From: Alkalispirochaeta americana
GTDB lineage: Bacteria > Spirochaetota > Spirochaetia > DSM-27196 > Alkalispirochaetaceae
Direction of reading: 5' to 3'
Assembly: GCF_900156105.1 (NCBI RefSeq)
Contig: NZ_FTMS01000006.1
Coordinates: 1-64,000, forward strand
Length of the DNA: 64,000 nt
Positions 1 through 64,000 of the stretch are shown here, in pieces; position 1 is the stretch's first letter; each line of letters starts with the position of its first letter. A program made the translations under genes and the position numbers. The notes below the pieces were generated by a model, which had not been told where the DNA came from, did not search any database, and worked only from the letters and a program-made list of their open reading frames with translations.

Positions 1-116
1 TCCCGCGCGGTGTGCTTCCCCTTCTGGTGCTGCTGTTCTATCCGCGCTTCCCCGCCGCCAAGGCGGACCTGCTCCCGGATCGTCTTCATATGCTGAATCG
101 CTTCTCGGTTTCCCAC
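1..116 (-). CDS. Acyl-CoA carboxylase, carboxyltransferase (beta) subunit, N-terminal fragment
   Basis: Only the first 38 codons are in the window; the gene runs off the left edge. The reading frame from GTG at 116 contains VRLGGGEARIEQQHQKGK, the conserved N-terminal signature of propionyl-CoA/methylmalonyl-CoA/glutaconyl-CoA carboxyltransferase subunits (usually about 510 residues). These proteins move CO2 between biotin and an acyl-CoA. The GTG is chosen because AAGGAG (125-130) lies 8 nt upstream; an in-frame ATG at 89 is an alternative. It is divergent from the transaldolase gene with a shared control region. By context it could act on malonyl-CoA (decarboxylase or transcarboxylase), but the substrate cannot be read from this fragment. 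Confidence 0.75.
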   Translation of the reverse strand, partial: MGNREAIQHMKTIREQVRLGGGEARIEQQHQKGKHTAR

Positions 117-138
117 TGTCTTCACTCCTTGTTTCTCT

Positions 139-167
139 ACGCTACGCCCTCTTTGTTCATATGTCAA
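139..167 (-). promoter_or_regulatory. Promoter of the carboxyltransferase gene
   Basis: Read on the minus strand, TTGACA (167-162), a 17 bp spacer and TAGCGT (144-139) form a sigma-70-type promoter. Transcription would start about 15-20 nt before the Shine-Dalgarno sequence of the gene beginning at 116. Confidence 0.55.
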
Positions 168-169
168 GA

Positions 170-192
170 TTATCAGACAATCAACATCTGAT
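170..192. promoter_or_regulatory. Putative FadR-type operator half-sites
   Basis: TTATCAGACAA (170-180) is followed by TCTGAT (187-192), so ATCAGA and TCTGAT form an inverted repeat with a 9 bp centre, directly upstream of the minus-strand -35 box. The arms match the ATCAGA-TAG-TCTGAT core at iolB (13018-13048), but the centre is 6 bp longer. TTATCAGACAA recurs exactly at 292-302. Confidence 0.4.
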
Positions 193-259
193 TTGCCGTC
201 CTCCTTCCCCGAAGCCCCTCTTTATGAGGCCTTCAGGACCGGACCTTGAAATTTCGGGA

Positions 260-302
260 TTGACAACGGGGAAATATGATATATAATCCGTTTATCAGAC
301 AA
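260..302 (+). promoter_or_regulatory. Transaldolase operon promoter with operator half-site
   Basis: TTGACA (260-265), 16 bp spacer and TATAAT (282-287) form a near-consensus promoter for the transaldolase gene, leaving a leader of about 125 nt. The half-site TTATCAGACAA (292-302) sits at the expected transcription start, where a bound repressor would block initiation. Confidence 0.65.
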
Positions 303-420
303 ACCAAATGACGGATAACCAGAGGTCCGGTTGCATGCACAACGCCTCTGGCTATTGAATACGAGGCAGCGGCTCAACACCCTGGCTGCCCGAAGATGAA
401 AAATCACGGAGGATGAAACG

Positions 421-1500
421 ATGAGTGCCTATCAAAGCCCCCTGCACGAAATGAGCCAGACAACCCCTACAGACTACTGGAACGATTCAAGCGCCACGGA
501 CGAATTGGAGTACGGGATACAGCACGGCGCGGTGGGGGCCACCACAAACCCTGTCATTGTGGTGGACGTCCTCAAAAAGAGCTTTTCCGACTGGGAAGGC
601 CGCATCCGCGAGATCATCGGGGAACTCCCCACCGCCACCGAGGACGATATAGCCTGGAAACTGATCGATGAAATGGCCATAAAGGCGGCCAAATTGCTTG
701 AACCTGTCTTCGAGAAGACCGGTGGAAAAAAAGGCCGCCTCTCCATGCAGACCAACGCCAAGTTCTATCGGGACGCCGAAGCGATGGTGAAGCAGTCCCT
801 TCATTTTGCCCAGGTTATCCCGAATCTGAACGTGAAGATGCCCGTCACCGAGGCCGGTGTAAAAGCGATTGAAGAGGTCACCTATCACGGGATAAGCGTG
901 AACGCCACGGTCTCTTTCACCGTTCCCCAGGCTCTTGCCGTGGCCGAAGCGGTTGAGCGGGGCCTGAAACGCCGCGAAGCCGAGGGACTGGACAACTCCA
1001 AAATGGCTCCCGTTTGTACCATCATGGTGGGGCGCACCGACGACTGGATGAAGGTTGTCACCAACAGGGAAAACATCATCGTGAACCCCGATTACCTGGA
1101 ATGGGCCGGTGTCGCGGTCTTCAAGAACGCCTACCGGATCTACCAGGAAAAGGGCTACACCACCCGACTTCTGGCGGCTGCCTACCGAAACCACTACCAC
1201 TGGTCCCAGTTCATCGGAGGCGACGTGGTTCTTACCATTCCCTGCAAGTGGGCCAAACGCTTTAACGGCTCCGACGTGACCGTGGAAGAGCGCATGAGCA
1301 AACCCGTGGATCCGGCGATCATCAAGGAACTTTCCTCAAAGATTGAAGATTTCCGCCGCGCCTACGAACCCGACGGGATGACCCCTGCCGAGTTTGACAC
1401 CTACGGGGCAAACGTTCGCACCCTGCGACAGTTCATTGGCGGATATGCCGAGCTGTGTCAGATCATCCGGGATCTGATGATCCCGAACCCTGACAAATAA
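421..1500 (+). CDS. Transaldolase family protein
   Basis: A 359-residue TIM-barrel transaldolase. Family marks are ATTNP (40-44), the Schiff-base lysine K139 in NVKMP, SVNATVSFT (159-167) and VGRTDDW (203-209). Transaldolases move a dihydroxyacetone unit from a ketose to an aldose acceptor through a lysine Schiff base. The segment AAAYRN (252-257) aligns with GASFRN of E. coli TalB: the phosphate-binding arginine is kept, but the neighbouring phosphate-binding serine appears to be alanine, hinting at a changed substrate. It is about 40 residues longer than TalB. GGAGG lies 8 nt before the ATG. The next gene, 57 nt downstream, is an acylating aldehyde dehydrogenase, which fits an aldehyde product. 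Given the inositol island, donor 2-deoxy-5-keto-gluconate with product malonate semialdehyde is my inference; an ordinary pentose-phosphate role is not excluded. Confidence 0.88.
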   Translation: MSAYQSPLHEMSQTTPTDYWNDSSATDELEYGIQHGAVGATTNPVIVVDVLKKSFSDWEGRIREIIGELPTATEDDIAWKLIDEMAIKAAKLLEPVFEKTGGKKGRLSMQTNAKFYRDAEAMVKQSLHFAQVIPNLNVKMPVTEAGVKAIEEVTYHGISVNATVSFTVPQALAVAEAVERGLKRREAEGLDNSKMAPVCTIMVGRTDDWMKVVTNRENIIVNPDYLEWAGVAVFKNAYRIYQEKGYTTRLLAAAYRNHYHWSQFIGGDVVLTIPCKWAKRFNGSDVTVEERMSKPVDPAIIKELSSKIEDFRRAYEPDGMTPAEFDTYGANVRTLRQFIGGYAELCQIIRDLMIPNPDK

Positions 1501-1557
1501 CCTGACAAATACAAAGCCGGGAAGAGCCCAAGAGAATACGAGGAAAAGGACAGAATC

Positions 1558-2940
1558 ATGAGCATAGTACAGGAAAAACTGGCCCGTGCGCGGGCAGCAC
1601 AAAAGCAGATAGAACACTACTCCCAGGAAGAGATCGACGCCCTGGTGGCGGCGGCCGGCTGGGAGATCTACAAAACCGAGAGCGCCGAGGCCTGTGCCCG
1701 CCTTGCCCACGAGGAAACCGGCCTGGGAGTCTATGAAGACAAGCTCCTGAAGCACCAGAAAAAAATTCTGGGAACCCTGCGGGATCTTCACGGGGTAAAG
1801 TCCGTGGGCGTTCTTGAGGAAGATCCCGAAAAAGGTCTGATCAAGATCATCAAACCCGTGGGTGTGGTGGGAGCGTTGATCCCTGTGACCAACCCCACCT
1901 CCTCGGTGGGAGGAAACGGTTTGGCGATCCTGAAAAACCGCAACGCCGTTATCTTTGCTCCCCACCCCAAGGGTAAGGGATGCTCCGGCCTGGCGGCACA
2001 GAAGCTGCGCGACGGAATCCGGAAGGCTGGAGGCCCCGAAGATCTGGTTCAGTGGATCGAGGAGCCCACGGTGGATCTCACTCAGGAGCTGATGGAAGTG
2101 GTTGATCTGGTGGTTGCCACGGGCGGCCCCGGCATGGTGAAAGCCGCCTACTCCAGCGGAACCCCCGCCTACGGCGTGGGCGCAGGAAACGCCGTGGTGA
2201 TCGTTGACGAGACAGCCGACAGAAAAGACGCTGCAAAAAAGATTGCCCTGGGCAAGACCTTTGATAACGCCACGAGTTGCTCCGCCGAGAACTCCCTGGT
2301 GATCGAGTCCTCGATCTACAGCGCCATGGTGGAAGAGCTGAAGCAGCAGGGTGGATACCTTTGCAACGCCGAGGAGAAGGCCAAGCTGAAAGCTGCCATG
2401 TGGCCCGACGGCCACACCCTGAACAGGGCCGTTGTCGCCCAAAGCGCCGGAAAAATCGCGAGTCTCGCCGGGTTCTCCGTTCCCGAGTCAACCCGGTTCA
2501 TTATGGTGGAGGCCGGGAAGGTAGAACCCCAGGAACTCTTCGCCGGGGAGAAGCTCTCGGTGGTGATGACCCTCTGGAAATACAGCGGGTTTCCCCAGGC
2601 GATTCAGTTCGTTCAAGATATCACGGCTTTCTCCGGCTACGGTCACTCCTGCGGTATTCATACCACCCGGGATGACCGCATCATGGAGCTGGGCCTCCAG
2701 GCACCGGTAAGTCGTATCATGGTTCGCCAGGCCCAGAGCGCCGCCAACAGCGGAAACTACGATAACGGCATGCCCTTCTCTCTTACCCTGGGGTGCGGAA
2801 CCTGGGGCGGCAACATGACCACGGAAAATATCGCCTACTGGCATTTCCGGAATGTCACCTGGGTGTCCAAGCCCATTCCCGCTGTTCTCCCCGACGAGGA
2901 GAAAATTTTCGGGAACCATTGGGCAACGCTGGGCCGATAG
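1558..2940 (+). CDS. CoA-acylating aldehyde dehydrogenase (SauS-like)
   Basis: A 460-residue member of the acylating aldehyde dehydrogenase family (AdhE N-terminal domain, EutE/PduP, sulfoacetaldehyde dehydrogenase SauS). Seen: VATGGPGMVKAAYSSG (187-201) with the cofactor-binding loop, and the catalytic cysteine C241 in NATSCSAENS. Such enzymes oxidise an aldehyde with NAD(P)+ and CoA to acyl-CoA. The C-terminal GGNMTTENIAYWHFRN pattern is the part I associate with SauS-type enzymes, whose substrate sulfoacetaldehyde is a close analogue of malonate semialdehyde. It is co-transcribed with the transaldolase and followed by a strong terminator. The inferred role is malonate semialdehyde plus CoA to malonyl-CoA. 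Confidence 0.85.
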   Translation: MSIVQEKLARARAAQKQIEHYSQEEIDALVAAAGWEIYKTESAEACARLAHEETGLGVYEDKLLKHQKKILGTLRDLHGVKSVGVLEEDPEKGLIKIIKPVGVVGALIPVTNPTSSVGGNGLAILKNRNAVIFAPHPKGKGCSGLAAQKLRDGIRKAGGPEDLVQWIEEPTVDLTQELMEVVDLVVATGGPGMVKAAYSSGTPAYGVGAGNAVVIVDETADRKDAAKKIALGKTFDNATSCSAENSLVIESSIYSAMVEELKQQGGYLCNAEEKAKLKAAMWPDGHTLNRAVVAQSAGKIASLAGFSVPESTRFIMVEAGKVEPQELFAGEKLSVVMTLWKYSGFPQAIQFVQDITAFSGYGHSCGIHTTRDDRIMELGLQAPVSRIMVRQAQSAANSGNYDNGMPFSLTLGCGTWGGNMTTENIAYWHFRNVTWVSKPIPAVLPDEEKIFGNHWATLGR

Positions 2941-2952
2941 ATTGTGCAGTAT

Positions 2953-2988
2953 TTCCCGCAGGGCCTTTTCGGCAGGGCTCTGCGGGAA
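2953..2988 (+). terminator. Hairpin after the aldehyde dehydrogenase gene
   Basis: TTCCCGCAG (2953-2961) pairs with CTGCGGGAA (2980-2988). No T-run follows; it precedes the main terminator and may protect the mRNA 3' end. Confidence 0.45.
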
Positions 2989-2997
2989 CCTCCTGAT

Positions 2998-3033
2998 CCC
3001 TACCCTGCCGTGCAGCAGGGTAGGGTTTTTTTT
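2998..3033 (+). terminator. Rho-independent terminator of the transaldolase operon
   Basis: A perfect 11 bp stem, CCCTACCCTGC (2998-3008) with GCAGGGTAGGG (3015-3025), has a 6 nt loop and is followed by eight T residues (3026-3033). Confidence 0.92.
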
Positions 3034-3180
3034 GGCCCTGACCATGGCCTTGACCATGGCCTCGCTCCAGGCGATCTGCGGTGGTCACGGTCAGAATTGT
3101 ATGATAAAGTTTTATCGCGATTAGGTGTTTTGTATTCCTGCCGGCGGTTAATCGCTTACATTGATATTTTGGGGGATCCG

Positions 3181-3912
3181 ATGGATTTGTACTCATCGAC
3201 CGAGAACGCGCATATTTCGCAACAAACCGTTGTTGCCCAGGTTATGGCTCACCTCAAAGAAGTTATCGCCTCGGGAAAATACCGCCCCGGCGACCGCCTC
3301 CCCACGGAAAAAGAACTCTCCGAGATGCTCGGTGTGGGGCGATCTTCTGTTCGTGAGGCCATTAAGGTTTTTCAGCATCTTGGTGTTGTGGAGTCCCGGG
3401 CAGCAAAAGGGACATTTCTCCGGGAACGGGCAAACATCTCATCCGAAGCGATCGCCTGGGCTCTGCTCCTGGGGGATGATGACCTTCAGGACGTGATGGA
3501 ACTGCGCGAAGCGATCGAAAGCGTCTGCTTTGCCCGCCTCACCCAGGAGCTTGCCAGCGGTTCCGATTCAGCCCGACAGGTGCTGAAAGCACTCCAGGAG
3601 CAAGTCTCCGTGATGGAACAGGCGGCGGCCACCAACCAGGTACAGGATCTGGTGGAGGCCGACTACCGTTTTCACGGCCACATTGTCCGGGCAGGCGGAA
3701 ACCAGCTCTTCCGGGCGCTCTACTCCAGTCTCCACGCCTTTCTGAGTGAGGAGATCCGTTCGTCCTATACCGAGATGTCAGAACTTTCCGAGGCAGCCCG
3801 GGATCACGCCGAGATCGTGGAGGTCATCCAGAAGCGATCTCCCGAGCAATCCTGCCTGCGCCACCGGGAGCATTTCGAGCGCACCCGGAAGCTGCTCAAA
3901 CTGAACGTATAG
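3181..3912 (+). CDS. GntR/FadR-family transcriptional regulator (paralogue 1)
   Basis: A 243-residue regulator: N-terminal winged helix (about residues 15-80, recognition-helix region GVGRSSVREAIKVFQHLGV) and C-terminal all-helical FCD ligand domain with metal-site residues in EADYRFH, RDHAEI and HREHFE. The sequence closely resembles the second regulator at 9125-9955, and the recognition helices are nearly identical, so both probably bind the same operator. GGGGGA precedes the ATG. It sits downstream of the transaldolase operon terminator and converges with the phosphodiesterase gene, overlapping it by 17 nt. FCD proteins usually sense small organic acids, which fits an inositol-derived acid such as a keto-gluconate. 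Target and ligand are inferred. Confidence 0.9.
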   Translation: MDLYSSTENAHISQQTVVAQVMAHLKEVIASGKYRPGDRLPTEKELSEMLGVGRSSVREAIKVFQHLGVVESRAAKGTFLRERANISSEAIAWALLLGDDDLQDVMELREAIESVCFARLTQELASGSDSARQVLKALQEQVSVMEQAAATNQVQDLVEADYRFHGHIVRAGGNQLFRALYSSLHAFLSEEIRSSYTEMSELSEAARDHAEIVEVIQKRSPEQSCLRHREHFERTRKLLKLNV

Positions 3913-4678
3913 CGGCAGAAGCGCACCCCTCCTGTTCCGGCAGGAGTCCCTGAAGCCCCATGAGCTTCCGGGGCTCCATGGTGGTGATCGAGGAAACCCC
4001 CTGGCCGATTAAATCCTCCATGGTTTCCTTGTCGTTCACTGTCCAGACAGAAACCGGGAGAAACCGCCGGTGGGCGTAGTCCACCAGAAAGGGCTGGCAC
4101 AGGCGGTGGTGAAGATTGATCCCGCAGCATCCTGCTTCGCGGGCGCTCCGGCAGGTTAATCGAGCGTAGGCCTCGTAATCCTCCATGGCTAGGGGAATGT
4201 CCTGGAGCTCCGAGGCGTTGAGCATCACCTGCAACCGGGGGAACTCCCCGGTGATCATCCTTGCCCACTCGGCGTTGCACCCCGTAAAGACCACACCATC
4301 CTCCAGGCTCCACGACGAGAGGAGCCTCCGAATATAGCCAAGGCTTCCGGGGTCTTTCAGATCAAGATTGACAAGACAGGACTTACCCTTTGCCAGAGAA
4401 AAGATCTCTTCCAGAGAAGGAAGCAACTCTGGCTCATCAGCCATGAAGGCCCGGGCCTCTTCGTAGGTGCAATCGGCAATGGAACGCCGATCGCCCCGGG
4501 AGTTGGTCAGCTCTTCATCGTGATGGAGCACGGGTATCCCGTCGCGACTGCTCCTGATGTCCACTTCTATCAGGTCAGCCCCCGCTTCTATTCCGGCAAG
4601 AAAGGACTCCGCCGTGTTTGCCCTGGTGTTCTCGCACCCTGTGTGGGCTGTAACCAGTACCCGCTGCGAATATTTCAT
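3896..4678 (-). CDS. Glycerophosphodiester phosphodiesterase (cytoplasmic)
   Basis: A 260-residue GDPD-fold protein without a signal peptide. It keeps the family pattern: catalytic histidine in AHTGCENTRANT near the start, EVDIRSSRDGIPVLHHDEEL, and VSVWTVNDKETMEDLIGQGV near the end. HTG replaces the usual HRG, so the arginine at that place is missing. GDPDs cut glycerophosphodiesters into sn-glycerol-3-phosphate and an alcohol. It is the last gene of an operon with an ABC importer, in the same order as ugpQ in ugpBAECQ. Inside an inositol island the natural substrate guess is glycerophosphoinositol, yielding inositol. Start chosen at ATG 4678 (GTGAGG 9 nt upstream); GTG 4693 is an alternative. 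Confidence 0.85.
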   Translation of the reverse strand: MKYSQRVLVTAHTGCENTRANTAESFLAGIEAGADLIEVDIRSSRDGIPVLHHDEELTNSRGDRRSIADCTYEEARAFMADEPELLPSLEEIFSLAKGKSCLVNLDLKDPGSLGYIRRLLSSWSLEDGVVFTGCNAEWARMITGEFPRLQVMLNASELQDIPLAMEDYEAYARLTCRSAREAGCCGINLHHRLCQPFLVDYAHRRFLPVSVWTVNDKETMEDLIGQGVSSITTMEPRKLMGLQGLLPEQEGCASAAIRSV

Positions 4679-4689
4679 AGAGACTGACC

Positions 4690-5523
4690 TCACTTCAAGC
4701 TCATGGAGAAACCCTGGGTTAGCTGCCGGTACACCAGGTTCGAAAAAACAAGAATCGGCAGCGACGCCATCAAACCAATCGCCATGAGTTCACCCCACTG
4801 GGTTGAGTACTCCCCGATATACCGCGAGATCACCACCGGCAGAGTGAGAAGCCGGGGCGTGCGTACAAAGAGCAGGGCAAAGAGAAACTCGTTCCAGGCG
4901 AGAATAAGACTGAAAATCGACGTGGCAATCACACCGGTTCTCACCAGGGGAGCCACAATAGAGACCAGAACCCTCCCCGGAGAAGCTCCATCGATCATCG
5001 CCGCTTCCTCGAACTCCAGGGGCAGGGACTTCAGAAAGCCGTAGATAATCCATATGGAGTAGGGAAGCGTATAGATCTGGAAGGCAATGATCAGCCCCGC
5101 CAGGGTGTTGATCAACCGCACCTGGTTAAAAACGGTAAAGAGCGGAACCGCCAGAACGATGGGAGGCAATATTCGAACCACCAGGACCCAGATCAGGAAG
5201 AGCCGGTTGATCTTCAGGGGAAACCTGAACCGCACCAGGGCGTAGGAAGCGAGAAAGGCCAGGACGATCGACGAAGCGGTTGAAGAGACTGCCACAACCA
5301 CGGTGTTGTAGAAGTTCCGCCAGATCCCGGCAGAAAAGACGTTTCCGTAATTCTGCAGGGTCGGTGTTTGGGGGAAAAACGTGGGAATGGGGCTGATCAC
5401 CTCCCGAGGGGTCTTCAGGGAGGTGTTCACCATCCAGTAGATTGGGGCAACAATGACTGCCAGAAAGGCCACCAGAGTGATCCAGAAGAGCGCTCTTTGC
5501 AGGTAGAAACGAAATCGGTACAT
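4690..5523 (-). CDS. ABC sugar transporter permease, MalG/UgpE type
   Basis: A 277-residue inner-membrane permease with about six transmembrane segments and the EAA loop EFEEAAMIDGASPGRVLVSI that docks to the ATPase. It forms the channel with the permease encoded just upstream; only one base separates the two genes. Start at ATG 5523 because GGGAGG lies 9 nt upstream; ATG 5532 sits directly on that sequence. No ATPase gene is in the operon. Substrate is unknown; the neighbouring GDPD suggests a glycerophosphodiester or polyol. Confidence 0.93.
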   Translation of the reverse strand: MYRFRFYLQRALFWITLVAFLAVIVAPIYWMVNTSLKTPREVISPIPTFFPQTPTLQNYGNVFSAGIWRNFYNTVVVAVSSTASSIVLAFLASYALVRFRFPLKINRLFLIWVLVVRILPPIVLAVPLFTVFNQVRLINTLAGLIIAFQIYTLPYSIWIIYGFLKSLPLEFEEAAMIDGASPGRVLVSIVAPLVRTGVIATSIFSLILAWNEFLFALLFVRTPRLLTLPVVISRYIGEYSTQWGELMAIGLMASLPILVFSNLVYRQLTQGFSMSLK

Positions 5524-5524
5524 C

Positions 5525-6403
5525 TCAGTCATCCTCCCGGAGCAGTTTTCGGACATAAAAGAGGGCAAGAAAGGAAACAAAGAAGAGCGTGATCACCGAC
5601 GCTGCGCTGGCCCGCCCAAAGTTGAAAAAGGAGAAGCCCTCGCGGTAGATAAAGAAGGAGAGGGTCTGGGTCGCGTTGGCGGGCCCTCCGCCGGTTAATG
5701 CGTAGACCTTGTCAAAGAGCCGGAAGGTGTCCAGGGTTCTGAGCATGAGCACCAGCAGGATCTGTCCCGAAAGAATGGGCAGCGTTACCTTGAAAGCGAT
5801 CTGGGAGGACCGGGCTCCGTCTATCCGAGCCGCCTCGAAGAGCTCCCTGGGAATGGAGCTCATGCCAGCCTGGATGATCAGGAAGGCAAAAGGGGTCCAT
5901 TGCCAGATGTCCACCAGAATGATGGAAAAGAGGGCCATCTGTCTGTCCGTGAGCCATCCCACGGGGGCAACCCCCAGAATCCCCAAAAGATAGTTAAAGA
6001 GCCCTATCTCGTAGTGATAAAAGATCTGCCAGATAGCGCAGATCACCATGGTGGAGATGATCATGGGGAAGATGATCACCAGCGAAGCTGCCCGTTTTCC
6101 CCGGAAATCCCGGTAGAGCAAAAACGCAATAAGCACTCCCAGAAAAACTTCCAGAAAACTGGCCCCAAAGGTGAAAAGCACCGTATTCTGGAAGGATCGC
6201 TGAAAGAGTTCCTCGCCGATTATCCGGCTGTAATTTTCAAATCCGATAAACAGTCGCGATCCCGTGATAAAATCATACTCGTAGAAAGAATCGCGCAGAA
6301 TTGTCCCGATTGGGTAGGTTGTCAAAAAAAGAATGATGATCAACGCCGGCGCAAAAATTGCGTAGAAAAAAGCGTTGTGGGCCAACCGATCTGTGTTTCT
6401 CAT
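5525..6403 (-). CDS. ABC sugar transporter permease, MalF/UgpA type
   Basis: A 292-residue membrane protein with six predicted transmembrane helices and an EAA loop, RELFEAARIDGARSSQIAFK, about 90 residues from the C-terminus. It pairs with the MalG-type permease directly downstream. A 142-nt gap with a strong hairpin (6490-6532) separates it from the binding-protein gene. Confidence 0.93.
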   Translation of the reverse strand: MRNTDRLAHNAFFYAIFAPALIIILFLTTYPIGTILRDSFYEYDFITGSRLFIGFENYSRIIGEELFQRSFQNTVLFTFGASFLEVFLGVLIAFLLYRDFRGKRAASLVIIFPMIISTMVICAIWQIFYHYEIGLFNYLLGILGVAPVGWLTDRQMALFSIILVDIWQWTPFAFLIIQAGMSSIPRELFEAARIDGARSSQIAFKVTLPILSGQILLVLMLRTLDTFRLFDKVYALTGGGPANATQTLSFFIYREGFSFFNFGRASAASVITLFFVSFLALFYVRKLLREDD

Positions 6404-6489
6404 GGTCTGTCTATTCCTTTGGAAGTTCCTTTGGACGCCCCGGGAATCCTCTATGAAGGACCCGGTCGGGCTCCCCCGAAGAGGGGAGA

Positions 6490-6532
6490 GACCCCGGAGA
6501 TCCTTTCCCGAGAAAGGAGACGCTCCGGGGTC
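6490..6532 (-). terminator. Intercistronic hairpin between binding protein and permeases
   Basis: GACCCCGGAG (6490-6499) pairs with CTCCGGGGTC (6523-6532), enclosing a second stem CCTTTC/GAAAGG. There is no T-run. Such structures between binding-protein and permease genes often stabilise the upstream mRNA or attenuate read-through so that binding protein exceeds permease; that role here is inferred. Confidence 0.55.
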
Positions 6533-6545
6533 AGGTATGAAAACG

Positions 6546-7805
6546 TTACCGCAGAATCTCCGTTACCCGCCGCTGGATCTGCTGCAGAGCCTCTTCGGCA
6601 GAAACCTCGCCCACCAGCGCACGCTGGAGATAATCACCGAAGGTGGTCTCTATCTGGGGCCAGTAGTCGGTTCTGGGACGTACGGATCCTGAGATCTGTC
6701 CCGCCAGCTGAGCCGGATACCAGGGATATTTTTCCTGGAGTCGGGAAATATGATGCACACTATGACGTGTGGGAGGAATCCCTGTCTCATCAGCCATCAT
6801 TTCCTGCACGGGCGCACTGGTGAGATACTGGATAAAATCAAAGGCAGCATCGATGTTCCGGGAATCCCGGGGGATGCCCACCATCCAGGCACCGATCATG
6901 GACGAAGAGCCCTTGACCTGACCCGGATGAGCTGCGATCGAGACTTGTCCCACCACGTTCGACTGCTCGGGGTTTTCCAGATCTCCGATCCAGCCCGGCC
7001 AGACCTCGATAGCCATGGCACCGGCACCGGACATAAGCGCATCACGCACCTGGGTGGACTGGTAGGCGGTAACTCCGGCGGGAGCGTACTCGGCCAGCTC
7101 CAGAAAGAACTCCACCGCTGCCAGCGCTTCCGGCGTGTCAAAGGCAGGCTTTCCATCGACCAGAATATCGGCACCAAAGGCCCAGAAGAGCGGCAAGAAC
7201 CCTGTCACGATGGGGTTGCCCTGGACACCGCGAAAGAGCACCGGCACGGTGTCGTCACCCTCGGCGGCAACACGCTGCGCGATATCAAGAACATCACTCC
7301 AGGTATCGATCGCGCTGTAGCCATAGCGTGCAGCAATATCGTGACGATAGGCAAAGAGAGCTACGTTTCCTACGTGAGGCAGGGCGTAGAGATCACCCGA
7401 GGGATGGGGATAGCGTCCCACGTTCACCATGTTCTCCACCAGATCGGGGTCGATCTCCAGACCCTTTTCCCGGTAGAGGGTGTCCAGATTCACAAGCCAT
7501 CCTGCCTCCTGAATTCTGGGGAGGAAGGGGTCATCCACCAAAAGAACGTCGAACGCACCCGTTCCACCCCGAAGCTCGATAACAGTTTGCTCCATGAGCT
7601 CCGCCCCGGAGAGCTTGAGAATTTCAAAGCGCACATTCGGGTTCTGGCGGGTATACTCCTGCGTAGCAAGCTCCATGGCCGTTCCAAAGGCCCCGTCACG
7701 ACCGGCAATAGTCAGGGTGGTAACCCCTTCTTCCCTCTTTCCGCCGGCAAAAACCGTTGCTGCACAAAGCATCAGCACAACCAGCACCAAACACATCCGT
7801 TTCAT
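6546..7805 (-). CDS. ABC transporter extracellular solute-binding protein, family 1
   Basis: A 419-residue periplasmic binding protein. The N-terminus is a cleavable signal peptide (basic MKR, hydrophobic LVLVVLMLCAATVFA, then GGKREE); no lipobox cysteine is placed for lipidation. The body has the family-1 pattern with TQEYTRQNPNVRFEI and GAGAMAIEVWPGW. It would capture the substrate in the periplasm for the two permeases downstream. ATG 7805 is preferred (GGAGG 8 nt upstream); GTG 7808 is possible. Its promoter region holds an inverted repeat (7838-7852) facing a divergent regulator gene. Confidence 0.93.
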   Translation of the reverse strand: MKRMCLVLVVLMLCAATVFAGGKREEGVTTLTIAGRDGAFGTAMELATQEYTRQNPNVRFEILKLSGAELMEQTVIELRGGTGAFDVLLVDDPFLPRIQEAGWLVNLDTLYREKGLEIDPDLVENMVNVGRYPHPSGDLYALPHVGNVALFAYRHDIAARYGYSAIDTWSDVLDIAQRVAAEGDDTVPVLFRGVQGNPIVTGFLPLFWAFGADILVDGKPAFDTPEALAAVEFFLELAEYAPAGVTAYQSTQVRDALMSGAGAMAIEVWPGWIGDLENPEQSNVVGQVSIAAHPGQVKGSSSMIGAWMVGIPRDSRNIDAAFDFIQYLTSAPVQEMMADETGIPPTRHSVHHISRLQEKYPWYPAQLAGQISGSVRPRTDYWPQIETTFGDYLQRALVGEVSAEEALQQIQRRVTEILR

Positions 7806-7837
7806 CACAGATACCTCCTCATGGATTGTTCCATATT

Positions 7838-7852
7838 GTAGGAAAATCCTAC
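7838..7852. promoter_or_regulatory. Operator-like inverted repeat upstream of the importer operon
   Basis: GTAGGA (7838-7843), AAA, TCCTAC (7847-7852) is a perfect 6-3-6 inverted repeat. Read on the minus strand it abuts a TACAAT -10-like box. It is a good candidate site for the divergently encoded DeoR-like regulator. Confidence 0.5.
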
Positions 7853-7988
7853 CATGACATAGTCAAGAACCCCAGAAAATACTTCCTGATTCTTAATAGC
7901 CTGATTTAGCGATATAACTATTAAACGTATATTAGCTTAATGACTATTTTCTTGCGTAATCCTTCGTATCGTGCTTCAATCTCTACAT

Positions 7989-9038
7989 ATGCGACATCAC
8001 GCTGAAAAGAAACCCCAACGCCTGAAGCGTAAAGAGCTGGTTATGGGTGTCCTCTACCACTTCTCGGAGATCTTTGAATCCAGCGATGCTGAATCGATCT
8101 GGGATATCGCCATTCCCGTGGAGGATCTCTGCACCCATCTGAAAGACCGGTTCGGGGTTGAGTACAGCAGTAATCAGTGGGTATATACGCAACTGCGACG
8201 CTACGAGGACGAGATCGGAGCTCGGCTTTTTGAAAAGAAGGCCCGCCGCGATGTGAATACCTTCCGGGTTTCCCTCCACCGGGAGATGCTGGAGTTCATT
8301 CAAAAGCAACACCTCTACGTCCCTCAGAAGATCAAAGCCGCCCGGGGGGCTTACGACAAAATCCTCTCGACAATCCCTGCTCCGCAGGATACCTCCACAG
8401 GGGCCTCCTCCCGTGATATCTCGGTGCTTCTCGGGGCCGGGAGCACGGTGTATCATCTGGCAAGTATCTTCATCGACCATCAGCACAGCACCGACCGGAC
8501 CTTCTCGCTGCACACCCATAATGCAGGGATTTTGCCCATGCTCCTGGGGCAGCACGTGGATCACCGAAAACTTTCAGTGGTAACCGCAGGTGGCGTTCTT
8601 GATCCGGTAACCCGCACAATTCTGGGGGACCCCGAGAAATCTTTCACCAGGAAGAGCTTTGATTTTATCGTGCAAGGCACCTCCCAGGTCTGGGGAGAGG
8701 ATCTGTTTATCGAATCCCGTCAGGAGCAGCGGATCAAGCGGGCCATTCTTAACGATTTTGAGGGATGCAAAATCCTGGTGCTCACCAAACACGAGTTTCA
8801 GGACCATCCCATGCCCGGGGTGGAGCCCTACGGGAAGATCAGCGATTACGAGTACGTGATCGTGCCCCGCAGTATCCAGGATCACCCTCCAAAAAAACAC
8901 GATCGGTGCTTTGAAGAATCTCTGGGCAAACTTGAACCGGAGATCATGAACTGGAATTACTGCATCCTCAAGGTCAAAAAGGATCACGAAAAAAACAGGG
9001 AGACAGCGGCAGGAACCGGGCTCCATGAAAAGACGTAA
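7989..9038 (+). CDS. Regulator with DeoR-type sensor domain and atypical N-terminus
   Basis: A 349-residue protein. The C-terminal two-thirds resembles the DeoR/GlpR sensor domain: LLGAGSTVYHLASIF, then VVTAGGVLDPVTRTILGD, and a late ILVLTKHEF segment. This is the phosphosugar-sensing fold related to ribose-5-phosphate isomerase. The first 130 residues do not show the usual short DeoR helix-turn-helix; they are longer, with WVYTQLRRYEDEIGARLFE suggesting a different winged-helix module. It is divergent from the ABC importer operon, its likely target. The start is uncertain: ATG 7989 fits a leaderless promoter (TTGCGT 7952-7957, 17 bp, TTCAAT 7975-7980); GTG 7971 and ATG 8043 are alternatives. 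Confidence 0.7.
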   Translation: MRHHAEKKPQRLKRKELVMGVLYHFSEIFESSDAESIWDIAIPVEDLCTHLKDRFGVEYSSNQWVYTQLRRYEDEIGARLFEKKARRDVNTFRVSLHREMLEFIQKQHLYVPQKIKAARGAYDKILSTIPAPQDTSTGASSRDISVLLGAGSTVYHLASIFIDHQHSTDRTFSLHTHNAGILPMLLGQHVDHRKLSVVTAGGVLDPVTRTILGDPEKSFTRKSFDFIVQGTSQVWGEDLFIESRQEQRIKRAILNDFEGCKILVLTKHEFQDHPMPGVEPYGKISDYEYVIVPRSIQDHPPKKHDRCFEESLGKLEPEIMNWNYCILKVKKDHEKNRETAAGTGLHEKT

Positions 9039-9083
9039 AATTTAGAATGACAAATGTCCAAACCCTGCTGTACAATAATATGT

Positions 9084-9103
9084 TCAGATAGTCTGATTAT
9101 AAT
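9084..9103 (+). promoter_or_regulatory. Autoregulatory operator and -10 box of the second fadR-type gene
   Basis: TCAGA (9084-9088), TAG, TCTGA (9092-9096) repeats the core of the iolB operator exactly. TATAAT (9098-9103) follows at once, so a bound protein would cover the promoter of the regulator gene starting at 9125. No good -35 box is visible. Confidence 0.65.
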
Positions 9104-9124
9104 ATACTTACGCGCGGAGGCCCT

Positions 9125-9955
9125 ATGAACCATTATCTTGAAGAAGAAACCCCCATCGCGCAACGAACAGTAGTTGCGCAAGTCATGGCTCGGCTCAAAG
9201 ACCTGATCGCCTCCGGACATTATCGGCCCGGCACCCGCATTCCCACAGAGAAGGATCTTGCCCAGATGTTCGGGGTGGGCCGGTCTTCAATCCGGGAGGC
9301 GATCAAGGTATTCCAGCACCTGGGGGTCCTGGAATCCCGCACCGCCAAGGGGACCTATGTCCGGGGGCGAGCCCACGTCTCGTCCGAGGCAATAACCTGG
9401 GCGTTGCTCCTGGGAGAGGACGATCTTCGCGATGTTCTGGAACTGCGCGAGGTGATAGAAAACATCTGCTTCAGCCGCTTGGGCGAATCCCTGACCAAGG
9501 CCGATCCAGGGGCGCTAAAAACCCTGGAGATGCTGGATCAGCAGATCCTCATCATGGAAGAGGCCGCAGAACACCACGAGATCAGCCGCATGGTGGAGGC
9601 CGACTACCGGTTCCACGAGCTGATTGTGGAGGCCGGCGGAAACAGGCTCTTCTGTGCCCTCTATGCAAGTCTCCACGCCTTCATGAGCGAGGAGATCCGG
9701 ACCTCCTACATCAAGATGCAGGATCTTCACGAGGTTGCCCTGGATCATGCCGATATCGTGCGAACCCTTCGCCTGGAAGCTCCGGCAATAGCCCTCCGCC
9801 GCCATGGCCGCCACTTCAGAAGAATCAGAAAACTCCTGCACCTTCCTTCGACTGCCCCGGGAGGTTCCGCAGACCGGGCGCTTCCCGAGGCGACTGCACC
9901 CGAGGTAACTGCACCCGAGGCAGCGTCCCTGGAACCAACGGCTCTGGCAACATAA
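9125..9955 (+). CDS. GntR/FadR-family transcriptional regulator (paralogue 2)
   Basis: A 276-residue paralogue of the regulator at 3181-3912. The winged helix (recognition region GVGRSSIREAIKVFQHLGV) and FCD domain (EADYRFHELIVEAGGNRLF) align almost end to end with paralogue 1. It differs by a C-terminal tail of about 35 residues rich in Ala, Pro and Glu with a repeated EATAPEV-type unit. GGAGG lies 4 nt before ATG. Its own promoter carries the TCAGA-TAG-TCTGA palindrome, also found at the divergently placed iolB-iolD operon, so it probably represses both. Inducer unknown; an inositol-pathway acid is plausible. Confidence 0.92.
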   Translation: MNHYLEEETPIAQRTVVAQVMARLKDLIASGHYRPGTRIPTEKDLAQMFGVGRSSIREAIKVFQHLGVLESRTAKGTYVRGRAHVSSEAITWALLLGEDDLRDVLELREVIENICFSRLGESLTKADPGALKTLEMLDQQILIMEEAAEHHEISRMVEADYRFHELIVEAGGNRLFCALYASLHAFMSEEIRTSYIKMQDLHEVALDHADIVRTLRLEAPAIALRRHGRHFRRIRKLLHLPSTAPGGSADRALPEATAPEVTAPEAASLEPTALAT

Positions 9956-9980
9956 AGCCCCGACTGACCTCTCCGGCAAT

Positions 9981-10050
9981 CTGTCCAGGAGGCTCGGGCC
10001 AGGTGTCCCTGTCCAGGCGGCTCTGTCCAGGCAGCTCTGTCCAGGCGGCC
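9981..10050. repeat. 14-bp tandem repeat after the regulator gene
   Basis: Three contiguous units of CTGTCCAGGCGGCT (10009-10022, 10023-10036, 10037-10050) with one or two changes, plus a separated copy at 9981-9994. Non-coding, between converging genes. Confidence 0.85.
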
Positions 10051-10090
10051 AAAAAAAACAGCGCCCCGGCCCGAGAGAGGCGGAGCGCTG
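10051..10090 (-). terminator. Terminator of the iolB-iolD transcript
   Basis: On the minus strand CAGCGC (10090-10085) and GCGCTG (10064-10059) close a GC-rich stem followed by eight T residues (10058-10051), just beyond the iolD stop codon. Confidence 0.8.
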
Positions 10091-10129
10091 CATTCCCATG
10101 GCCCCGGGATACACCCGGGGGGCAGGAAT

Positions 10130-11995
10130 CTAGAAGAGTCGAACCTGCTTCAGGTGATCCTTCAGATCCTTGTGCGCAGCCTGAACGGTGGGACTCGCTG
10201 AAACTTCCGGAACCCCGACACGCCACCAGCTCTCGTACCCGTGAGTCATGGACTTCTCCGTGACTTTCACATCGATCAGAACGGGACCGTTCACCTTTTT
10301 TGATTCAGTCACGGCCTGGCGGAGCTCCTCCAGGGTGCTTACGCGATAGGCTGTAACGCCATATCCCTCGGCAATTTTGGCGTAGTCCACCTCCAGGTAG
10401 TCACCCAGGAGCTTTCCCTCCGGCCCCTGCCGCTTGCGCCACTCGTTGGCATAGCTGGAAATTCCCTGATTGGTCTGCAGGTTGTCGATTACCTGGAATC
10501 CGTGGTTATCAAAGAGCACCACCGTAAAGGGGACCTGCTCCTGCACAGCCGAGAGAAGCTCGCTGTGGAGCATGACAAACCCTCCATCTCCTACCAGGGA
10601 GTACACCCTCTGGTTCGGGAGCGCCAGCTGCGCACCGTAGGCTGCGTTGATCTCGTAGCCCATGCAGCTGAAGCCGTATTCCATGTGATAGGTATCCCGG
10701 TGACGGCATCGCCAGACCCGCTGCATATCTCCAGGAAGGCTTCCCGAGGCACTCACCACCACGTCCGAGGGATCCAGGAGCTTCTCGTTGAGTTCGCCCA
10801 GAACTCTGGTCTGACTGAGCCCCTGGGGATCTTCCTCGCTGTAGAGGCGGTCCACTTCCGTGGTCCAGGCCTCCCGGGCCTGGCTGACCTCGGTGGTGTA
10901 GGCGCTGCGGTATCGACGATCGCGAAGCTTCTGTGCAACCTGGTTCAGCACCTCCCGGGCATCGCCCACGAAGGACTCGGCGTCCATCTTGAAGGAATCG
11001 AAGGAGTTGATATTGATCGCTGCCACTTTGAGGTCCGGGTTCTGAAAAGCGATCTTGCTGGCCGTGGTGAAGTCCCCCAGGCGGGTTCCGACGGCGATGA
11101 GCAGATCGGCATCGCGGGCGATCACGTTTGCCGCCTCGCCTCCCGTTACACCGATACCGCCAAGGTTCCAGGCGTGATCCCAGGCGAGGGTACCCTTTCC
11201 TGCCTGGGTTTCCCCGAAGGGAAGGCCAAACTCTTCAGCGATCTTCCCGAAGGCCTCGCGGGCCTCGGAGTAGCGAACCCCGCCACCGCAGATCATGAGG
11301 GGTTTCTTGCTGCCTGCAACAAGATCGGTCAGTCGTTCCAGAGCGTTTTCCGGGAGCTGCGGCCGGTTCACCCGATGCACCCGCTTGCGGAAAAAGCTCT
11401 CGGGATAATCGTAGCTTTCAGCCTGGGTGTCCTGGGGGATTCCGATGGTGACAGCGCCGGTCTGGGCAGGGTCTGTGAGAACCCGCATGGCGTGAATGAG
11501 AGAACTCATGAGCTGCTCGGGACGCGATACGCGGTCCCAGAACTTGCTCACCGGTTTGAAGGCGTCGTTGGCGGTAACGTTCAGGTCGAACTCGTTCTCT
11601 ACCTGCTGAAGAACAGGATCGGGCTGGCGGCACGCGTAGGTGTCGCCCGGCAAAAAGAGCACGGGAATGCGGTTTACCGTGGCCGTAGCGGCGGCGGTTA
11701 CCATGTTGAGCGCTCCCGGACCTACCGAACTGGTTACTGCATAGATTTGCCGCCGGTTCTGCTGCTTGGCAAAGCCGATCGCCGCGTGGGCCATGGCCTG
11801 CTCGTTCTTTCCCTGGCGGAAAACCAGATTGTGCTCGGTTTCCACGATGGCTTCGCCTAATCCGACCACGTTTCCGTGCCCGAAAATTCCGAAAATTCCC
11901 TCGACAAACTTGTACTCCTGCCCGTCAGCTTCCAGATACTGGTTATCCAGAAAGCGCAAAAGCGCCTGGGCCATGGTCATGCGAACCGTTTTCAT
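10130..11995 (-). CDS. iolD: 3D-(3,5/4)-trihydroxycyclohexane-1,2-dione hydrolase
   Basis: A 621-residue thiamine-diphosphate enzyme, close to the usual 630-640 of IolD. Early FVEGIFGIFGHGNVVGLGEA and the C-terminal cofactor motif VGDGGFVMLHSELLSAVQE followed by DNHGF are typical of the acetolactate-synthase-like superfamily; NLGGIGVTGGEAAN and YGFSCMGYEINAA fit IolD specifically. It opens the ring of trihydroxycyclohexanedione to give 5-deoxyglucuronate. ATG 11995 is chosen (AAGGAG 6 nt upstream). It follows iolB by 133 nt, in which I see no promoter, and is followed by a terminator. Confidence 0.95.
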   Translation of the reverse strand: MKTVRMTMAQALLRFLDNQYLEADGQEYKFVEGIFGIFGHGNVVGLGEAIVETEHNLVFRQGKNEQAMAHAAIGFAKQQNRRQIYAVTSSVGPGALNMVTAAATATVNRIPVLFLPGDTYACRQPDPVLQQVENEFDLNVTANDAFKPVSKFWDRVSRPEQLMSSLIHAMRVLTDPAQTGAVTIGIPQDTQAESYDYPESFFRKRVHRVNRPQLPENALERLTDLVAGSKKPLMICGGGVRYSEAREAFGKIAEEFGLPFGETQAGKGTLAWDHAWNLGGIGVTGGEAANVIARDADLLIAVGTRLGDFTTASKIAFQNPDLKVAAININSFDSFKMDAESFVGDAREVLNQVAQKLRDRRYRSAYTTEVSQAREAWTTEVDRLYSEEDPQGLSQTRVLGELNEKLLDPSDVVVSASGSLPGDMQRVWRCRHRDTYHMEYGFSCMGYEINAAYGAQLALPNQRVYSLVGDGGFVMLHSELLSAVQEQVPFTVVLFDNHGFQVIDNLQTNQGISSYANEWRKRQGPEGKLLGDYLEVDYAKIAEGYGVTAYRVSTLEELRQAVTESKKVNGPVLIDVKVTEKSMTHGYESWWRVGVPEVSASPTVQAAHKDLKDHLKQVRLF

Positions 11996-12128
11996 CGGCT
12001 TCTCCTTGGGGTATCGTTGAAATAGGGTGTTATTGTCCGTGTGTACCACGTCACCCGTATGTGCCGCATCACTTCTGTGCGGAACCTCTGCCGGTCCTTC
12101 TTCTGCACCGGTTCCTTCTCCCGACTGA

Positions 12129-12974
12129 TCACGATCCCTGGTGATCCATCACCTCTTCAAGGGAGGCATCGGGCCAGATCGGGGCATCTCCATTCATCAC
12201 CCAGGTGTGCTCTTCCTGAAAGATCCGGGAATCCGGCCCAAACCGGTCCTGGGGCAGATGGGGGATCATCCAGATGTAGTACATGGCGTAGCCCGGTGCC
12301 GCCGTCTGCGGATGAGGAACGTTGGAGTCGATCGTGACGGTGTCACCGTTGGTAACGCGATACACCTCGTCGCCCACTTGGGAAAAACCAAACCCCTGGG
12401 TGGGAAAAAACCGGTAGTGGTATACCTCGGGCTGGGCATGGACATGGGGGGGATAGCTGGACCATTTTCCGGGATAGTTGATCACCTCTCCCAGAACCAT
12501 GCCGCTCTCGGGGGCCGTGGCCGCATCGAAGATGGTGCGAACCGTGCGGGTACTGGTATCCTGGAGCGTTCCCTCGCCGAAACGGTCCGAGCGGTATTCC
12601 CCGGGTTGCCAAAGGCGGGGAGCAAAGGCCTTTGTATTGCCCACGGACTGCAGGGCGATCTCGACGCCCTCGGGTCCCGCTGTAAGGGTTGCTTCGGCAC
12701 CGGCGCAGAGATGAAGCGCCGAGGGGTCTTCGTCGAGGAGACTCCGGCGCGTACACTGGCTTGACCGGGCCGCCCCGCCCTCGCTCCAGGCGAAGGTTAC
12801 GGTGCCTGTCATGAGCAGAAAGGCCCGTTCCCGGGGGTCGCTGTTTGTCCAGACTTCTCCGGGAGAGAGCCGCAGGATGGCGAAGTCCATCAGCATATCC
12901 TGATAGGGTCCGTCTTCTGCAATTATGTGATTCATGCCCGCAGATAACCGGGCTCCGCTTTGAATGATTGCCAT
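12129..12974 (-). CDS. iolB: 5-deoxy-glucuronate isomerase
   Basis: A 281-residue double-cupin protein. The metal-binding motif PPHVHAQPEVYHYRF and downstream NVPHPQTAAPGYAMYYIWMI match IolB. It isomerises 5-deoxyglucuronate to 2-deoxy-5-keto-gluconate. AAGGAG lies before ATG 12974. It is the first gene of the iolB-iolD transcript; its -10 box lies inside a perfect 14-3-14 palindrome, so expression is almost surely repressor-controlled. Confidence 0.95.
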   Translation of the reverse strand: MAIIQSGARLSAGMNHIIAEDGPYQDMLMDFAILRLSPGEVWTNSDPRERAFLLMTGTVTFAWSEGGAARSSQCTRRSLLDEDPSALHLCAGAEATLTAGPEGVEIALQSVGNTKAFAPRLWQPGEYRSDRFGEGTLQDTSTRTVRTIFDAATAPESGMVLGEVINYPGKWSSYPPHVHAQPEVYHYRFFPTQGFGFSQVGDEVYRVTNGDTVTIDSNVPHPQTAAPGYAMYYIWMIPHLPQDRFGPDSRIFQEEHTWVMNGDAPIWPDASLEEVMDHQGS

Positions 12975-13017
12975 GGTCTTTGCTCCTTGCTGGTGGTTAC
13001 GCGCCCACACAGGCGCT

Positions 13018-13048
13018 ATGGTAATATCAGATAGTCTGATATTACCAT
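13018..13048. promoter_or_regulatory. iolB operator: perfect 14-3-14 palindrome
   Basis: Arms ATGGTAATATCAGA (13018-13031) and TCTGATATTACCAT (13035-13048) are exact inverse complements around TAG. The core TCAGATAGTCTGA is identical to the site at 9084-9096. It overlaps the minus-strand -10 box (13044-13039). Confidence 0.9.
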
Positions 13049-13066
13049 ATAACCGGCACCAGTCAA
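13039..13066 (-). promoter_or_regulatory. Promoter of iolB-iolD
   Basis: On the minus strand TTGACT (13066-13061), 16 bp, TAATAT (13044-13039). The -10 box is embedded in the palindromic operator. Confidence 0.75.
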
Positions 13067-13142
13067 CCCCTGGCCTGCTTCCGGAGGCATGTCCGGGCCA
13101 GGGGCCGGGCACCACTCCGGGCACAGGGAGCCGGAACAGGCC

Positions 13143-13170
13143 GGCAGGACCGGGATATCCCGATCCTGCC
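13143..13170 (-). terminator. Long hairpin after iolG
   Basis: GGCAGGA and TCCTGCC flank the palindrome CGGGATATCCCG with a single mismatch pair, giving a very stable 28-nt hairpin between the iolG stop codon and the iolB promoter. No T-run is present, so it may be a transcript-end or processing structure. Confidence 0.6.
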
Positions 13171-13208
13171 TCCCTGCCGGGTTTGGTCCGGCAGATCTGC
13201 GCCGGGAG

Positions 13209-14234
13209 TTAGCGGACCTCGGAGATCTCCACCACCCGCTTCTCTTCCAGGGACTTCTTGGCGGCCATGGCCAGGTACATCGGCTCCAGGCCGTCGATAC
13301 CGACCACGGGCGGAGTGGTTCCTTCGCGCAGAGCCTTCACAAAGGCCTCGGACTCGATCAGGAAGGATTCGTTGTACCGCTCCAGGAAGAACCAGAGGGG
13401 TTTCTCCTTGCGGCTTCCCTCGACACCGGTGATCTCGATGGTGGCAGGAAGGTCGTTTTCGGTGCGGGCCATCCCGGCAGATCCAAAGACCTCAACCCGC
13501 TGATCGTAGCCGTAGACAGCTTTCCGGCTGATGTCGATCACGGCGATCGCTCCGTTCTCGAGCCAGAGGGTCACCACGGCGGTATCGATATCACCGGCCT
13601 TCCCGATTTCGGGATCAACCAGCACAGCACCGGCGGCGGAAACGGCCTTTACCTCGGAACCCGAGAGAAACCGAACCATGTCCAGATCGTGGATCATCAT
13701 GTCCAGGAAGATGCCGCCCGAAACCTTCACGTACTCCGCCGGGGGGGGCTCGGGATCACGGCTGGTTACCTTGATCATATGGAGATCACCCACTTTGTTG
13801 TCGAGAATGGCCTGTTTCACCGCTGCAAAGTTGTGATCAAAGCGGCGGTTAAAGCCGATCTGAAGGGTCACGCCCGCGTTCTTGGCAACTTCCAGAGCGT
13901 TCTTGACCTTTTCCACGTCCAGGTCGATCGGTTTCTCGCAGAAGATGTGCTTTCCTGCTTTTGCAGCATCCACCAGAAAATCGGCGTGGGTGTCGGTGCT
14001 GGAGCAGATGTATACTGCGTCCACCTTGTCGTGGTTCAGAACCTTTGCGGGGTCGGTGTAGCGCTCGGTGATACCCAGCTCATCGAGCCATTCTGTGGCG
14101 CGATCCACGTAGGGGTCTGCTACACACACCACTTCGACTCCCTGGACACGCTGGACCAGGTTTTTTGCGTGGACGTACCCGATCCGTCCTGTTCCAATCA
14201 CACCAATACGAATAGAATCTTTTTTTTCTGCCAT
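13209..14234 (-). CDS. iolG: myo-Inositol 2-dehydrogenase
   Basis: A 341-residue GFO/IDH/MocA oxidoreductase. Seen: N-terminal Rossmann motif GVIGTGRIGYVHAKNL, the catalytic-lysine motif CEKPIDLD, and SRDPEPPPAEYVKVSGGIF with FLDMMIHDLDM, characteristic of IolG. It oxidises myo-inositol to scyllo-inosose with NAD+. ATG 14234 follows AAGGAAGG. The gene lies 28 nt after the lacI-type gene and probably shares its transcript, so it would be controlled through the LacI operator upstream of that gene. Confidence 0.93.
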   Translation of the reverse strand: MAEKKDSIRIGVIGTGRIGYVHAKNLVQRVQGVEVVCVADPYVDRATEWLDELGITERYTDPAKVLNHDKVDAVYICSSTDTHADFLVDAAKAGKHIFCEKPIDLDVEKVKNALEVAKNAGVTLQIGFNRRFDHNFAAVKQAILDNKVGDLHMIKVTSRDPEPPPAEYVKVSGGIFLDMMIHDLDMVRFLSGSEVKAVSAAGAVLVDPEIGKAGDIDTAVVTLWLENGAIAVIDISRKAVYGYDQRVEVFGSAGMARTENDLPATIEITGVEGSRKEKPLWFFLERYNESFLIESEAFVKALREGTTPPVVGIDGLEPMYLAMAAKKSLEEKRVVEISEVR

Positions 14235-14262
14235 GTTTTCCTTCCTTTCGGCTTTATGGGTC

Positions 14263-15297
14263 TCATCGGCGTTCGCAGCCGGGGCTGCTTTCCCGAAGGA
14301 TGAGCTGGGGCTGAAGCGCAACGTGTCGGGGCTGGTGGGCCCGGCCCCGACTTTTATCTTCGATCATCTCGATCAGACGCTCGCAGGTCATGAAGGCAAC
14401 CTCTTCCGAGGGTTGCCGTACCGTGGTGAGCGAGGGGTGCAGGCTCTCTGCCAGAGGGATGTCGTCGTAGCCCACCACGGGAAGATCCCGGGGAACCGAG
14501 ACCCCTTCAACGGTCAGGGCCTGCATTGCGCCGATCGCCATAAGATCGTTCATGGCAAAGAGGGCGTCGCACCGGTTTAGTTCTGCCTGGTGGGCCAGAA
14601 CCAGACGAAACCCTCCCTTGATCGAGGGTTCGCCCGGGATGATCCGAATCTCCGCAGACGGTTCTGCCAGGGCCAGGGCTTTCTCCATTCCCCGCAGGCG
14701 CTGCTCGAACTCGAGCCCCAGGGCCGGATCCCCCAGGACGACGATCTTCCTGTGGCCACGGTTCAAAAAATGATCCCCCACCAGCATGCCGCCCTTCTCG
14801 TGATCCACATAGACCCAGTCCACGTCGGGACGGGGCTCGGGAGGCGGATAGTGAGAGAAGACGTAGGAGGTGCGCGTCTCCTGAAGGTAGTGCTCGGTCT
14901 CCCGCTCCAGGCAGGAGCCCATGATAATGAGACCGTCCACCTTTTTCCGCCGCACTATGCGCGTCACGTTGTCACTCCCGTCGAAACGGTTGCGCGCAAA
15001 CCCCACGATGAGGTCGAGGCCGGCCCGTTCCAGGGCGCGCCGCAGGGCATTGTGGAGACCGCTATGGTAGAGTTGCATATGAAACTCGTCGTACTCGTCG
15101 GGAAGGATGACCCCGATGGTGCCCACGCTTTGAGTGACCATGCCCCGGGCCCCCGAGTTGAACTCGAACCCCCGGTCTTCGGCGATCGCCTTGATCCTGC
15201 GCCTGGTTGACTCCGCAACCAGGGGGCTGTCGTTGAGACTGCGGGAGACCGTGGAAACGCTGACCCGGGCAATCCTGGCGATATCCTTGATCGTCAC
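14263..15297 (-). CDS. LacI-family transcriptional regulator
   Basis: A 344-residue LacI/GalR regulator: N-terminal helix-turn-helix and hinge TIKDIARIARVSVSTVSRSL, then a periplasmic-binding-like sensor domain (VGTIGVILPDEYDEF, VVGYDDIPLAESLHPSLTTV). The GTG at 15297 is the only start consistent with the conserved N-terminus; GGAGCAGAG precedes it. It is upstream of iolG and divergent from iolE, with a LacI-type palindrome between (15401-15438), so it likely represses iolE and its own operon until inositol or a derivative binds. Confidence 0.93.
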   Translation of the reverse strand: MTIKDIARIARVSVSTVSRSLNDSPLVAESTRRRIKAIAEDRGFEFNSGARGMVTQSVGTIGVILPDEYDEFHMQLYHSGLHNALRRALERAGLDLIVGFARNRFDGSDNVTRIVRRKKVDGLIIMGSCLERETEHYLQETRTSYVFSHYPPPEPRPDVDWVYVDHEKGGMLVGDHFLNRGHRKIVVLGDPALGLEFEQRLRGMEKALALAEPSAEIRIIPGEPSIKGGFRLVLAHQAELNRCDALFAMNDLMAIGAMQALTVEGVSVPRDLPVVGYDDIPLAESLHPSLTTVRQPSEEVAFMTCERLIEMIEDKSRGRAHQPRHVALQPQLILRESSPGCERR

Positions 15298-15400
15298 CAG
15301 CTCTGCTCCGGGATGTTTCTCTCTTCGGGGTGCTTCACGATTGATCTGTTCATGGTCTACTCACGATACGTCACAGCTTAGGGCCGAATTCCCCGACAGT

Positions 15401-15438
15401 CAAGGAATTTTTTGCAAACGTTTCCAAAAAATTCCTTG
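15401..15438. promoter_or_regulatory. LacI-type operator between lacI-iolG and iolE
   Basis: CAAGGAATTTTTTG and CAAAAAATTCCTTG flank the centre CAAACGTTTC. The 38 bp element is palindromic except for one base pair and contains the AAACGTTT core typical of LacI/CcpA-family operators. Its right edge meets the -35 box of the iolE promoter. Confidence 0.88.
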
Positions 15439-15464
15439 CGCGTTCGGCTTCTTGGGCCTATACT
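15436..15464 (+). promoter_or_regulatory. iolE promoter
   Basis: TTGCGC (15436-15441), 17 bp, TATACT (15459-15464). The -35 box overlaps the LacI-type operator. Confidence 0.75.
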
Positions 15465-15566
15465 GCTCCCAGACGCTTCGGCTGTGCTCCAGGATTGCAA
15501 GATCCCCGGCCACCGGAGCGCGTGGCCACGCCACCCGCAACAGGACATCACGGAAGGAGACCAGAG

Positions 15567-16466
15567 ATGATTAAAGTAGGAAATGCCCCCTGCTCATGGG
15601 GCGTACTGGAGTTCGAGCTTGAGGGAGAGACCGCAGGATACGAGCAGTTTCTCAAGGAACTCAAGGATACAGGATACGAAGGAACAGAGCTGGGTGACTG
15701 GGGATATATGCCCACCGACCCTGCAAAGCTTCGGGAAGAGCTGACCAGCCGGGAGATCGACCTGGTAGGCGCCTTCGTGCCGGTGGCGCTCTGCGACGAG
15801 AACGCTCACGCCGAGGGGATCGAGGTGGGAATCAAAACGGCAAAGCTCATGGCCGATGCCGGTTTCAAGGATGCCTTTATCGTTCTGGCCGACAACAATG
15901 GCTCCGTTCCCGCCCGAACCAAGGCCGCTGGCCGGGTAACACCCGATCTGCTTCTCCCCGAGGAGGGCTGGAAGAACGTACGCGCCGGAGTTGAGTCCTT
16001 TGCACGCCAGGTGCGGGACAAGACAGGGCTGCGCACGGTTTTTCATCATCACTGCGCAGGTTATGTGGAAACCCCCGGTGAGATCGAACGCCTTCTGATG
16101 GATACTCCCGCAGACGCCCTGGGTCTGGTCCTTGATATGGGCCACTACCGCTTCGGTGGCGGCTATCCCGAGGCGGCAATCAAGCTCTTCTGGGACCGCA
16201 TCCAGCACATCCATTACAAGGACTGCTCCGCAGCAGTTGCCGCTGCATCCCGGGAAAAGGGATGGGACTACTTCGAGTCGGTCCAGAACGGTGTGTTTTG
16301 CGAACTCGGCAAGGGCGTAGTGGATTTTGAGGCGATCACCCAGGAGATCCGCCGCCGCAATTACGAGGGCTGGATTGTTGTGGAGCAGGACGTTCTCCCC
16401 GGCATGGGAAGCCCCGTTGACTGCGCCCGGCGCAACCGGGAATACCTGAAGAGCCTCGGTCTCTAA
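15567..16466 (+). CDS. iolE: myo-Inosose-2 dehydratase-like protein
   Basis: A 299-residue TIM-barrel protein of the xylose isomerase/AP-endonuclease-2 superfamily. The opening VGNAPCSWGVLEFE, the metal-ligand segments GTELGDWGYMP, LGLVLDMGHYRFGGG, HIHYKDC and VEQDV, and GVFCELGKGVVDF match IolE. It dehydrates scyllo-inosose to the trihydroxycyclohexanedione used by IolD. GGAAGGAGA lies before the ATG. It is a single-gene transcript ending in a strong terminator. Inosose isomerase (IolI/IolH-like) is the main alternative, but the length and C-terminal pattern favour IolE. Confidence 0.88.
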   Translation: MIKVGNAPCSWGVLEFELEGETAGYEQFLKELKDTGYEGTELGDWGYMPTDPAKLREELTSREIDLVGAFVPVALCDENAHAEGIEVGIKTAKLMADAGFKDAFIVLADNNGSVPARTKAAGRVTPDLLLPEEGWKNVRAGVESFARQVRDKTGLRTVFHHHCAGYVETPGEIERLLMDTPADALGLVLDMGHYRFGGGYPEAAIKLFWDRIQHIHYKDCSAAVAAASREKGWDYFESVQNGVFCELGKGVVDFEAITQEIRRRNYEGWIVVEQDVLPGMGSPVDCARRNREYLKSLGL

Positions 16467-16493
16467 CAGAACCGGCTGTACAGCACCCTTTCC

Positions 16494-16530
16494 GGCGCCG
16501 CACCGTACCCTCCTTCGGTGCGGCGCCTTT
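16494..16530 (+). terminator. iolE terminator
   Basis: GGCGCCGCACCG (16494-16505) pairs perfectly with CGGTGCGGCGCC (16516-16527) around a 10 nt loop; a short T stretch follows. Confidence 0.8.
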
Positions 16531-16579
16531 GTCTGTCCGACCGCTATCAACATTTGAAGTTCTTTGCTATGCTTCCTCC

Positions 16580-17779
16580 ATGATTCCCATTACTGTTGTA
16601 ACCGGATTTCTTGGATCCGGAAAAACATCCCTGATTGCACATCTTCTGGATAACACTCCCGATCGTTCGATCGCGGTAATTGTAAACGATATGGCTGCCC
16701 GCAGCGTGGACGCAGCGTTCCTGCGGGGCGGAGAGCATATTGCCATGGAGTCCGACGAGATGGTCCGCACCATCACCGGGGGCAGGGTCGGCGCAGGCAA
16801 GCTGGAGCTTCTCCTGGAAGAGATCAGGGCCCTGGCGTCCCGGGAACATCCACCCGAGGCAATCCTCCTGGAAACCTCAGGAGGATCACCCGCTCTGGCG
16901 CTGGCCGAGGCACTCCGGCAAGAGGAAGATCTGGCAGAACGGGTGCGGCTCGACACCATCATCGCCGTTGCCGACGGTGGAGCTCTCTCCCTGTGGTGGA
17001 AGGATCGCCTGCTCCGGCCAGTCCTGACCGATCAGATAGCGGCAGCGGATCTGGTGGTGCTGAACAAACTGGATCGCTCCACGGTCTTCTCCCGTCTGGG
17101 GGCACGGCGGATTCTCAAATCGATCCGGCGGGATATTACCTGGGTATCGACGGAGTTCGGCAGGGTCGATCCGGAGTTGCTGATAAACACGGGCCGCCGG
17201 AAAAACCATCCCGCTCCCTCCAGGGCACACCTGAGCAACCCCAACCACTACCCCCTGGTTGCTCGCCAGCTTGAAGAGCTTCGCCCCTTCCATCCGGAGC
17301 GGCTTGATCAATGGCTGAACCAGGAATGGCCCGGTATCGTTCGCATCAAGGGGTTCGCCTGGATCGCCACTGATATGGATCACGTCTACGTGATCGATGC
17401 AGCAGGGCTCCAGCGGGAGATCGGACTGGAGGGCACCTGGTACGGGGCGCTTCCTCCCGGGGAGGTCCCCCAAAACGATCTGATCCAGGAGGCCCTGAAG
17501 AGAGGGCCCCACCAGGATCGGCAGCAATCCATTACGGTGATCGGGGTTCCCGAGGCGGTGGAGCGGGAGATGAGGAATCTCAGAAATGCTCTTCTGAGCG
17601 GGACCGAAATGGATCGGGGTGCCCGGGGCTGGGCCTCTCTTCCCGATCCGATCATGCCTCAGTTTTCCTCCGATCAGACTTCCGGGCAAGCCCCCGATCA
17701 GGGTCCTGCCTCGCCGGAGGATGCCCTGAAACCTCTTTCGGAGGAGATTCCCCAGGAAGCGCTCTCGCCGACCCCCTGA
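16580..17779 (+). CDS. COG0523/CobW-family GTPase, likely metallochaperone
   Basis: A 399-residue G3E P-loop GTPase. Walker A is GFLGSGKTS near the N-terminus; ETSGGSPA corresponds to the switch-region ET-G motif and NKLD is the guanine-specificity motif. Family members deliver metals (Zn, Co, Ni) to client enzymes. The usual CxCC metal-binding motif before the ET-G motif is missing; that stretch reads MVRTITGGRVGAGK. The C-terminal CobW domain is followed by a Pro/Ser/Gln-rich tail. There is no Shine-Dalgarno; TATGCT (16568-16573) ends 6 nt before the ATG, suggesting a leaderless message, though the -35 box is poor. Client and metal are unknown. Confidence 0.85.
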   Translation: MIPITVVTGFLGSGKTSLIAHLLDNTPDRSIAVIVNDMAARSVDAAFLRGGEHIAMESDEMVRTITGGRVGAGKLELLLEEIRALASREHPPEAILLETSGGSPALALAEALRQEEDLAERVRLDTIIAVADGGALSLWWKDRLLRPVLTDQIAAADLVVLNKLDRSTVFSRLGARRILKSIRRDITWVSTEFGRVDPELLINTGRRKNHPAPSRAHLSNPNHYPLVARQLEELRPFHPERLDQWLNQEWPGIVRIKGFAWIATDMDHVYVIDAAGLQREIGLEGTWYGALPPGEVPQNDLIQEALKRGPHQDRQQSITVIGVPEAVEREMRNLRNALLSGTEMDRGARGWASLPDPIMPQFSSDQTSGQAPDQGPASPEDALKPLSEEIPQEALSPTP

Positions 17780-17794
17780 TCCGCGCGTGCCTTA

Positions 17795-17820
17795 CGCCCC
17801 CTGGTTTTTCCAGAGGGGCG
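17795..17820. terminator. Bidirectional hairpin between cobW-like gene and mltG
   Basis: CGCCCCCTGG (17795-17804), loop TTTTT, then CCAG-A-GGGGCG. It lies between converging genes and can serve both; there is no T-run on either side. Confidence 0.6.
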
Positions 17821-17871
17821 CAAAACGCGCATCGTCTCTTGCGGTTTCTAGTTTTGACTTGCTGTTAGCTG

Positions 17872-18903
17872 TTAATCCAGGTAACGAGCCTTGGCCGCCA
17901 GGTGATCCCGAAAGGTCCGAGAGAGAACGATCTCGTTGTTGGTCTTGTGAAGAAAAAAGAGGTACGCCGTGTCAGCCGGATGAACTGCCGCCAGAATGGC
18001 ATCCATTCCGGGGTTTCCGATCGGCCCCGGCGGGAGCCCGGCGTTCCGGTAGGTATTGTAGGGGTGCTGAACCGCTGTGTCGGCAAAGGTGGGCTGCCGC
18101 CGGTTTGTTCCCAGGACATAGTTCACCGTTGCATCCGATTCCAGGCGCATGCCGATCTGAAGGCGGTGCCAGAAGACCCCGGCCACATCGGGCATTTCCC
18201 CAACGCCTGCTGATTCTTTCTGCACAATCGAGGCCAGAGTGATCACATCGTGCAGACGCCGTCCCTGGTCGGCTATTTCCTGACGCAACCGGGGCGAGAC
18301 ACGGTTTCCGAAAGTTCCAAGCATCCTGCGAACCACGCTCTCGGGAGTGCTTTCGGGGAATACCCGGTAGGTTGCGGGAAAGAGATACCCCTCCAGGAGA
18401 TCCCCCTCTTCCAGAGCCTCCAGGAATGCCAGGTCTCTGTAGCGTTCCTGCATTACCGCCGCCTGGCGAAATCGATCTTCCTCAAAGAGGCCGATCTCTT
18501 CCAGGTGGATCGCGATGTGTTCCAGGGTCCAGCCCTCGGGAATGGTGATGGTGATTTCCTCGAAGACGGCGTTCCCCGCCACAATTTCACGCATGATCTC
18601 CACGGGAGCAAAAACGGGCGAAACCTGGTAGCGGCCAGCCTGGAGGCGGGTCTGATATCCCTGGTGACGGCCGTACCACTCCAGCAACCTGGCGCTGGGA
18701 ACAAGCCCTGCCGCAGCAAGCTCTCTGGAGACTTGGCGCAACCCCTGGCCGGGGAGAACTTCAACAATAATTTCAGGAGCTTCCTGGGCGTCTCCTGTCC
18801 AGAGAGGGCTGTAGAGTTGCTGCCTCACAAAGAAGAGCCCCCCTGCAACCAGGAAAACCAGCGCCCCGACGACGCAGGCCCCGAGAATGATGATCTTTTT
18901 CAT
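17872..18903 (-). CDS. mltG: Endolytic transglycosylase MltG
   Basis: A 343-residue single-pass membrane protein: N-terminal anchor (about residues 4-26), a LysM-like region starting PEIIVEVLPGQGLRQVSREL, then the YceG catalytic domain with ASIVQKESA (catalytic Glu), MRLESDATVNYVLG and YNTYRNAGLPPGPIGNPG. MltG cuts nascent peptidoglycan strands and limits glycan length. It converges with the cobW-like gene. There is no Shine-Dalgarno; the promoter TTGTAC (18941-18936), 17 bp, TAAAAT (18918-18913) ends 9 nt before ATG, implying a leaderless mRNA. Confidence 0.95.
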   Translation of the reverse strand: MKKIIILGACVVGALVFLVAGGLFFVRQQLYSPLWTGDAQEAPEIIVEVLPGQGLRQVSRELAAAGLVPSARLLEWYGRHQGYQTRLQAGRYQVSPVFAPVEIMREIVAGNAVFEEITITIPEGWTLEHIAIHLEEIGLFEEDRFRQAAVMQERYRDLAFLEALEEGDLLEGYLFPATYRVFPESTPESVVRRMLGTFGNRVSPRLRQEIADQGRRLHDVITLASIVQKESAGVGEMPDVAGVFWHRLQIGMRLESDATVNYVLGTNRRQPTFADTAVQHPYNTYRNAGLPPGPIGNPGMDAILAAVHPADTAYLFFLHKTNNEIVLSRTFRDHLAAKARYLD

Positions 18904-18912
18904 GGAAGACGT

Positions 18913-18941
18913 ATTTTACTCGCCTTGCCCTCAGGGTACAA
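18913..18941 (-). promoter_or_regulatory. mltG promoter, leaderless type
   Basis: Minus-strand TTGTAC, 17 bp spacer and TAAAAT, with only 9 nt between the -10 box and the mltG ATG. Confidence 0.65.
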
Positions 18942-19039
18942 CCTTCCAGGAGTTTTTTTCTGAGGAACCAGAGACCGTTTACCAGATGCCTCAAGAGAGG
19001 TATCCTCAGAATCTGATGAACTGCCACAAAGGGAATCTT

Positions 19040-19546
19040 ATGGATGAGGGAACTCCGATCTACGGCCATTCCCGAGGTTACCGGATGCTCTCGGCAGTAG
19101 CACTGGCCGGAGCACTTCTCTCGATCACAACCCTGGTCAACTCCAGTCGCCCGCTTCTTCCCTACGGGGGGGCCGCTGTGGCCTTCAGCGTGCTCTTTCT
19201 CTTTTCCTGGTACCAGGCGGCCCGGCGCTCGGTGGTCATGACCATTCGGGAGGATGGTTTCGCGCTCTGCGACCCCGCCGTCGCCCTGGGAATGCTCCGG
19301 TTCGAGGAGATCCAGGAGATTCGCATTTACGCGACCCTGGATCGGCCCAAGGTGGCCTTCCAGGTGCGGGAACCACGAACCCTGCGTTGCCGGGAACCGT
19401 GGCTACTCCGGCTCGCCCTGTTCCCCCTCTGGACGCTGCGCCGATACCAGATCGTCCTGGAGCTGGACCGCTTTAACGATCAGATCATGGCAATAAAAAC
19501 CACCGCCCTGAAGGCGGGCATCCCCGTGGTGAGCGAACTGGTTTGA
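19040..19546 (+). CDS. Small membrane protein of unknown function
   Basis: A 168-residue protein with two adjacent transmembrane segments (about residues 15-60: MLSAVALAGALLSITTL and AAVAFSVLFLFSWY), then a soluble domain with MTIREDGFALCDPAVALGMLRFEEIQEIRI, resembling bacterial PH-like membrane proteins that follow a two-helix anchor. I cannot assign a function. ATG 19040 has AAAGGGA upstream. ATG 19016 is an alternative, because TTTACC (18978-18983), 17 bp, TATCCT (19001-19006) would give a nearly leaderless start there. It is followed 4 nt later by pabBC. Confidence 0.6.
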   Translation: MDEGTPIYGHSRGYRMLSAVALAGALLSITTLVNSSRPLLPYGGAAVAFSVLFLFSWYQAARRSVVMTIREDGFALCDPAVALGMLRFEEIQEIRIYATLDRPKVAFQVREPRTLRCREPWLLRLALFPLWTLRRYQIVLELDRFNDQIMAIKTTALKAGIPVVSELV

Positions 19547-19550
19547 TCCT

Positions 19551-21488
19551 ATGATCAGGGAGGCACTACTCAAGACGGCACCCACCCGATGGGAGCGGTT
19601 CTCGGACCCTCTGGAGACGGTCTTCGTCCCCCCCTGCGAACCCCGGGAGGCAGCCTGGAGAGTTCCTGCTGCCCTGGCCCGGCTCGAGGATCGTGCCGAA
19701 AAACTGCATCTTCCGGCGGTGGGGTTTATCTCGTACGAAGCGGGTTGCGCCTACGGGCTGGCGGTACACCCGCCGGCAGAAACGCCCCTTCTGTGCTTTA
19801 CCTTCTTTGCCAGCCGGGAGCCCTTTCATCCCGGGGACCCGCCCCGGGGCGAGGGCTACACCACAGGCACCTGGGAGCCCTCTCTGGAGGCTCAGGCCTA
19901 CAGGGAAAAGGTTCTCCGGGTAAAGGAGTATCTCGCTGCGGGTGAGACCTACCAGATAAACCTCACCTTTCCACTGCGAACATCCTTCTCGGGCGATCCC
20001 CGAGCCTTCTTCTTCGATATCTGCGCAGCCCAGGGCGGTGCCTACGCGGCCTTTCTGGAGATGGAGGGAGGTCAGGCTCTCCTCTCGGCCTCGCCGGAAC
20101 TCTTCCTGCACCGCCAGGGGACACATCTGCAGGCCCTCCCCATGAAAGGAACCGCCCGGCGGGGCCGCACTCTCCGGGAAGACCAGGTCCATCTTGAACG
20201 GTTGCGCCATTGCCCCAAGGAGCGGGCAGAAAACCTGATGATCACCGATATGATACGAAACGACCTGGGACGGATCGCCCGGATCGGATCGGTGCGGGTG
20301 CCGGAACTCTTTTCCGTCGAGCGATACCCCCGGGTGCTTCAGATGGTCTCTTCCGTGACCGCCGAGTCCGAAGCTACCCTGCCGGACCTCCTGGAAGCAA
20401 CCTTTCCCTGCGCCAGCATCACGGGGGCCCCGAAACAGCGCACCATGGAGCTGATCCGCACCCTTGAGGATGAACCCCGGGGGATATATACCGGTTCCGT
20501 GGGAATCATAGAATCAGGCCGGCGATTGCGCCTCAACGTGGCTATTCGAACGGTCCAGGTTGATCTGGCCACAGGCACCGCCCGGTTTGGCGTGGGAAGC
20601 GGGATCGTCTGGGATTCGGATCCTCATCGGGAATACCAGGAGTGTGCCACCAAGGCATCAATTCTGAGAGTTCCGGACCCACCCTTTGCGTTGCTGGAAA
20701 CGGTTCGATGGAACCGCCTCCGGGGGGTGACCCGCTTTGAAGGGCACCTGAAACGGGCCAGGGAGAGCGCCCGCTACTTCAATATGACCCTTCCCCGGGA
20801 GTTCCGGGATCACACCAGCCTTCACGAGGCGATCAGCGCTGCCCTTGAACCGCCCCGGGAGACCTCCCCGAAAGATCCCCCGCAGGTCTCCCGGGACTGG
20901 CGGGTTCGTCTTATCCTGGGGCCGCGCCTGGAGATCGAGGGGACTCCTCTGCCGGAGGCGACCTGTTCTCCCGCCGAGGGTCAGCCCGGGGAGCCCCTTC
21001 CCCGGCGGCGCACTGCCCTGGCCACAAGTCCTGTCTCGCCGGATAATCCCTGGCTGTACCACAAGACCACCCGGCGGGAGCTCTACGAACACCATCTGGC
21101 CTCCCGTCCCGAGGCCGGGGAGGTGCTCCTTTTTAATACCCGGGGGAATCTCACCGAGGGGTGTACCACCTCGATCTTTCTGGAACGGAAGCCCCCCCAT
21201 GCGGCCCGGCCCTACCTGGCCACGCCGCCCCTTTCCGAGGGGCTTCTGCCGGGAGTGTTTCGGGAGGAGCTGCTCCATCCGCCTCCGGGACGCCGCCCCT
21301 GGACCCCCAAGGGGATGCCTCTGGTGGAGGAGGTTCTCCCACTGCGCCTGCTTGAAGAAGTCCTGCAGGGCAAGGTATCGCTCTATCTGGGGAACTCCCT
21401 CCGGGGCTGGATGAAAGCGACCCTTGACGATTCGGTCCCACTGCCCCCTATACTCGAGGACTATGAAACCCAGGACAATGCGCTCTAG
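19551..21488 (+). CDS. pabBC: Aminodeoxychorismate synthase component I fused to 4-amino-4-deoxychorismate lyase
   Basis: A 645-residue fusion. Residues 1 to about 370 are the chorismate-binding enzyme PabB (nucleophile lysine in PMKGTARRG, ASITGAPKQRTMELI, EYQECATKA). The rest is PabC, a class IV PLP enzyme, with lysine in LYHKTTRRELYEHH and FNTRGNLTEGCTTSIF. Together they turn chorismate into 4-aminobenzoate for folate, needing ammonia from a PabA glutaminase not seen here. A Pro/Arg-rich insert lies between the PabC halves. The start is 4 nt after the preceding stop without a Shine-Dalgarno, suggesting translational coupling. Confidence 0.94.
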   Translation: MIREALLKTAPTRWERFSDPLETVFVPPCEPREAAWRVPAALARLEDRAEKLHLPAVGFISYEAGCAYGLAVHPPAETPLLCFTFFASREPFHPGDPPRGEGYTTGTWEPSLEAQAYREKVLRVKEYLAAGETYQINLTFPLRTSFSGDPRAFFFDICAAQGGAYAAFLEMEGGQALLSASPELFLHRQGTHLQALPMKGTARRGRTLREDQVHLERLRHCPKERAENLMITDMIRNDLGRIARIGSVRVPELFSVERYPRVLQMVSSVTAESEATLPDLLEATFPCASITGAPKQRTMELIRTLEDEPRGIYTGSVGIIESGRRLRLNVAIRTVQVDLATGTARFGVGSGIVWDSDPHREYQECATKASILRVPDPPFALLETVRWNRLRGVTRFEGHLKRARESARYFNMTLPREFRDHTSLHEAISAALEPPRETSPKDPPQVSRDWRVRLILGPRLEIEGTPLPEATCSPAEGQPGEPLPRRRTALATSPVSPDNPWLYHKTTRRELYEHHLASRPEAGEVLLFNTRGNLTEGCTTSIFLERKPPHAARPYLATPPLSEGLLPGVFREELLHPPPGRRPWTPKGMPLVEEVLPLRLLEEVLQGKVSLYLGNSLRGWMKATLDDSVPLPPILEDYETQDNAL

Positions 21489-23163
21489 AACCGTGAGCGA
21501 GGCCGGCGGAGCTGGCAGGACCAGACGGATCGCCCAGGCCCTTTCCCTCGCCCTTCCCTTCCTGCTCGTCCTCGCGCCGTCCCTGGCGCCACCCCTGGGG
21601 GCCGAGACAAGGATACCCCTGACCTACTTCGGGGACATCAGCTGCGCCCACTGCGACACGATCCTGGAGCGGACGATCCCTGCCCTGGAGGATTTTTTCG
21701 GCGTTACCTTTGCTGTAGATGCCTACGATATTCTGAACCCCCGGGAGGAGGCCCGAGCTACGGAGATGCTGGCCCGGATGGACACCTCCTATCGGACACC
21801 GCCGGTGCTTTTTATCGGCAACAACGCCTACCAGGGAAACTACGCCATAGAGAAGATGCTGCCCCGGGAGGTGATTTTCTTTCTTGACCGGGAGGAGTTC
21901 AGGCCCTTTAACCCGGAGGCCATGGAAACGCGCCATCCCGGCACCATCGCTGCGGAACAAACCGGGACATCGAAATCCCCCGGGGCTCCGGGAGTCCTTC
22001 GCTTCTTCTGGGGCGTGGGATGCCCCCACTGCGAACTGGCAAAGCCGCTCCTGGACCGGCTGGAACAGCGCTACCCCCAGATCCGGATAGAACGCTACGA
22101 GGTGTTCCAGGACCAGGGCCACCACCAGATATTTCGCGAGACCCTTAACCACTACGGTCTTTCCAGCGCGGGCGTGCCCCAGTTTTTCTTTGAGGACCAG
22201 GCCTGGCTCGGCTTTAACGAGACTATCGCCCGGCAGATTGAAGAGGCCCTTCAGGGGGGAACCCCCTCCAGGGAACTGACCCTGCCCTTTTTTGGAACCC
22301 TCACTCCTGAAGGCACCAGTCTTGTGGCGATAACAGCGGCGATCGCCTTTGTTGACGGGTTCAACCCCTGCTCGCTCTGGGTGCTGACGCTTCTGCTGGG
22401 GCTTATAGCGCACAGCCGGTCCCGCAGGCGGATCCTGCTGGTGGGAGGGGTCTTCCTTCTGGTAACTGCCACGATCTACGGGGCCTTTATTCTGGGGCTT
22501 CTGAATATCTTCACCATCGCCGGAGCGTCTCTGCCCCTGCGGATTCTGGTGGGAACCATCGCCGTGGGCATGGGGATCATCAACGGCAAAGACTTCTTTG
22601 CCTTCCATCGGGGTTTCTCCCTGGCTATTCCCCAGGCTTTTCGCCGCCCGATCACCGCAGCGACCAGGGCTCTGGCGGTTACCACGGCATCGCCTGCGGG
22701 ACTTGCGGGAATGACAGCCCTCTTTGCCGGAGGAATTGCCTTGGCAGAGTTACCCTGCACAGCGGGATTCCCCCTGATCTGGAGCCGCACCGTCACCAGT
22801 GCAGCCGGGAGCCAGGGGCTCCCGGGAGGGTTTTTTGCACTGCTCCTGACCCTCTATATCCTGGTGTATCTACTGATCGAGATAGGGATTGTGAGCACCG
22901 CCCTGGTAACACTGAATCGCCTCCGCTTTGGCGAGGGCCAGGCCCGGTGGATCAAGCTCCTGGGAGGCACGGTCATGATAAGTCTGGGGGGCTTTTACCT
23001 GGCCGATCCGGAGATCGCCAACTCCCTCGCGGGGGTCGCCACAATCTTTGCCGTTGCCCTGGCGCTGGCGGGAACACTGGCGATGATCGGGTTTCTTGCG
23101 CCAGCGATCGTCAGAGCCCTGCGTCGGTTGCGGCCGAAACAGCCAGATCGGGCCGATCAGTGA
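21463..23163 (+). CDS. Double-thioredoxin plus CcdA/DsbD-type membrane fusion protein
   Basis: A 566-residue protein with a signal/anchor segment (about 25-48), a first thioredoxin-like domain with C61-A-H-C64, a second with C187-P-H-C190, and a membrane domain of about six helices carrying one cysteine in GFNPCSLW (C303) and one in ELPCTAGFP (C432), the arrangement of CcdA/DsbD electron carriers. It likely passes reducing equivalents from cytoplasm to periplasm, with both thioredoxin domains built in. The two domains precede the membrane part, unlike DsbD. It overlaps the pabBC end by 26 nt. ATG 21478 is an alternative start. Confidence 0.85.
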   Translation: MKPRTMRSRTVSEAGGAGRTRRIAQALSLALPFLLVLAPSLAPPLGAETRIPLTYFGDISCAHCDTILERTIPALEDFFGVTFAVDAYDILNPREEARATEMLARMDTSYRTPPVLFIGNNAYQGNYAIEKMLPREVIFFLDREEFRPFNPEAMETRHPGTIAAEQTGTSKSPGAPGVLRFFWGVGCPHCELAKPLLDRLEQRYPQIRIERYEVFQDQGHHQIFRETLNHYGLSSAGVPQFFFEDQAWLGFNETIARQIEEALQGGTPSRELTLPFFGTLTPEGTSLVAITAAIAFVDGFNPCSLWVLTLLLGLIAHSRSRRRILLVGGVFLLVTATIYGAFILGLLNIFTIAGASLPLRILVGTIAVGMGIINGKDFFAFHRGFSLAIPQAFRRPITAATRALAVTTASPAGLAGMTALFAGGIALAELPCTAGFPLIWSRTVTSAAGSQGLPGGFFALLLTLYILVYLLIEIGIVSTALVTLNRLRFGEGQARWIKLLGGTVMISLGGFYLADPEIANSLAGVATIFAVALALAGTLAMIGFLAPAIVRALRRLRPKQPDRADQ

Positions 23164-23992
23164 TGATTCCCTGAACCCCCCGGGCCAGGAGCCGCCGCAT
23201 CTGATCGGGGTCGTTCACCGTCCAGACGGCAAAAAACACCCCCCGATTCCGGGCCGCCCGGACAAAACGCCTGGTTGCCACGGGGACAAGCCCGCTCCGG
23301 GGCGGGACAAGCAGGGCTTCCCCGGGAGGAGTATAGAGACCCTCCGAGAAAAACCAGGCTGCCGCCATGAAGGGGATTACCTCGCCCTGCCCCAGATGAG
23401 TCGCAAGGCGGAAATCGCGGGTCCGCACCTGCTGAAGCACCTCCTGGTGGAAACTCCCCAGAAGGGTTGTCTCCTCCCGGCGGAACTCCTGAACCAGATC
23501 TACCACCGCATCGGTCAGGGCCGGGTTTGATTCCTTGATCTCCACCACCATGAGAACCTCCCGGGGGAAGGACTCAAAGACCTGGCGAAGGGAAGGAACG
23601 ACCACGCCGGTGTCCCGCAGGCTCTCCCAGTGGTGGGCGGCATCCAGCTTTTGGAGTTCCTTCAGGGTGAACGAGCGAACTCGCCCGGTGCCGTCGGTCG
23701 TGCGATCTACGGTCTCGTCGTGAATCACCACGGGTTCGCCCTCGGCCGTTCCGTGAACGTCCATCTCCAGAACGTCAGAACCAATTGCGAGGGCACCGCG
23801 AAAGGCCTCCAGGGTGTTCTCGGGCCACAGCCCGGACCCGCCCCGATGGGCAATAACAGCAGCCCGATCCTGGGGGAGAGCCTGGAAAAAGGGGTGAACC
23901 CGAACAGACCGGGCCGTAAGGGCCAGAGAGATCCAGGCCCCTCCGGCAGCCGAGATCAGCACCACCGCTGCCCATAGAAGAATCCGTTTCAT
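23111..23992 (-). CDS. Membrane-anchored glycerophosphodiester phosphodiesterase
   Basis: A 293-residue GDPD with an N-terminal transmembrane anchor (about 4-26) and an extracytoplasmic catalytic domain: IAHRGGSGLWPENTLEAF, LEMDVHGTAEGEPVVIHDETVDRTT, VVEIKE and FFAVWTVNDPDQMRRLLARGVQGIITD. All usual catalytic residues (HR, EN, E-D, H) are present, unlike the cytoplasmic GDPD at 3896. It overlaps the popT-like gene by 4 nt and converges with the thioredoxin fusion gene, overlapping it by 53 nt. It probably turns over phospholipid-derived glycerophosphodiesters at the membrane surface. Confidence 0.92.
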   Translation of the reverse strand: MKRILLWAAVVLISAAGGAWISLALTARSVRVHPFFQALPQDRAAVIAHRGGSGLWPENTLEAFRGALAIGSDVLEMDVHGTAEGEPVVIHDETVDRTTDGTGRVRSFTLKELQKLDAAHHWESLRDTGVVVPSLRQVFESFPREVLMVVEIKESNPALTDAVVDLVQEFRREETTLLGSFHQEVLQQVRTRDFRLATHLGQGEVIPFMAAAWFFSEGLYTPPGEALLVPPRSGLVPVATRRFVRAARNRGVFFAVWTVNDPDQMRRLLARGVQGIITDRPDLAVSAATDAGL

Positions 23993-24852
23993 GAGCCCCT
24001 TCTCCTCTTTGCAAAACCCTCTCTGGCATCGGTCCCCAGGAGAATACTGGCTGCCCCGCCGAGCAGGAATCCTGCCAGATCGGCCAGAATCATGAACCCC
24101 GAGCCGAGACCGGGGAAAAGCGCCACAGCGCTTCCCAGGACAAGTCCGATGATCACCCAGTAGGTCTCCTCGTGAAAGCGCGCTAAAAGCGCCGCAATCA
24201 GTTTGGAGACCAGCACCACTCCCGCTCCCGTACCCAAAGCGAAAATCAGGATCACCGGAATATTCAGTGAACTGAAGCCCTCACGCAAGGTTCCGTACAT
24301 TCCCATAAGCAGGAGCAGAAAACTTCCGCTTACCCCGGGGATAAGCATGGCAATACTCGCGATAAAGGCCGCCCCGAACAGCAGTGCTCCCGTGGCCGGA
24401 TCGATCCGGACGATCGGCGGCGCCACCTCGGGCCGGGGCGCCAGCCCCATCCAGAGAACCACCGCCAGGCCGACGCAGAAGAGCAGCACCGACAGGGGCC
24501 GCAGCGAGGATGAGCCTGTCCGTCGGACCAGGGCAGGGGCGCTCCCCAGGATCAGCCCGATGAACCCGAAGGTGGTAGGACCGGGAGCATGGACCAGGAG
24601 AACTCCCAGCATCCGGGCAAAGAGGACGCTCCCCACCAGGACTCCTCCCACCAGAGGTAACAGGAAGAGCAGATTCTTCCGCCATCCCCCGGGACTCCCG
24701 AAGAAGTTGCCAAAGGCATCGATCAGCTCATCGTAAATTCCGGTTATCACGGCAATTGTCCCGCCGCTCACACCGGGGATAATGTTGGCGGCCCCAATTG
24801 CCAGCCCTTTAAGGAAGTTCGCCGGCGAGAGAGGTTTCTTTTCAAAGGTCAT
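23989..24852 (-). CDS. DUF368 (PopT-type) polyprenyl-phosphate transporter
   Basis: A 287-residue polytopic membrane protein with the DUF368 hallmark FLKGLAIGAANIIPGVSGGT at the start and a second ASIAMLIPGVSGSFLLLLMG in the middle, an internal repeat. DUF368 proteins have been linked to recycling undecaprenyl phosphate across the membrane (PopT). The gene starts inside the end of dgt (11 nt overlap) and ends overlapping the GDPD gene by 4 nt, so dgt, popT-like and GDPD form one operon. Confidence 0.9.
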   Translation of the reverse strand: MTFEKKPLSPANFLKGLAIGAANIIPGVSGGTIAVITGIYDELIDAFGNFFGSPGGWRKNLLFLLPLVGGVLVGSVLFARMLGVLLVHAPGPTTFGFIGLILGSAPALVRRTGSSSLRPLSVLLFCVGLAVVLWMGLAPRPEVAPPIVRIDPATGALLFGAAFIASIAMLIPGVSGSFLLLLMGMYGTLREGFSSLNIPVILIFALGTGAGVVLVSKLIAALLARFHEETYWVIIGLVLGSAVALFPGLGSGFMILADLAGFLLGGAASILLGTDAREGFAKRRRGS

Positions 24853-26149
24853 GGTTGCGTCCTTGCTGCTCTGGCGGCTTTGGCGGCTTTGGCGGCTCTG
24901 GCGGCTCTGGCGACGCTGGCTGCTCCGGCTGGATCCCGGAGGCCGCTGCTTCTTCGGCCGCCCGCGGTTCCCCCGAGTCTCTCCGGGGGGGCTCGATCCT
25001 CACCCCCAGTTCCAGGTGATCGTACTGGGAAAAGAACTGGCGCGGCATCATCAGCTCCTGAACGCTTTCGATCGCGAAATCGTCGGTCATACCTGCAAGG
25101 TAATCAAAAACCACCTGCTCCGGAGCAGAGGCCTCCTGCTCGTAAAACCCCCGCATCTTCTCCAGGTAATCCCCGAAACGGACCGCCAGGGTGTTGTGCT
25201 CCCGGCGATACCCCTCCTGATCAAGACCATGGCGATCAAAAATATCCCGCAGGTAGGCAAAGAGGGTAGAGAGAATGCGCTCGAAATACTGGTGGTATCC
25301 CGTGAGAGCGGGACTGGTATAGATATGGCGGTAATTGAAATCCTTCACCTGGACAAAGGCTTGATAGAAATCGTCGGAAAAACCCACCACTCCCGATTCG
25401 AGAGAGGTCCTGATCAGATCGTTCACCAGGGCGTCGATGATCTCGGCGTTGCTCGTGCCCAGAAGCCGCTGCCCCTCCCGGGGAATGTCCTCGGGGCGCA
25501 CCATCCCCAGCTGCATGGCATCCTCCAGATCGCGGCCCAGATAGGCAATTTTGTCGGCCATGCGAACCACCACGCCCTCCCAGGTAGAAGGGAAATAATC
25601 CCGGGTGGTGATCGCCGAGAGGTCTTTTATCTGGTGATCCGGCTGGAGCTGCTGCTCGAACTTCTCACCGCAGTGGTTGATTATACCGTCCCGAACGGCG
25701 TAGGTCAGATTGAGGCCGCGCCCGTGGTTCGCCAGATGATCAACCACGCGAAGGCTGTACATTTCGTGGCGAAACTCCTGGCCGCCCCGGAGCCGGGAGA
25801 GGATTCGCTCACCCAGATGACCAAAAGGAGAGTGGCCCAGATCGTGCCCCATGCCGATCGCCCAGGCCAGGTCGACATCGAGATGAAGGGCCCGGCAGAT
25901 CCCCGCGGCGATGGTGGAGACATGCATCACGTGCTCTATGCGTGTGCAGATATGATCGTTGCGGGGGGCAAAGAAAACCTGGGTTTTATGCTTCATCCGG
26001 CGAAAGGCGTAGCAATGGATGATCGCCGTGGTGTCCCGAAAAAAGTGCCCCCGCAGATCCCTGGCATCGCCCGGCCGGGGAACCGGACGCACCCGCAACT
26101 CCTCGGGGCCGAGCGTATTCTGGAAAAAGAGATTTCCCTCTGGATTCAC
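24842..26149 (-). CDS. dgt: Deoxyguanosinetriphosphate triphosphohydrolase-like protein
   Basis: A 435-residue HD-domain protein. Metal-binding H and HD are in RIEHVMHVSTIA and AIGMGHDLGHSPFGHLGE; AYLGRDLEDAMQLG carries the following Asp. Such enzymes cut dNTPs to nucleoside and triphosphate. GTG 26149 is the start because AAGGAG lies 7 nt upstream. The last 45 residues are a Pro-rich tail in which a 9 bp tandem repeat (24872-24925) encodes EPP/KPP units; this is unlike the family norm. Confidence 0.9.
   Translation of the reverse strand: MNPEGNLFFQNTLGPEELRVRPVPRPGDARDLRGHFFRDTTAIIHCYAFRRMKHKTQVFFAPRNDHICTRIEHVMHVSTIAAGICRALHLDVDLAWAIGMGHDLGHSPFGHLGERILSRLRGGQEFRHEMYSLRVVDHLANHGRGLNLTYAVRDGIINHCGEKFEQQLQPDHQIKDLSAITTRDYFPSTWEGVVVRMADKIAYLGRDLEDAMQLGMVRPEDIPREGQRLLGTSNAEIIDALVNDLIRTSLESGVVGFSDDFYQAFVQVKDFNYRHIYTSPALTGYHQYFERILSTLFAYLRDIFDRHGLDQEGYRREHNTLAVRFGDYLEKMRGFYEQEASAPEQVVFDYLAGMTDDFAIESVQELMMPRQFFSQYDHLELGVRIEPPRRDSGEPRAAEEAAASGIQPEQPASPEPPEPPKPPKPPEQQGRNHDL
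24872..24925. repeat. 9-bp tandem repeat inside the dgt 3' end
   Basis: Six units based on TGGCGGCTT/C, the last two degenerate. In the dgt frame each unit encodes three residues (EPP or KPP), so unit gain or loss would change tail length without a frameshift. Confidence 0.85.
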
Positions 26150-26290
26150 AAGTCTGCTCCTTGAAACGATGCCACCGGCTCCTTGAGACGATGCCAAAAG
26201 ACCTTTACAGGACCACAGAGTAGCGGGAAACCAGGGAGAGGACAACCTGCCGGGGCGTCTCCCCGGGTCAGATCGCCCCTTCAGGGAACG

Positions 26291-27220
26291 TTACCGTTCC
26301 CGGGAAAGCGCCGAGGCCACGGCTGCCCCCGTGCGGGCGTTGTTGTAGACCAGTTGAATATTCGTGGCCAGGCTCTCTCCACCGGTGAGGTCTTTCACCC
26401 GGGAAAGCAAAAACGGCGTGGTCTCCTTGCCCGTGATTCCCTCTTCCCGAGCCTCCTCCAGAGCCTTCCCGATAGCCTGATCAATGACGGCCGGGTCCAT
26501 TTCGTACTCCTTCGGCACGGGATTTGCCAGAACAACTCCACCCGAGAGACCCAGATCCCACTTGGTCCGCACAACCCGGGCCACCTCTTCGGGTGAGTCC
26601 AGGCGGTAATCCACGCCGTACCCGCTGGAACGGGTATAGAAGGCGGGAAAGTCATCGGTACCGTATCCGAGAACGGGCACGCCCTGGGTCTCGAGGTATT
26701 CCCGGGTGAGACCGATATCCAGGATCGATTTTGCCCCGGCACAGACCACGGCCACGCTGGTCCGTGCCAGCTCCTGCAGATCGGCCGATATGTCCATGGT
26801 CTGTTCTGCTCCACGGTGAACACCGCCGATTCCGCCGGTAACGAAGACTTCGATTCCGGCCAGGGCTGCCACGATCATGGTGGAGGCCACCGTGGTCGCG
26901 CCGTGCATGGACCGGGCCACAATGACCGGCAAATCCCGTCGGGATACCTTGGCAACCCCGGGAGTACTGGCCAGGAGCTCCACCTCTTCCTCCGTGAGGC
27001 CAGCCTTGAGGCGCCCCCCCACGATTCCAATGGTTGCCGGAACAGCTCCTCCCTGGCGGACCAGATCCTCCACGGTGCGAGCCATCTCTACATTCCGGGG
27101 ATAGGGCATACCGTGAGAGATGATTGTGGACTCCAGGGCAACCACGGGCTGGCCCAGACGGATCGCCTCGGCCACCTGGGGATGAAGATCCAGGAACGAC
27201 TGGTAGTGTGACGTTTTCAT
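26291..27220 (-). CDS. psuG: Pseudouridine-5'-phosphate glycosidase
   Basis: A 309-residue enzyme with the family signatures VALESTIISHGMPYPRN, VARSMHGATTVASTMIVA, VFVTGGIGGVHRGAEQTMDIS, CAGAKSILDIGLTREYLET and TRSSGYGVDYR. It splits pseudouridine-5'-phosphate to uracil and ribose-5-phosphate. AAGGAG lies 6 nt before ATG 27220. It is 37 nt downstream of the kinase gene and forms the classic psuK-psuG pair. Confidence 0.97.
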   Translation of the reverse strand: MKTSHYQSFLDLHPQVAEAIRLGQPVVALESTIISHGMPYPRNVEMARTVEDLVRQGGAVPATIGIVGGRLKAGLTEEEVELLASTPGVAKVSRRDLPVIVARSMHGATTVASTMIVAALAGIEVFVTGGIGGVHRGAEQTMDISADLQELARTSVAVVCAGAKSILDIGLTREYLETQGVPVLGYGTDDFPAFYTRSSGYGVDYRLDSPEEVARVVRTKWDLGLSGGVVLANPVPKEYEMDPAVIDQAIGKALEEAREEGITGKETTPFLLSRVKDLTGGESLATNIQLVYNNARTGAAVASALSRER

Positions 27221-27257
27221 ACAATGCTCCTTCAACATGATTATTTCTTTTTGCGTT

Positions 27258-28337
27258 TCACTTCGATACATCCGAGGAGAGGGCCTCCCCGGGAGGTGGA
27301 GACAGACCCTGGCCGGTGAGGATGCGCCGGGCCAGGGCGGATCCGTGGTGAACGCCCCGGGAAAACTCCTCACCCCGGAGAAAACTCTGCACCAGCCCTG
27401 CCAGAAAGGCATCACCCGCGCCGGTAGCGCTTACCACCCGGGACACCCCCTCGGGGCGTACCCAGCCGCTCTCCCGGGAGTTGAGGTAGTAGGTGCCAGC
27501 GCTCCCCCAGGAGACGGCCACGTTCTGAACCCCCGCCTGAAGCAGCACATCGGCGGCTCGCTCCAGATCGGCTTCGCTGGTGATCTCCACACCGGTGAGT
27601 TCCTGCGCTTCCAGGGCGTTGGGCTTGAGCGTATGGATCGCATCCAGCAGGGGCCGAAGTTTTCGGGCTTTCACCGACGAGACGGGATCGACAAAGACAG
27701 GAACGTCCTGGACAGAGCGGCACAGCACCTCGATCACCTCCTGATCGAGATTTGCCTCCACCACCAGGGCAGCGGCGTTCTCAATGATGCTCCGTTTCTG
27801 CTTCAGATACTCCCGATCCAGCACGCTGTTGATCGTGCCCTGGACGAGGGCCAGGTCCATATCGCCAGTCTCGTCGAGAATGGAGAGGTAGACCGCCGTG
27901 GAATGCTGCTGTGTCACCAGCAGGTGGGAGACATCGACCCCCGCAGTCCGGGATGACTCCAGAATCTGACGCCCGTGATCATCGTCTCCGACAACAGAGA
28001 GTAGTTTTACCGGCACCTCCAGGCGGGCCAGACTTTCGGCGATGTTTCGGCCAACCCCGCCCGGTGAAAGCAGGACACGCCCGGGGTTGGAGTCGCGGCG
28101 GCGCAGAGGCTGATCGGGATACCCCTGGATATCCATGTTGGAACCACCCACAACCACCACCGGGGGCGTCCCTCCCAGAATGTAGCCCCGCCCGGCAATG
28201 AGGCCCTTGCTGATGAGGCGGGAAATGTGGACGGCCACGGAGGAACGCTGGATTCCAAGGCGCTCGGCCAGAGCTTGCTGGGAAATCATGGGGTTCTCGG
28301 CGATGATCCGGAGAATCTCCCCCTCCCGGTTTGTCAT
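27258..28337 (-). CDS. psuK: PfkB-family kinase with N-terminal winged helix, probable pseudouridine kinase
   Basis: A 359-residue protein. Residues 1-55 form a winged helix (EGEILRIIAENPMISQQALA, then QRSSVAVHISRLISKGLI); the rest is a ribokinase-like PfkB kinase with GGSNMDIQGYP, SPGGVGRNIAESLARL and the catalytic-base motif SATGAGDAFLAGL. Next to psuG it most likely phosphorylates pseudouridine; the fused helix suggests it may regulate its own operon. AAAGGAG precedes ATG 28337. Confidence 0.9.
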   Translation of the reverse strand: MTNREGEILRIIAENPMISQQALAERLGIQRSSVAVHISRLISKGLIAGRGYILGGTPPVVVVGGSNMDIQGYPDQPLRRRDSNPGRVLLSPGGVGRNIAESLARLEVPVKLLSVVGDDDHGRQILESSRTAGVDVSHLLVTQQHSTAVYLSILDETGDMDLALVQGTINSVLDREYLKQKRSIIENAAALVVEANLDQEVIEVLCRSVQDVPVFVDPVSSVKARKLRPLLDAIHTLKPNALEAQELTGVEITSEADLERAADVLLQAGVQNVAVSWGSAGTYYLNSRESGWVRPEGVSRVVSATGAGDAFLAGLVQSFLRGEEFSRGVHHGSALARRILTGQGLSPPPGEALSSDVSK

Positions 28338-28389
28338 GAGAGCTCCTTTCCCCCTCGCGGGAAACGATCGAAAGATAAACTGATGTTTA

Positions 28390-28418
28390 ATAATAATCTT
28401 GTGCTTACGTCCTGTCAA
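28390..28418 (-). promoter_or_regulatory. psuK-psuG promoter
   Basis: Minus-strand TTGACA (28418-28413), 17 bp, TATTAT (28395-28390). The leader to the psuK start is about 45 nt and includes a Shine-Dalgarno. Confidence 0.75.
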
Positions 28419-28470
28419 GAAGGATTTCTCCGGGAGCCCTAAACCTCCGGAATCTGATAGAATCACCTCC

Positions 28471-29163
28471 ATGGACAGAGAAACTTCGACAGCTCCTTCG
28501 GAGCCCCTGGTCACGACACCTCCCGGTGCGGTTATTTTCGACATGGACGGGGTCCTGATCGACAGCGAGCCCCTGCATCAGCAGGTGGAGCAACAGATTT
28601 TCAGGGAAGCAGGAATTTGCCTTTCGGCCCGGGAACACGCCCGGTTTCTGGGCATGAGCAGCCCCAATATGTGGGATCTGGTAAGAAGGAACTACGGCGT
28701 GAAAACCCCGCAGGAAGAGCTTCTTCAGCGGGAACAGGAGCTGTACCAGGCCATTCTGGAACAGCAGGGAGTCCCCCTTGTGCCGGGTGTTGAGGCCCTT
28801 CTGGAACAGCTCCAGTGCCGGGGGATTCCCCGGGCAATCGCCTCGTCGGCACCGATGGAGCAGATCGAGTATACCCTGGCCAACACCCCCCTGGGCCGTT
28901 TTTTTTCCGTCACCGTCAGCGGAGCCGGGTTGCCACGGAGCAAGCCGGACCCGGAGATATTCCTCCTGGCTGCGCGAGATCTGGGGTATGCCCCCGAGGA
29001 GTGTCTGGTGATCGAAGATGCGCCGGCCGGGGTGGCCGCTGCCGGAGCAGCCGGCATGACCTGCATCGGTTTTGCCAACCCCCATTCCGGAGAGGTGGAC
29101 CTGAGCGCCGCCGACCGGGTCTGCCATTCAATGGAAGAGGTGGCGGCGCTGCTGAATCTGTGA
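28471..29163 (+). CDS. HAD-superfamily phosphatase (subfamily IA)
   Basis: A 230-residue HAD hydrolase: nucleophile motif AVIFDMDGVLIDSEPLH, motif II IASSAPMEQIEY, and motif III/IV SKPDPEIFLLAARDLGYAPEECLVIEDAPAGVAAA. The cap domain is of the beta-phosphoglucomutase/sugar-phosphatase type. It is divergent from psuK-psuG. Pseudouridine-5'-phosphatases belong to this subfamily, so such a role is possible, but sugar phosphatase or phosphoglucomutase fit equally well. ATG 28471 has no Shine-Dalgarno; TAGAAT (28458-28463) ends 7 nt upstream. Confidence 0.85.
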   Translation: MDRETSTAPSEPLVTTPPGAVIFDMDGVLIDSEPLHQQVEQQIFREAGICLSAREHARFLGMSSPNMWDLVRRNYGVKTPQEELLQREQELYQAILEQQGVPLVPGVEALLEQLQCRGIPRAIASSAPMEQIEYTLANTPLGRFFSVTVSGAGLPRSKPDPEIFLLAARDLGYAPEECLVIEDAPAGVAAAGAAGMTCIGFANPHSGEVDLSAADRVCHSMEEVAALLNL

Positions 29164-29175
29164 TCTCTGCACTGT

Positions 29176-29260
29176 TATGTCAGCCAGAGCACGACAGCAC
29201 TGTTATGACCACACTGTCATGACCGCACTGACATGACTGTCATGTCAGCGAGAGCACGGC
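29176..29260. repeat. Intergenic short repeats and a 9-1-9 palindrome
   Basis: Between converging genes. ATGTCAGC[C/G]AGAGCACG occurs twice (starting near 29177 and 29241), ACTGTTATG/ACTGTCATG units recur, and TGACATGAC-T-GTCATGTCA (29229-29247) is a perfect inverted repeat around one base. No coding potential seen. Confidence 0.7.
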
Positions 29261-29295
29261 AACGCTATCACGTCAGCGCTGCCGTGCCCGGGGCC

Positions 29296-29757
29296 TCAGC
29301 CCCGGGTGATCTTGATCTGCCGGGGTTTTGCCTCGGGCTTCTTGGGCAGAGCCACCGAGAGAACCCCGTTCCGATAGGTAGCCTGGATGTTCTCCGGGTC
29401 TGCGTCCTTGGGCAGGGAGAAGCTCCGGTGAAACTCGCCAACCCGGCGCTCACGCAGGACATAGCGGGACTCTTCCTGGTTCTCTTCCTTCCTGGCGACA
29501 TTCCGCTCTTCCTTGCGGGAGGCGATCACCAGCAACCCGTCCTCTACATGGACATCGATCTGGTCCTCGGAAATCCCGGGGAGATCAACCTCCACCAGAT
29601 ACTCCTTCTCTTCCACCCGGACGTCCACGGCCGGCTTGAAGGTATCCCAGCCGGGCGTGTTCGCGAAGACCGACGAGAAGAGCCGATCGAAGGAATCGAG
29701 CACTGATCCGTCGTTGCCTGCCACCGTCATGGGTCGTCGTACCGTTACATAGTTCAT
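29296..29757 (-). CDS. Small heat-shock protein (Hsp20/alpha-crystallin)
   Basis: A 153-residue Hsp20. The alpha-crystallin domain spans about residues 43-140: PAVDVRVEEKEYLVEVDLPG, then GEFHRSFSLPKDADPENIQA and NGVLSVALPK. It binds unfolding proteins in the cytoplasm as a large oligomer. GGAGG lies 8 nt before ATG 29757. The upstream 385 nt hold a sigma-54-like promoter (29871-29886) and a 9-9-9 inverted repeat (29958-29984). No HrcA-type CIRCE consensus is present. Confidence 0.96.
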   Translation of the reverse strand: MNYVTVRRPMTVAGNDGSVLDSFDRLFSSVFANTPGWDTFKPAVDVRVEEKEYLVEVDLPGISEDQIDVHVEDGLLVIASRKEERNVARKEENQEESRYVLRERRVGEFHRSFSLPKDADPENIQATYRNGVLSVALPKKPEAKPRQIKITRG

Positions 29758-29870
29758 AGCGTACCTCCTGCTGGTTTTTGGTGCAGGTTCTCTGTATTTC
29801 GGCCGAGGCGGAGACCCTTGCGGCGTCTCTTCCGGTTCCTCGCCGTTGCTGCACCGTACAACAATAGATA

Positions 29871-29886
29871 TGCATAAAGCGTGCCA
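29871..29886 (-). promoter_or_regulatory. Sigma-54-type promoter of hsp20
   Basis: On the minus strand TGGCACGCTTTATGCA matches the -24/-12 consensus TGGCACRNNNNTTGCW at all defined positions but one (A for the first T of the -12 element). The GG and GC dinucleotides have the required spacing. The leader to ATG 29757 would be about 100 nt. Confidence 0.55.
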
Positions 29887-29957
29887 ACTTTTGAAATCGC
29901 CAAAGAAAAACAACACAAACTCTTTCAGCACAAGGAATTAAAAGATTTTTTCCAGGA

Positions 29958-29984
29958 CCTGTCACGGAGAACTTTCGTGACAGG
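29958..29984. promoter_or_regulatory. 9-9-9 inverted repeat, candidate enhancer site
   Basis: CCTGTCACG (29958-29966), 9 nt, CGTGACAGG (29976-29984). It is centred about 110 bp upstream of the expected sigma-54 start site, the usual position of an activator-binding site. The geometry also resembles CIRCE, but the sequence does not. Confidence 0.5.
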
Positions 29985-30123
29985 AATTTCCAGAACCGGG
30001 AGAACAGGGCAAAGATGAAACAGGGTCAAAAAAACCCTTTCAGGGTGGGTCAAAAAGACTCAAATCGAAAACCCAGCGGGGTCGGGATGGCTCCTTTTTG
30101 CCCGTTTCCCCCTTTTCCCGGCT

Positions 30124-30141
30124 GGCCGGGTTTTCCCGGCC
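30124..30141 (-). terminator. Hairpin directly after the rlmD stop
   Basis: GGCCGGG (30124-30130), TTTT, CCCGGCC (30135-30141): a perfect 7 bp stem 1 nt beyond the stop codon. The rest of the 385 nt gap to hsp20 carries only the elements listed separately. Confidence 0.6.
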
Positions 30142-30142
30142 G

Positions 30143-31549
30143 TTACCGGCGCCGGAGCAGGACGATATTCTCCACATGGCGGGTCTGGGGGAACATATCC
30201 ACCGGCTGGAGGTGAGCTATCTCGTAGTTCGGAATAAACTCCCGGAGATCCGCCGCCTGGGTTCTCGGGTTGCAGCTGATATAAACAATCGTCTCCGGTG
30301 CGAGTGTTGCCAGGGCTTTCCTCGCCGCAGGGTGCATACCCGCCCGGGGGGGGTCCACCATCACTACTCGGGGAGCGCCCTCGCGACTGATCACCTGGGG
30401 AAGGATCTTCTCCACCTCTCCTGATTCAAAAAGGGCATTGCCGATTCCGTTGCCCCGGGCGTTTTCCCGGGCAGCCTCTACAGCATCTTCCACAGACTCG
30501 ATGCCCACCACACGTCTGACCCGGCCCGCCGCGTAGAGGGCGATGCTCCCGATACCGCTGTAGAGATCGAAGAGGAGATCCTCCGGCCGGAGATGCGCCA
30601 GCGCCACCGCAGCCTGATAGAGCCTCAGAGCCTGCTCGGGGTTGGTCTGGTAGAACGCCTTGGGATGAATCCGGAGCCGCAGGTCGCCACACTGCTCTGT
30701 GATGAAGGGCTCTCCCCTCCAGAGCACCACCTGGTGAGGATAGATGCTGTCGTTTTTGCTGGTATTGACCACGTAATTCAAGGATGTAATCTCCGGAAAG
30801 GCCTCTCCCAGGGCCTGAAGAAGCTCCTCCCGCTGCTGTTGATCATCTTCTCCGAACATGATGGTCACCATGAGGTCCCCCGTAAGGGACGTCCGGATGA
30901 TCAGCAGCCGCAAGAACCCCCGATGCTCCCGGGCATGGTAGAAAGAGTAGCCCCGTTCCCGAGCCAGATCCCCCAGAAAGGAACGAATCGCCTCGGAAGG
31001 ATCGGGTTGCAAATGACACTCCCGCAGATCCAGAACACGATCAAAGCGGCCCGGAGCATGAAACCCCAGCCCCCGGCGGTCCGGGATCGCCTCGGCCCGA
31101 AGAATTTCCTCCTCATCGAGCCACCGTTCGGCCCCGAAGGAGAACTCCAGCTTGTTCCGGTACAGGAATTCCCGGGGTGAGGCAAGAATCGGGGTCATCT
31201 CCGGCAGAAGCTCTGTCAGCTCAGCCTCCCGAAAGGCCGCCTCCACGGTGCCCTGCTTCAGCAGAAGCTGGTCGGCGTAGGAGATATCCTGGAGAGTGCA
31301 TCCGCCGCAGGAGCCAAAATGGGGACACCGGGGCTCCCTTCGGGGATGTGAGGTCTCGTGCAGGGCAAGAAGACATCCCTGGATTGTCCCTGCTTTTCTC
31401 CCCCGCACTCCCACGTCTATCAGATCCCCCGGCAACGCCCCGGGGACCGCCACGGACCGCTCCTGTCCATCGGACAATGTATGGATTCCCCGGCCGCGAC
31501 CCCGGCTGTCCACCCGGGAGATTCGAATCCCCGTGAGTTCTCGTTTCAT
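30143..31549 (-). CDS. rlmD: 23S rRNA (uracil-5-)-methyltransferase RlmD/RumA type
   Basis: A 468-residue TrmA/RlmD-family enzyme: N-terminal TRAM domain (VAVPGALPGDLIDVGV), an iron-sulfur cluster site with C75, C81 and C84 in CPHFGSCGGC, the SAM motif LLFDLYSGIGSIALYAA, VDPPRAGMHP, and catalytic cysteine in YISCNPRTQAADL. It puts a 5-methyl group on a uridine of rRNA. AGGAGG lies before ATG 31549. Members also include RlmC and TrmA, so the exact target base is not certain. It is divergent from the trmH gene. Confidence 0.92.
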   Translation of the reverse strand: MKRELTGIRISRVDSRGRGRGIHTLSDGQERSVAVPGALPGDLIDVGVRGRKAGTIQGCLLALHETSHPRREPRCPHFGSCGGCTLQDISYADQLLLKQGTVEAAFREAELTELLPEMTPILASPREFLYRNKLEFSFGAERWLDEEEILRAEAIPDRRGLGFHAPGRFDRVLDLRECHLQPDPSEAIRSFLGDLARERGYSFYHAREHRGFLRLLIIRTSLTGDLMVTIMFGEDDQQQREELLQALGEAFPEITSLNYVVNTSKNDSIYPHQVVLWRGEPFITEQCGDLRLRIHPKAFYQTNPEQALRLYQAAVALAHLRPEDLLFDLYSGIGSIALYAAGRVRRVVGIESVEDAVEAARENARGNGIGNALFESGEVEKILPQVISREGAPRVVMVDPPRAGMHPAARKALATLAPETIVYISCNPRTQAADLREFIPNYEIAHLQPVDMFPQTRHVENIVLLRRR

Positions 31550-31669
31550 GGTTCCCCTCCTGGAGCGGTTGCACCCCTCCCCGGTTGTACCCGCCACTGA
31601 CAGAAGTTGTCAACGACACCTGCCCACAGCCGTGGACACGCTCCCCCCGGGCCGGGAATAATCCCCCCG

Positions 31670-32479
31670 ATGGATACAGAGATAGATACGGAACAGACAG
31701 AACCCCGGGATCTTCAGCAGGAAGAGCAGACACCGGAGATATCCCGGGAACGGCGGCTCGCCGAAATTGACCTGCTGCGGCGCTTTGTGACTCCCCGCCG
31801 GCAGGAACGGATGGACCAGGTCCTCTCGTCCCGGACTCGCCACATCACCGTCGCGGTGGAGGATATTTTTCAGCCCCACAACGGAAGCGCCATACTCCGC
31901 TCCTGCGATGCCTTCGGTGTTCAGGACGTGCACATCATAGAGAACAGAAATCGCTACCGTATCAATCCGGGGGTCGAGCTGGGCACCTCCCAGTGGCTCT
32001 CGGTGCATCGCTACGGCCTGTCCTGTACTGAACCGGCCGGCCCTGCCAAACCAGTCGATCCCGGAGAACCACCCAGGGCAACCCGGGCCTGCATACAGGC
32101 CCTTCGGGCCAGAGGCTACCGCATTGTGGCCACAACACCTCACCGCAAGGACGTAACACCCCGGGAACTATCTCTGGAAAAGGGCCCTCTGGCGCTTCTC
32201 TTCGGCACAGAAAAGGAGGGCCTCACCGAAACGGCCCTGGCCGAAGCCGACGAGTACCTGCGAATTCCCATGGTTGGCTTTGTGGAGAGTCTGAACATCT
32301 CTGTCTCGGCGGCAGTGACGCTCCATACCCTGACAGAACGATTAAGAGAGAGCACCCTTCCCTGGCAGATCTCCGGGGAGGAAAGGGAGCGGATTCTTCA
32401 CCGCTGGCTCTTCGGGAGCGTCCGCCACGCCCGGGAGATCATCAGCCAGGAGTTACCCTCCGGTCAGGACAGGCTCTGA
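31670..32479 (+). CDS. trmH: TrmH-family tRNA/rRNA 2'-O-methyltransferase
   Basis: A 269-residue SPOUT methyltransferase. Motif 1 is ITVAVEDIFQPHNGSAILRSCDAFG; motif 2 LALLFGTEKEGLT; motif 3 IPMVGFVESLNISVSAAVTLH, the knotted SAM site. The N-terminal segment RRLAEIDLLRRFVTPRRQERMDQVLSSRTR is typical of TrmH, which methylates Gm18 of tRNA. A Pro/Gly insert lies at about 120-135. The end overlaps the convergent gene by 38 nt. Confidence 0.9.
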   Translation: MDTEIDTEQTEPRDLQQEEQTPEISRERRLAEIDLLRRFVTPRRQERMDQVLSSRTRHITVAVEDIFQPHNGSAILRSCDAFGVQDVHIIENRNRYRINPGVELGTSQWLSVHRYGLSCTEPAGPAKPVDPGEPPRATRACIQALRARGYRIVATTPHRKDVTPRELSLEKGPLALLFGTEKEGLTETALAEADEYLRIPMVGFVESLNISVSAAVTLHTLTERLRESTLPWQISGEERERILHRWLFGSVRHAREIISQELPSGQDRL

Positions 32480-34073
32480 GAGCCTCCCTGAGAACGGCCT
32501 GACGGGAAATCAGCAACTCCTCCCAGGGAGGGGCCTCCCGGAGCGAGCCCTGGTTTCGGCGAAGGTGCTCCTGGAGCACCGCCACGTCCTCCAGATACAT
32601 CTTCCGCCCCCGGCGCGAAAAGGCAGCGGAAATACGCATCTGGACCCGGGAGGAGTCGCCGCACCCGGCCTGGACCAGCACCGCCCGGGGTAGCTGTTGC
32701 AGGGCCGTCCGAAGCCAGGACAGGCGCGCCTCCTCAAGGGCCCGGGCCAGACGACCCGAGGCAATCTGTTTCTGCCATACCGACTGGAGCCGTTCCTGGC
32801 GGGGGGCTACGAAAAAACGCTGCACCAGCGCAGCCACCACCGGAGGAGGTCTCCGGCCGGGACTGTAAACTCGACGTTCCAAATCGCCGGCCAGCAGACC
32901 ACAGGCCCGACAGAAAGCATCCCAGGGCTCCTGCCCGAACTCCTCCCGGGAACTGCGAAGCACCATCTGCTCCCAGGCGCGCCGTCCCAAGGCACCCCGA
33001 AGCTGCTCCCGCCCCGACCGGGGAAGCCCCCGCACGACCTGGATCATGGCCCGGTAATGATCCCCGCTTCGATAGGCTGTTTCTGCGAAGGTTCGGGCCG
33101 CTATTCCTCCCGACCCCAGCAGCTCTTCCACCGTTCTCAGGGCGTGGCGACTCTGTCGCTCGGTCTGTGTGCGAGGTACGGCAGTCACCATCCGGCTCAA
33201 CCCGCCCTGCCGAAGGATACGATCACAGATTCGCACAGCGGCGCCCCGCTGCAGCGCCTCGAAGGAGGGCCTCGCTTCGGAATCTCCCTGGTCGCCCGGC
33301 ATCAGAAGCTCTCCCAGAAACCGCTCCAGCGCCCCCTGGGGCCAGAAAACCCTCCACCCCGGCGATGATATCTGCACAAATCTCGATGCCAATCGGAGCG
33401 CCTGGGGGGAAATCCTGGAGAAGTCCAGCCTGGTCTGGTCCAGCTCGCCCGGCACTCCCAACCCCCGAAGGATATCCCGGACACGCACCATTCCCCGCCC
33501 CAGCGAGGCCTCGCTACCGTCCCCGCAGGGCGCGACGATCCAGTCTGCCTTCCCCATCCGGCACCGCCAGATCGTCGCCGCTCCACCAGCTTTCATGCGG
33601 GACAGATCTGCCCCGGCCAGGGCCGCTGTGATCTCCTGAACCCCAACGGAACGAACCTCGACCTGACCAGAGCCGGCCACACCGGCCAGGGAACGCCAGA
33701 GGATCGCCCGGTCTCCCGCCCAGGCAAAAAACGAAGCAGGCAGAACCAGACGGATCGCCCCGGCCAGAGGCTCCTCATCGGAAAAGGTACCAGAATCAGC
33801 CGAAACTTCTCCGTAGCCCCCTTGGGCGGCCAGAATCTCGCCAATTATGGCGCACAGGCCCTGCCCGCCTCCGGCGAGGGAGACTCCCCGGAGCTGCCGG
33901 AACGCCTTCCCTTGCCCCTCCGATGATGGTTCTCCCCCGGGAGGGGAAAGAAAGACTCCGGCAGTGCCAGGAGTCGCGGGAGGAGACGCCAGCACCCCCA
34001 GGGGAATCTTCACCCTGGATGAAGCAGAGCAAAGAACTTCATGAACCCTGCGAGGCCCCATATCCCGTTTCAT
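32442..34073 (-). CDS. Conserved hypothetical protein, unknown function
   Basis: A 543-residue protein without recognisable domain, signal peptide or membrane helix. It is rich in Arg, Gly and Ala. The C-terminal third is strongly basic with many Arg-Arg pairs (HLRRNQGSLREAPPWEEL, FSRRGRKMYLEDVAVLQEH). Reading-frame codon use is like that of its neighbours, and the frame is intact over 1.6 kb. ATG 34073 has GAGG 8 nt upstream. The start could be further downstream, since the first 60 residues look low in conservation. Confidence 0.6.
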   Translation of the reverse strand: MKRDMGPRRVHEVLCSASSRVKIPLGVLASPPATPGTAGVFLSPPGGEPSSEGQGKAFRQLRGVSLAGGGQGLCAIIGEILAAQGGYGEVSADSGTFSDEEPLAGAIRLVLPASFFAWAGDRAILWRSLAGVAGSGQVEVRSVGVQEITAALAGADLSRMKAGGAATIWRCRMGKADWIVAPCGDGSEASLGRGMVRVRDILRGLGVPGELDQTRLDFSRISPQALRLASRFVQISSPGWRVFWPQGALERFLGELLMPGDQGDSEARPSFEALQRGAAVRICDRILRQGGLSRMVTAVPRTQTERQSRHALRTVEELLGSGGIAARTFAETAYRSGDHYRAMIQVVRGLPRSGREQLRGALGRRAWEQMVLRSSREEFGQEPWDAFCRACGLLAGDLERRVYSPGRRPPPVVAALVQRFFVAPRQERLQSVWQKQIASGRLARALEEARLSWLRTALQQLPRAVLVQAGCGDSSRVQMRISAAFSRRGRKMYLEDVAVLQEHLRRNQGSLREAPPWEELLISRQAVLREALRACPDRRVTPG

Positions 34074-34187
34074 CTCGGCATCCTCTGTACATCCTCGTTC
34101 ATCCCGGATAATCCTGATTGCAACCCTATCACCGCAGGGAGGGAGAGAAAAGATCCCCCTCAGGATAAAAAGTTTTCGCCAACAGCG

Positions 34188-34216
34188 TTGACCCGAACCC
34201 CCTCTCCCGCTATCGT
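34188..34216 (+). promoter_or_regulatory. Leaderless-type promoter of the gene at 34224
   Basis: TTGACC (34188-34193), 17 bp, TATCGT (34211-34216), then 7 nt to ATG. Confidence 0.7.
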
Positions 34217-34223
34217 AGCTGGC

Positions 34224-34580
34224 ATGACACCACGCGACGCCTTCCTGGCCGAGTTGCGGGACCGCACCACATTCCACCTGGAGAAGCTTGCCCAGGAAAG
34301 TGCCGAAACCTTCGGACGATACCTGAATCTTCCCGAAGCAGCACCCCGGATATACCGGCGCCTGGTGGAGGTCTATCAACTTGACGGAGCCCGGGAGGTG
34401 GCGGCCTGCATGATCGATCTCGCCTCGGGGGTCTTCTACCAGGGCGCAATTATGCTCACCGAACGGGAGTACCTGGGGCTGAAACTGATCCGGGACGAGT
34501 TCTCTTCGGATCTCCCCGAGGAGACAGCCCGGGAACTGCAGGATCTGGTCGATACCCTGGGAAGGTCCGACTCCACCTGA
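34224..34580 (+). CDS. Small conserved hypothetical protein
   Basis: A 118-residue, mostly helical acidic protein (AEFL-type opening FLAELRDRTTFHLEKLAQES, closing SSDLPEETARELQDLVDTLG). No known domain. A good promoter ends 7 nt before the ATG and no Shine-Dalgarno is present, which supports this start and a leaderless message. It is followed 66 nt later by a TPR gene on the same strand. Confidence 0.65.
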   Translation: MTPRDAFLAELRDRTTFHLEKLAQESAETFGRYLNLPEAAPRIYRRLVEVYQLDGAREVAACMIDLASGVFYQGAIMLTEREYLGLKLIRDEFSSDLPEETARELQDLVDTLGRSDST

Positions 34581-34646
34581 ACCGGTGCATCGAAACGTGT
34601 CAGCCTGTACCACGCGCGATTATTATTCACTTTGAGAGGAGCAGCC

Positions 34647-35582
34647 GTGTTTTTCACACAAGAGCAAATCAGCAGCCTGCTCACAGGCGTCTCCGCTACG
34701 GCGAGAGACCGGGAACTTGAGGAAACCCTGACCAACCTTTCGCCGCGGCTTGCGGCAAAGCGAAATGAATACCGCCATTTCGGACCGTACTGGTGGTGGG
34801 TAAAACCCCTGGTCAAGCGGTTTCCGGGAGCACGGAAAAGCTGGCTTCGGGGATGTTACCAGGACACCTCTTTCCTGGACTCCGTCGATGCGGTCTCGCC
34901 GCTCCTGCCCTCGCTGGAAGAAAAAGAGGCCGGCCGCTGGCTTGCCTGGCTGGGGCTCCGCTACTACGAGGCCGAGATCGTCGACGAGACCCCGGCATCG
35001 TTGCATATCGTGGAACGCGCCAATAAAACGGTGATCGCCTACCGCATCTACGACGCCGACGCCAGCGAGCAGATGGACCTCTTCGGGGAAAATACCGATA
35101 GCAAGGAGGAGCTGGAGCAGTTTCTGGCAGATCCTGTGCGGTTCAGCGGCAGCGCCTGGCTCAAACGGGCCGATGCATACATCGAAGAAGGAGATCTCCT
35201 GCGCAGCTCCGCAGCGTTACGACGGGCTGTGGATCGTGCGATCGACGAAAAGGACCGCTCCACCGCATGGATACGCCTGGGCCAGGTCTTCCAGGAGCAC
35301 CACCACACCCGGAAAGCGATCTTCTGCTTTCACAACGCCTGGGAACGGGACCGGGAGGGGTGGATCCAGGGGCTGATCGCCGAGGCCTATATGGAAGACA
35401 ACCAGACCCATCAGGCCCTCAGTTGCTACGAGGCGGCGCTCCAGGCGATGCCGGGCAACCCCGAATATCAGGCGGGGGTGGAACGATGCCGCCGCCTGAT
35501 CCGGGAACAACCGCAAGGGTTTTCCCTTGATCCGGACCATCAGGATACGAACCAGATCGGCCAAAACCAGGCGGCTCCGTAA
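34647..35582 (+). CDS. TPR-repeat protein
   Basis: A 311-residue cytoplasmic protein. The N-terminal half (YRHFGPYWWWVKPLVKRF, SLHIVERANKTVIAYRIYD) is of unknown type; the C-terminal half has three to four tetratricopeptide repeats (GSAWLKRADAYIEEGDLL, STAWIRLGQVFQEHHHTRKA, GWIQGLIAEAYMEDNQTH). It probably mediates protein contacts. GTG 34647 is chosen because GAGGAG lies 6 nt upstream. Confidence 0.8.
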   Translation: MFFTQEQISSLLTGVSATARDRELEETLTNLSPRLAAKRNEYRHFGPYWWWVKPLVKRFPGARKSWLRGCYQDTSFLDSVDAVSPLLPSLEEKEAGRWLAWLGLRYYEAEIVDETPASLHIVERANKTVIAYRIYDADASEQMDLFGENTDSKEELEQFLADPVRFSGSAWLKRADAYIEEGDLLRSSAALRRAVDRAIDEKDRSTAWIRLGQVFQEHHHTRKAIFCFHNAWERDREGWIQGLIAEAYMEDNQTHQALSCYEAALQAMPGNPEYQAGVERCRRLIREQPQGFSLDPDHQDTNQIGQNQAAP

Positions 35583-35626
35583 ATCCCCGTAAATCCCCGG
35601 GAATCCCCGGGGACGATGGACGATCC

Positions 35627-36547
35627 CTAAGCCCGATACGGCCACAAGGCCCGGGGATAGTCTCCGGCCTCGATCAGCGCACCAATACGGGCCACCACCT
35701 GGGGACGATCCTCCTGGTAGGTCACACCGAACCACTCGGAATCGCTGCGCAGAACCTTCATGCGGGCCTTTCCTGCGCGGTTTAGTCGGTTCATGCCGTA
35801 GGGGATATAAAACTCGCTCTTGGGCTCTCCTCCGCGATCCTCCAGAAACCCCCCGAACTCTTGCCAGAACTGGTCCATGGCGGCCGGAGTAAACCCGAAG
35901 AGGTTCATGCTCACCGGCTCCTGGCCCTGGAACCATTCCGCCACCTGATCCTGATCGTCCAGGCTGGCGATCCCCTGGTCGCCCTGCCGCACCAGCCTGG
36001 TGTGCTCAACAATTGAGGTGAGCCACCCCTGGTCATCGTGAGTCACAATACCCCGGGAGACCGTACCGTTTTCCGAGAGGGTTCGGTCCAGACGGTACCC
36101 CACCATGGCGTAGTCGCGATCGTCGGGAGAACGCTGCGAAAGGTACTCCGCCATGGCAACAAGCGCGGGACGACCGTAAAAATCATCGCCGTTGATCACC
36201 GCGAAGGGAGCATCCACACTATCACGGGCTGCCAGCATGGCGTGGCCCGTTCCCCAGGGCTTGCTCCGTCCCGGCGGAACCTGGGCCCCTCCCGGCAGAT
36301 CAGAAAGATCCTGATACACATAGTCAACCTGAAGCTCCGGCGGGAACTTTCCTGCAAAGAAGGCCTTCACGTCCTCCTCGATCTCCCGGCGAATCACAAA
36401 GATCACCCGGTTGAATCCCGCCCTGATCGCATCGTAGATCGAATAGTCGATGATCGCCTCACCGTTCATACCCACCGGGTCTATCTGCTTGACCCCTCCG
36501 TAGCGGCTTCCCATTCCTGCAGCCAGAACAACCAGCGTTGGTTTCAT
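35627..36547 (-). CDS. Nucleotidyltransferase family protein (NDP-sugar pyrophosphorylase-like)
   Basis: A 306-residue GT-A-fold nucleotidyltransferase with the signature LVVLAAGMGSRYGGVKQIDPVG and a GDDFYG motif for metal and sugar-phosphate binding. Related enzymes join NTP with a sugar-1-phosphate or phospho-alcohol. The C-terminal part (WFGVTYQEDRPQVVARIGAL) is shared by a group often found near sugar kinases. AGGAG lies 8 nt before ATG 36547. It is divergent from pgi. The sugar is unknown. Confidence 0.85.
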   Translation of the reverse strand: MKPTLVVLAAGMGSRYGGVKQIDPVGMNGEAIIDYSIYDAIRAGFNRVIFVIRREIEEDVKAFFAGKFPPELQVDYVYQDLSDLPGGAQVPPGRSKPWGTGHAMLAARDSVDAPFAVINGDDFYGRPALVAMAEYLSQRSPDDRDYAMVGYRLDRTLSENGTVSRGIVTHDDQGWLTSIVEHTRLVRQGDQGIASLDDQDQVAEWFQGQEPVSMNLFGFTPAAMDQFWQEFGGFLEDRGGEPKSEFYIPYGMNRLNRAGKARMKVLRSDSEWFGVTYQEDRPQVVARIGALIEAGDYPRALWPYRA

Positions 36548-36662
36548 CGTCGGCGCTCCTCGTAATATTATTTTCCTCACCGTACCGCAGAGGTCCCCTG
36601 CGTGTCACCGTACCTGGCAGAACCGCCCCCCCCCCTCTGGCAAGAGGATTCTTCCGTCGGGG

Positions 36663-36692
36663 TTGGTTTTGGCGGTGTCGCTCCGTTATACT
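36663..36692 (+). promoter_or_regulatory. pgi promoter
   Basis: TTGGTT (36663-36668), 18 bp, TATACT (36687-36692). A Shine-Dalgarno (GAGGGAGG) follows before the start at 36710, so this is a leadered message. Confidence 0.6.
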
Positions 36693-36709
36693 CCCTGAGG
36701 GAGGAACCA

Positions 36710-38299
36710 ATGCTCACCTACAAAAACCTTGATCAAACCAGGGCCTACCACCGGCTGCTGGAAACCCGGCCCTTTGACGTAACCAGCCTCACGGCCGAAC
36801 GGGTAGAAACCTGCCAGACCCCTCTGGCGGCGGGACTCACCCTCTCCTGGGCAGCAGCACCCCTGGAAGAAAAAACCCTGGATATTCTGGAAGAACTGGC
36901 ACAGGAGCAGCAACTTTTGGAAAAATATCGCGCCCTGGCCGAGGGAGAGCGCATGAACACCGGCGAAAACCGCCTGGTCCTGCACCATCTCCTCCGGGGT
37001 CAGCTCGGTGCGGAGGTCATCCTGGAAGGCAGAAACCAGCGCGAGTTCTACCTGGAACAGCAGAACCGGTTCAATGCGTTTGCCCAGAGCGTTCGCGACG
37101 GCTCCCGGAAGGGCTCCACAGGAAAACCCTTCACCACGGTGGTCCAGATCGGCATCGGCGGTTCTGACCTGGGGCCCCGGGCGCTCTATCTGGCCCTGGC
37201 CGACTGGGTCCGTGCGCACCGGGCGGAATCGGAGCCGCTCCTGGAGGCCCGGTTTATCTCCAACGTGGATCCCGACGACGCCGCAGCGGTCCTGGCCGAT
37301 ATCGACTTCGAGCGCACCCTCTTCGTACTGGTGAGCAAGAGCGGCACCACCCAGGAGACCCTCACAAACGAGCAGTTTGTGGCCGAGCTTGCGGCACGAC
37401 GCGCTCCGGGACTGGACCTTAAAAAGCACACCGTGGCGGTAACCTCCGAAACCAGCCCCATGGCGCACAACGGGGGATATCTGGAGAGCTTTTTCATCGA
37501 TGATTACATTGGCGGCCGCTATTCCGCCACCAGCGCCGTGGGAGGCGTCATTCTGGGCATCGCCTTCGGCCCCCGGATCTTCCAGCGCCTTCTCGACGGC
37601 GCCCACCAGGCCGACCGGGCCGCTCTGGAGCCAGATATCAGGAAAAACGCCGCCCTCCTGGACGCCCTCCTCGGGCTCTACGAGCGGAACGTCCTGGCCA
37701 TGGCAGCCACAGCGGTCCTGCCCTACAGCCAGGCCCTCTCGCGCTTCCCGGCCCATCTGCAGCAGCTCGATATGGAATCCAACGGGAAGCGCGTTAACCG
37801 CCACGGCGAGGCCCTGAACTACCAGACGGGGCCCCTGGTTTTTGGCGAACCCGGAACCAACGGCCAGCACAGCTTCTACCAGCTTCTTCACCAGGGAACA
37901 ACCCCGGTCCCCCTCCAGTTTATCGGGTTCCGCGACTCCCAGCAGGGCCAGGATACAACCTTCGAGGGCTCCACAAGCCAGACAAAGCTGAAAGCAAACC
38001 TGGCCGCCCAGATCGTGGCCTTCGCGAAAGGCCGGGCCCACGAAAACCCCAACAAACATTTTCCCGGAGGGCGTCCCTCCACCCTTATCGTGGGAGAGCA
38101 GCTCACCCCCGAGGCCCTGGGAGCACTCCTGGCACACTACGAGAACAAGGTGATGTTCCAGGGTCTGGCCTGGAACCTGAACAGCTTTGATCAGGAAGGG
38201 GTCCAGCTCGGGAAAATGCTCACCACAGAGCTTCTTACCGGCTCCCCCGGAGCGGAACTCCAGGCCTTTGCGCGGCTTCTGGGAGTCAACGCCGGATAG
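36710..38299 (+). CDS. pgi: Glucose-6-phosphate isomerase
   Basis: A 529-residue PGI. Seen: QIGIGGSDLGPRALYLAL, VLVSKSGTTQETLTNEQF (phosphate-binding loop), DDYIGGRYSATSAVGGV and the catalytic-region QQLDMESNGKRV with GEPGTNGQHSFYQL near the C-terminus. It interconverts glucose-6-phosphate and fructose-6-phosphate, linking the proposed transaldolase product fructose-6-phosphate to the other sugar pathways. GAGGGAGG precedes ATG. Confidence 0.97.
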   Translation: MLTYKNLDQTRAYHRLLETRPFDVTSLTAERVETCQTPLAAGLTLSWAAAPLEEKTLDILEELAQEQQLLEKYRALAEGERMNTGENRLVLHHLLRGQLGAEVILEGRNQREFYLEQQNRFNAFAQSVRDGSRKGSTGKPFTTVVQIGIGGSDLGPRALYLALADWVRAHRAESEPLLEARFISNVDPDDAAAVLADIDFERTLFVLVSKSGTTQETLTNEQFVAELAARRAPGLDLKKHTVAVTSETSPMAHNGGYLESFFIDDYIGGRYSATSAVGGVILGIAFGPRIFQRLLDGAHQADRAALEPDIRKNAALLDALLGLYERNVLAMAATAVLPYSQALSRFPAHLQQLDMESNGKRVNRHGEALNYQTGPLVFGEPGTNGQHSFYQLLHQGTTPVPLQFIGFRDSQQGQDTTFEGSTSQTKLKANLAAQIVAFAKGRAHENPNKHFPGGRPSTLIVGEQLTPEALGALLAHYENKVMFQGLAWNLNSFDQEGVQLGKMLTTELLTGSPGAELQAFARLLGVNAG

Positions 38300-38331
38300 G
38301 CCACAAAGTGCAAAAAGAAGCATCAAAAAAT

Positions 38332-38360
38332 TTGACAACCCCCGGGGGGTGTGCGATATT
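38332..38360 (+). promoter_or_regulatory. Promoter of the structured RNA
   Basis: TTGACA (38332-38337), 17 bp, GATATT (38355-38360), 33 bp after the pgi stop codon. Confidence 0.75.
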
Positions 38361-38366
38361 TAAAGT

Positions 38367-38600
38367 GGATAGGGAAGGTGGATCGGCCCCTTCCCGGGAG
38401 GGTAGAAGATGACGGAAGCGCCACCTAAAGAGGAAGGCTGGTCCTGAGCATGGCCCGGGGCCAGCGTTGTACGGGAGACATAATCTTCTTTTTCCAACCG
38501 CGTTTGCGGTAAAATCAAAGGATTCCAGATTGACTGCACGGTCATGGCGTGCATCAGCTGGGGTGTCAAAGGCCGACAGTCAGTGTCGGCCCTTTTTTTT
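38367..38600 (+). ncRNA. Structured non-coding RNA, family not recognised
   Basis: An independent unit of about 230 nt with its own promoter and terminator, facing a gene on the other strand. Local stems: GGGAAGG/CCTTCCC early, CTGG/CCAG around a GC-rich loop, ACCGC-GTTT-GCGGT, and TGCACG/CGTGCA. It lacks the hallmarks I know for tmRNA, RNase P RNA and SRP RNA; 6S RNA cannot be ruled out. A 12-codon reading frame at 38409-38447 (MTEAPPKEEGWS) sits 6 nt after GGGAGGG, so a small-peptide mRNA is the alternative. Confidence 0.55.
38571..38600 (+). terminator. Terminator of the structured RNA
   Basis: GGCCGACA (38571-38578), 5 nt loop, TGTCGGCC (38584-38591), then eight T residues (38593-38600). 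Confidence 0.93.
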
Positions 38601-38632
38601 GTCTTTTTAAATCGCCTGCCTGGTGATGTGCT

Positions 38633-38670
38633 TGGTCATCTGCCTGGCACCTGGTCATCTGCCTGGCACC
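38633..38670. repeat. 19-bp tandem duplication
   Basis: TGGTCATCTGCCTGGCACC occurs twice back to back (38633-38651 and 38652-38670), with a partial third copy following. Non-coding. Confidence 0.9.
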
Positions 38671-38730
38671 TGGTGATCAGGTCCGATTTTCTGACCAATC
38701 ATTCCTGACCACCTTCCGCCACAGGGCTCC

Positions 38731-40050
38731 CTAGCCCTGTCCGATCTGCATGGGCTGGTGGGTGGCCTCCAGAACATCCCGCCAGAGATTTCCCTCGCGA
38801 TCCACCTGCTTGCGGCGCGACACCGCCACAGCCATGGGAATATGGACGAAGAAATCGTTCACAAGCCCCACGAGCATCCTGGTCCGTCCCGACATGGCCG
38901 CATGAACAGCGTTATTCCCCAGACGCGAGCAATAGACACTGTCCGTGGGGGCCGCCACGGCGCTCCGGATCATGTAGCTGGGATCGATATACTTCAGCGT
39001 AAAGGGCTTGCCCCGATCGGCAAAGTGTCGGGATATTTCATCCTTCAGAAAGAGGCCAATATCGACAAGCTTCCGGTTTCCACTGGCATCACTGCCCGAT
39101 GAATCCGGAAGCAAATCCTGACCAGCTCCCTCGGCAACGATAATCACGGCGTGTCGTCGCGCATCGAGACGCCGTTCCAGAAGCCGCAGGAGCCCTCGAT
39201 CACCCTCCAGAGAGAAAGGGACCTCGGGAATCAGCACAAAGTTTGCCTCATGACTCGCCAGGGCGGTATGCGCCGCGATAAAGCCACTCTCGCGTCCCAT
39301 CACCTTCACCAGACCGATCCCGTTAATCGCCGAATGAGCCTCGGTGTGAGCGGCTGCCACGGCCTGAGCAGCTTCGGCCACGGCGGTCTCAAAACCGAAG
39401 GATCGCTCGATAAAACTGAAATCGTTATCGATCGTTTTGGGAATTCCCACGACGGTTATCCGCAGATTTCGCCGTTCGATCTCCTCGGCAATGGCCAGTG
39501 CTCCCTTTTGGGTGCCGTCGCCGCCGATCGTGAAGAGCATGTTGAGGTTCAGGCGCTCCAGCGCATCAACAATCTCTCCCGTTCGGGTTCCCCCGCCCCG
39601 GCTTGATCCCAGAACGGTTCCACCAATCTTGTGGATATCATCCACCACATCAGGATCCAGAGCAATCGTGGGCTCGGCCGTCTCGGGGAGAAGCCCGGGA
39701 TACCCAAAACGAAGTCCCGTAATGCGCCGTACGCCGTAGCGATACCAGAGACACCGGGTGATTGCCCGGATAACATCGTTGATTCCCGGGCACAGTCCCC
39801 CGCAGGTGATCACCCCGGCGTGGACATGACCCGGGGAAAAATAAATATTCCTTCGGGGCCCCGCCACTTCAAGCAAACTCTGGCCCGACACGGGCTGCTC
39901 CGAAGCAGATCGGGACAGGGCAGGGTTAAAGATGATCCGCTCGTCGTCACCCACGTAGTTAGCCATGTCCGTTCCCTTTTCGCTGGCGTAGGGAATGGGC
40001 GATGGGATGGTTGCCTCGCCCAAGCGGGCAATCGAAAAATCGTGAGACAC
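38731..40050 (-). CDS. pfk: 6-Phosphofructokinase, long spirochaete/plant-type clade
   Basis: A 439-residue PFK-A superfamily enzyme. GGLCPGIND (84-92), GGDGT (176-180) and PKTIDND (204-210) mark the active site. Glycine in GGDGT is typical of ATP users, while lysine in PKTIDND is typical of pyrophosphate users; this mixed pattern occurs in plant-type ATP-PFKs and related spirochaete proteins. It phosphorylates fructose-6-phosphate in glycolysis. The phosphoryl donor is therefore not certain; ATP is more likely. Start is GTG 40050 with AAGGAG 6 nt upstream. Confidence 0.93.
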
Positions 40051-40170
40051 AAAACACTCCTTTCGGCGCAGATATATCAGTATCCACGCAGGCCTATACC
40101 GGAAGCACCAGTATTCACGAGGGCGCGAAAACTGTCCAGACGCGATCCGCCCCTCCCCTCCAGGGCATAC

Positions 40171-40199
40171 TTGACCGCCCCGGCAGGACAGACTAGGCT
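40171..40199 (+). promoter_or_regulatory. galE promoter, leaderless type
   Basis: TTGACC (40171-40176), 17 bp, TAGGCT (40194-40199), then 8 nt to the GTG start. Confidence 0.7.
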
Positions 40200-40207
40200 C
40201 TGTATCC

Positions 40208-41206
40208 GTGAAGGTATTGGTAATTGGTGGTGCCGGCTATATCGGCAGCCACGTGGTGAAGGCGTTGCGCCGATCAGGTCACGCCATTACGGTTTTTGAT
40301 AATCTCTCCAGTGGCCTCCGGGAAAACCTGCAACCCGACACGGCCTTCGTTCACGGAGACATCTTGATCCCCGCCCAGATCGAGGCAGCCCTGCAGGGCC
40401 AGGAGGCCGTGATTCATCTGGCGGCCTTCAAGGCGGCGGGAGAATCCATGGAATCTCCCGAGAAATACGCAATCAACAACCTGAACGGCACGGTGAACAT
40501 TCTCAACGCCATGACCGCCGCAGGTGTAAAAGCCCTGGTGTTCTCTTCCAGCGCCGCCGTCTACGGGGAGCCGGAATACCTGCCGATCGACGAAAACCAC
40601 CCCACCCGGCCGGAAAACTTCTACGGCTTCACAAAGCTCGAGATCGAGCGCCTTCTGGCCTGGTACGATCAGTTGCGGGGCGTGCGGTTTGCAGCGCTGC
40701 GCTACTTCAACGCCGCCGGCTACGATCCCGAGGGAGAAGTCTGCGGACTGGAGCAAAGCCCTGCCAACCTTCTGCCGGTGATCATGGAAGTTGCTGCCGG
40801 CCTGCGGCAGGAGCTGAAGATTTTTGGCACCGATTATGAAACCCCCGACGGCACGGGTGTGCGGGACTATATCCACGTGACCGACCTGGCCGACGCCCAC
40901 CTGCGCGCCCTGGAGTACATCACCAGCAAGAACGCCTCGCTCACGGTAAACCTGGGAAGCGAGGCGGGCCTGAGCGTTCAGGAGATGGTCTCTGCAGCCC
41001 GGGAGATCACCGGGCAAGCCATTCCGGTCCAGGAGGTCCCCCGCCGCCCCGGAGACCCGGCCCGGCTGGTGGCTTCGGCAGCCCTGGCCAGGGACCTTCT
41101 CCAGTGGAGCCCCTCCTTCAGCGATGGCCCCACCCTGGTGCGTACAAGCTGGGAGGCCTACCGGAAACAGCACCCCCCGGGTTCGAACTCCCGGGCTGAC
41201 CGCTAG
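40208..41206 (+). CDS. galE: UDP-glucose 4-epimerase
   Basis: A 332-residue extended [23 protein letters not shown] binds [22 protein letters not shown] holds the catalytic Ser, and [12 protein letters not shown] the YxxxK pair. It interconverts UDP-glucose and UDP-galactose; a galactokinase lies at 59929. The start is GTG 40208 without a Shine-Dalgarno but right behind a promoter, so probably leaderless. An 18 bp palindrome spans the stop codon (41196-41213). Confidence 0.95.
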
Positions 41207-41512
41207 CGGTCAGAGCGATGTGCCGGAGCAGCCTCAAACCCCGGGCAATGCCGGCCGGTGCTTTCGTACACCACCGCGCTGGGCATGCGCCGGGTCTGGA
41301 CCCCAAAGAGGCGACAGGCCCGGGGAAACCGGGTGTTCCAGGTGACGGAAAAATGTCGGCACCGCAAACAGTTGGGCGCCCGATCGGGTGAAGTACCGCA
41401 GGATGAAGCAGGATCAGCCTCCCTGCCAGATGCCCCCCGTCCAGATGAAGAATACCTTGCCACGGCACAGACTATACCACAAAAAGCCCTCCGGCAAAAA
41501 GGACCAGAAGTG
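41207..41512. other. Gap between galE and hflX
   Basis: About 300 nt. It contains the right half of the palindrome CTGACCGCTAGCGGTCAG (41196-41213) at the galE stop. I see no convincing promoter, RNA gene or conserved frame in the remainder, although the hflX frame stays open upstream to 41258 without a good start signal. Confidence 0.5.
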
Positions 41513-42682
41513 ATGATACAATCAATATCTCCCGCCGAAGACGAGCAGCAGGCGAACAGGACCTACCTGGTGGGGTCCTTCACAACCGAGGAACGCTCCA
41601 GCGCCGAAGCCAGCCTCCAGGAAATGGAACGCCTCTGCAAAACGGCAGGCCTCCTGGTGGTGGGCCGGGAACTTGTCCGCCTGAGAGCCCCCAAACCGGC
41701 GCTCTATCTGGGAACAGGCCAGGCTGACCGCATCATCGCTAGCGCCGACGACGAGGAAGCCCGGATCATCGTCTTTGACCAGCCTCTCACGCCGGTACAA
41801 ATGCGAAACTGGAGCCGCCGGGCCCAGCGGGAGATCTATGACCGCCACGCTGTGATCCTGGAAATCTTCGCCCGCCGCGCACGCACCAGGGAGGCGCAAC
41901 TTCAGGTTGAACTGGCCCGGGCTGAGTACGCCCAGTCTCACCTGGCCGGGATGTGGCAGCACCTGTCCCGTCAGGGAGGAGGCAGCCGCCTGGCCCGGGG
42001 CGAAGGGGAAAAACAGATCGAAATGGATCGACGCCAGCTCAAAAAACGAGTCCTCACCGCCCGCAGAGCCCTGGATAAGGTGGGCCGTCAGCGGGCACTA
42101 CGGCGGGAACGCCGCGAGGGAGTGCGGCGGGTTGCTCTGGTGGGGTACACCAATGCAGGGAAATCAACCCTGCTGAATGCCCTGGCAAACGCCCGGGTGC
42201 GCAGTGCCGATCAGCTCTTTGCCACGCTGGACCCCGTTACCCGACGCCTTACGGCGGGACCGGACCAGTCGGTACTCCTCACAGACACCGTAGGGTTTAT
42301 CAGAAACCTCCCTCCGGAACTGATCAACGCCTTCCACTCGACCCTGGAAGAAGCCCTGGAGGCAGACCTCCTGCTCCTGGTGGTGGACGCAGCCGACCCG
42401 GAAGCCCCGCTGCAAATCAAAACCACCCAGGATATCCTGCAGAAACTGGGAGCCCATCTCCTGCCCCGAATCATCGTACTGAACAAAGTCGACACCTGTC
42501 CCGATATGGAGCAGGCAGAACTCCTCCTCCAGCCCTTCCTCAACCGGGACGATGAGGTCCTCCAGGTCTCGGCCCTCACGGGACGGGGTATCGAAACGTT
42601 GCGAACCCGGATACTCCCTCCTGCGCCAGACGCAGAAGCGGAGGCGCAGCCCGACCCGGTTGTCCTTGATCCCCACCAGTGA
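41513..42682 (+). CDS. hflX: GTPase HflX
   Basis: A 389-residue ribosome-associated GTPase. N-terminal HflX domain (KPALYLGTGQADRIIA, VFDQPLTPVQMRNW, DRHAVILEIFARRARTREA, Gly-rich RQGGGSRLARGEGEKQIE), then the G domain with P-loop VGYTNAGKSTLLNAL at about residue 208, TDTVGFIRNLPPELI and NKVD. HflX splits stalled or heat-stressed ribosomes. ATG 41513 follows AAGGA; a GTG directly before it is possible. A longer in-frame N-terminal extension exists but lacks conservation and signals. Confidence 0.95.
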   Translation: MIQSISPAEDEQQANRTYLVGSFTTEERSSAEASLQEMERLCKTAGLLVVGRELVRLRAPKPALYLGTGQADRIIASADDEEARIIVFDQPLTPVQMRNWSRRAQREIYDRHAVILEIFARRARTREAQLQVELARAEYAQSHLAGMWQHLSRQGGGSRLARGEGEKQIEMDRRQLKKRVLTARRALDKVGRQRALRRERREGVRRVALVGYTNAGKSTLLNALANARVRSADQLFATLDPVTRRLTAGPDQSVLLTDTVGFIRNLPPELINAFHSTLEEALEADLLLLVVDAADPEAPLQIKTTQDILQKLGAHLLPRIIVLNKVDTCPDMEQAELLLQPFLNRDDEVLQVSALTGRGIETLRTRILPPAPDAEAEAQPDPVVLDPHQ

Positions 42683-42688
42683 TACGAT
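42660..42688 (+). promoter_or_regulatory. ogt promoter inside the hflX end, leaderless type
   Basis: TTGTCC (42660-42665), 17 bp, TACGAT (42683-42688), then 7 nt to ATG 42696. Confidence 0.6.
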
Positions 42689-42695
42689 TTCCGCC

Positions 42696-43235
42696 ATGGT
42701 ACCTCGTGGAATAAACTGGTATACCCATCGGTACCGATCTCCGGCGGGAGATCTCTTTCTTGCTGTAGATCGGCAAGGTGTTGTCCACCGTGCAAGTTAC
42801 CGGGATTTCCGGGAGCTCCTGCCCCAGGGCTCCTGGGAGGACAACAAGTATGCCTGCGGTGAAGTGGAGTACCAACTGGAGCAATACTTCTCGGGGAAGC
42901 GGGACCAGTTCTCCCTGGCCCTGCATATGGAGGGAACGGAGTTCCAGCACGCCGTGTGGCAGGCCATGCAGAAACTATCCTATGGAAGCACTATCACCTA
43001 CGGGGAGCTGGCACGAAAAATCGGCCGTCGCGATGCGGCCCGGGCCGTGGGAAACGCCGTGGGCCGCAACCCCATCGCGGTTATCGTCCCCTGCCACCGG
43101 GTAGTGCCCGCCGCAGGAGGCACCGGAAACTATGCAACCCGGACCATTCCGGCCCAACAGGGGCGCCGCGCAAAACAACACCTGATCGCACTGGAGCAGA
43201 AACAGGCCCGGTCAGGGAAGATCCCTCCTCCCTGA
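42696..43235 (+). CDS. ogt: Methylated-DNA-[protein]-cysteine S-methyltransferase
   Basis: A 179-residue Ogt/AdaB-type repair protein. GTEFQHAVWQAMQKLSYGST leads into the DNA-binding helix (AARAVGNAVGRNP) and the methyl-acceptor motif IVPCHRVV. It removes methyl groups from O6-methylguanine by self-methylation. The segment after the acceptor (GGTGNYATRTIPAQQGRRAK) departs from the common GLGGY pattern. It starts 13 nt after hflX and has its own leaderless-type promoter. Confidence 0.95.
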   Translation: MVPRGINWYTHRYRSPAGDLFLAVDRQGVVHRASYRDFRELLPQGSWEDNKYACGEVEYQLEQYFSGKRDQFSLALHMEGTEFQHAVWQAMQKLSYGSTITYGELARKIGRRDAARAVGNAVGRNPIAVIVPCHRVVPAAGGTGNYATRTIPAQQGRRAKQHLIALEQKQARSGKIPPP

Positions 43236-43279
43236 TAAACTTCTGAACTGATAAACTTCTGAACTGATGAACTCCTGAC
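43232..43279. repeat. 16-bp tandem repeat at the ogt 3' end
   Basis: CTGATAAACTTCTGAA is present twice (43232-43247, 43248-43263), then a third degenerate copy (43264-43279). The ogt stop codon lies in the first unit. Confidence 0.9.
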
Positions 43280-43298
43280 CGGCCTATGCTCCGGGCGC

Positions 43299-44891
43299 TC
43301 AGGATTTTGCAGTATAGACCTGCAGCAACTGCACCAGGTAATAGAGCTGGCGGTAGAGAGCAGACATCTGCTCGCGCAGGTCCTCCTCGATGGCCGCGTC
43401 CAGCTCCTTCCAGTTGATAATCATCGAGGGCTCTTTCCGCTCCACATCGTCTACCAGAGCTTTCAGGTTTTTTCCGATAACGATCAGATTCTGGGCCGCC
43501 TCGGTAACCAGCCGTTCCGCCTCCTGATTGATCGTTTTCACCAGCTCCTTGAGCTGCTTCTGGGTGCCCGGGTCCCGTTCTACCACCCGTCCGGCAGCAC
43601 GGCGAAGGCGCTGACCCAGCTCGCCTTCATCGGCCAGGCTGTCGTCAAGCTTGATGATCTGCTCCGATACAGCCAGAACTCCGTGGTAGGCATCGGAAAC
43701 CTGCTGGGCCTGGACGCTGGTAACCCACTTTCCCCGGACGATCAGGAGATCCTGCACGATCTCGCGCATATCCTTCTTGAAGTAATCCAGAAGATAGGCT
43801 TTAAGATAATTCAGGGAATCGGTATGGAGGAACCCCTCGACATCGCTCTTCTGGAAGATCACGTTCGCCTTGGCAGTGTAGTTCTTGGTGCGGGCCACCA
43901 CGGTGGTGCCGAAGACCTGATGAACCAGCTTCTCGATCCGGTTGTTTCGGCGCTCCTTTACCAGTTTCTGGAGCACTCCCTCGACGTTGGTCTTGAGTTC
44001 GTTCAGATAGGGCTCGACGATCCTGGTGTTGTGTACTGTCGGCTTGGCCACCCAATCGGGATCCTCCGCAGAATGCTGGACAATCCGCTCCAGGATCCGC
44101 GACTCCGAAACCAGGCGCAGGGTTTTAACCACCTTCTGCCAGGCGTCACGATCCACAACCTCAACACCTCGATAGGAGGAGAGCAGATCGAAGAGACGCT
44201 GCCAGTCCGTTTCCAGGGGCAAGCTATAGAGAAACTCCTGGAAATCCCGCAAGTCATCCACCACATATTCGGCATCGATCGAATCGAATTTTGGTTTGTA
44301 GCTGAAGGAATCCTCGCTGATGGCTGAATCGAACTTGCGAAGTGTGAAGTAGTAGTCGAAATTGCAGAACTGCACAAAGGCTCGCAGCTCGTTGTAGATC
44401 GCGTTGATCTCTTTCACACGGTTGGCATCGAAGGCACCCACAAAATCGATCAGGGTGTCCCGCACCTCCTCGGCCAGCTCCTTGACCTCCCGCGTTTTTG
44501 CCCGTTCCCGGAGGGCTCGCTCCTCCATTTGCTCTTTCAGCTCGTACTGGTGATCGGTCATGCGGGATTCAATAACAAGGAGCTTCAGCGCGCCCGAAGT
44601 ATCCGAGGGTTGCACCAGTTTCCGCACGGCATAGACAGCCCGATAGGTATCGTAGAGCATCCGGGCCAGGGGAGCCTCCACCTGAGATCCCCGGGGCTTG
44701 TAAAACTTGAAACGATCCTTGGAGAGGCTCTTTCCAAGTGCCTTTAACGCACGCTTGCGATCCCGTTCGGGATCACCGAAGCCGAGAAATATCCCCAGGA
44801 TGCGCTCAAGGATCCCATTTGGCCCGGAATCCTTTTCCGCCGCTCCCTGAGGTTTTTCTGTGCCCTTACGCTGAACTCCGTCTTTTGCCAC
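43299..44891 (-). CDS. Spirochaete conserved protein (DUF5312-like)
   Basis: A 530-residue soluble, largely alpha-helical protein. No catalytic motif is seen. Long charged helices (ERALRERAKTREVKELAEEV; VKTINQEAERLVTEAAQNL) suggest coiled-coil stretches, and the N-terminus has GILERILGIFLGFGDPERDR. I recognise it as resembling the spirochaete family DUF5312, whose function is unknown. GTG 44891 is preferred (AAGG 7 nt upstream); TTG 44897 is possible. It is divergent from the aminotransferase gene. Confidence 0.75.
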   Translation of the reverse strand: MAKDGVQRKGTEKPQGAAEKDSGPNGILERILGIFLGFGDPERDRKRALKALGKSLSKDRFKFYKPRGSQVEAPLARMLYDTYRAVYAVRKLVQPSDTSGALKLLVIESRMTDHQYELKEQMEERALRERAKTREVKELAEEVRDTLIDFVGAFDANRVKEINAIYNELRAFVQFCNFDYYFTLRKFDSAISEDSFSYKPKFDSIDAEYVVDDLRDFQEFLYSLPLETDWQRLFDLLSSYRGVEVVDRDAWQKVVKTLRLVSESRILERIVQHSAEDPDWVAKPTVHNTRIVEPYLNELKTNVEGVLQKLVKERRNNRIEKLVHQVFGTTVVARTKNYTAKANVIFQKSDVEGFLHTDSLNYLKAYLLDYFKKDMREIVQDLLIVRGKWVTSVQAQQVSDAYHGVLAVSEQIIKLDDSLADEGELGQRLRRAAGRVVERDPGTQKQLKELVKTINQEAERLVTEAAQNLIVIGKNLKALVDDVERKEPSMIINWKELDAAIEEDLREQMSALYRQLYYLVQLLQVYTAKS

Positions 44892-44916
44892 CAGCAAACC
44901 TTACGCGATACTGACC

Positions 44917-44946
44917 TTTACCGTCAATTATGATATCGTTTATAGT
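44917..44946 (+). promoter_or_regulatory. Aminotransferase promoter, leaderless type
   Basis: TTTACC (44917-44922), 18 bp, TATAGT (44941-44946), then 6 nt to ATG 44953. Confidence 0.6.
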
Positions 44947-44952
44947 TCGTCT

Positions 44953-46296
44953 ATGAATAGTCTTGCTGTGGATCTCAACGCACGCCTGGAAGGGTCGGTG
45001 GTGATGCGTCTTTTTTCCGACCTGGGTAAGCGGATCTTCTTCCCCAAGGGGATCGTTGCGCAAAGTGCCGAGGCCCGCACACGGGGCGTTCGCTTCGATG
45101 CCACCGTGGGCATGGCCTACGAAAAGGGCGAGCCCATGACGCTCCCTTTGCTCAGAGAGCTGACCCAGCCCCTCTCGGCCCGGGAGGCCGTTCCCTATTC
45201 ACCCACAGCAGGCATCCCCGATCTCCGCACGACCTGGCAGGATCTTCTGGCAGAGAAAAACCCTCTCCTCCGGGGGGTCAAAACAACCACCCCCGTGGTC
45301 GTTCCCGGACTCACGGCGGGCATCTCCCTCACGGCCGATCTCTTTGTGGACCCCGGCGATGTGGTGCTCATCCCCGACCTCTTCTGGGGCAACTACCGCC
45401 TTATCTTCGAAGAGCGTCGTCAGTGCCGCCTCCGGGAGTTTTCCTTTTTCAACGAGAACTACCGATTTAACAGGCGAGCCTTCGCCGACGGAGCCCGCGC
45501 CGCCGCAGGAAGCGGCAAGCTGGTGGTCCTCCTCAATTTCCCCAACAACCCCGCAGGGTTCACCCCCTCACCGGAGGACGTGGCCTTCATAAAACAAACT
45601 CTGGTGAACCTGGCAGAATCGGTACCGGTCCTGCTTATCGCCGACGATGCCTACTTCGGGCTCGTCTACGACAAAGAGGCCTACCCGTACTCAATCTTCG
45701 GAGAGTTTGCCCAGGCCCACCCCAACCTGCTGGCAGTGAAGATCGATGGCGCATCAAAAGAGGACTTCGCCTGGGGCTTCCGGGTTGGCTTTCTCACCTG
45801 CGGCTTCAAGGGAATAACCGATGACCAGGCAGAAGCGCTGGAGAAAAAAGTGGCCGGCCTGGTGCGCGGAACCGTGAGCAACTCCTGCACTCCGGCGCAG
45901 TCCGTGCTTCTGCGCCTCCTCAGAAGCGAAACCTACCAGGCCCAAAAACGGACTGCCCGGGATATCCTTCAAGCCCGCTACGAAACACTTCACCAGATTC
46001 TGGAAAACCAGGAAGCGCAGCAGCGAGCCCCCATGCTCAAGCCCCTGCCGTGCAACTCCGGCTATTTCATGAGTTTCTACTGCACCCCTCATAATGCCGA
46101 AGAGCTCCGTCTGGCCCTCCTTGATGCGGGCGTGGGCGTAATATCGGTGGGTCAAAGCTACCTTCGTGTAGCCTTTGCAGGCATCGACCAGGAAGATCTG
46201 CCGGAACTCTACGAGACGATCTTTTCCGTGGCGGAAGCGCTGGGAGAACAGCCAGGCCCGCACACAAACTTCCTGCAGGAATCCATCGAGGCATGA
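44953..46296 (+). CDS. PLP-dependent aminotransferase, class I/II
   Basis: A 447-residue fold-type I aminotransferase. Seen: YSPTAGIPDLRTTWQDLL, VVLLNFPNNPAGFTPS, the aspartate in LLIADDAYFGLVYD, PLP lysine in VKIDGASKEDFAWGFRVG and the late arginine in YLRVAFAGI. The amino donor and acceptor are not evident; an aromatic or aspartate-type specificity is possible. Its stop overlaps the start of a lipoprotein gene by 4 nt (ATGA), so the two are translationally coupled. Confidence 0.9.
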   Translation: MNSLAVDLNARLEGSVVMRLFSDLGKRIFFPKGIVAQSAEARTRGVRFDATVGMAYEKGEPMTLPLLRELTQPLSAREAVPYSPTAGIPDLRTTWQDLLAEKNPLLRGVKTTTPVVVPGLTAGISLTADLFVDPGDVVLIPDLFWGNYRLIFEERRQCRLREFSFFNENYRFNRRAFADGARAAAGSGKLVVLLNFPNNPAGFTPSPEDVAFIKQTLVNLAESVPVLLIADDAYFGLVYDKEAYPYSIFGEFAQAHPNLLAVKIDGASKEDFAWGFRVGFLTCGFKGITDDQAEALEKKVAGLVRGTVSNSCTPAQSVLLRLLRSETYQAQKRTARDILQARYETLHQILENQEAQQRAPMLKPLPCNSGYFMSFYCTPHNAEELRLALLDAGVGVISVGQSYLRVAFAGIDQEDLPELYETIFSVAEALGEQPGPHTNFLQESIEA

Positions 46297-47564
46297 CAAG
46301 GCCCCGTCTCCAGAAAACCGGCCGGACTGCCACCTGCCGGGGGCGCTTCCTGACGGCGGGGCTGGTTACGCCAGGGCTGACGGCAACCATTCCTCCGATC
46401 ATCCCTCTGGTCATTCTTCTGATAATCCTTTTGGGAGGGTGCGGAAAACCTGCAGAGCCCCTTACCCTCTGGAGCAATCACACCGATGCGGCCCTGCTGG
46501 CAGAACTTTACCGCCACGAAACCGGCGAGCCCCTCCGGTTTCGCTACGTGGAGAATCTCACCGAGGCGCTCACCCAGCAACGTGTCGACGCCGATGTGGT
46601 GATCGGCCAGTGGGTAAACAACCCGCCCACCCGGGCGGTGATGATATCCCGGAAAGACGAGTCTCCCTGGACGCCTCTGGCCTTCAGCCTGGGAGCAATC
46701 GTCTTCAAGAACTCCCGCGCGCAGATAACCCGGCCCTTTGCAGTTACACCCGAAGAAATAGGAACAGCCCTGGGGCCGCAACCGGAGATGGCACGCCAGG
46801 CGCCCCCCCTGAAGTTCGCCCCCACTTCGAACCCCCGATTTCTCTACGAGATGGCCCGCATCGAAGGCATGGTACCGGAGCCTCACCCTTCCGGCGGCCC
46901 CCGGTGGCAGGCCGAACCCTTCGACAGGGCCTTTTCCGCAATCCGGGAGCGCCAGGAGCAGTGGAACGGCTCGGCCCGGGAGGAGCAGGACTACCGCACC
47001 CGGTACCTCTACGAACCCTGGTACCGTCAGCTTGAGAACAACCGGGTGCTCGCTGTGTATCTTCCCGCAGATGAACTGTTCGACTGGAGCTTTTTCGCCA
47101 GCGATTCCTGGGATTTTCGATGGCTCCGCCGTGAGGACGGCTCCATTCCTGTTCTGGAGAACCTGGTTTACGCCGGCATTCCCGCAAGAACCGCCCGGGA
47201 ATCCAGGGCCAGGAAGTTCCTCCAGTGGATTACATCGGAAGAGACCCAGACGCGCCTTATCGATTACAAGATTGATCAGCGCATTGATACCTTCGGCTTT
47301 TTTGGCGGCTTCTCTATCCTGCCCGAGGTGAACGTCTGGATGACCCGGACCATCTACCCTCAGCTGGCGGGAAGAATTCCCGAGCCGGAAACACTCCATT
47401 TCCCCGGCGCCAGACCCCGCTACTGGGACGAAGCACGGGAGGCGGTGGTACTTCCCTTCCTGCTGCGCGAAGCGGATCTGGAGCAGGATTCCATCACCGA
47501 AACCACGCCAGGCGAACGCCTGGGCAATCTCTTGCTGCGCTGGTACGACCAGCGGGGCGATTGA
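46293..47564 (+). CDS. Lipoprotein, extracellular solute-binding-like
   Basis: A 423-residue protein with a long N-terminal signal region ending in the lipobox ILLGGCGK, so it is probably lipid-anchored outside the inner membrane. The body resembles family-1 binding proteins (LTLWSNHTDAALLAELYRHE, DADVVIGQWVNN, ARKFLQWITSEETQ). No permease genes are nearby. It sits between the aminotransferase and an orphan ABC ATPase. The true start may be further downstream, since the first 30 residues are unusual for a signal peptide. Confidence 0.75.
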   Translation: MTRPRLQKTGRTATCRGRFLTAGLVTPGLTATIPPIIPLVILLIILLGGCGKPAEPLTLWSNHTDAALLAELYRHETGEPLRFRYVENLTEALTQQRVDADVVIGQWVNNPPTRAVMISRKDESPWTPLAFSLGAIVFKNSRAQITRPFAVTPEEIGTALGPQPEMARQAPPLKFAPTSNPRFLYEMARIEGMVPEPHPSGGPRWQAEPFDRAFSAIRERQEQWNGSAREEQDYRTRYLYEPWYRQLENNRVLAVYLPADELFDWSFFASDSWDFRWLRREDGSIPVLENLVYAGIPARTARESRARKFLQWITSEETQTRLIDYKIDQRIDTFGFFGGFSILPEVNVWMTRTIYPQLAGRIPEPETLHFPGARPRYWDEAREAVVLPFLLREADLEQDSITETTPGERLGNLLLRWYDQRGD

Positions 47565-47599
47565 TCGCCGGTTTTTTTCGCCCCGACGACCACTAGGAT

Positions 47600-47628
47600 T
47601 TGACAGTTCAACAATCTCAGCCTACACT
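47600..47628 (+). promoter_or_regulatory. Promoter of the ABC ATPase gene
   Basis: TTGACA (47600-47605), 17 bp, TACACT (47623-47628), with a leader of about 25 nt carrying GGAGG. Confidence 0.85.
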
Positions 47629-47659
47629 GACACCCGATAAAATATTTTGGAGGTGCCCT

Positions 47660-48781
47660 ATGGCAACGGTAGATTTGAAAAACATCAACAAGGTGTACGA
47701 CAACGGGTTTCATGCAGTAAAAGACGCAAACATCCATATCAAGGATCGGGAGTTTGTGGTTCTGGTTGGTCCCTCGGGGTGCGGAAAGACCACAACCCTC
47801 CGTATGGTGGCAGGGCTTGAGGACATCAGCTCGGGCGATCTCACCATTGACGAGAAACGGGTCAACGACACTCCCCCAAAAGACCGGGATATCGCCATGG
47901 TTTTCCAGAACTATGCCCTCTATCCCCACATGACCGTCCACGACAACATGGCCTTTGGTCTGAAAATCCGGAAGTTCGACAAGGCAGACATTCAGGCCCG
48001 GGTCAACGAGGCTGCCCGTATCCTGGATATCGAGGCTCTTCTGGACCGCAAGCCCAAGCAACTCTCGGGAGGCCAGCGCCAGCGCGTTGCTGTGGGTCGC
48101 GCCATCGTGCGTCATCCCAAGGTGTTCCTCTTCGACGAGCCCCTCTCCAACCTGGATGCAAAGCTCCGCGTTCAGATGCGGGCAGAGATCTCCAGCCTTC
48201 ACACCCGGCTCAACGCAACAATGATCTACGTTACCCACGATCAGGTTGAGGCCATGACCATGGGAGACAAGATCGTCGTGATGAAAGACGGGGTGATCAT
48301 GCAGATCGGAGATCCCCTGACCCTCTACAACTATCCCACCAACCGCTTCGTTGCCGGCTTCATCGGCTCTCCCGCCATGAACTTCCTCACCATGAAAGTG
48401 ACCGAGGAAAACGGCAAGCTCTACGGTGACGAGGGCAACTTCAAGATCGAACTCACCGGCAAAGTGGCCCAGGTTTCCAAGGACAAGGTCGGCAAGGAGA
48501 TCATCTTCGGCATCCGTCCCGAAGACATGGTCTATGCTGCCGACGATGCCCCCGAAAACACAACCATAAGCGCTTCTGTCGAGGTGGTTGAGCCCCTGGG
48601 AGCGGAGATCCACATCTATGTGAACACCGGCAGCAACCAGCTGGTGGTGCGTGTTCCGCCCTCACATATGGTTCAGGTGGGCGATTCCATAAAGCTCACC
48701 CCCAACATGGAGAAGGTCGTGGTCTTCGATATCGAGACCGAGGAAGCTCTCAACATCGACATCGATCCTTTTCAGCAGTAA
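47660..48781 (+). CDS. ugpC: ABC transporter ATP-binding protein, UgpC/MsmK type
   Basis: A 373-residue carbohydrate-importer ATPase. Walker A GPSGCGKTT, Q-loop MVFQNYALYPHMTVHDNM, signature LSGGQRQRVAVGRAIV, Walker B VFLFDEPLSNLD, H-loop TMIYVTHDQ, then a C-terminal TOBE regulatory domain (IIFGIRPEDMVYA). It has its own strong promoter and terminator and no permease neighbours, as for shared ATPases such as MsmX/MsmK. It could power the importer at 4690-7805, which lacks an ATPase gene. Confidence 0.95.
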   Translation: MATVDLKNINKVYDNGFHAVKDANIHIKDREFVVLVGPSGCGKTTTLRMVAGLEDISSGDLTIDEKRVNDTPPKDRDIAMVFQNYALYPHMTVHDNMAFGLKIRKFDKADIQARVNEAARILDIEALLDRKPKQLSGGQRQRVAVGRAIVRHPKVFLFDEPLSNLDAKLRVQMRAEISSLHTRLNATMIYVTHDQVEAMTMGDKIVVMKDGVIMQIGDPLTLYNYPTNRFVAGFIGSPAMNFLTMKVTEENGKLYGDEGNFKIELTGKVAQVSKDKVGKEIIFGIRPEDMVYAADDAPENTTISASVEVVEPLGAEIHIYVNTGSNQLVVRVPPSHMVQVGDSIKLTPNMEKVVVFDIETEEALNIDIDPFQQ

Positions 48782-48830
48782 AAGGGCCCTCCCGCAGCGG
48801 CTGAGCCGTGGCGGGATTCCTTCCCCCACC

Positions 48831-48867
48831 AAACCGGTCGTGCCCGCCAGGGCAGGCCGGTTTTTTT
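48831..48867 (+). terminator. ATPase gene terminator
   Basis: AAACCGG (48831-48837) pairs with CCGGTTT, with an inner TGCCC/GGGCA stem; seven T residues follow (48861-48867). Confidence 0.88.
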
Positions 48868-48909
48868 GATTGCCTAGAACCGGGTTCCTGGCATATCATG
48901 GATGTACTT

Positions 48910-50703
48910 ATGACAGCCCTGCCCTACGATCAGACAGAAACTCTCGTTCAATCGCTGAAATCAATCGAGAAAGACACGGAGAAGGTCTTTCTGGAACTCT
49001 CCCGCGCCCTGCCCGCCCTGGTTCAGGAGATGCAGCAAAGCCTGACCCGCTCCGATGACGCAATTCGGACCATGGCCGATACTCAAGGGGCCACCGCACC
49101 GGGGAGTTCCGGATCCAGCACCCTTCTGGCCGAGACGAACCGGGCGGTCCGGGACTGGGAATCCCGATTCCAGGCCCTTTCAGAGCGGGAGACAGCGCTC
49201 TTCGATCAGCTGCGATCGGCTGTGACCAGTCTGGAAACCATTTCCTCATCGATCGATCAGATCAAACTCGATAGCGAAGACATGGAAATCGTCTCCCTCA
49301 ACGCCATGACAGTGGCCCTCAAGGCAGGGAACGCCGGACGAGCCTTCAGCTACATTACAGAGGAGCTCAAGCGTCTCTCCAACAAGACAATCGCCCTGAG
49401 CGATACCGTCTCCAAGGCTGGTAAGGATCTCATCAGCAGCTTTTCGGGGTTTGAGAATGAACTGGAGGAGACCCGGTCTGCCCAGGAGTCGTTCTTTGTC
49501 TCCTTCCAGACCCGCATGACCCAAAGCTTTGAAGATTTTGAACGCGCCGTGGAGAGCCTCATCACAGGGTCCCAGGAGTTACGGGATAAATCACGGGATC
49601 TGAAGCAACCGATCAACCGAATGATGGAAGCGATTCAGCTTCAGGATTTGATTCGGCAATCAATCGACCACATCATCATGGCCCTGGAAGTAATCAAGCC
49701 CGAGGAAACCCTTGAGGGCCGCTCGGAACTTCTCGATGAACTGGCTTTCCTCAGGCAGATTCCTCCTTTGGCAGAATCCCTGATCGAGGATGTGGCCCGC
49801 CAGATTGATGAAAGCCTGGGCACCTTCATGACCCTCACGGTGGATGCAGAAGAGCGCCTGGAAGAGCTGGACCGGGAACGGAAAGAGTTCGTGAGAGGAA
49901 CGGTAGTTCTTCCCAACAAGGAGGAGATCTCCTTCGATGCTCTCATGACAGAGATCTCGGGGATCCTTGAAGAGCTGGTGAGCGATCTCAACACCAATCT
50001 CCGCCGAAAAGCCCACCTGCTCTCCCAGTCCGAGATGATCACCGGCAATGTGGAGGAGCTGCAGAATACCTTCCGCACCTTCCATACCCTGGTGAACCGC
50101 TTCCGCAGCATAGACATTGCAGCCCGGATTGAGGTGGCAAAACAGAGCGTCCTCCGCGCCATGGGCACAAGCACGGAGCACATGACAAAACTCACGCAAA
50201 AAATCGGCAACGACGTAGAAAGCTCACTGACCGTCACCCAGGAGTTTATCGAGTCCACAGCCACGGTCATGGACAATTACCGCACCCTCTACCAGGAGGA
50301 GGCCCGTTTTGCCGATACCTTCCAGCAGGACATGAAAGATCACTATCGCCATCTTGAGGCAAGCCGGGAACAGGTCAACAAGATTATCAGCGGATTCTCC
50401 CTCTTCACAGAGCGATTTTTTGCTGTTTTCAGGCAAAGCAAAGAGAACGGAAAAAAGCTGCAAAACACCAGCAGCGAAATTCGGCGTCTCAAGGAGCAAC
50501 TGGCGGCCATGAGGCACACCATCGAGACCCGCTATCAGGAAGTCCTGAAAGAGGAGAACCTGGAGGACTGGACCATTGAGGACACCCGATTGCGGGAGAT
50601 CATCGAACGGTTCACCATCTTCACCCACAAGCAACAAGCCGGGGAGCTCGCCGGGTTCACCGTGGAAGATGGTGTTGCCTCAGGCGATGTGACCCTTTTT
50701 TAA
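48910..50703 (+). CDS. Soluble MCP-like coiled-coil protein
   Basis: A 597-residue, almost wholly helical cytoplasmic protein without transmembrane segments or sensor domain. Residues about 117-165 (IDQIKLDSEDMEIVSLNAMT, then ALKAGNAGRAFSYITEELKR) resemble the signalling tip of methyl-accepting chemotaxis proteins but have diverged. A second, weaker copy (RSIDIAARIEVAKQSV) lies near residue 400. It may interact with CheA/CheW; CheD is encoded next. The start is uncertain: TTGCCT (48870-48875), 18 bp, TATCAT (48894-48899) favours ATG 48910 over ATG 48898. Confidence 0.75.
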   Translation: MTALPYDQTETLVQSLKSIEKDTEKVFLELSRALPALVQEMQQSLTRSDDAIRTMADTQGATAPGSSGSSTLLAETNRAVRDWESRFQALSERETALFDQLRSAVTSLETISSSIDQIKLDSEDMEIVSLNAMTVALKAGNAGRAFSYITEELKRLSNKTIALSDTVSKAGKDLISSFSGFENELEETRSAQESFFVSFQTRMTQSFEDFERAVESLITGSQELRDKSRDLKQPINRMMEAIQLQDLIRQSIDHIIMALEVIKPEETLEGRSELLDELAFLRQIPPLAESLIEDVARQIDESLGTFMTLTVDAEERLEELDRERKEFVRGTVVLPNKEEISFDALMTEISGILEELVSDLNTNLRRKAHLLSQSEMITGNVEELQNTFRTFHTLVNRFRSIDIAARIEVAKQSVLRAMGTSTEHMTKLTQKIGNDVESSLTVTQEFIESTATVMDNYRTLYQEEARFADTFQQDMKDHYRHLEASREQVNKIISGFSLFTERFFAVFRQSKENGKKLQNTSSEIRRLKEQLAAMRHTIETRYQEVLKEENLEDWTIEDTRLREIIERFTIFTHKQQAGELAGFTVEDGVASGDVTLF

Positions 50704-50788
50704 AAAAGCGGAAAGGGGCCACGCAACCGTGGGCCACCGGTATCACACAGTACACAACTGCCGGCTTTTTGCAGTATTATAGTGATAT

Positions 50789-50816
50789 CCGGTTTTTATT
50801 TTGCCGGTTTTTATTT
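50789..50816. repeat. 13-bp direct repeat upstream of cheD
   Basis: CCGGTTTTTATTT occurs at 50789-50801 and 50804-50816, a 15 bp period. It may be a regulator site or a bent A/T tract; no clear -10/-35 pair is seen. Confidence 0.7.
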
Positions 50817-50850
50817 AGCAATGGTATTTGGCACGATGTGAAAAAAGACG

Positions 50851-51432
50851 ATGTACACTCACTTTGATCAACGCTTTGGGTACACCACCTCGACAATCCA
50901 CCCGGGAGAGTATTACTCCACCGGCGAAGACATCATAATCGCTACGATTCTCGGCAGTTGCATCGCCGTGGCATTCTACGACCCTGTAAAAATGCAGGGC
51001 GGGATGAACCACTTCATGCTTCCCGGCGAACTCCACAGCTCTGACTACTACCGGGAGTCATCGGGCCGCTACGGTATGTTCGCCATGGAGCTCATCATCA
51101 ACGATCTCATCAAAAAGGGATCACGGCGGGAAAACCTGGTGGCCAAGGTCTTCGGTGGGGGCCATGTCCTTCACAATACCAGTAGCGGGCGAATCCCTGA
51201 AAGCAACATAAAGTTTGCCCTGGATTTTCTTGAAACCGAGAAGATTCCCGTTGTCAGCAAAGATGTGGGCGGCTACGAAGCGAGAAAAGTCCTGTTTTTT
51301 GCCCGGACATCGCGGGTACTGCTGAAACGCTACAAGGGACACATGATCAAGCCTGTGGAACGGGAAGAGACAGCCTACCTGGAACGGATCAAGAAGAAAA
51401 AAGACGATCAGTCCAAGGCTACCTTCTTCTGA
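50851..51432 (+). CDS. cheD: Chemoreceptor glutamine deamidase CheD
   Basis: A 193-residue CheD. The catalytic motif IATILGSCIAVAFYD (Cys) and GGMNHFMLPG (His) are present, then VAKVFGGGHVL and KDVGGYEARKVLFFARTSRVLLKR. It deamidates glutamines on chemoreceptors and tunes CheA signalling. It follows the MCP-like gene. The hairpin CAGGCCCGC/GCGGGCCTG (51438-51464) lies just after the stop. Confidence 0.96.
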   Translation: MYTHFDQRFGYTTSTIHPGEYYSTGEDIIIATILGSCIAVAFYDPVKMQGGMNHFMLPGELHSSDYYRESSGRYGMFAMELIINDLIKKGSRRENLVAKVFGGGHVLHNTSSGRIPESNIKFALDFLETEKIPVVSKDVGGYEARKVLFFARTSRVLLKRYKGHMIKPVEREETAYLERIKKKKDDQSKATFF

Positions 51433-51437
51433 ACCTC

Positions 51438-51464
51438 CAGGCCCGCGCTTACCGAGCGGGCCTG
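51438..51464. terminator. Convergent hairpin after cheD
   Basis: CAGGCCCGC (51438-51446), 9 nt loop, GCGGGCCTG (51456-51464). The loop contains the stop codon of the convergent gene. No T-run. Confidence 0.6.
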
Positions 51465-52399
51465 AAAGAAAAGGCCTTTAAAAGCCGCAGGGCCTCACCG
51501 AGGGAACGCAGCGCTTCATCGGGATGAGGAATCTCCGCCACCCCCTGGGCCTCGGCGTGGGCGTAGAGGGGCCCAAAAGCAAGAACAGCCTTCCAGAGAG
51601 TGTTCAGAGCATCACCCGTCAAAGGCCCGGAGTACACCCTCAGGACAGATTCCTCCAGAAGCTGCTCCAGATTCTCCCGGGCCCGGGTAAAGCGATCCTC
51701 TCCTGCGGTACCAACCCCGTCTTCCCTCAAATCAAGGGATCGCTCCTGACCACTTCCCAGAACCGCCAGGAGTTCCGCTCCCCGCTGGAGCTCAAACCGC
51801 CCTCGCAGTACCTTGATGCGGAGACTGTCGCCCCCGGAAGCATTGCGCTCCACCTCCACCTCACCCCGACCCGAGAGGAGAGTCTCTCCCAGGGAGAGCA
51901 GGAGCTCCTGTCCCTGATCGTCGATCCACCGGACCCTTCCATGAAGCAACTCGAAGCGGGTTTCCGAAACCACGATCACCATCGACGCTGGAGATGCCTC
52001 GAGAAGCCCCTGATAGCCCGGCAGACGACGGATTTCCAGGGTCCGTCCCACGGGGGCCACCAGATCGTAGGGCTGAAGCGAAAAGGCTCGTCCCTGCCGG
52101 GGCAGTTCCAGAACTCCCGGCCGCACGAGCGTCCCCGCCTGGCCGTAGCGAACCACCCGCACCGTCTCGCCCCGAAGGCTCCCCCCCTGGAGCTCCCGAA
52201 CAAAGAGGTCCAGCGTCTCCTGACGGGCAGGAACTCGCGGCGCCCGAAAGGGTGGAGGGGCTTCCTCCGCCCCCAGTCCGACAGGAACGCCTCCAGCTCC
52301 TGCAAAGAGGCACCACACCAGGAGAATCCCCGCGAAGGGCCTTCGTACGAAGGAACCGGGCCGGAACAACCTTCGTAATGTCACCTTTCCTTCTGCCAT
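51449..52399 (-). CDS. FecR-domain exported protein
   Basis: A 316-residue protein with an N-terminal signal/anchor (FAGILLVWCLFAGAGGVPVGLGA) and a FecR-like beta domain (FSLQPYDLVAPVGRTLEIR, FELLHGRVRWIDDQGQELLLSL, SLRIKVLRGRFELQRGAEL). FecR-like modules sense or scaffold at the cell envelope; in spirochaetes they often occur without a sigma factor partner, as here. GGAGG lies 5 nt before ATG 52399. It is the last gene of a three-gene minus-strand run. Confidence 0.75.
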   Translation of the reverse strand: MAEGKVTLRRLFRPGSFVRRPFAGILLVWCLFAGAGGVPVGLGAEEAPPPFRAPRVPARQETLDLFVRELQGGSLRGETVRVVRYGQAGTLVRPGVLELPRQGRAFSLQPYDLVAPVGRTLEIRRLPGYQGLLEASPASMVIVVSETRFELLHGRVRWIDDQGQELLLSLGETLLSGRGEVEVERNASGGDSLRIKVLRGRFELQRGAELLAVLGSGQERSLDLREDGVGTAGEDRFTRARENLEQLLEESVLRVYSGPLTGDALNTLWKAVLAFGPLYAHAEAQGVAEIPHPDEALRSLGEALRLLKAFSFRPAR

Positions 52400-52419
52400 G
52401 AACGCCTCCATTGCAAGGT

Positions 52420-53568
52420 CTACCACGTTATCCCGCACCCCCGCTCGAACCCCTCGAGAGGCCGCATGATCGGCTTCAGGGAGGCGGACCGATCCGGAGC
52501 GCTCCGCTCCCGGAGAAAATCGCGCCAGACAGAGGAGCTCTCCATACAGAGATACACCGGTGCTGCAGGAAGGGCCTGGCGAAGCTGATCCCGCATGAAC
52601 CGGTAGATTCCGGCACGCAACGGCTGGAGATAGCGCATCTTTCCGTCGCGGCATTGGACGAACTCCTCCAGAGCGTAGGGCCGTTCTTCTATCGCGCTGC
52701 GCAAGGACAAGGGATACCGGAGCGTTCCCAGACTCACCCACTCCACAGGAGCCGCTGAAAACTCTCCGAGAAGCTTCACCACCTCACCGTAAGCTTCGCG
52801 CCACCCGGAATGATATATTATCGGATCAAAATGGAACGCTAGGCGATATCCCTTCTCCAGGGCGCACCGGGCGGCGGCGAGCCGTTCGTTCAGGGTCGCT
52901 GCCCACCCCTCTTCCCGAGTCACCACGCCGGGCGGGTTCAGGGAAAACCCCACCACCAGGGACGATCCCCGAGGAACCTCGGGCAGATGCTCCACGTAAT
53001 CGGTCTTGGTCTTCAGCTCGAACCGGAGATTGGGAATATCTGCAAAGGCCTCTACAAACTGGCGGGATATGTCAAAGAGGGGATCATAGAGGAGACTGTC
53101 ACCCACCTCACCGGTCCCCACACGCACCGTCGCGCCTGGCCGCTCCCGGGCAAGGCGGCGAATCCGCTCAAGCTGGGTCTGGTGGGGCAGAAGGACCTCG
53201 AGAGTTCTGTTGCGAAGATAGCTCTGCATGATGCAATAGGTGCATCCCAGGGTACAGCCGACATAGGTGTTCAGGGTGAGATAATTGCAGCACCGGTGCC
53301 CCTGGGTGCCCGGACAGGGGCCAAAATCTGCGGGGCCTCCGGGACGCACCACCACGGTCTCGGCGCAAGCCACTTCGGGAGGCAGGGAATCCCGGGAACT
53401 CCCGGCCACTTCATCCCAGGAGCGTGAGGCGACAGGCAAATTCTGCCGGGCAATGCGCTGCTCCACCCTCTGCCGCAGGGCAGATCCCTCAACATCGGGG
53501 AGATCAGGGTGCCAGAGAATCGTCGAGAGGGTCTTGGAATAGTAGTTCCAGCAATTCATCCAGTTCAT
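52420..53568 (-). CDS. splB: Spore photoproduct lyase family radical SAM protein
   Basis: A 382-residue radical SAM enzyme. The cluster motif is C105-TLG-C109-TY-C112, preceded by NYLTLNTYVGC, with VGTGEVGDSLLYDPLF, FELKTKTDYVEHL and VGFSLNPPGVV as in SplB. SplB repairs the UV thymine dimer of dormant spores. Spirochaetes do not sporulate, so another DNA-repair or unknown role is likely. It overlaps the ParB-like gene by 65 nt. The start (ATG 53568 or 53559) has no clear Shine-Dalgarno. Confidence 0.88.
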   Translation of the reverse strand: MNWMNCWNYYSKTLSTILWHPDLPDVEGSALRQRVEQRIARQNLPVASRSWDEVAGSSRDSLPPEVACAETVVVRPGGPADFGPCPGTQGHRCCNYLTLNTYVGCTLGCTYCIMQSYLRNRTLEVLLPHQTQLERIRRLARERPGATVRVGTGEVGDSLLYDPLFDISRQFVEAFADIPNLRFELKTKTDYVEHLPEVPRGSSLVVGFSLNPPGVVTREEGWAATLNERLAAARCALEKGYRLAFHFDPIIYHSGWREAYGEVVKLLGEFSAAPVEWVSLGTLRYPLSLRSAIEERPYALEEFVQCRDGKMRYLQPLRAGIYRFMRDQLRQALPAAPVYLCMESSSVWRDFLRERSAPDRSASLKPIMRPLEGFERGCGITW

Positions 53569-54589
53569 GCTCCATCTTCTGCACCGCTCCCAGGCGGCGC
53601 CGCAATTCGTCTACCGACCCCACTTCGAAAGATATCCGGTAGCGCGATCCCTCAAAACGGGGAGGTGGCTCCAGCCGGACACCGCTTCCCCGCAAGAGGC
53701 CCTGCTGAACCGCCTGGACAGCCCCCTCGAGGCGGCGCAACCGGGGATAGCGGCAGTTCAGAAGCTCCCGAAAGGCCTCCTCGGCCCGGCCCCCACTGCC
53801 AGCGTTTTCCCGGGAGAACGCTCGGAGAATCTCCTCGAGGGAGGCCTTCTTCCCTCCCCGGCAGAGGTCGTCCGCCGCTGTGAGGAACTGGCGACGACGG
53901 CTGAACGAGAGAGGCTCTGCCAGTTCCAGCACGGACCGCAGGAGCTCCCCGGGAAGTCCCGAGACCCGTTCAGCCGTCCGCATATCCAGAAGGTCCCTCT
54001 CCAGAGCTTCCTGCAGACGTTCCGGCAAAGCCCGATACCGCACTATCAAGGGCCCCACGGGCCGGGAGGGGCTCACCAGATCATCGGGATCGTCGGCGCC
54101 GATCTCGCGGGCTGCCTGGTAAATCCGGTCCATCTCGCGCCAGCTGTAGCGGCCGGCCCGGGCTTCCTGGGCCAGGGCCGTGCGCAACAGCGAGGAGTCA
54201 CCCTTCTCCATATCCACCAGCACCGCCGGGAGGAGATCGTCCCCGGAGAGTCTCTCCAGAAGACAGTGCCCCCAGACCAGACAAAGCGGAGTCTCCACAT
54301 CGGGTATCTCCCGGTCTGCCTGATCCGGCTCTTCCCTGCGGGAGTTCCCGTTGCGAAAGAAACCCGCCAGATCTTCCCGAGGCCGCCCTGCTTCGAGGGA
54401 GTCGGGCAAGAGAGCGATCACCAGGGGACGTATCCCTGCCACCGCTCCGGCTGAGTCCTTCCCCGCCGATGCATCACCGGGAGAAAGTTCGCCTGGAGGA
54501 CGATCAAAGAGATCAAATCGGGGATCCGTCCCGGCGATCTTCCGTGCAACATCAGCCGAGACCAGGGTAATTCCAATTGATTGCACCAT
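53504..54589 (-). CDS. Degenerate ParB-like protein
   Basis: A 361-residue protein. CLVWGHCLLERLSGDDLLPAVLVDM resembles the ParB N-terminal nucleotide domain, but the CTP-binding GxxRRxxA motif is altered; AQEARAGRYSWREMDRIYQA takes the place of the ENxxR helix. LPERLQEALERDLLDMRT is like the ParB central helix-turn-helix. The C-terminus ends in a helical Leu-rich segment that runs into splB. Function unknown; DNA binding is plausible. TATGCT (54606-54601) is 11 nt before ATG 54589. Confidence 0.6.
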   Translation of the reverse strand: MVQSIGITLVSADVARKIAGTDPRFDLFDRPPGELSPGDASAGKDSAGAVAGIRPLVIALLPDSLEAGRPREDLAGFFRNGNSRREEPDQADREIPDVETPLCLVWGHCLLERLSGDDLLPAVLVDMEKGDSSLLRTALAQEARAGRYSWREMDRIYQAAREIGADDPDDLVSPSRPVGPLIVRYRALPERLQEALERDLLDMRTAERVSGLPGELLRSVLELAEPLSFSRRRQFLTAADDLCRGGKKASLEEILRAFSRENAGSGGRAEEAFRELLNCRYPRLRRLEGAVQAVQQGLLRGSGVRLEPPPRFEGSRYRISFEVGSVDELRRRLGAVQKMEHELDELLELLFQDPLDDSLAP

Positions 54590-54600
54590 AGGTATCGCGA

Positions 54601-54651
54601 AGCATAGCAGGGACCCTCCTCGTTGACAACGACAGGAACAGTCCGTACCAT
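54601..54651. promoter_or_regulatory. Divergent promoters sharing one -35 block
   Basis: TTGACAA (54623-54629) reads TTGACA for hom on plus (17 bp, TACCAT 54646-54651) and TTGTCA for the ParB-like gene on minus (17 bp, TATGCT 54606-54601). The hom -10 box ends 7 nt before ATG 54659. Confidence 0.75.
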
Positions 54652-54658
54652 GCGCCCC

Positions 54659-55984
54659 ATGAGTGCCAGAAAGCGTATCCGGGCTGCCCTTGTGGGATGT
54701 GGAACTGTGGGAGGGGCAACGGCCCGCATCCTTCTTCAGGATAAGGAGCTGCTCCTGCGCCGCAGCGGCGTGGAGGTTGAGCTTGTTGCCCTGGTGGACA
54801 AATCGTTTGATCATGCCCGCAGCCTGGGGATCCCGGAAGATATCTTTCGCTCCGACCTGGACGAGGTCCTGGCCGATCCCACCCTGGATGTGATTATCGA
54901 ACTGGCAGGAGGAGTGGAGTTTCCCCGAACCCTGATATCCCGCGCCCTGGATGCAGGAAAACATGTGGTCACGGCAAACAAGGCACTCCTGGCGCTCCAT
55001 GGCCGGGAACTCTTTGCCAAAGCCCGGGAAAAGGGCCTTACCATCGGCTTTGAGGCCAGCTGCGCCGGGGGCATCCCCGTTATCCGGGCCATAACGGACG
55101 GGCTCCTGGCCAACGAGATCGACGCAATCTACGGAATTCTCAACGGAACAAGCAATTATATTCTCAGCGAAATGATCCACAAAGGCAGTTCCTACGCCGA
55201 TTCCCTGGACCAGGCCCAGCAGATCGGCCTGGCCGAGGCAGATCCCAGCCTGGACGTCCAGGGCGGAGACACGGCTCACAAGATCGCCATCATGAGTTCC
55301 CTGGCCTTTGGAATCTCCCCGGAGTTCACCGATATACCCGTGTCGGGGATCGACAATCTCGATGAACAGGACGTGCTCGCCGGCAGGGATCTGGGGTACG
55401 TGGTGAAGCTTCTCGCCGTGGCGCACCGCACCCCCCTGGGCGTTGCCATGTGGGTGGGCCCTGCGTTCATTTCCCGGGAGCACCCCCTGGCCTGGGTGGA
55501 AGGCCCCTTTAACGCCGTGAGCATCTACGGCCACGCCGTGGGCCATACCCTCTTCTACGGCCGGGGAGCCGGAGGAGACCCCACGGCCAGCGCGGTAATC
55601 TCCGATATTCTGGGCCTTGCCCTGGGTATCACCCCTGCCCTCTTTGGCCACACCGGCTTTTGGCCCGACCGAAACGGCGAGACCCGCCAACTTCCCGCAG
55701 GAAGCGAAGAACTCAGGTTCTACCTGCGCATCATGGCCGTGGACAAACCGGGAGTGCTGGCGGCAATCAGCACCATCCTGGCCAGGGAGCAGATCAGCAT
55801 TGCCAGCCTGCACCAGAACGAACAGGCCCGGGGGCAGGAGCTCATTCCGGTAGTAATCACAACCCACACCTGCACCCGGCAGGCCATGAACCGGGCCGTC
55901 CAGGAGATCAACGCCCTGGATATAACAGGTGCAGGGGCCGTTCTTCTGCCTATTGTTGACGAACATCCCGAGAAAATCAGTTGA
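54659..55984 (+). CDS. hom: Homoserine dehydrogenase
   Basis: A 441-residue enzyme: N-terminal Rossmann domain RAALVGCGTVGGATARILL, catalytic region GILNGTSNYILSEM and EADPSLDVQGGDTAHKIAIM, and a C-terminal ACT domain (FYLRIMAVDKPGVLAAISTIL). It reduces aspartate semialdehyde to homoserine for threonine and methionine. ATG 54659 lies 7 nt after a -10 box without Shine-Dalgarno, so it is probably leaderless. The ACT domain implies feedback by an amino acid. The stop codon lies within the -35 box of glgP. Confidence 0.95.
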   Translation: MSARKRIRAALVGCGTVGGATARILLQDKELLLRRSGVEVELVALVDKSFDHARSLGIPEDIFRSDLDEVLADPTLDVIIELAGGVEFPRTLISRALDAGKHVVTANKALLALHGRELFAKAREKGLTIGFEASCAGGIPVIRAITDGLLANEIDAIYGILNGTSNYILSEMIHKGSSYADSLDQAQQIGLAEADPSLDVQGGDTAHKIAIMSSLAFGISPEFTDIPVSGIDNLDEQDVLAGRDLGYVVKLLAVAHRTPLGVAMWVGPAFISREHPLAWVEGPFNAVSIYGHAVGHTLFYGRGAGGDPTASAVISDILGLALGITPALFGHTGFWPDRNGETRQLPAGSEELRFYLRIMAVDKPGVLAAISTILAREQISIASLHQNEQARGQELIPVVITTHTCTRQAMNRAVQEINALDITGAGAVLLPIVDEHPEKIS

Positions 55985-56009
55985 CATAACGGGGCCACAT
56001 CCATACCGT
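55981..56009 (+). promoter_or_regulatory. glgP promoter, leaderless type
   Basis: TTGACA (55981-55986), 17 bp, TACCGT (56004-56009), then 8 nt to ATG 56018. TTGACA includes the hom stop codon TGA. Confidence 0.75.
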
Positions 56010-56017
56010 TTGTTGGT

Positions 56018-58561
56018 ATGAAATACCAAGAATTTACCGTGAGCCCCCAGATCCCCAAGGATCTCAAACCCCTGGAAGAGATCGCCCACGATCTGTGGCT
56101 CAGCTGGAACCACGACGCGCTCAACCTTTTCATCAGGCTTGATTTCGACGCTTGGGTAAAAAGCGGCCAGAATCCTGTGCGGATGCTGGGGCTGGTAAGC
56201 CAGGAGCGTTACGAAGCTCTCTCCCGGGACGATTCCTACCTGGCAGCCCTGCGGACCGTGGTGGATCGCTTTCGCCGGTATAAATCCGGAAAGGATACCT
56301 GGTATCGGGGCTCCCGCAAAAACACCATCGCCTATTTTTCCATGGAGTATGGTCTTGATGTGAGCCTCCCCATCTATTCGGGAGGACTGGGAATCCTCTC
56401 GGGGGATCACATGAAGAGCGCCAGCGATCTGGGGCTTCCCCTGGTCGGGGTGGGCCTTCTCTATCAGCAAGGCTACTTTCAGCAGTACCTCAACGCCGAC
56501 GGGTTCCAGCAGGAAAGCTACCCCGAGAACGACTGGTACAATATGCCTGTCCGGAAAGTGACCCACAAGGACGGCACCGATGTAACGATCACCGTTCAGT
56601 TTCCCGCATCCCTTGTCACGGCCTGCGTCTGGGAAGCCCGGATCGGCAGGACCAGCCTCTACCTCCTCGATGCCAACGTGGAGCAGAACACTCCCGAGGA
56701 TCGGCGGATCACGGCATCGCTCTACGGAGGGGACCGGGAGATGCGGATCAAACAAGAAATACTCCTGGGAATCGGCGGAATCCGGGCGCTTCGAGCCCTG
56801 GGAATCAACCCTGCCGTAACCCATATGAACGAGGGCCACTCGGCTTTCCTTGGTCTTGAACGAATCCGTGAGTACGTACACCACCAGGGAATGACCCGTC
56901 ACGAGGCGATGCAAGCGCTCTGGCCCACCAATATCTTTACCACCCATACTCCCGTGCCTGCCGGAAACGAGCGCTTCGGCATCGATATGATGCACAAGTA
57001 CTTTCACGCCATCACCGACGGCACGGGCTTCTCCTGGGAGGAGTTTATCGCCCTGGGCAGGGAAAACCCCGCCGATACCCAGGAGCCCTTCTGCATGACC
57101 GTCCTGGCGATCCGCCTGAGCGCCTATAACAACGGGGTAAGCAAGCTCCACGGCGAGGTTTCACGCCAGATGTGGCAGCAGATCTGGGAGACTCTCCCCC
57201 GGGAAGAGATTCCCATCGGCCACGTTACCAACGGCATTCATACCCGGAGCTTTCTCAGCCCCGAGATGAAAGAGCTCCTGGACCGCTACTTCGGCCCTCG
57301 TTTCGACGATGACCCCACGCACCTGGAAATATGGAAGCGAATGGATCGAATCTCCGACGAGGAGCTCTGGCGGACCCACGAGATCAGGAAGAACAAGCTG
57401 GTCTCGTTTGCGCGAAAGCGTCTGCGGCAGCAGCTTCTGCGGCGGGGGGCCAGCCAGGTTCAGCAGGCCTTTGCCGAAGAGGTGCTCTCTCCCTATACCC
57501 TTACCATCAGCTTTGCCCGCCGCTTTGCAACCTACAAGCGGGCAACCCTGCTCTTTCGCGATCCCGAGCGGTTGCGAAAACTCCTGACCAACCCGGACCG
57601 CCCGGTGCAGCTGATCTTTGCAGGGAAAGCCCATCCCCATGATATCCCGGGGAAAAACCTGATCAAGGATATCGTCCACTATGCCAGCGATCCCGAGATC
57701 CGCAGCAAGATCGTCTTTCTGGAGAACTTTGATCTGGAGATCGCCAAACATCTGGTTACAGGCAGTGATATCTGGCTCAATACCCCCCGGCGGCCTCTGG
57801 AGGCAAGCGGAACCAGCGGCATGAAGGCGGCCATCAACGGAGTGCAGAACTTCTCGGTCCTCGACGGCTGGTGGGACGAAGGGTACAACACCGAACTGGG
57901 CTACGCCATCGGGGCGGGTGAGGAATACGCCGACGAGGAGCTCCAGGACGAGATCGAAAGCAAGCTTCTCTACGACCTGCTGGAGCGGGAAATTATTCCT
58001 ACCTACTACGAGCGGAGTCTGGACGGCCTTCCCCGGGAGTGGATTCGGCGCATGAAGGAATCCATGCGGCAGCTGGGAGGCCAATTTTCCACAAGCCGGA
58101 TGCTCCTGGAATATGCGGAAAAATTCTATCTCCCCGCGCTCAAAAACTACGACAAGATGAAACGCGATGATTTCAACCAGCCCCGGGAGGTTGCGGCCTA
58201 TCTGCAGACCCTCCAGTCTCAATGGGAGGGAATTTCTGTCAGCGCGCTCCACGATGAAAACAGCCGGAGCCTGAAGGTTGGTGATTCGTTCTCCGTATCA
58301 TGCTCGGTTCACCTGGGAGAAATTGCCCCCGACCAGGTGGATGTCCAGCTTTACACGGGTCGGGTCAACTCCCAGGGAGAGCTGGAATCGCCCGAGGCGG
58401 TCTCCATGAAACAAAAGGATTCCGATGGGCCGCTCCACACCTATCACGGGAAGGTCCGCTGCAAGCTGGCAGGACGCCAGGGCTACGCGATCAGGGTGAT
58501 GCCCAACCACCCCGATCTGGTACACCCCTATGTCCCGGGACTCATCGCCTGGAACAGCTGA
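56018..58561 (+). CDS. glgP: Alpha-glucan (glycogen) phosphorylase, DUF3417 type
   Basis: An 847-residue enzyme. The N-terminal DUF3417 segment (EEIAHDLWLSWNHDALNLF) is followed by the phosphorylase core (FSMEYGLDVSLPIYSGGLGI, THMNEGHSAFLGLERI, FTTHTPVPAGNERF) and the PLP-lysine region PLEASGTSGMKAAINGV. It releases glucose-1-phosphate from glycogen or maltodextrin. This shorter thermophile-type phosphorylase class lacks the allosteric sites of GlgP of E. coli. A large hairpin follows the gene. Confidence 0.96.
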   Translation: MKYQEFTVSPQIPKDLKPLEEIAHDLWLSWNHDALNLFIRLDFDAWVKSGQNPVRMLGLVSQERYEALSRDDSYLAALRTVVDRFRRYKSGKDTWYRGSRKNTIAYFSMEYGLDVSLPIYSGGLGILSGDHMKSASDLGLPLVGVGLLYQQGYFQQYLNADGFQQESYPENDWYNMPVRKVTHKDGTDVTITVQFPASLVTACVWEARIGRTSLYLLDANVEQNTPEDRRITASLYGGDREMRIKQEILLGIGGIRALRALGINPAVTHMNEGHSAFLGLERIREYVHHQGMTRHEAMQALWPTNIFTTHTPVPAGNERFGIDMMHKYFHAITDGTGFSWEEFIALGRENPADTQEPFCMTVLAIRLSAYNNGVSKLHGEVSRQMWQQIWETLPREEIPIGHVTNGIHTRSFLSPEMKELLDRYFGPRFDDDPTHLEIWKRMDRISDEELWRTHEIRKNKLVSFARKRLRQQLLRRGASQVQQAFAEEVLSPYTLTISFARRFATYKRATLLFRDPERLRKLLTNPDRPVQLIFAGKAHPHDIPGKNLIKDIVHYASDPEIRSKIVFLENFDLEIAKHLVTGSDIWLNTPRRPLEASGTSGMKAAINGVQNFSVLDGWWDEGYNTELGYAIGAGEEYADEELQDEIESKLLYDLLEREIIPTYYERSLDGLPREWIRRMKESMRQLGGQFSTSRMLLEYAEKFYLPALKNYDKMKRDDFNQPREVAAYLQTLQSQWEGISVSALHDENSRSLKVGDSFSVSCSVHLGEIAPDQVDVQLYTGRVNSQGELESPEAVSMKQKDSDGPLHTYHGKVRCKLAGRQGYAIRVMPNHPDLVHPYVPGLIAWNS

Positions 58562-58574
58562 TTCCTGCCCCCCC

Positions 58575-58611
58575 ATCGAGCCTGGAACGCACCGGGCGTT
58601 CCGGGCTCGAT
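58575..58611. terminator. Long hairpin between glgP and DUF554 gene
   Basis: ATCGAGCC-T-GGAACGC pairs with GCGTTCC-G-GGCTCGAT around a 5 nt loop. No T-run; it lies between converging genes. Confidence 0.7.
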
Positions 58612-58668
58612 GTGTACCAGGCATGAGGCGATCCGGAGGTAAAACACCGGCCCCGCAGGCCAGGAAAT

Positions 58669-59376
58669 CTAGAGAATAAACCTGCCGATCCAGGGGTCGG
58701 CAGCCACCAGAAGCAACACAATAACGAGGGCCGGCAGGAAGTCGGCTGTCTTGATTTTTCTCAACTCCAGAAGATTCAACCCGATCATCACCACGATGGC
58801 ACCGCCCACGCCACTGATCTCACTGAGCATCAGGGGGGTCACCAGAGGAGCAAGGAATCCCGCCGCCAGGGTCAACCCTCCCTGATAGAGCAGAATCGGA
58901 ATGGCCGAGAAACCCACCCCCAGTCCGTAGGCTGCGGTAAGGAGTACCGCCATGGCTCCGTCCATAACAGATTTTGTCAGAAGCAGGGCGTACCGTTGCT
59001 CCACCCCTGCCTGAAAGGCCCCGATGATCGCCAGCGCTCCCACGCAGAACAAAACCGTGGCGACCAGGAACCCCTCGGCAAAGGAATGGTCGGACCCGGT
59101 GTGGCGGGGGAGTCTCCGCTTGATCATCTCTCCACAGCGGTATATCCGGTCTTCGATCTCCAGAGCCGTTCCCGCCAGCCCCCCTGCAACCAGGGAGATC
59201 ACCAGAAAGAGAATGCGCTGCGTCTCCAGGGCCATCTGAATCCCCAGAAGAATCGTCACCACACCGATACCGGTAAAGACAACACTCCGGAAATGCCCTC
59301 CCAGGCCCTTCCCCGCCAGAAGACCCAGGATCGTCCCCAGAATAACGGCGACAACGTTCACAACTGTAGCTATCAT
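58669..59376 (-). CDS. DUF554 membrane protein
   Basis: A 235-residue polytopic protein with about six to seven transmembrane segments, opening ATVVNVVAVILGTILGLLAG and containing GFLVATVLFCVGALAIIGAF and MDGAMAVLLTAAYGLGVGFS, the DUF554 (YdfK-like) pattern. Its function is unknown; a transport role is likely. It starts behind TTGCAC (59413-59408), 17 bp, TAGAAT (59390-59385), 8 nt before ATG, so leaderless. Confidence 0.9.
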   Translation of the reverse strand: MIATVVNVVAVILGTILGLLAGKGLGGHFRSVVFTGIGVVTILLGIQMALETQRILFLVISLVAGGLAGTALEIEDRIYRCGEMIKRRLPRHTGSDHSFAEGFLVATVLFCVGALAIIGAFQAGVEQRYALLLTKSVMDGAMAVLLTAAYGLGVGFSAIPILLYQGGLTLAAGFLAPLVTPLMLSEISGVGGAIVVMIGLNLLELRKIKTADFLPALVIVLLLVAADPWIGRFIL

Positions 59377-59384
59377 GGAGAGTG

Positions 59385-59425
59385 ATTCTATCGAGCTTGC
59401 AGGAGCTGTGCAAACGTGCTAGCTT
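59385..59425. promoter_or_regulatory. Interleaved divergent leaderless promoters
   Basis: Minus: TTGCAC (59413-59408), 17 bp, TAGAAT (59390-59385). Plus: TTGCAG (59397-59402), 17 bp, TAGCTT (59420-59425). The two promoters overlap fully, so RNA polymerase cannot use both at once. Confidence 0.65.
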
Positions 59426-59432
59426 TTTCCCG

Positions 59433-59948
59433 ATGACACAGTTGCGTTCCCCCTCCGGAACGAGCCTCCGGGCTCTGGTTTGTGTTCTTTCGCTTCTCCT
59501 CTCTCTCTCCGCCCTTGCCGGATGCCAGGGTGCCCCCGAAGAGATACCTCCCGATCTCAGCAGGATGGAGATGTTTCAGCGGGCCCAGGAGGCCGCCGAC
59601 CGAAACCAGTGGGATCTGGCGCTCCGCTACTACCGGGAGTTTTCCCAGCGGTTCCCCGAGGATCGCGGCGCCATTATGGAAGCCGAGTACGAGATTGCCT
59701 TCATTTCCTACAAGCAACGGGATTACACCGAAGCGCGGCAACGCTTCCTGGCGATCCTCGCCACCTATGAGGAAGACACCAGCGGATCCCTGCCGGAATG
59801 GCCGCGCGTACTGGCAAACCGTCTTCTGGAAATCATCGCCGAACGAACCGAGGGGGATCAATCTGGAGGGACAGAACCCGATGGAAATGACCCCGAAGGG
59901 GAAGGAAATGACCCCGAAGGGAATGAAGATGATACACAGCCTCTCTGA
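59433..59948 (+). CDS. Small lipoprotein with tetratricopeptide-like helices
   Basis: A 171-residue lipoprotein: signal peptide LRALVCVLSLLLSLSALAGC with lipobox LAGC, then a TPR-like body (AADRNQWDLALRYYREFSQR, AFISYKQRDYTEARQRFL) as in outer-membrane assembly lipoproteins of the BamD/YbgF kind. The C-terminus is acidic with a repeated NDPEG unit from a 21 bp DNA repeat. It is probably periplasm-facing. It is leaderless (-10 box 7 nt before ATG) and overlaps galK by 20 nt. Confidence 0.82.
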   Translation: MTQLRSPSGTSLRALVCVLSLLLSLSALAGCQGAPEEIPPDLSRMEMFQRAQEAADRNQWDLALRYYREFSQRFPEDRGAIMEAEYEIAFISYKQRDYTEARQRFLAILATYEEDTSGSLPEWPRVLANRLLEIIAERTEGDQSGGTEPDGNDPEGEGNDPEGNEDDTQPL

Positions 59949-61191
59949 CTTTCTGAACCGTGTAACCGACGGCCCCCGGCGCGTAACAGAACTGCGGCGC
60001 CGGTACCGCCAGGCCTACGGGGACGACCCCACGGTGGTGGTGAGCGCCCCGGGGCGAACCGAGATAATAGGAAACCATACCGACCATAACAACGGCCGCG
60101 TGGTGGCGGCAGCGATCACCCAGGACACACTGGTGGTGGCCGGGCCATCCCAGACGCCCCGGGAAAGCACCCTGCGCCTCCTCTCGCTCGGGTGGGATCA
60201 GGAGTTCTCCCTGGATCTGGCTCACCCCGACAGGATGTCCCACGATACGGAACGACTCATGCTGGGGGTGGCCGAGGGGCTGGCCCAGCGGGATCTTCCC
60301 GCGCCTCCTTACTGGGGGTGCATGGAGAGCCGGGTTCTCCCGGGAAGCGGTCTCAGTTCATCGGCAGCCCTGGAGGTCGCCCTGGCGGGGGTCCACGGCG
60401 CTCTGGCGGGAGTCAATATATCTCCCCTGGAGGCAGCCCTGGCAGGGAAGTACGCCGAGAATACCCACATGAACAAGCCCAGCGGCCTCATGGACCAGCT
60501 TGCCTCGGCCTTGGGCGGCATGAACGCCATCGACTTTATCGATCCCGAGGCACCTCGGATTCACCGGATGGAAGTTGATTTCTCCCGCACCAATCACACC
60601 CTGGTGGTGGTCCACACGGGAGGCTCCCACGCTGACCTCACCGATGATTACGCCTCGATCCCCCGGGAGATGAAAGCCGTGGCCAAGGCCCTGGAGGCAG
60701 AAACCCTCTCGGAGACCTCCCGCAAGGACCTTCTGGCACACCTTTCGTCGCTCCGGGCGCAAGCGGGAGACAGGGCCGTTCTTCGGGCGCTCCACTTTTT
60801 TGCCGAGCAGGACCGCGTTTCGGCCTTTGCCGATGCCGCTGACTCACGAAAAACCACCGAACTTCTCCGGATCATCAACGAAAGCGGAGATTCCAGCACC
60901 GGACTGTTGCAGAATATCACCGCCGGTGGAGCCTGGCAGGATCAGTCCCTGGGTCTGGGAATCGCCCTGACCCGATCCTATCTGGAACAACGCCAGGCCA
61001 CCGGGGCTTGCCGCGTCCACGGCGGAGGATTTGCCGGCACCATGCTGGCAATTATCCCCGACGATCTCCTGCCCGAGTATAGCCATGCCCTGGAACGGGC
61101 CTTCGGCGAAGGGGCCGTGGTTCCTCTGGAAATCCGCCCCCAGGGACTGATGGCAGCGCAACTCGCCGGCACGGAAGATATCCCGGAATAA
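59929..61191 (+). CDS. galK: Galactokinase
   Basis: A 420-residue GHMP kinase: signature SAPGRTEIIGNHTDHNNGRVV, ATP loop LPGSGLSSSAALEVALAG, and ACRVHGGGFAGTMLAI. It phosphorylates galactose at C1 and works with GalE. Family length is about 380-400. Five in-frame ATGs lie at the start because of the 21 bp repeat; ATG 59929 is chosen with AAGGG 7 nt upstream, and 59923 is nearly as good. It lacks a promoter of its own and is coupled to the lipoprotein gene. Confidence 0.94.
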   Translation: MIHSLSDFLNRVTDGPRRVTELRRRYRQAYGDDPTVVVSAPGRTEIIGNHTDHNNGRVVAAAITQDTLVVAGPSQTPRESTLRLLSLGWDQEFSLDLAHPDRMSHDTERLMLGVAEGLAQRDLPAPPYWGCMESRVLPGSGLSSSAALEVALAGVHGALAGVNISPLEAALAGKYAENTHMNKPSGLMDQLASALGGMNAIDFIDPEAPRIHRMEVDFSRTNHTLVVVHTGGSHADLTDDYASIPREMKAVAKALEAETLSETSRKDLLAHLSSLRAQAGDRAVLRALHFFAEQDRVSAFADAADSRKTTELLRIINESGDSSTGLLQNITAGGAWQDQSLGLGIALTRSYLEQRQATGACRVHGGGFAGTMLAIIPDDLLPEYSHALERAFGEGAVVPLEIRPQGLMAAQLAGTEDIPE

Positions 61192-61217
61192 GAATGCTTC
61201 CGGGATCGCCCCTGAAG

Positions 61218-62054
61218 TTAGAGGCCGCGATCCCGCTTTATGGTGTTCCAGGCCTCCTGTATTTCCTGAAACCGTTCCGAGGCGTACTCCACAAACTCCT
61301 GGGGCATTCCCTGGGCCACAATCCGGTCAGGGTGGTACTCCTGCACCAGTTGCCGATAGGTCTGACGCAACTCATCGTCGCTCGCCTCGGGAGTAAGCCC
61401 CAGCACGGAGAAGGCGTAATCGGCTCCCCCCAGATGCTTGTCCCGAATTGCCCGCAGCTCCGCCGCCGAAACTCCCAGCACCGAGGCAACGGAGGAGATG
61501 ATCTTTTCCTCCTGGGGATGAAACTCCTTATTTGCCAGAGCCGTCTCAAAAAGCATATCGATCAGACTGGCCCGCAGATCCGGCTGGTTTCGGGTGCATT
61601 GGGCAAACTGCCGCGCAAAATCTTCTACCGAATAGGGTGAGTTCTTGGCTTCGTTGAAGACCCGGATCGCGAAGGCCCGTTGTTGCCCCGTTACACCCAT
61701 CCTGTCCAGAAAAGAGATGGCCGCTTCTCCCTGCTCCCGGGTGATTCTGCCGTCGGCCTTGGCCAGTTTTCCCAGAATCGAGAAGAGAGCCAGAAAAAAC
61801 GCAGCCTGTCGTTCTTCCCGGTGGCGCTGCTCTCCGTGACCCTGGGTCTGTTGTCCCCAGGGAGCCCCCCCTGTCCGAAAGCCCCCCTCCTGAGACCAGA
61901 CCCGCCGGGAACTCCCCGGCCGGGAGCCACCGGCCTCCTGAGGCTGCTTATCAAAAAGGTGATGTCCGATCGCGGCACCCGCCACCGCCCCCAGGGGGCC
62001 ACCCCCAATCACGAGACCGATGGTCCCTCCCAGAATTTTTCCGAACCAGCTCAT
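61218..62054 (-). CDS. DjlA-like co-chaperone (TerB plus J domain)
   Basis: A 278-residue protein. The N-terminal Gly-rich segment (GKILGGTIGLVIGGGPLGAV) resembles the membrane-anchoring helix of DjlA. A TerB-like helical domain follows (FSILGKLAKADGRITREQGE), then a C-terminal J domain with the HPD motif in QLVQEYHPDRIVAQG. It would recruit DnaK to the membrane. A 40-residue Gln/Gly/Arg-rich linker joins the first two parts. The start ATG 62054 has GAGG 11 nt upstream. Confidence 0.9.
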   Translation of the reverse strand: MSWFGKILGGTIGLVIGGGPLGAVAGAAIGHHLFDKQPQEAGGSRPGSSRRVWSQEGGFRTGGAPWGQQTQGHGEQRHREERQAAFFLALFSILGKLAKADGRITREQGEAAISFLDRMGVTGQQRAFAIRVFNEAKNSPYSVEDFARQFAQCTRNQPDLRASLIDMLFETALANKEFHPQEEKIISSVASVLGVSAAELRAIRDKHLGGADYAFSVLGLTPEASDDELRQTYRQLVQEYHPDRIVAQGMPQEFVEYASERFQEIQEAWNTIKRDRGL

Positions 62055-62157
62055 CCTTGTTGCATCCTCTCTGTTTGTTCGCACACTCCGGATCATCGCA
62101 CACACTCCGGAATGCAGACCACTCCGGGATCAGGAGTTCCGGGGTCGAAAAAGCCCG

Positions 62158-63657
62158 TCACCGCCCTGCCTGGACACGAGCGGCTGTGACCTCCCCACTG
62201 ATCATGCTCATGGTTGTACCCGTTCCGGGAAGCGTGTACTGCCCGGCATAGTAAAGATTTGAAACCTTTTTTGACCTGTTTTTCAACCTGAACCAGGCTG
62301 TCTGAAAGAGGGTCTGTCCCAATCCGAAGGCGTTCCCCTTAAAGGCGTGATAATCCGCAGAGAACTCCTTCAGGGACATGCTTTCCTGAAACATCAGGTG
62401 CTTCCGCAAGGGCCGCCCCGTTTTTTCCTCCATCCGGTCCAGGGCGTGTTCCAGGTAAATCCGACGCTGTTCCGGCGTGTCCTCGAGCCCGGCAGCAACC
62501 GGTATCAGGAGAAAAAGCGCCTCTTTTCCCGGAGGAGCGCAGGTTTTGTCGGTCCGGGAGGGCAGATGCAGGTAGAAGAGCGGTTTTTTGATCCACCGGG
62601 GCTTCTCATAGACCGCATGAAAATGCTCTTCCCAGGGGGCATCAAAGAAAAAGGTATGGTGCTGAAACTCCTCCAGGGGACGATCGAAGGCAAGGTAATA
62701 GTTCACCACAGCCGGCGCCAGCGAGAGGCGATCCCACCGTCCGGGAGAGACCGACCGGTACTCCGGAGGCAGAAGTTGTTGCTCCACATGGTGGTAATCG
62801 GCGTTGGCCACCACCAGGTCGAACTCCTCCTGATAGGTCTCGCCCGCCTGGGTTCGAACCGAGGCCGCCCGGACACGCCGGCCCTCCAGGGAGAGCTCCG
62901 TGACTTCGTGGCCCAGGCGAAACCGTACGCCCAGATCCTCACAAACCTGTTGCATCGCCCGGGCCACAGCGGAAAACCCTCCCTGGGGATACCAGGTTCC
63001 CAGGGAGAAATCAACGTGGTTCATGAGTGTGTACACCGCCGGGGTTTTCCCCGCCCGGCTTCCCAGAAAGACCACGGGAAACTCCAGAATCTTCTGGAGC
63101 GCCCCATGGCGCACCTGGCGGCGAACCCGGGAGCCGTAACTCTGGAAGAGGTTTAACCGGGGCAAATGGGGAATTACCCGGGGGTGGAGAAAGTCGGCGA
63201 TAGAATAATAGTTGCGGAAGACAAAGGAGTCCATGGCCAGGCGATACTTGGCCGCGCAATCCTCCAGATACCGGCTCAGACGGCCTCCGCTTCCCGGCTC
63301 GAGTCGCTCGAAGACATCCCGGGCTCCCTGGGGGTCCGCCGGGAGATCCAGATAGTATTCTCCCTCTTCGCCCAGGGGGGAATCAAAGTAGACCCGATAG
63401 CTGGGATCAACCCGGTGAATCTCGTAGAACTCTTCCCGGGAGCGACCCATTTCCCGAAACCATCGATCGTGTTCCTGGGGCATCCAGTACCAGCTGGGCC
63501 CCATATCAAAGCGGAAGCCCTCCCGGGAAAACTCTCGCGCCCGGCCGCCAACCCAGCTGTTCTTCTCGAGAACCGTTACATCGTAGCCATCCCGGGCAAG
63601 GAACGCCGCTGCTGAAATTCCCCCAAACCCCGCGCCAACCACCAACACGCGTTTCAT
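62158..63657 (-). CDS. Phytoene desaturase (CrtI) family oxidoreductase
   Basis: A 499-residue FAD-dependent carotenoid-type desaturase: RVLVVGAGFGGISAAAFLA, VLEKNSWVGGRARE, FRFDMGPSWYWMP at the N-terminus, and YYAGQYTLPGTGTTMSMISG near the end, typical of CrtI/CrtN. It would introduce double bonds into or isomerise phytoene or a related polyene. No crtB or other carotenoid gene is in the window. AGGAGG lies 5 nt before ATG 63657. Confidence 0.92.
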   Translation of the reverse strand: MKRVLVVGAGFGGISAAAFLARDGYDVTVLEKNSWVGGRAREFSREGFRFDMGPSWYWMPQEHDRWFREMGRSREEFYEIHRVDPSYRVYFDSPLGEEGEYYLDLPADPQGARDVFERLEPGSGGRLSRYLEDCAAKYRLAMDSFVFRNYYSIADFLHPRVIPHLPRLNLFQSYGSRVRRQVRHGALQKILEFPVVFLGSRAGKTPAVYTLMNHVDFSLGTWYPQGGFSAVARAMQQVCEDLGVRFRLGHEVTELSLEGRRVRAASVRTQAGETYQEEFDLVVANADYHHVEQQLLPPEYRSVSPGRWDRLSLAPAVVNYYLAFDRPLEEFQHHTFFFDAPWEEHFHAVYEKPRWIKKPLFYLHLPSRTDKTCAPPGKEALFLLIPVAAGLEDTPEQRRIYLEHALDRMEEKTGRPLRKHLMFQESMSLKEFSADYHAFKGNAFGLGQTLFQTAWFRLKNRSKKVSNLYYAGQYTLPGTGTTMSMISGEVTAARVQAGR

Positions 63658-63691
63658 CGATGCCTCCTGCGCCTCCAGCGCCTTGCTTCGG

Positions 63692-64000
63692 TCAGAACAA
63701 TCCCTGTACCCGCCCCGTTTCCACATCGATATCGATCCCGCGGAAAGCGGGGACACTGGGCAGGCCCGGCATCGTCCGGATATCTCCAGCCAGGGCGTAG
63801 ACAAAGCCTGCTCCTGCACTGGGCCGCAACTCCCGCACTGGAAAGATAAAGTTTTCCGGCGCGTTTTTCAAAGCGGGATCGTGACTCAGGGAAAGATGGG
63901 TCTTGGCGATGCAGACCGGCATGGTGCCGTAGCCCTCTTCCTCGTATCGGGCAATCTGACGGCGTGCCAGAGGGCTCAGCTCGATGTCCCTGGCCCCATA
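63692..64000 (-). CDS. fhs: Formate-tetrahydrofolate ligase, C-terminal fragment
   Basis: The last 102 residues of Fhs; the gene continues off the right edge. LARRQIARYEEEGYGTMPVC leads into VCIAKTHLSLSHDPALKNAP and AGAGFVYALAGDIRTMPGLP, the conserved C-terminal part. Fhs makes 10-formyl-tetrahydrofolate from formate and ATP. It ends 34 nt upstream of the crtI-like gene and may be co-transcribed with it. Confidence 0.95.
   Translation of the reverse strand, partial: YGARDIELSPLARRQIARYEEEGYGTMPVCIAKTHLSLSHDPALKNAPENFIFPVRELRPSAGAGFVYALAGDIRTMPGLPSVPAFRGIDIDVETGRVQGLF

Follow-up and report, generated by a model that had tools for sequence, protein, structure and literature searches.

The window analysed here, the first 64,000 nucleotides of a contig (C6) of Alkalispirochaeta americana, carries representatives of the canonical inositol genes iolG, iolD, iolB, and iolE, a pair of paralogous GntR/FadR-type regulator genes (fadR1 and fadR2, 59% identical), and, at its left edge, genes for a transaldolase, a CoA-acylating aldehyde dehydrogenase, and the 5′ end of a Na+-pumping decarboxylase (Table 1). 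Both FadR proteins match the GntR winged-helix (PF00392) and FCD (PF07729) domain models above cut-off, and the two proteins keep the same recognition region, GVGRSS(I/V)REA. An Asp and three His residues of the FCD domain serve as metal ligands; in our orthologue alignment (A1), D161, H165, and H209 are invariant and H231 nearly so. The pair forms a new orthologue group, found almost only in Spirochaetes, within a known regulator class, and we found no description of this group in the literature searched.

Table 1 Features of the window (operators are predicted; bits for operators refer to the position weight matrix).
Feature	Position	Strand	Remarks
Carboxyltransferase subunit (5′ end), Na+-pumping acyl-CoA decarboxylase	1-118	-	remainder on contig C44 with biotin carrier and OAD beta
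FadR operator, divergent carboxyltransferase (mmdA-like) promoter	164-182	-	second-best match in the genome
FadR operator, tal promoter	286-304	-	best match in the genome; rank 1 in window
tal, transaldolase/FSA family	421-1500	+	359 aa
CoA-acylating aldehyde dehydrogenase (aldh)	1558-2940	+	SauS-like, below the SauS cut-off
Weak candidate operator, fadR1 promoter	3095-3113	+	ATTGTATGATAA; 13.2 bits, about 0.5 expected per 64 kb; conserved in A. alkalica
fadR1	3181-3912	+	
Glycerophosphodiester phosphodiesterase (GDPD) and ABC transporter	3896-7808		
Perfect palindrome GTAGGA-AAA-TCCTAC	7838-7852		upstream of ABC transporter binding-protein gene
355-aa protein	7971-9038		
FadR operator, fadR2 promoter	9079-9105	+	core 9084-9096; 19.8 bits at 9087-9105; rank 3 in window; conserved in A. 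alkalica
fadR2	9125-9955	+	FCD domain
iolD	10130-11995	-	906 bits, cut-off 715
iolB	12129-12974	-	passes Pfam KduI/IolB; 84 bits, NCBIfam cut-off 205; assigned in context
FadR operator over iolB -10	13017-13049	-	20.2 and 19.4 bits; rank 2 in window
iolG	13209-14321	-	above cut-off; overlaps lacI
lacI	14263-15297		
36-bp dyad between lacI and iolE	15402-15437		near-perfect
iolE-like gene	15495-16466	+	193 bits, NCBIfam cut-off 290; assigned in context

Several other elements lie within the same locus. A GDPD and an ABC transporter could provide inositol from glycerophosphoinositol, but their genes showed no FadR operator; the perfect palindrome upstream of the transporter's binding-protein gene is not conserved in A. 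alkalica. The 355-aa protein encoded before fadR2, and next to it in A. alkalica too, resembles the DeoR C-terminal sensor domain only weakly, and no helix-turn-helix is listed for it.

An earlier note on this DNA had described an identical 13-bp core at two promoters, and this identity is confirmed: TCAGATAGTCTGA occurs on the forward strand at 9084-9096 in the fadR2 promoter and at 13027-13039 in the iolB promoter, the latter two bases higher than the 13025-13037 given previously. The iolB copy does sit inside a perfect palindrome, TATGGTAATATCAGA-TAG-TCTGATATTACCATA, although its extent is 33 bp (15-3-15) and not 14-3-14. The genome scan proposed in the same note, for which many random matches would have spoken against an operator, returned only these two exact copies from the whole assembly of 3,309,052 bases (reversed control, 0). 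TCAGANNNTCTGA is present at four places genome-wide (control, 2), half of them the fadR2 and iolB sites and the others C7:6611 and C15:9097. Within the window, searching for the 13-mer with three mismatches gave an unremarkable 17 matches for 10.9 expected, and a genome scan for TATCAGACAATA with up to two mismatches gave 107 against 90 in the control; this lack of an overall excess means that only a longer model is useful.

Such a model was derived from relatives, using 27 upstream regions of FadR orthologues and leaving out both this genome and A. alkalica (DSM 8900). An unbiased motif search returned TATTGTCTGATATTATGAT with a log-likelihood of 185, compared with 60-67 in six dinucleotide-shuffled sets. 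Many sites at orthologue promoters are more symmetric, for example AATCATAATGTCTGACATTATGATT in L098, and place the centre of symmetry on TCTGA; a flanking box, TATGA or TCATA and sometimes TCAGA, lies 8 bp to one or both sides of it. The conserved operator appears to be centred on TCWGA; its core resembles TTGTCTGAYAA (GT-N3-A[C/T]), and a further box stands 8 bp out. Among the orthologue loci, no site is seen in L080 or L099, and that of L036 is weak. Outside the Spirochaetes, the same operator type occurs in a Clostridia MAG (L100, 3797-3859) together with a FadR relative, a malonate/methylmalonate-semialdehyde dehydrogenase (MMSDH), and two tal genes, which suggests transfer of the module beyond that phylum.

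We then scanned the window by cmsearch, filters off, with a model built from 33 foreign sites. The six best matches fell at the tal (282-308), decarboxylase (167-184), iolB (both strands, 13021-13044), fadR2 (9091-9106), and, in sixth place, fadR1 (3096-3107) promoters, and the next match outside these promoters had E = 9.4. A 19-position weight matrix gave the same picture, with the fadR1 site near chance. Across the whole genome, the tal, decarboxylase, and iolB promoters were matches 1, 2, and 5, respectively; two further matches lie at C5:168893, near PTS genes, and at C28:5888, where a PfkB-like kinase and an ABC sugar transporter are encoded nearby (names assigned by eye). When each locus was scored with its own sites left out, 25 of 29 loci (1.6 expected) had their best site no more than 300 bp upstream of a gene of the fadR, tal, aldh, MMSDH, or iol type; some of these loci are closely related, so they are not fully independent. 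Since a model made without this genome or A. alkalica places both the fadR2 and the iolB site among the top matches of the window, these predicted sites exceed chance.

Promoter-like sequences coincide with three of the sites. The tal operator directly follows TTGACA-16-TATAAT (260-287), the fadR2 site begins a few bases past the -10 of ATGACA-18-TACAAT (9047-9076), and at iolB the -10 of TTGACT-16-TAATAT (minus strand, 13066-13039) overlaps the operator, as the earlier note had proposed. These are the three top-listed of seven promoter matches in 16.5 kb, a count not above chance (5.8 in shuffles). At tal and fadR2 the predicted operator thus starts at the -10 or immediately behind it, and at iolB it covers the -10, a placement that would fit repression and autoregulation. 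The position of the decarboxylase operator is conserved in A. alkalica and at L034:12717. On this evidence, and given the recognition region shared by both paralogues and the divergent placement of fadR and iol genes in L093 and L089, the palindromes are very probably operators of the twin FadR-type proteins.

What the regulator recognizes within these palindromes could be read in another way, with the 13-bp dyad itself, TCAGA-N3-TCTGA around a TAG centre, bound by one dimer seated between two boxes. TCAGA-N3-TCTGA occurs six times in 427 kb of related loci, compared with 0-1 for seven other spacers, and the fadR promoter of L036 shows such a dyad without a TTGT core (GAAG-C-TCAGA-ACG-TCTGA-A-CTTC). 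Most orthologous promoters, however, have the other register (TTGTCTGATATTATGAT; AATCATAATGTCTGACATTATGATT) without the 13-mer, and the dyad is likewise absent from the window's tal and decarboxylase operators. Its over-representation indicates that the dyad is meaningful, but it does not look like the common unit of the operator, and we regard it as an unlikely bound unit. The 13-mer is better parsed as an outer box TCAGA and a central box TCTGA, offset by the customary 8 bp and in inverted overlap; the same box pairing is seen in TCAGATTGTCTGA at the tal gene of L042 and at position 14082 of L096. At iolB both registers score equally well, which allows the palindrome to be taken as a pair of overlapping inverted operators. 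Of the original proposal of FadR-type operators, the motif match, the overlap or abutment with promoters, and the presence of inositol genes in the regulon hold up, while the TAG-centred dyad as a general unit does not.

A mainly RNA-level role for the iolB palindrome, as a terminator or processing hairpin between iolG and iolB, is very improbable. The hairpin is predicted to be stable (-30.3 kcal/mol, z -4.8, in the window; -24.4, z -6.2, in A. alkalica), and the palindrome might also work as a hairpin at the RNA or DNA level. Yet it is no intrinsic terminator, as no T-run follows it, and a transcript starting near 13032 would begin inside the palindrome and could not form the hairpin. The fadR2 copy, moreover, gives no notable hairpin (z -0.9), and in A. 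alkalica only 7-3-7 of the palindrome survives, with the operator score unimpaired. Binding by another regulator, either LacI or the 355-aa protein, deserves equally little credence: both genes are nearby, but the motif goes with fadR orthologues from genome to genome, in fetched loci that have little other than fadR in common, and LacI has a likely site of its own. That the repeat is a functionless coincidence, as its shortness and the count of mismatched copies might allow, is refuted in practice by the held-out window scan, together with the conservation in A. alkalica and the two exact genomic copies, and retains a negligible probability.

Under the operator reading, a FadR dimer would probably block RNA polymerase by occupying the -10/+1 region at the promoters of fadR2, iolB-iolD, tal-aldh, and the Na+-pump decarboxylase operon. 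The recognition unit would be a TCWGA-centred GT-N3-A(C/T) site accompanied by another box at a distance of 8 bp, the two boxes facing each other at fadR2 and iolB to yield TCAGA-TAG-TCTGA, and both paralogues may read the same site. Release would follow binding of a sugar-acid intermediate of inositol breakdown to the FCD domain, most likely unphosphorylated 2-deoxy-5-keto-gluconate (DKG).

The inositol regulon supposed in the earlier note is in part redrawn by these matches. The iolB-iolD unit belongs to it, but no FadR operator was found at iolG or iolE in the window, and more promoters are involved than the two described, as the predicted regulon also takes in tal-aldh, the Na+-pump decarboxylase, and, probably, fadR1. 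Between lacI and iolE, the 36-bp dyad AAGGAATTTTTTGCAAACGTTTCCAAAAAATTCCTT looks like a LacI-type operator that probably controls iolG and iolE. The inositol genes thus seem to be split between two regulators, one FadR-type and one LacI. A. alkalica has a separate feature that is absent from the window, CGGATGCC-type repeats arrayed in tandem between its iolG and iolB genes (L033, about 6040-6140).

As a marker, the predicted operator links the inositol genes with three further enzymes: a transaldolase-like protein, a CoA-acylating aldehyde dehydrogenase, and a Na+-pumping malonyl/methylmalonyl-CoA decarboxylase. In other genomes, fadR is divergent from tal-iolG-iolB-iolD-iolE-iolG (L093) and from tal-iolG-iolB (L089), placing tal inside iol operons. 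The mmdA-like carboxyltransferase 5′ end is found at the edges of two contigs, C6 (window positions 1-131) and C10 (1-131), which suggests two near-identical copies of the decarboxylase with different promoters; among the reported genome matches, the operator is present only at the promoter of the C6 copy. In genome G002 (L034), the orthologous carboxyltransferase gene comes first in an operon whose products are mmdA-like, biotin carrier, and OAD beta (Na+ pump) subunits. In Tal the Schiff-base Lys139 is kept (NVKMPVT aligned to MIKIPAT), and the protein matches Corynebacterium/Neisseria-type transaldolases better than it does the 218-aa BmSF-TAL. Assignment of tal and aldh as known sulfoquinovose transaldolase genes was rejected on the weak BmSF-TAL match, the sub-threshold SauS score, and the location of tal in iol operons.

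Neither a clear IolC (best match 110 bits, cut-off 300) nor a clear IolA, the MMSDH of the pathway (291 bits, cut-off 448.5), was found in the genome, the assembly being 95.6% complete; for IolJ, Fba-type models do not separate it from Fba. Elsewhere, the operator lies directly upstream of malonate-semialdehyde dehydrogenase genes in L081/L039 (with tal behind), L045, and L100, and in L084 an MMSDH above cut-off (500 bits) comes right after tal. Members of this dehydrogenase family are encoded at L084:11988-13466, L081:1652-3085, L045:8465-9928, and L100:2281-3738. Lying beside tal or under a FadR operator, these genes would replace the SauS-like dehydrogenase of Alkalispirochaeta.

An operator in front of malonate-semialdehyde dehydrogenase genes suggests that DKG is split by the transaldolase. 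DKG has the ketose geometry that transaldolases cut, and the C3 product would be malonate semialdehyde; from the chemistry, Tal would move the dihydroxyacetone half of DKG to glyceraldehyde-3-phosphate and free this product. Malonate semialdehyde is the carboxyl analogue of sulfoacetaldehyde and so fits the SauS-like dehydrogenase, which would convert it to malonyl-CoA, and the operator-controlled decarboxylase copy would yield acetyl-CoA with conservation of energy. We give an even chance to the proposal that the operator marks an undescribed inositol catabolism in which transaldolase cleavage of DKG stands in for IolC/IolJ and leads into this malonyl-CoA route, all under control of the FadR-type pair. 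The tal-containing iol operons, the operator ahead of malonate-semialdehyde dehydrogenase genes, the MMSDH following tal in L084, and the retained Lys139 speak for it; against it, among 247 genomes sampled from the phylum, tal (at least 49% identity) occurs in 5, iolD in 9, and both in 2, and L084 and L086 lack iolD in the fetched stretch. No relevant paper on inositol and transaldolase was found in the literature searched. The genes linked by the operator suggest that alkaliphilic bacteria may break down inositol by a variant route that conserves energy, and the analysis offers a defined operator and a testable regulator for the FadR-type group.

IolR of Bacillus and Salmonella, a DeoR/RpiR-type protein, represses inositol genes and responds to DKG-phosphate. 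The system proposed here would likewise repress inositol genes with a pathway intermediate as inducer, but it differs in protein family and operators, and with no clear IolC a phosphorylated inducer is unlikely. Closer in kind are operators of the FadR subfamily (PdhR, LldR, GlcC, ExuR type), which follow a GT-N3-AC pattern with an extra half-site 7-12 nt from the centre (PMC4494728); the taxa listed in that survey do not include Spirochaetes, and its text does not mention inositol. The spirochaete operators are similarly AT-rich, appear to share the GT-N3-AC core logic, lie upstream of the regulator gene, and carry the extra half-site, which is frequent but not universal in the subfamily, as a second TCWGA/TATGA-type box 8 bp out. 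Unlike those operators, the spirochaete core is asymmetric and often GT-N3-AT: the palindromic GT-N3-AC core is complete in L042, L045, L094, L097, and L098, and most sites in the window have one half degenerate (AT for AC). A further difference is seen at iolB and fadR2, where the extra box equals the core in strength and forms with it an inverted pair that overlaps. GntR1 and GntR2 of Corynebacterium glutamicum are a redundant paralogous FadR-subfamily pair acting on gluconate and ptsG genes (PMC2230225); here, too, two such paralogues would preside over a sugar-acid pathway with sites near TNGTNNNACNA, in a different phylum and on inositol genes instead of gluconate and ptsG genes. For the catabolic proposal the nearest relative is the Sulfo-TAL pathway with its 6-deoxy-6-sulfofructose transaldolase (PMC11659671, PMC12890257): in both, a transaldolase would act on a six-carbon ketose with an acidic end group and companion enzymes would take the short aldehyde, the context here being inositol and malonate semialdehyde.
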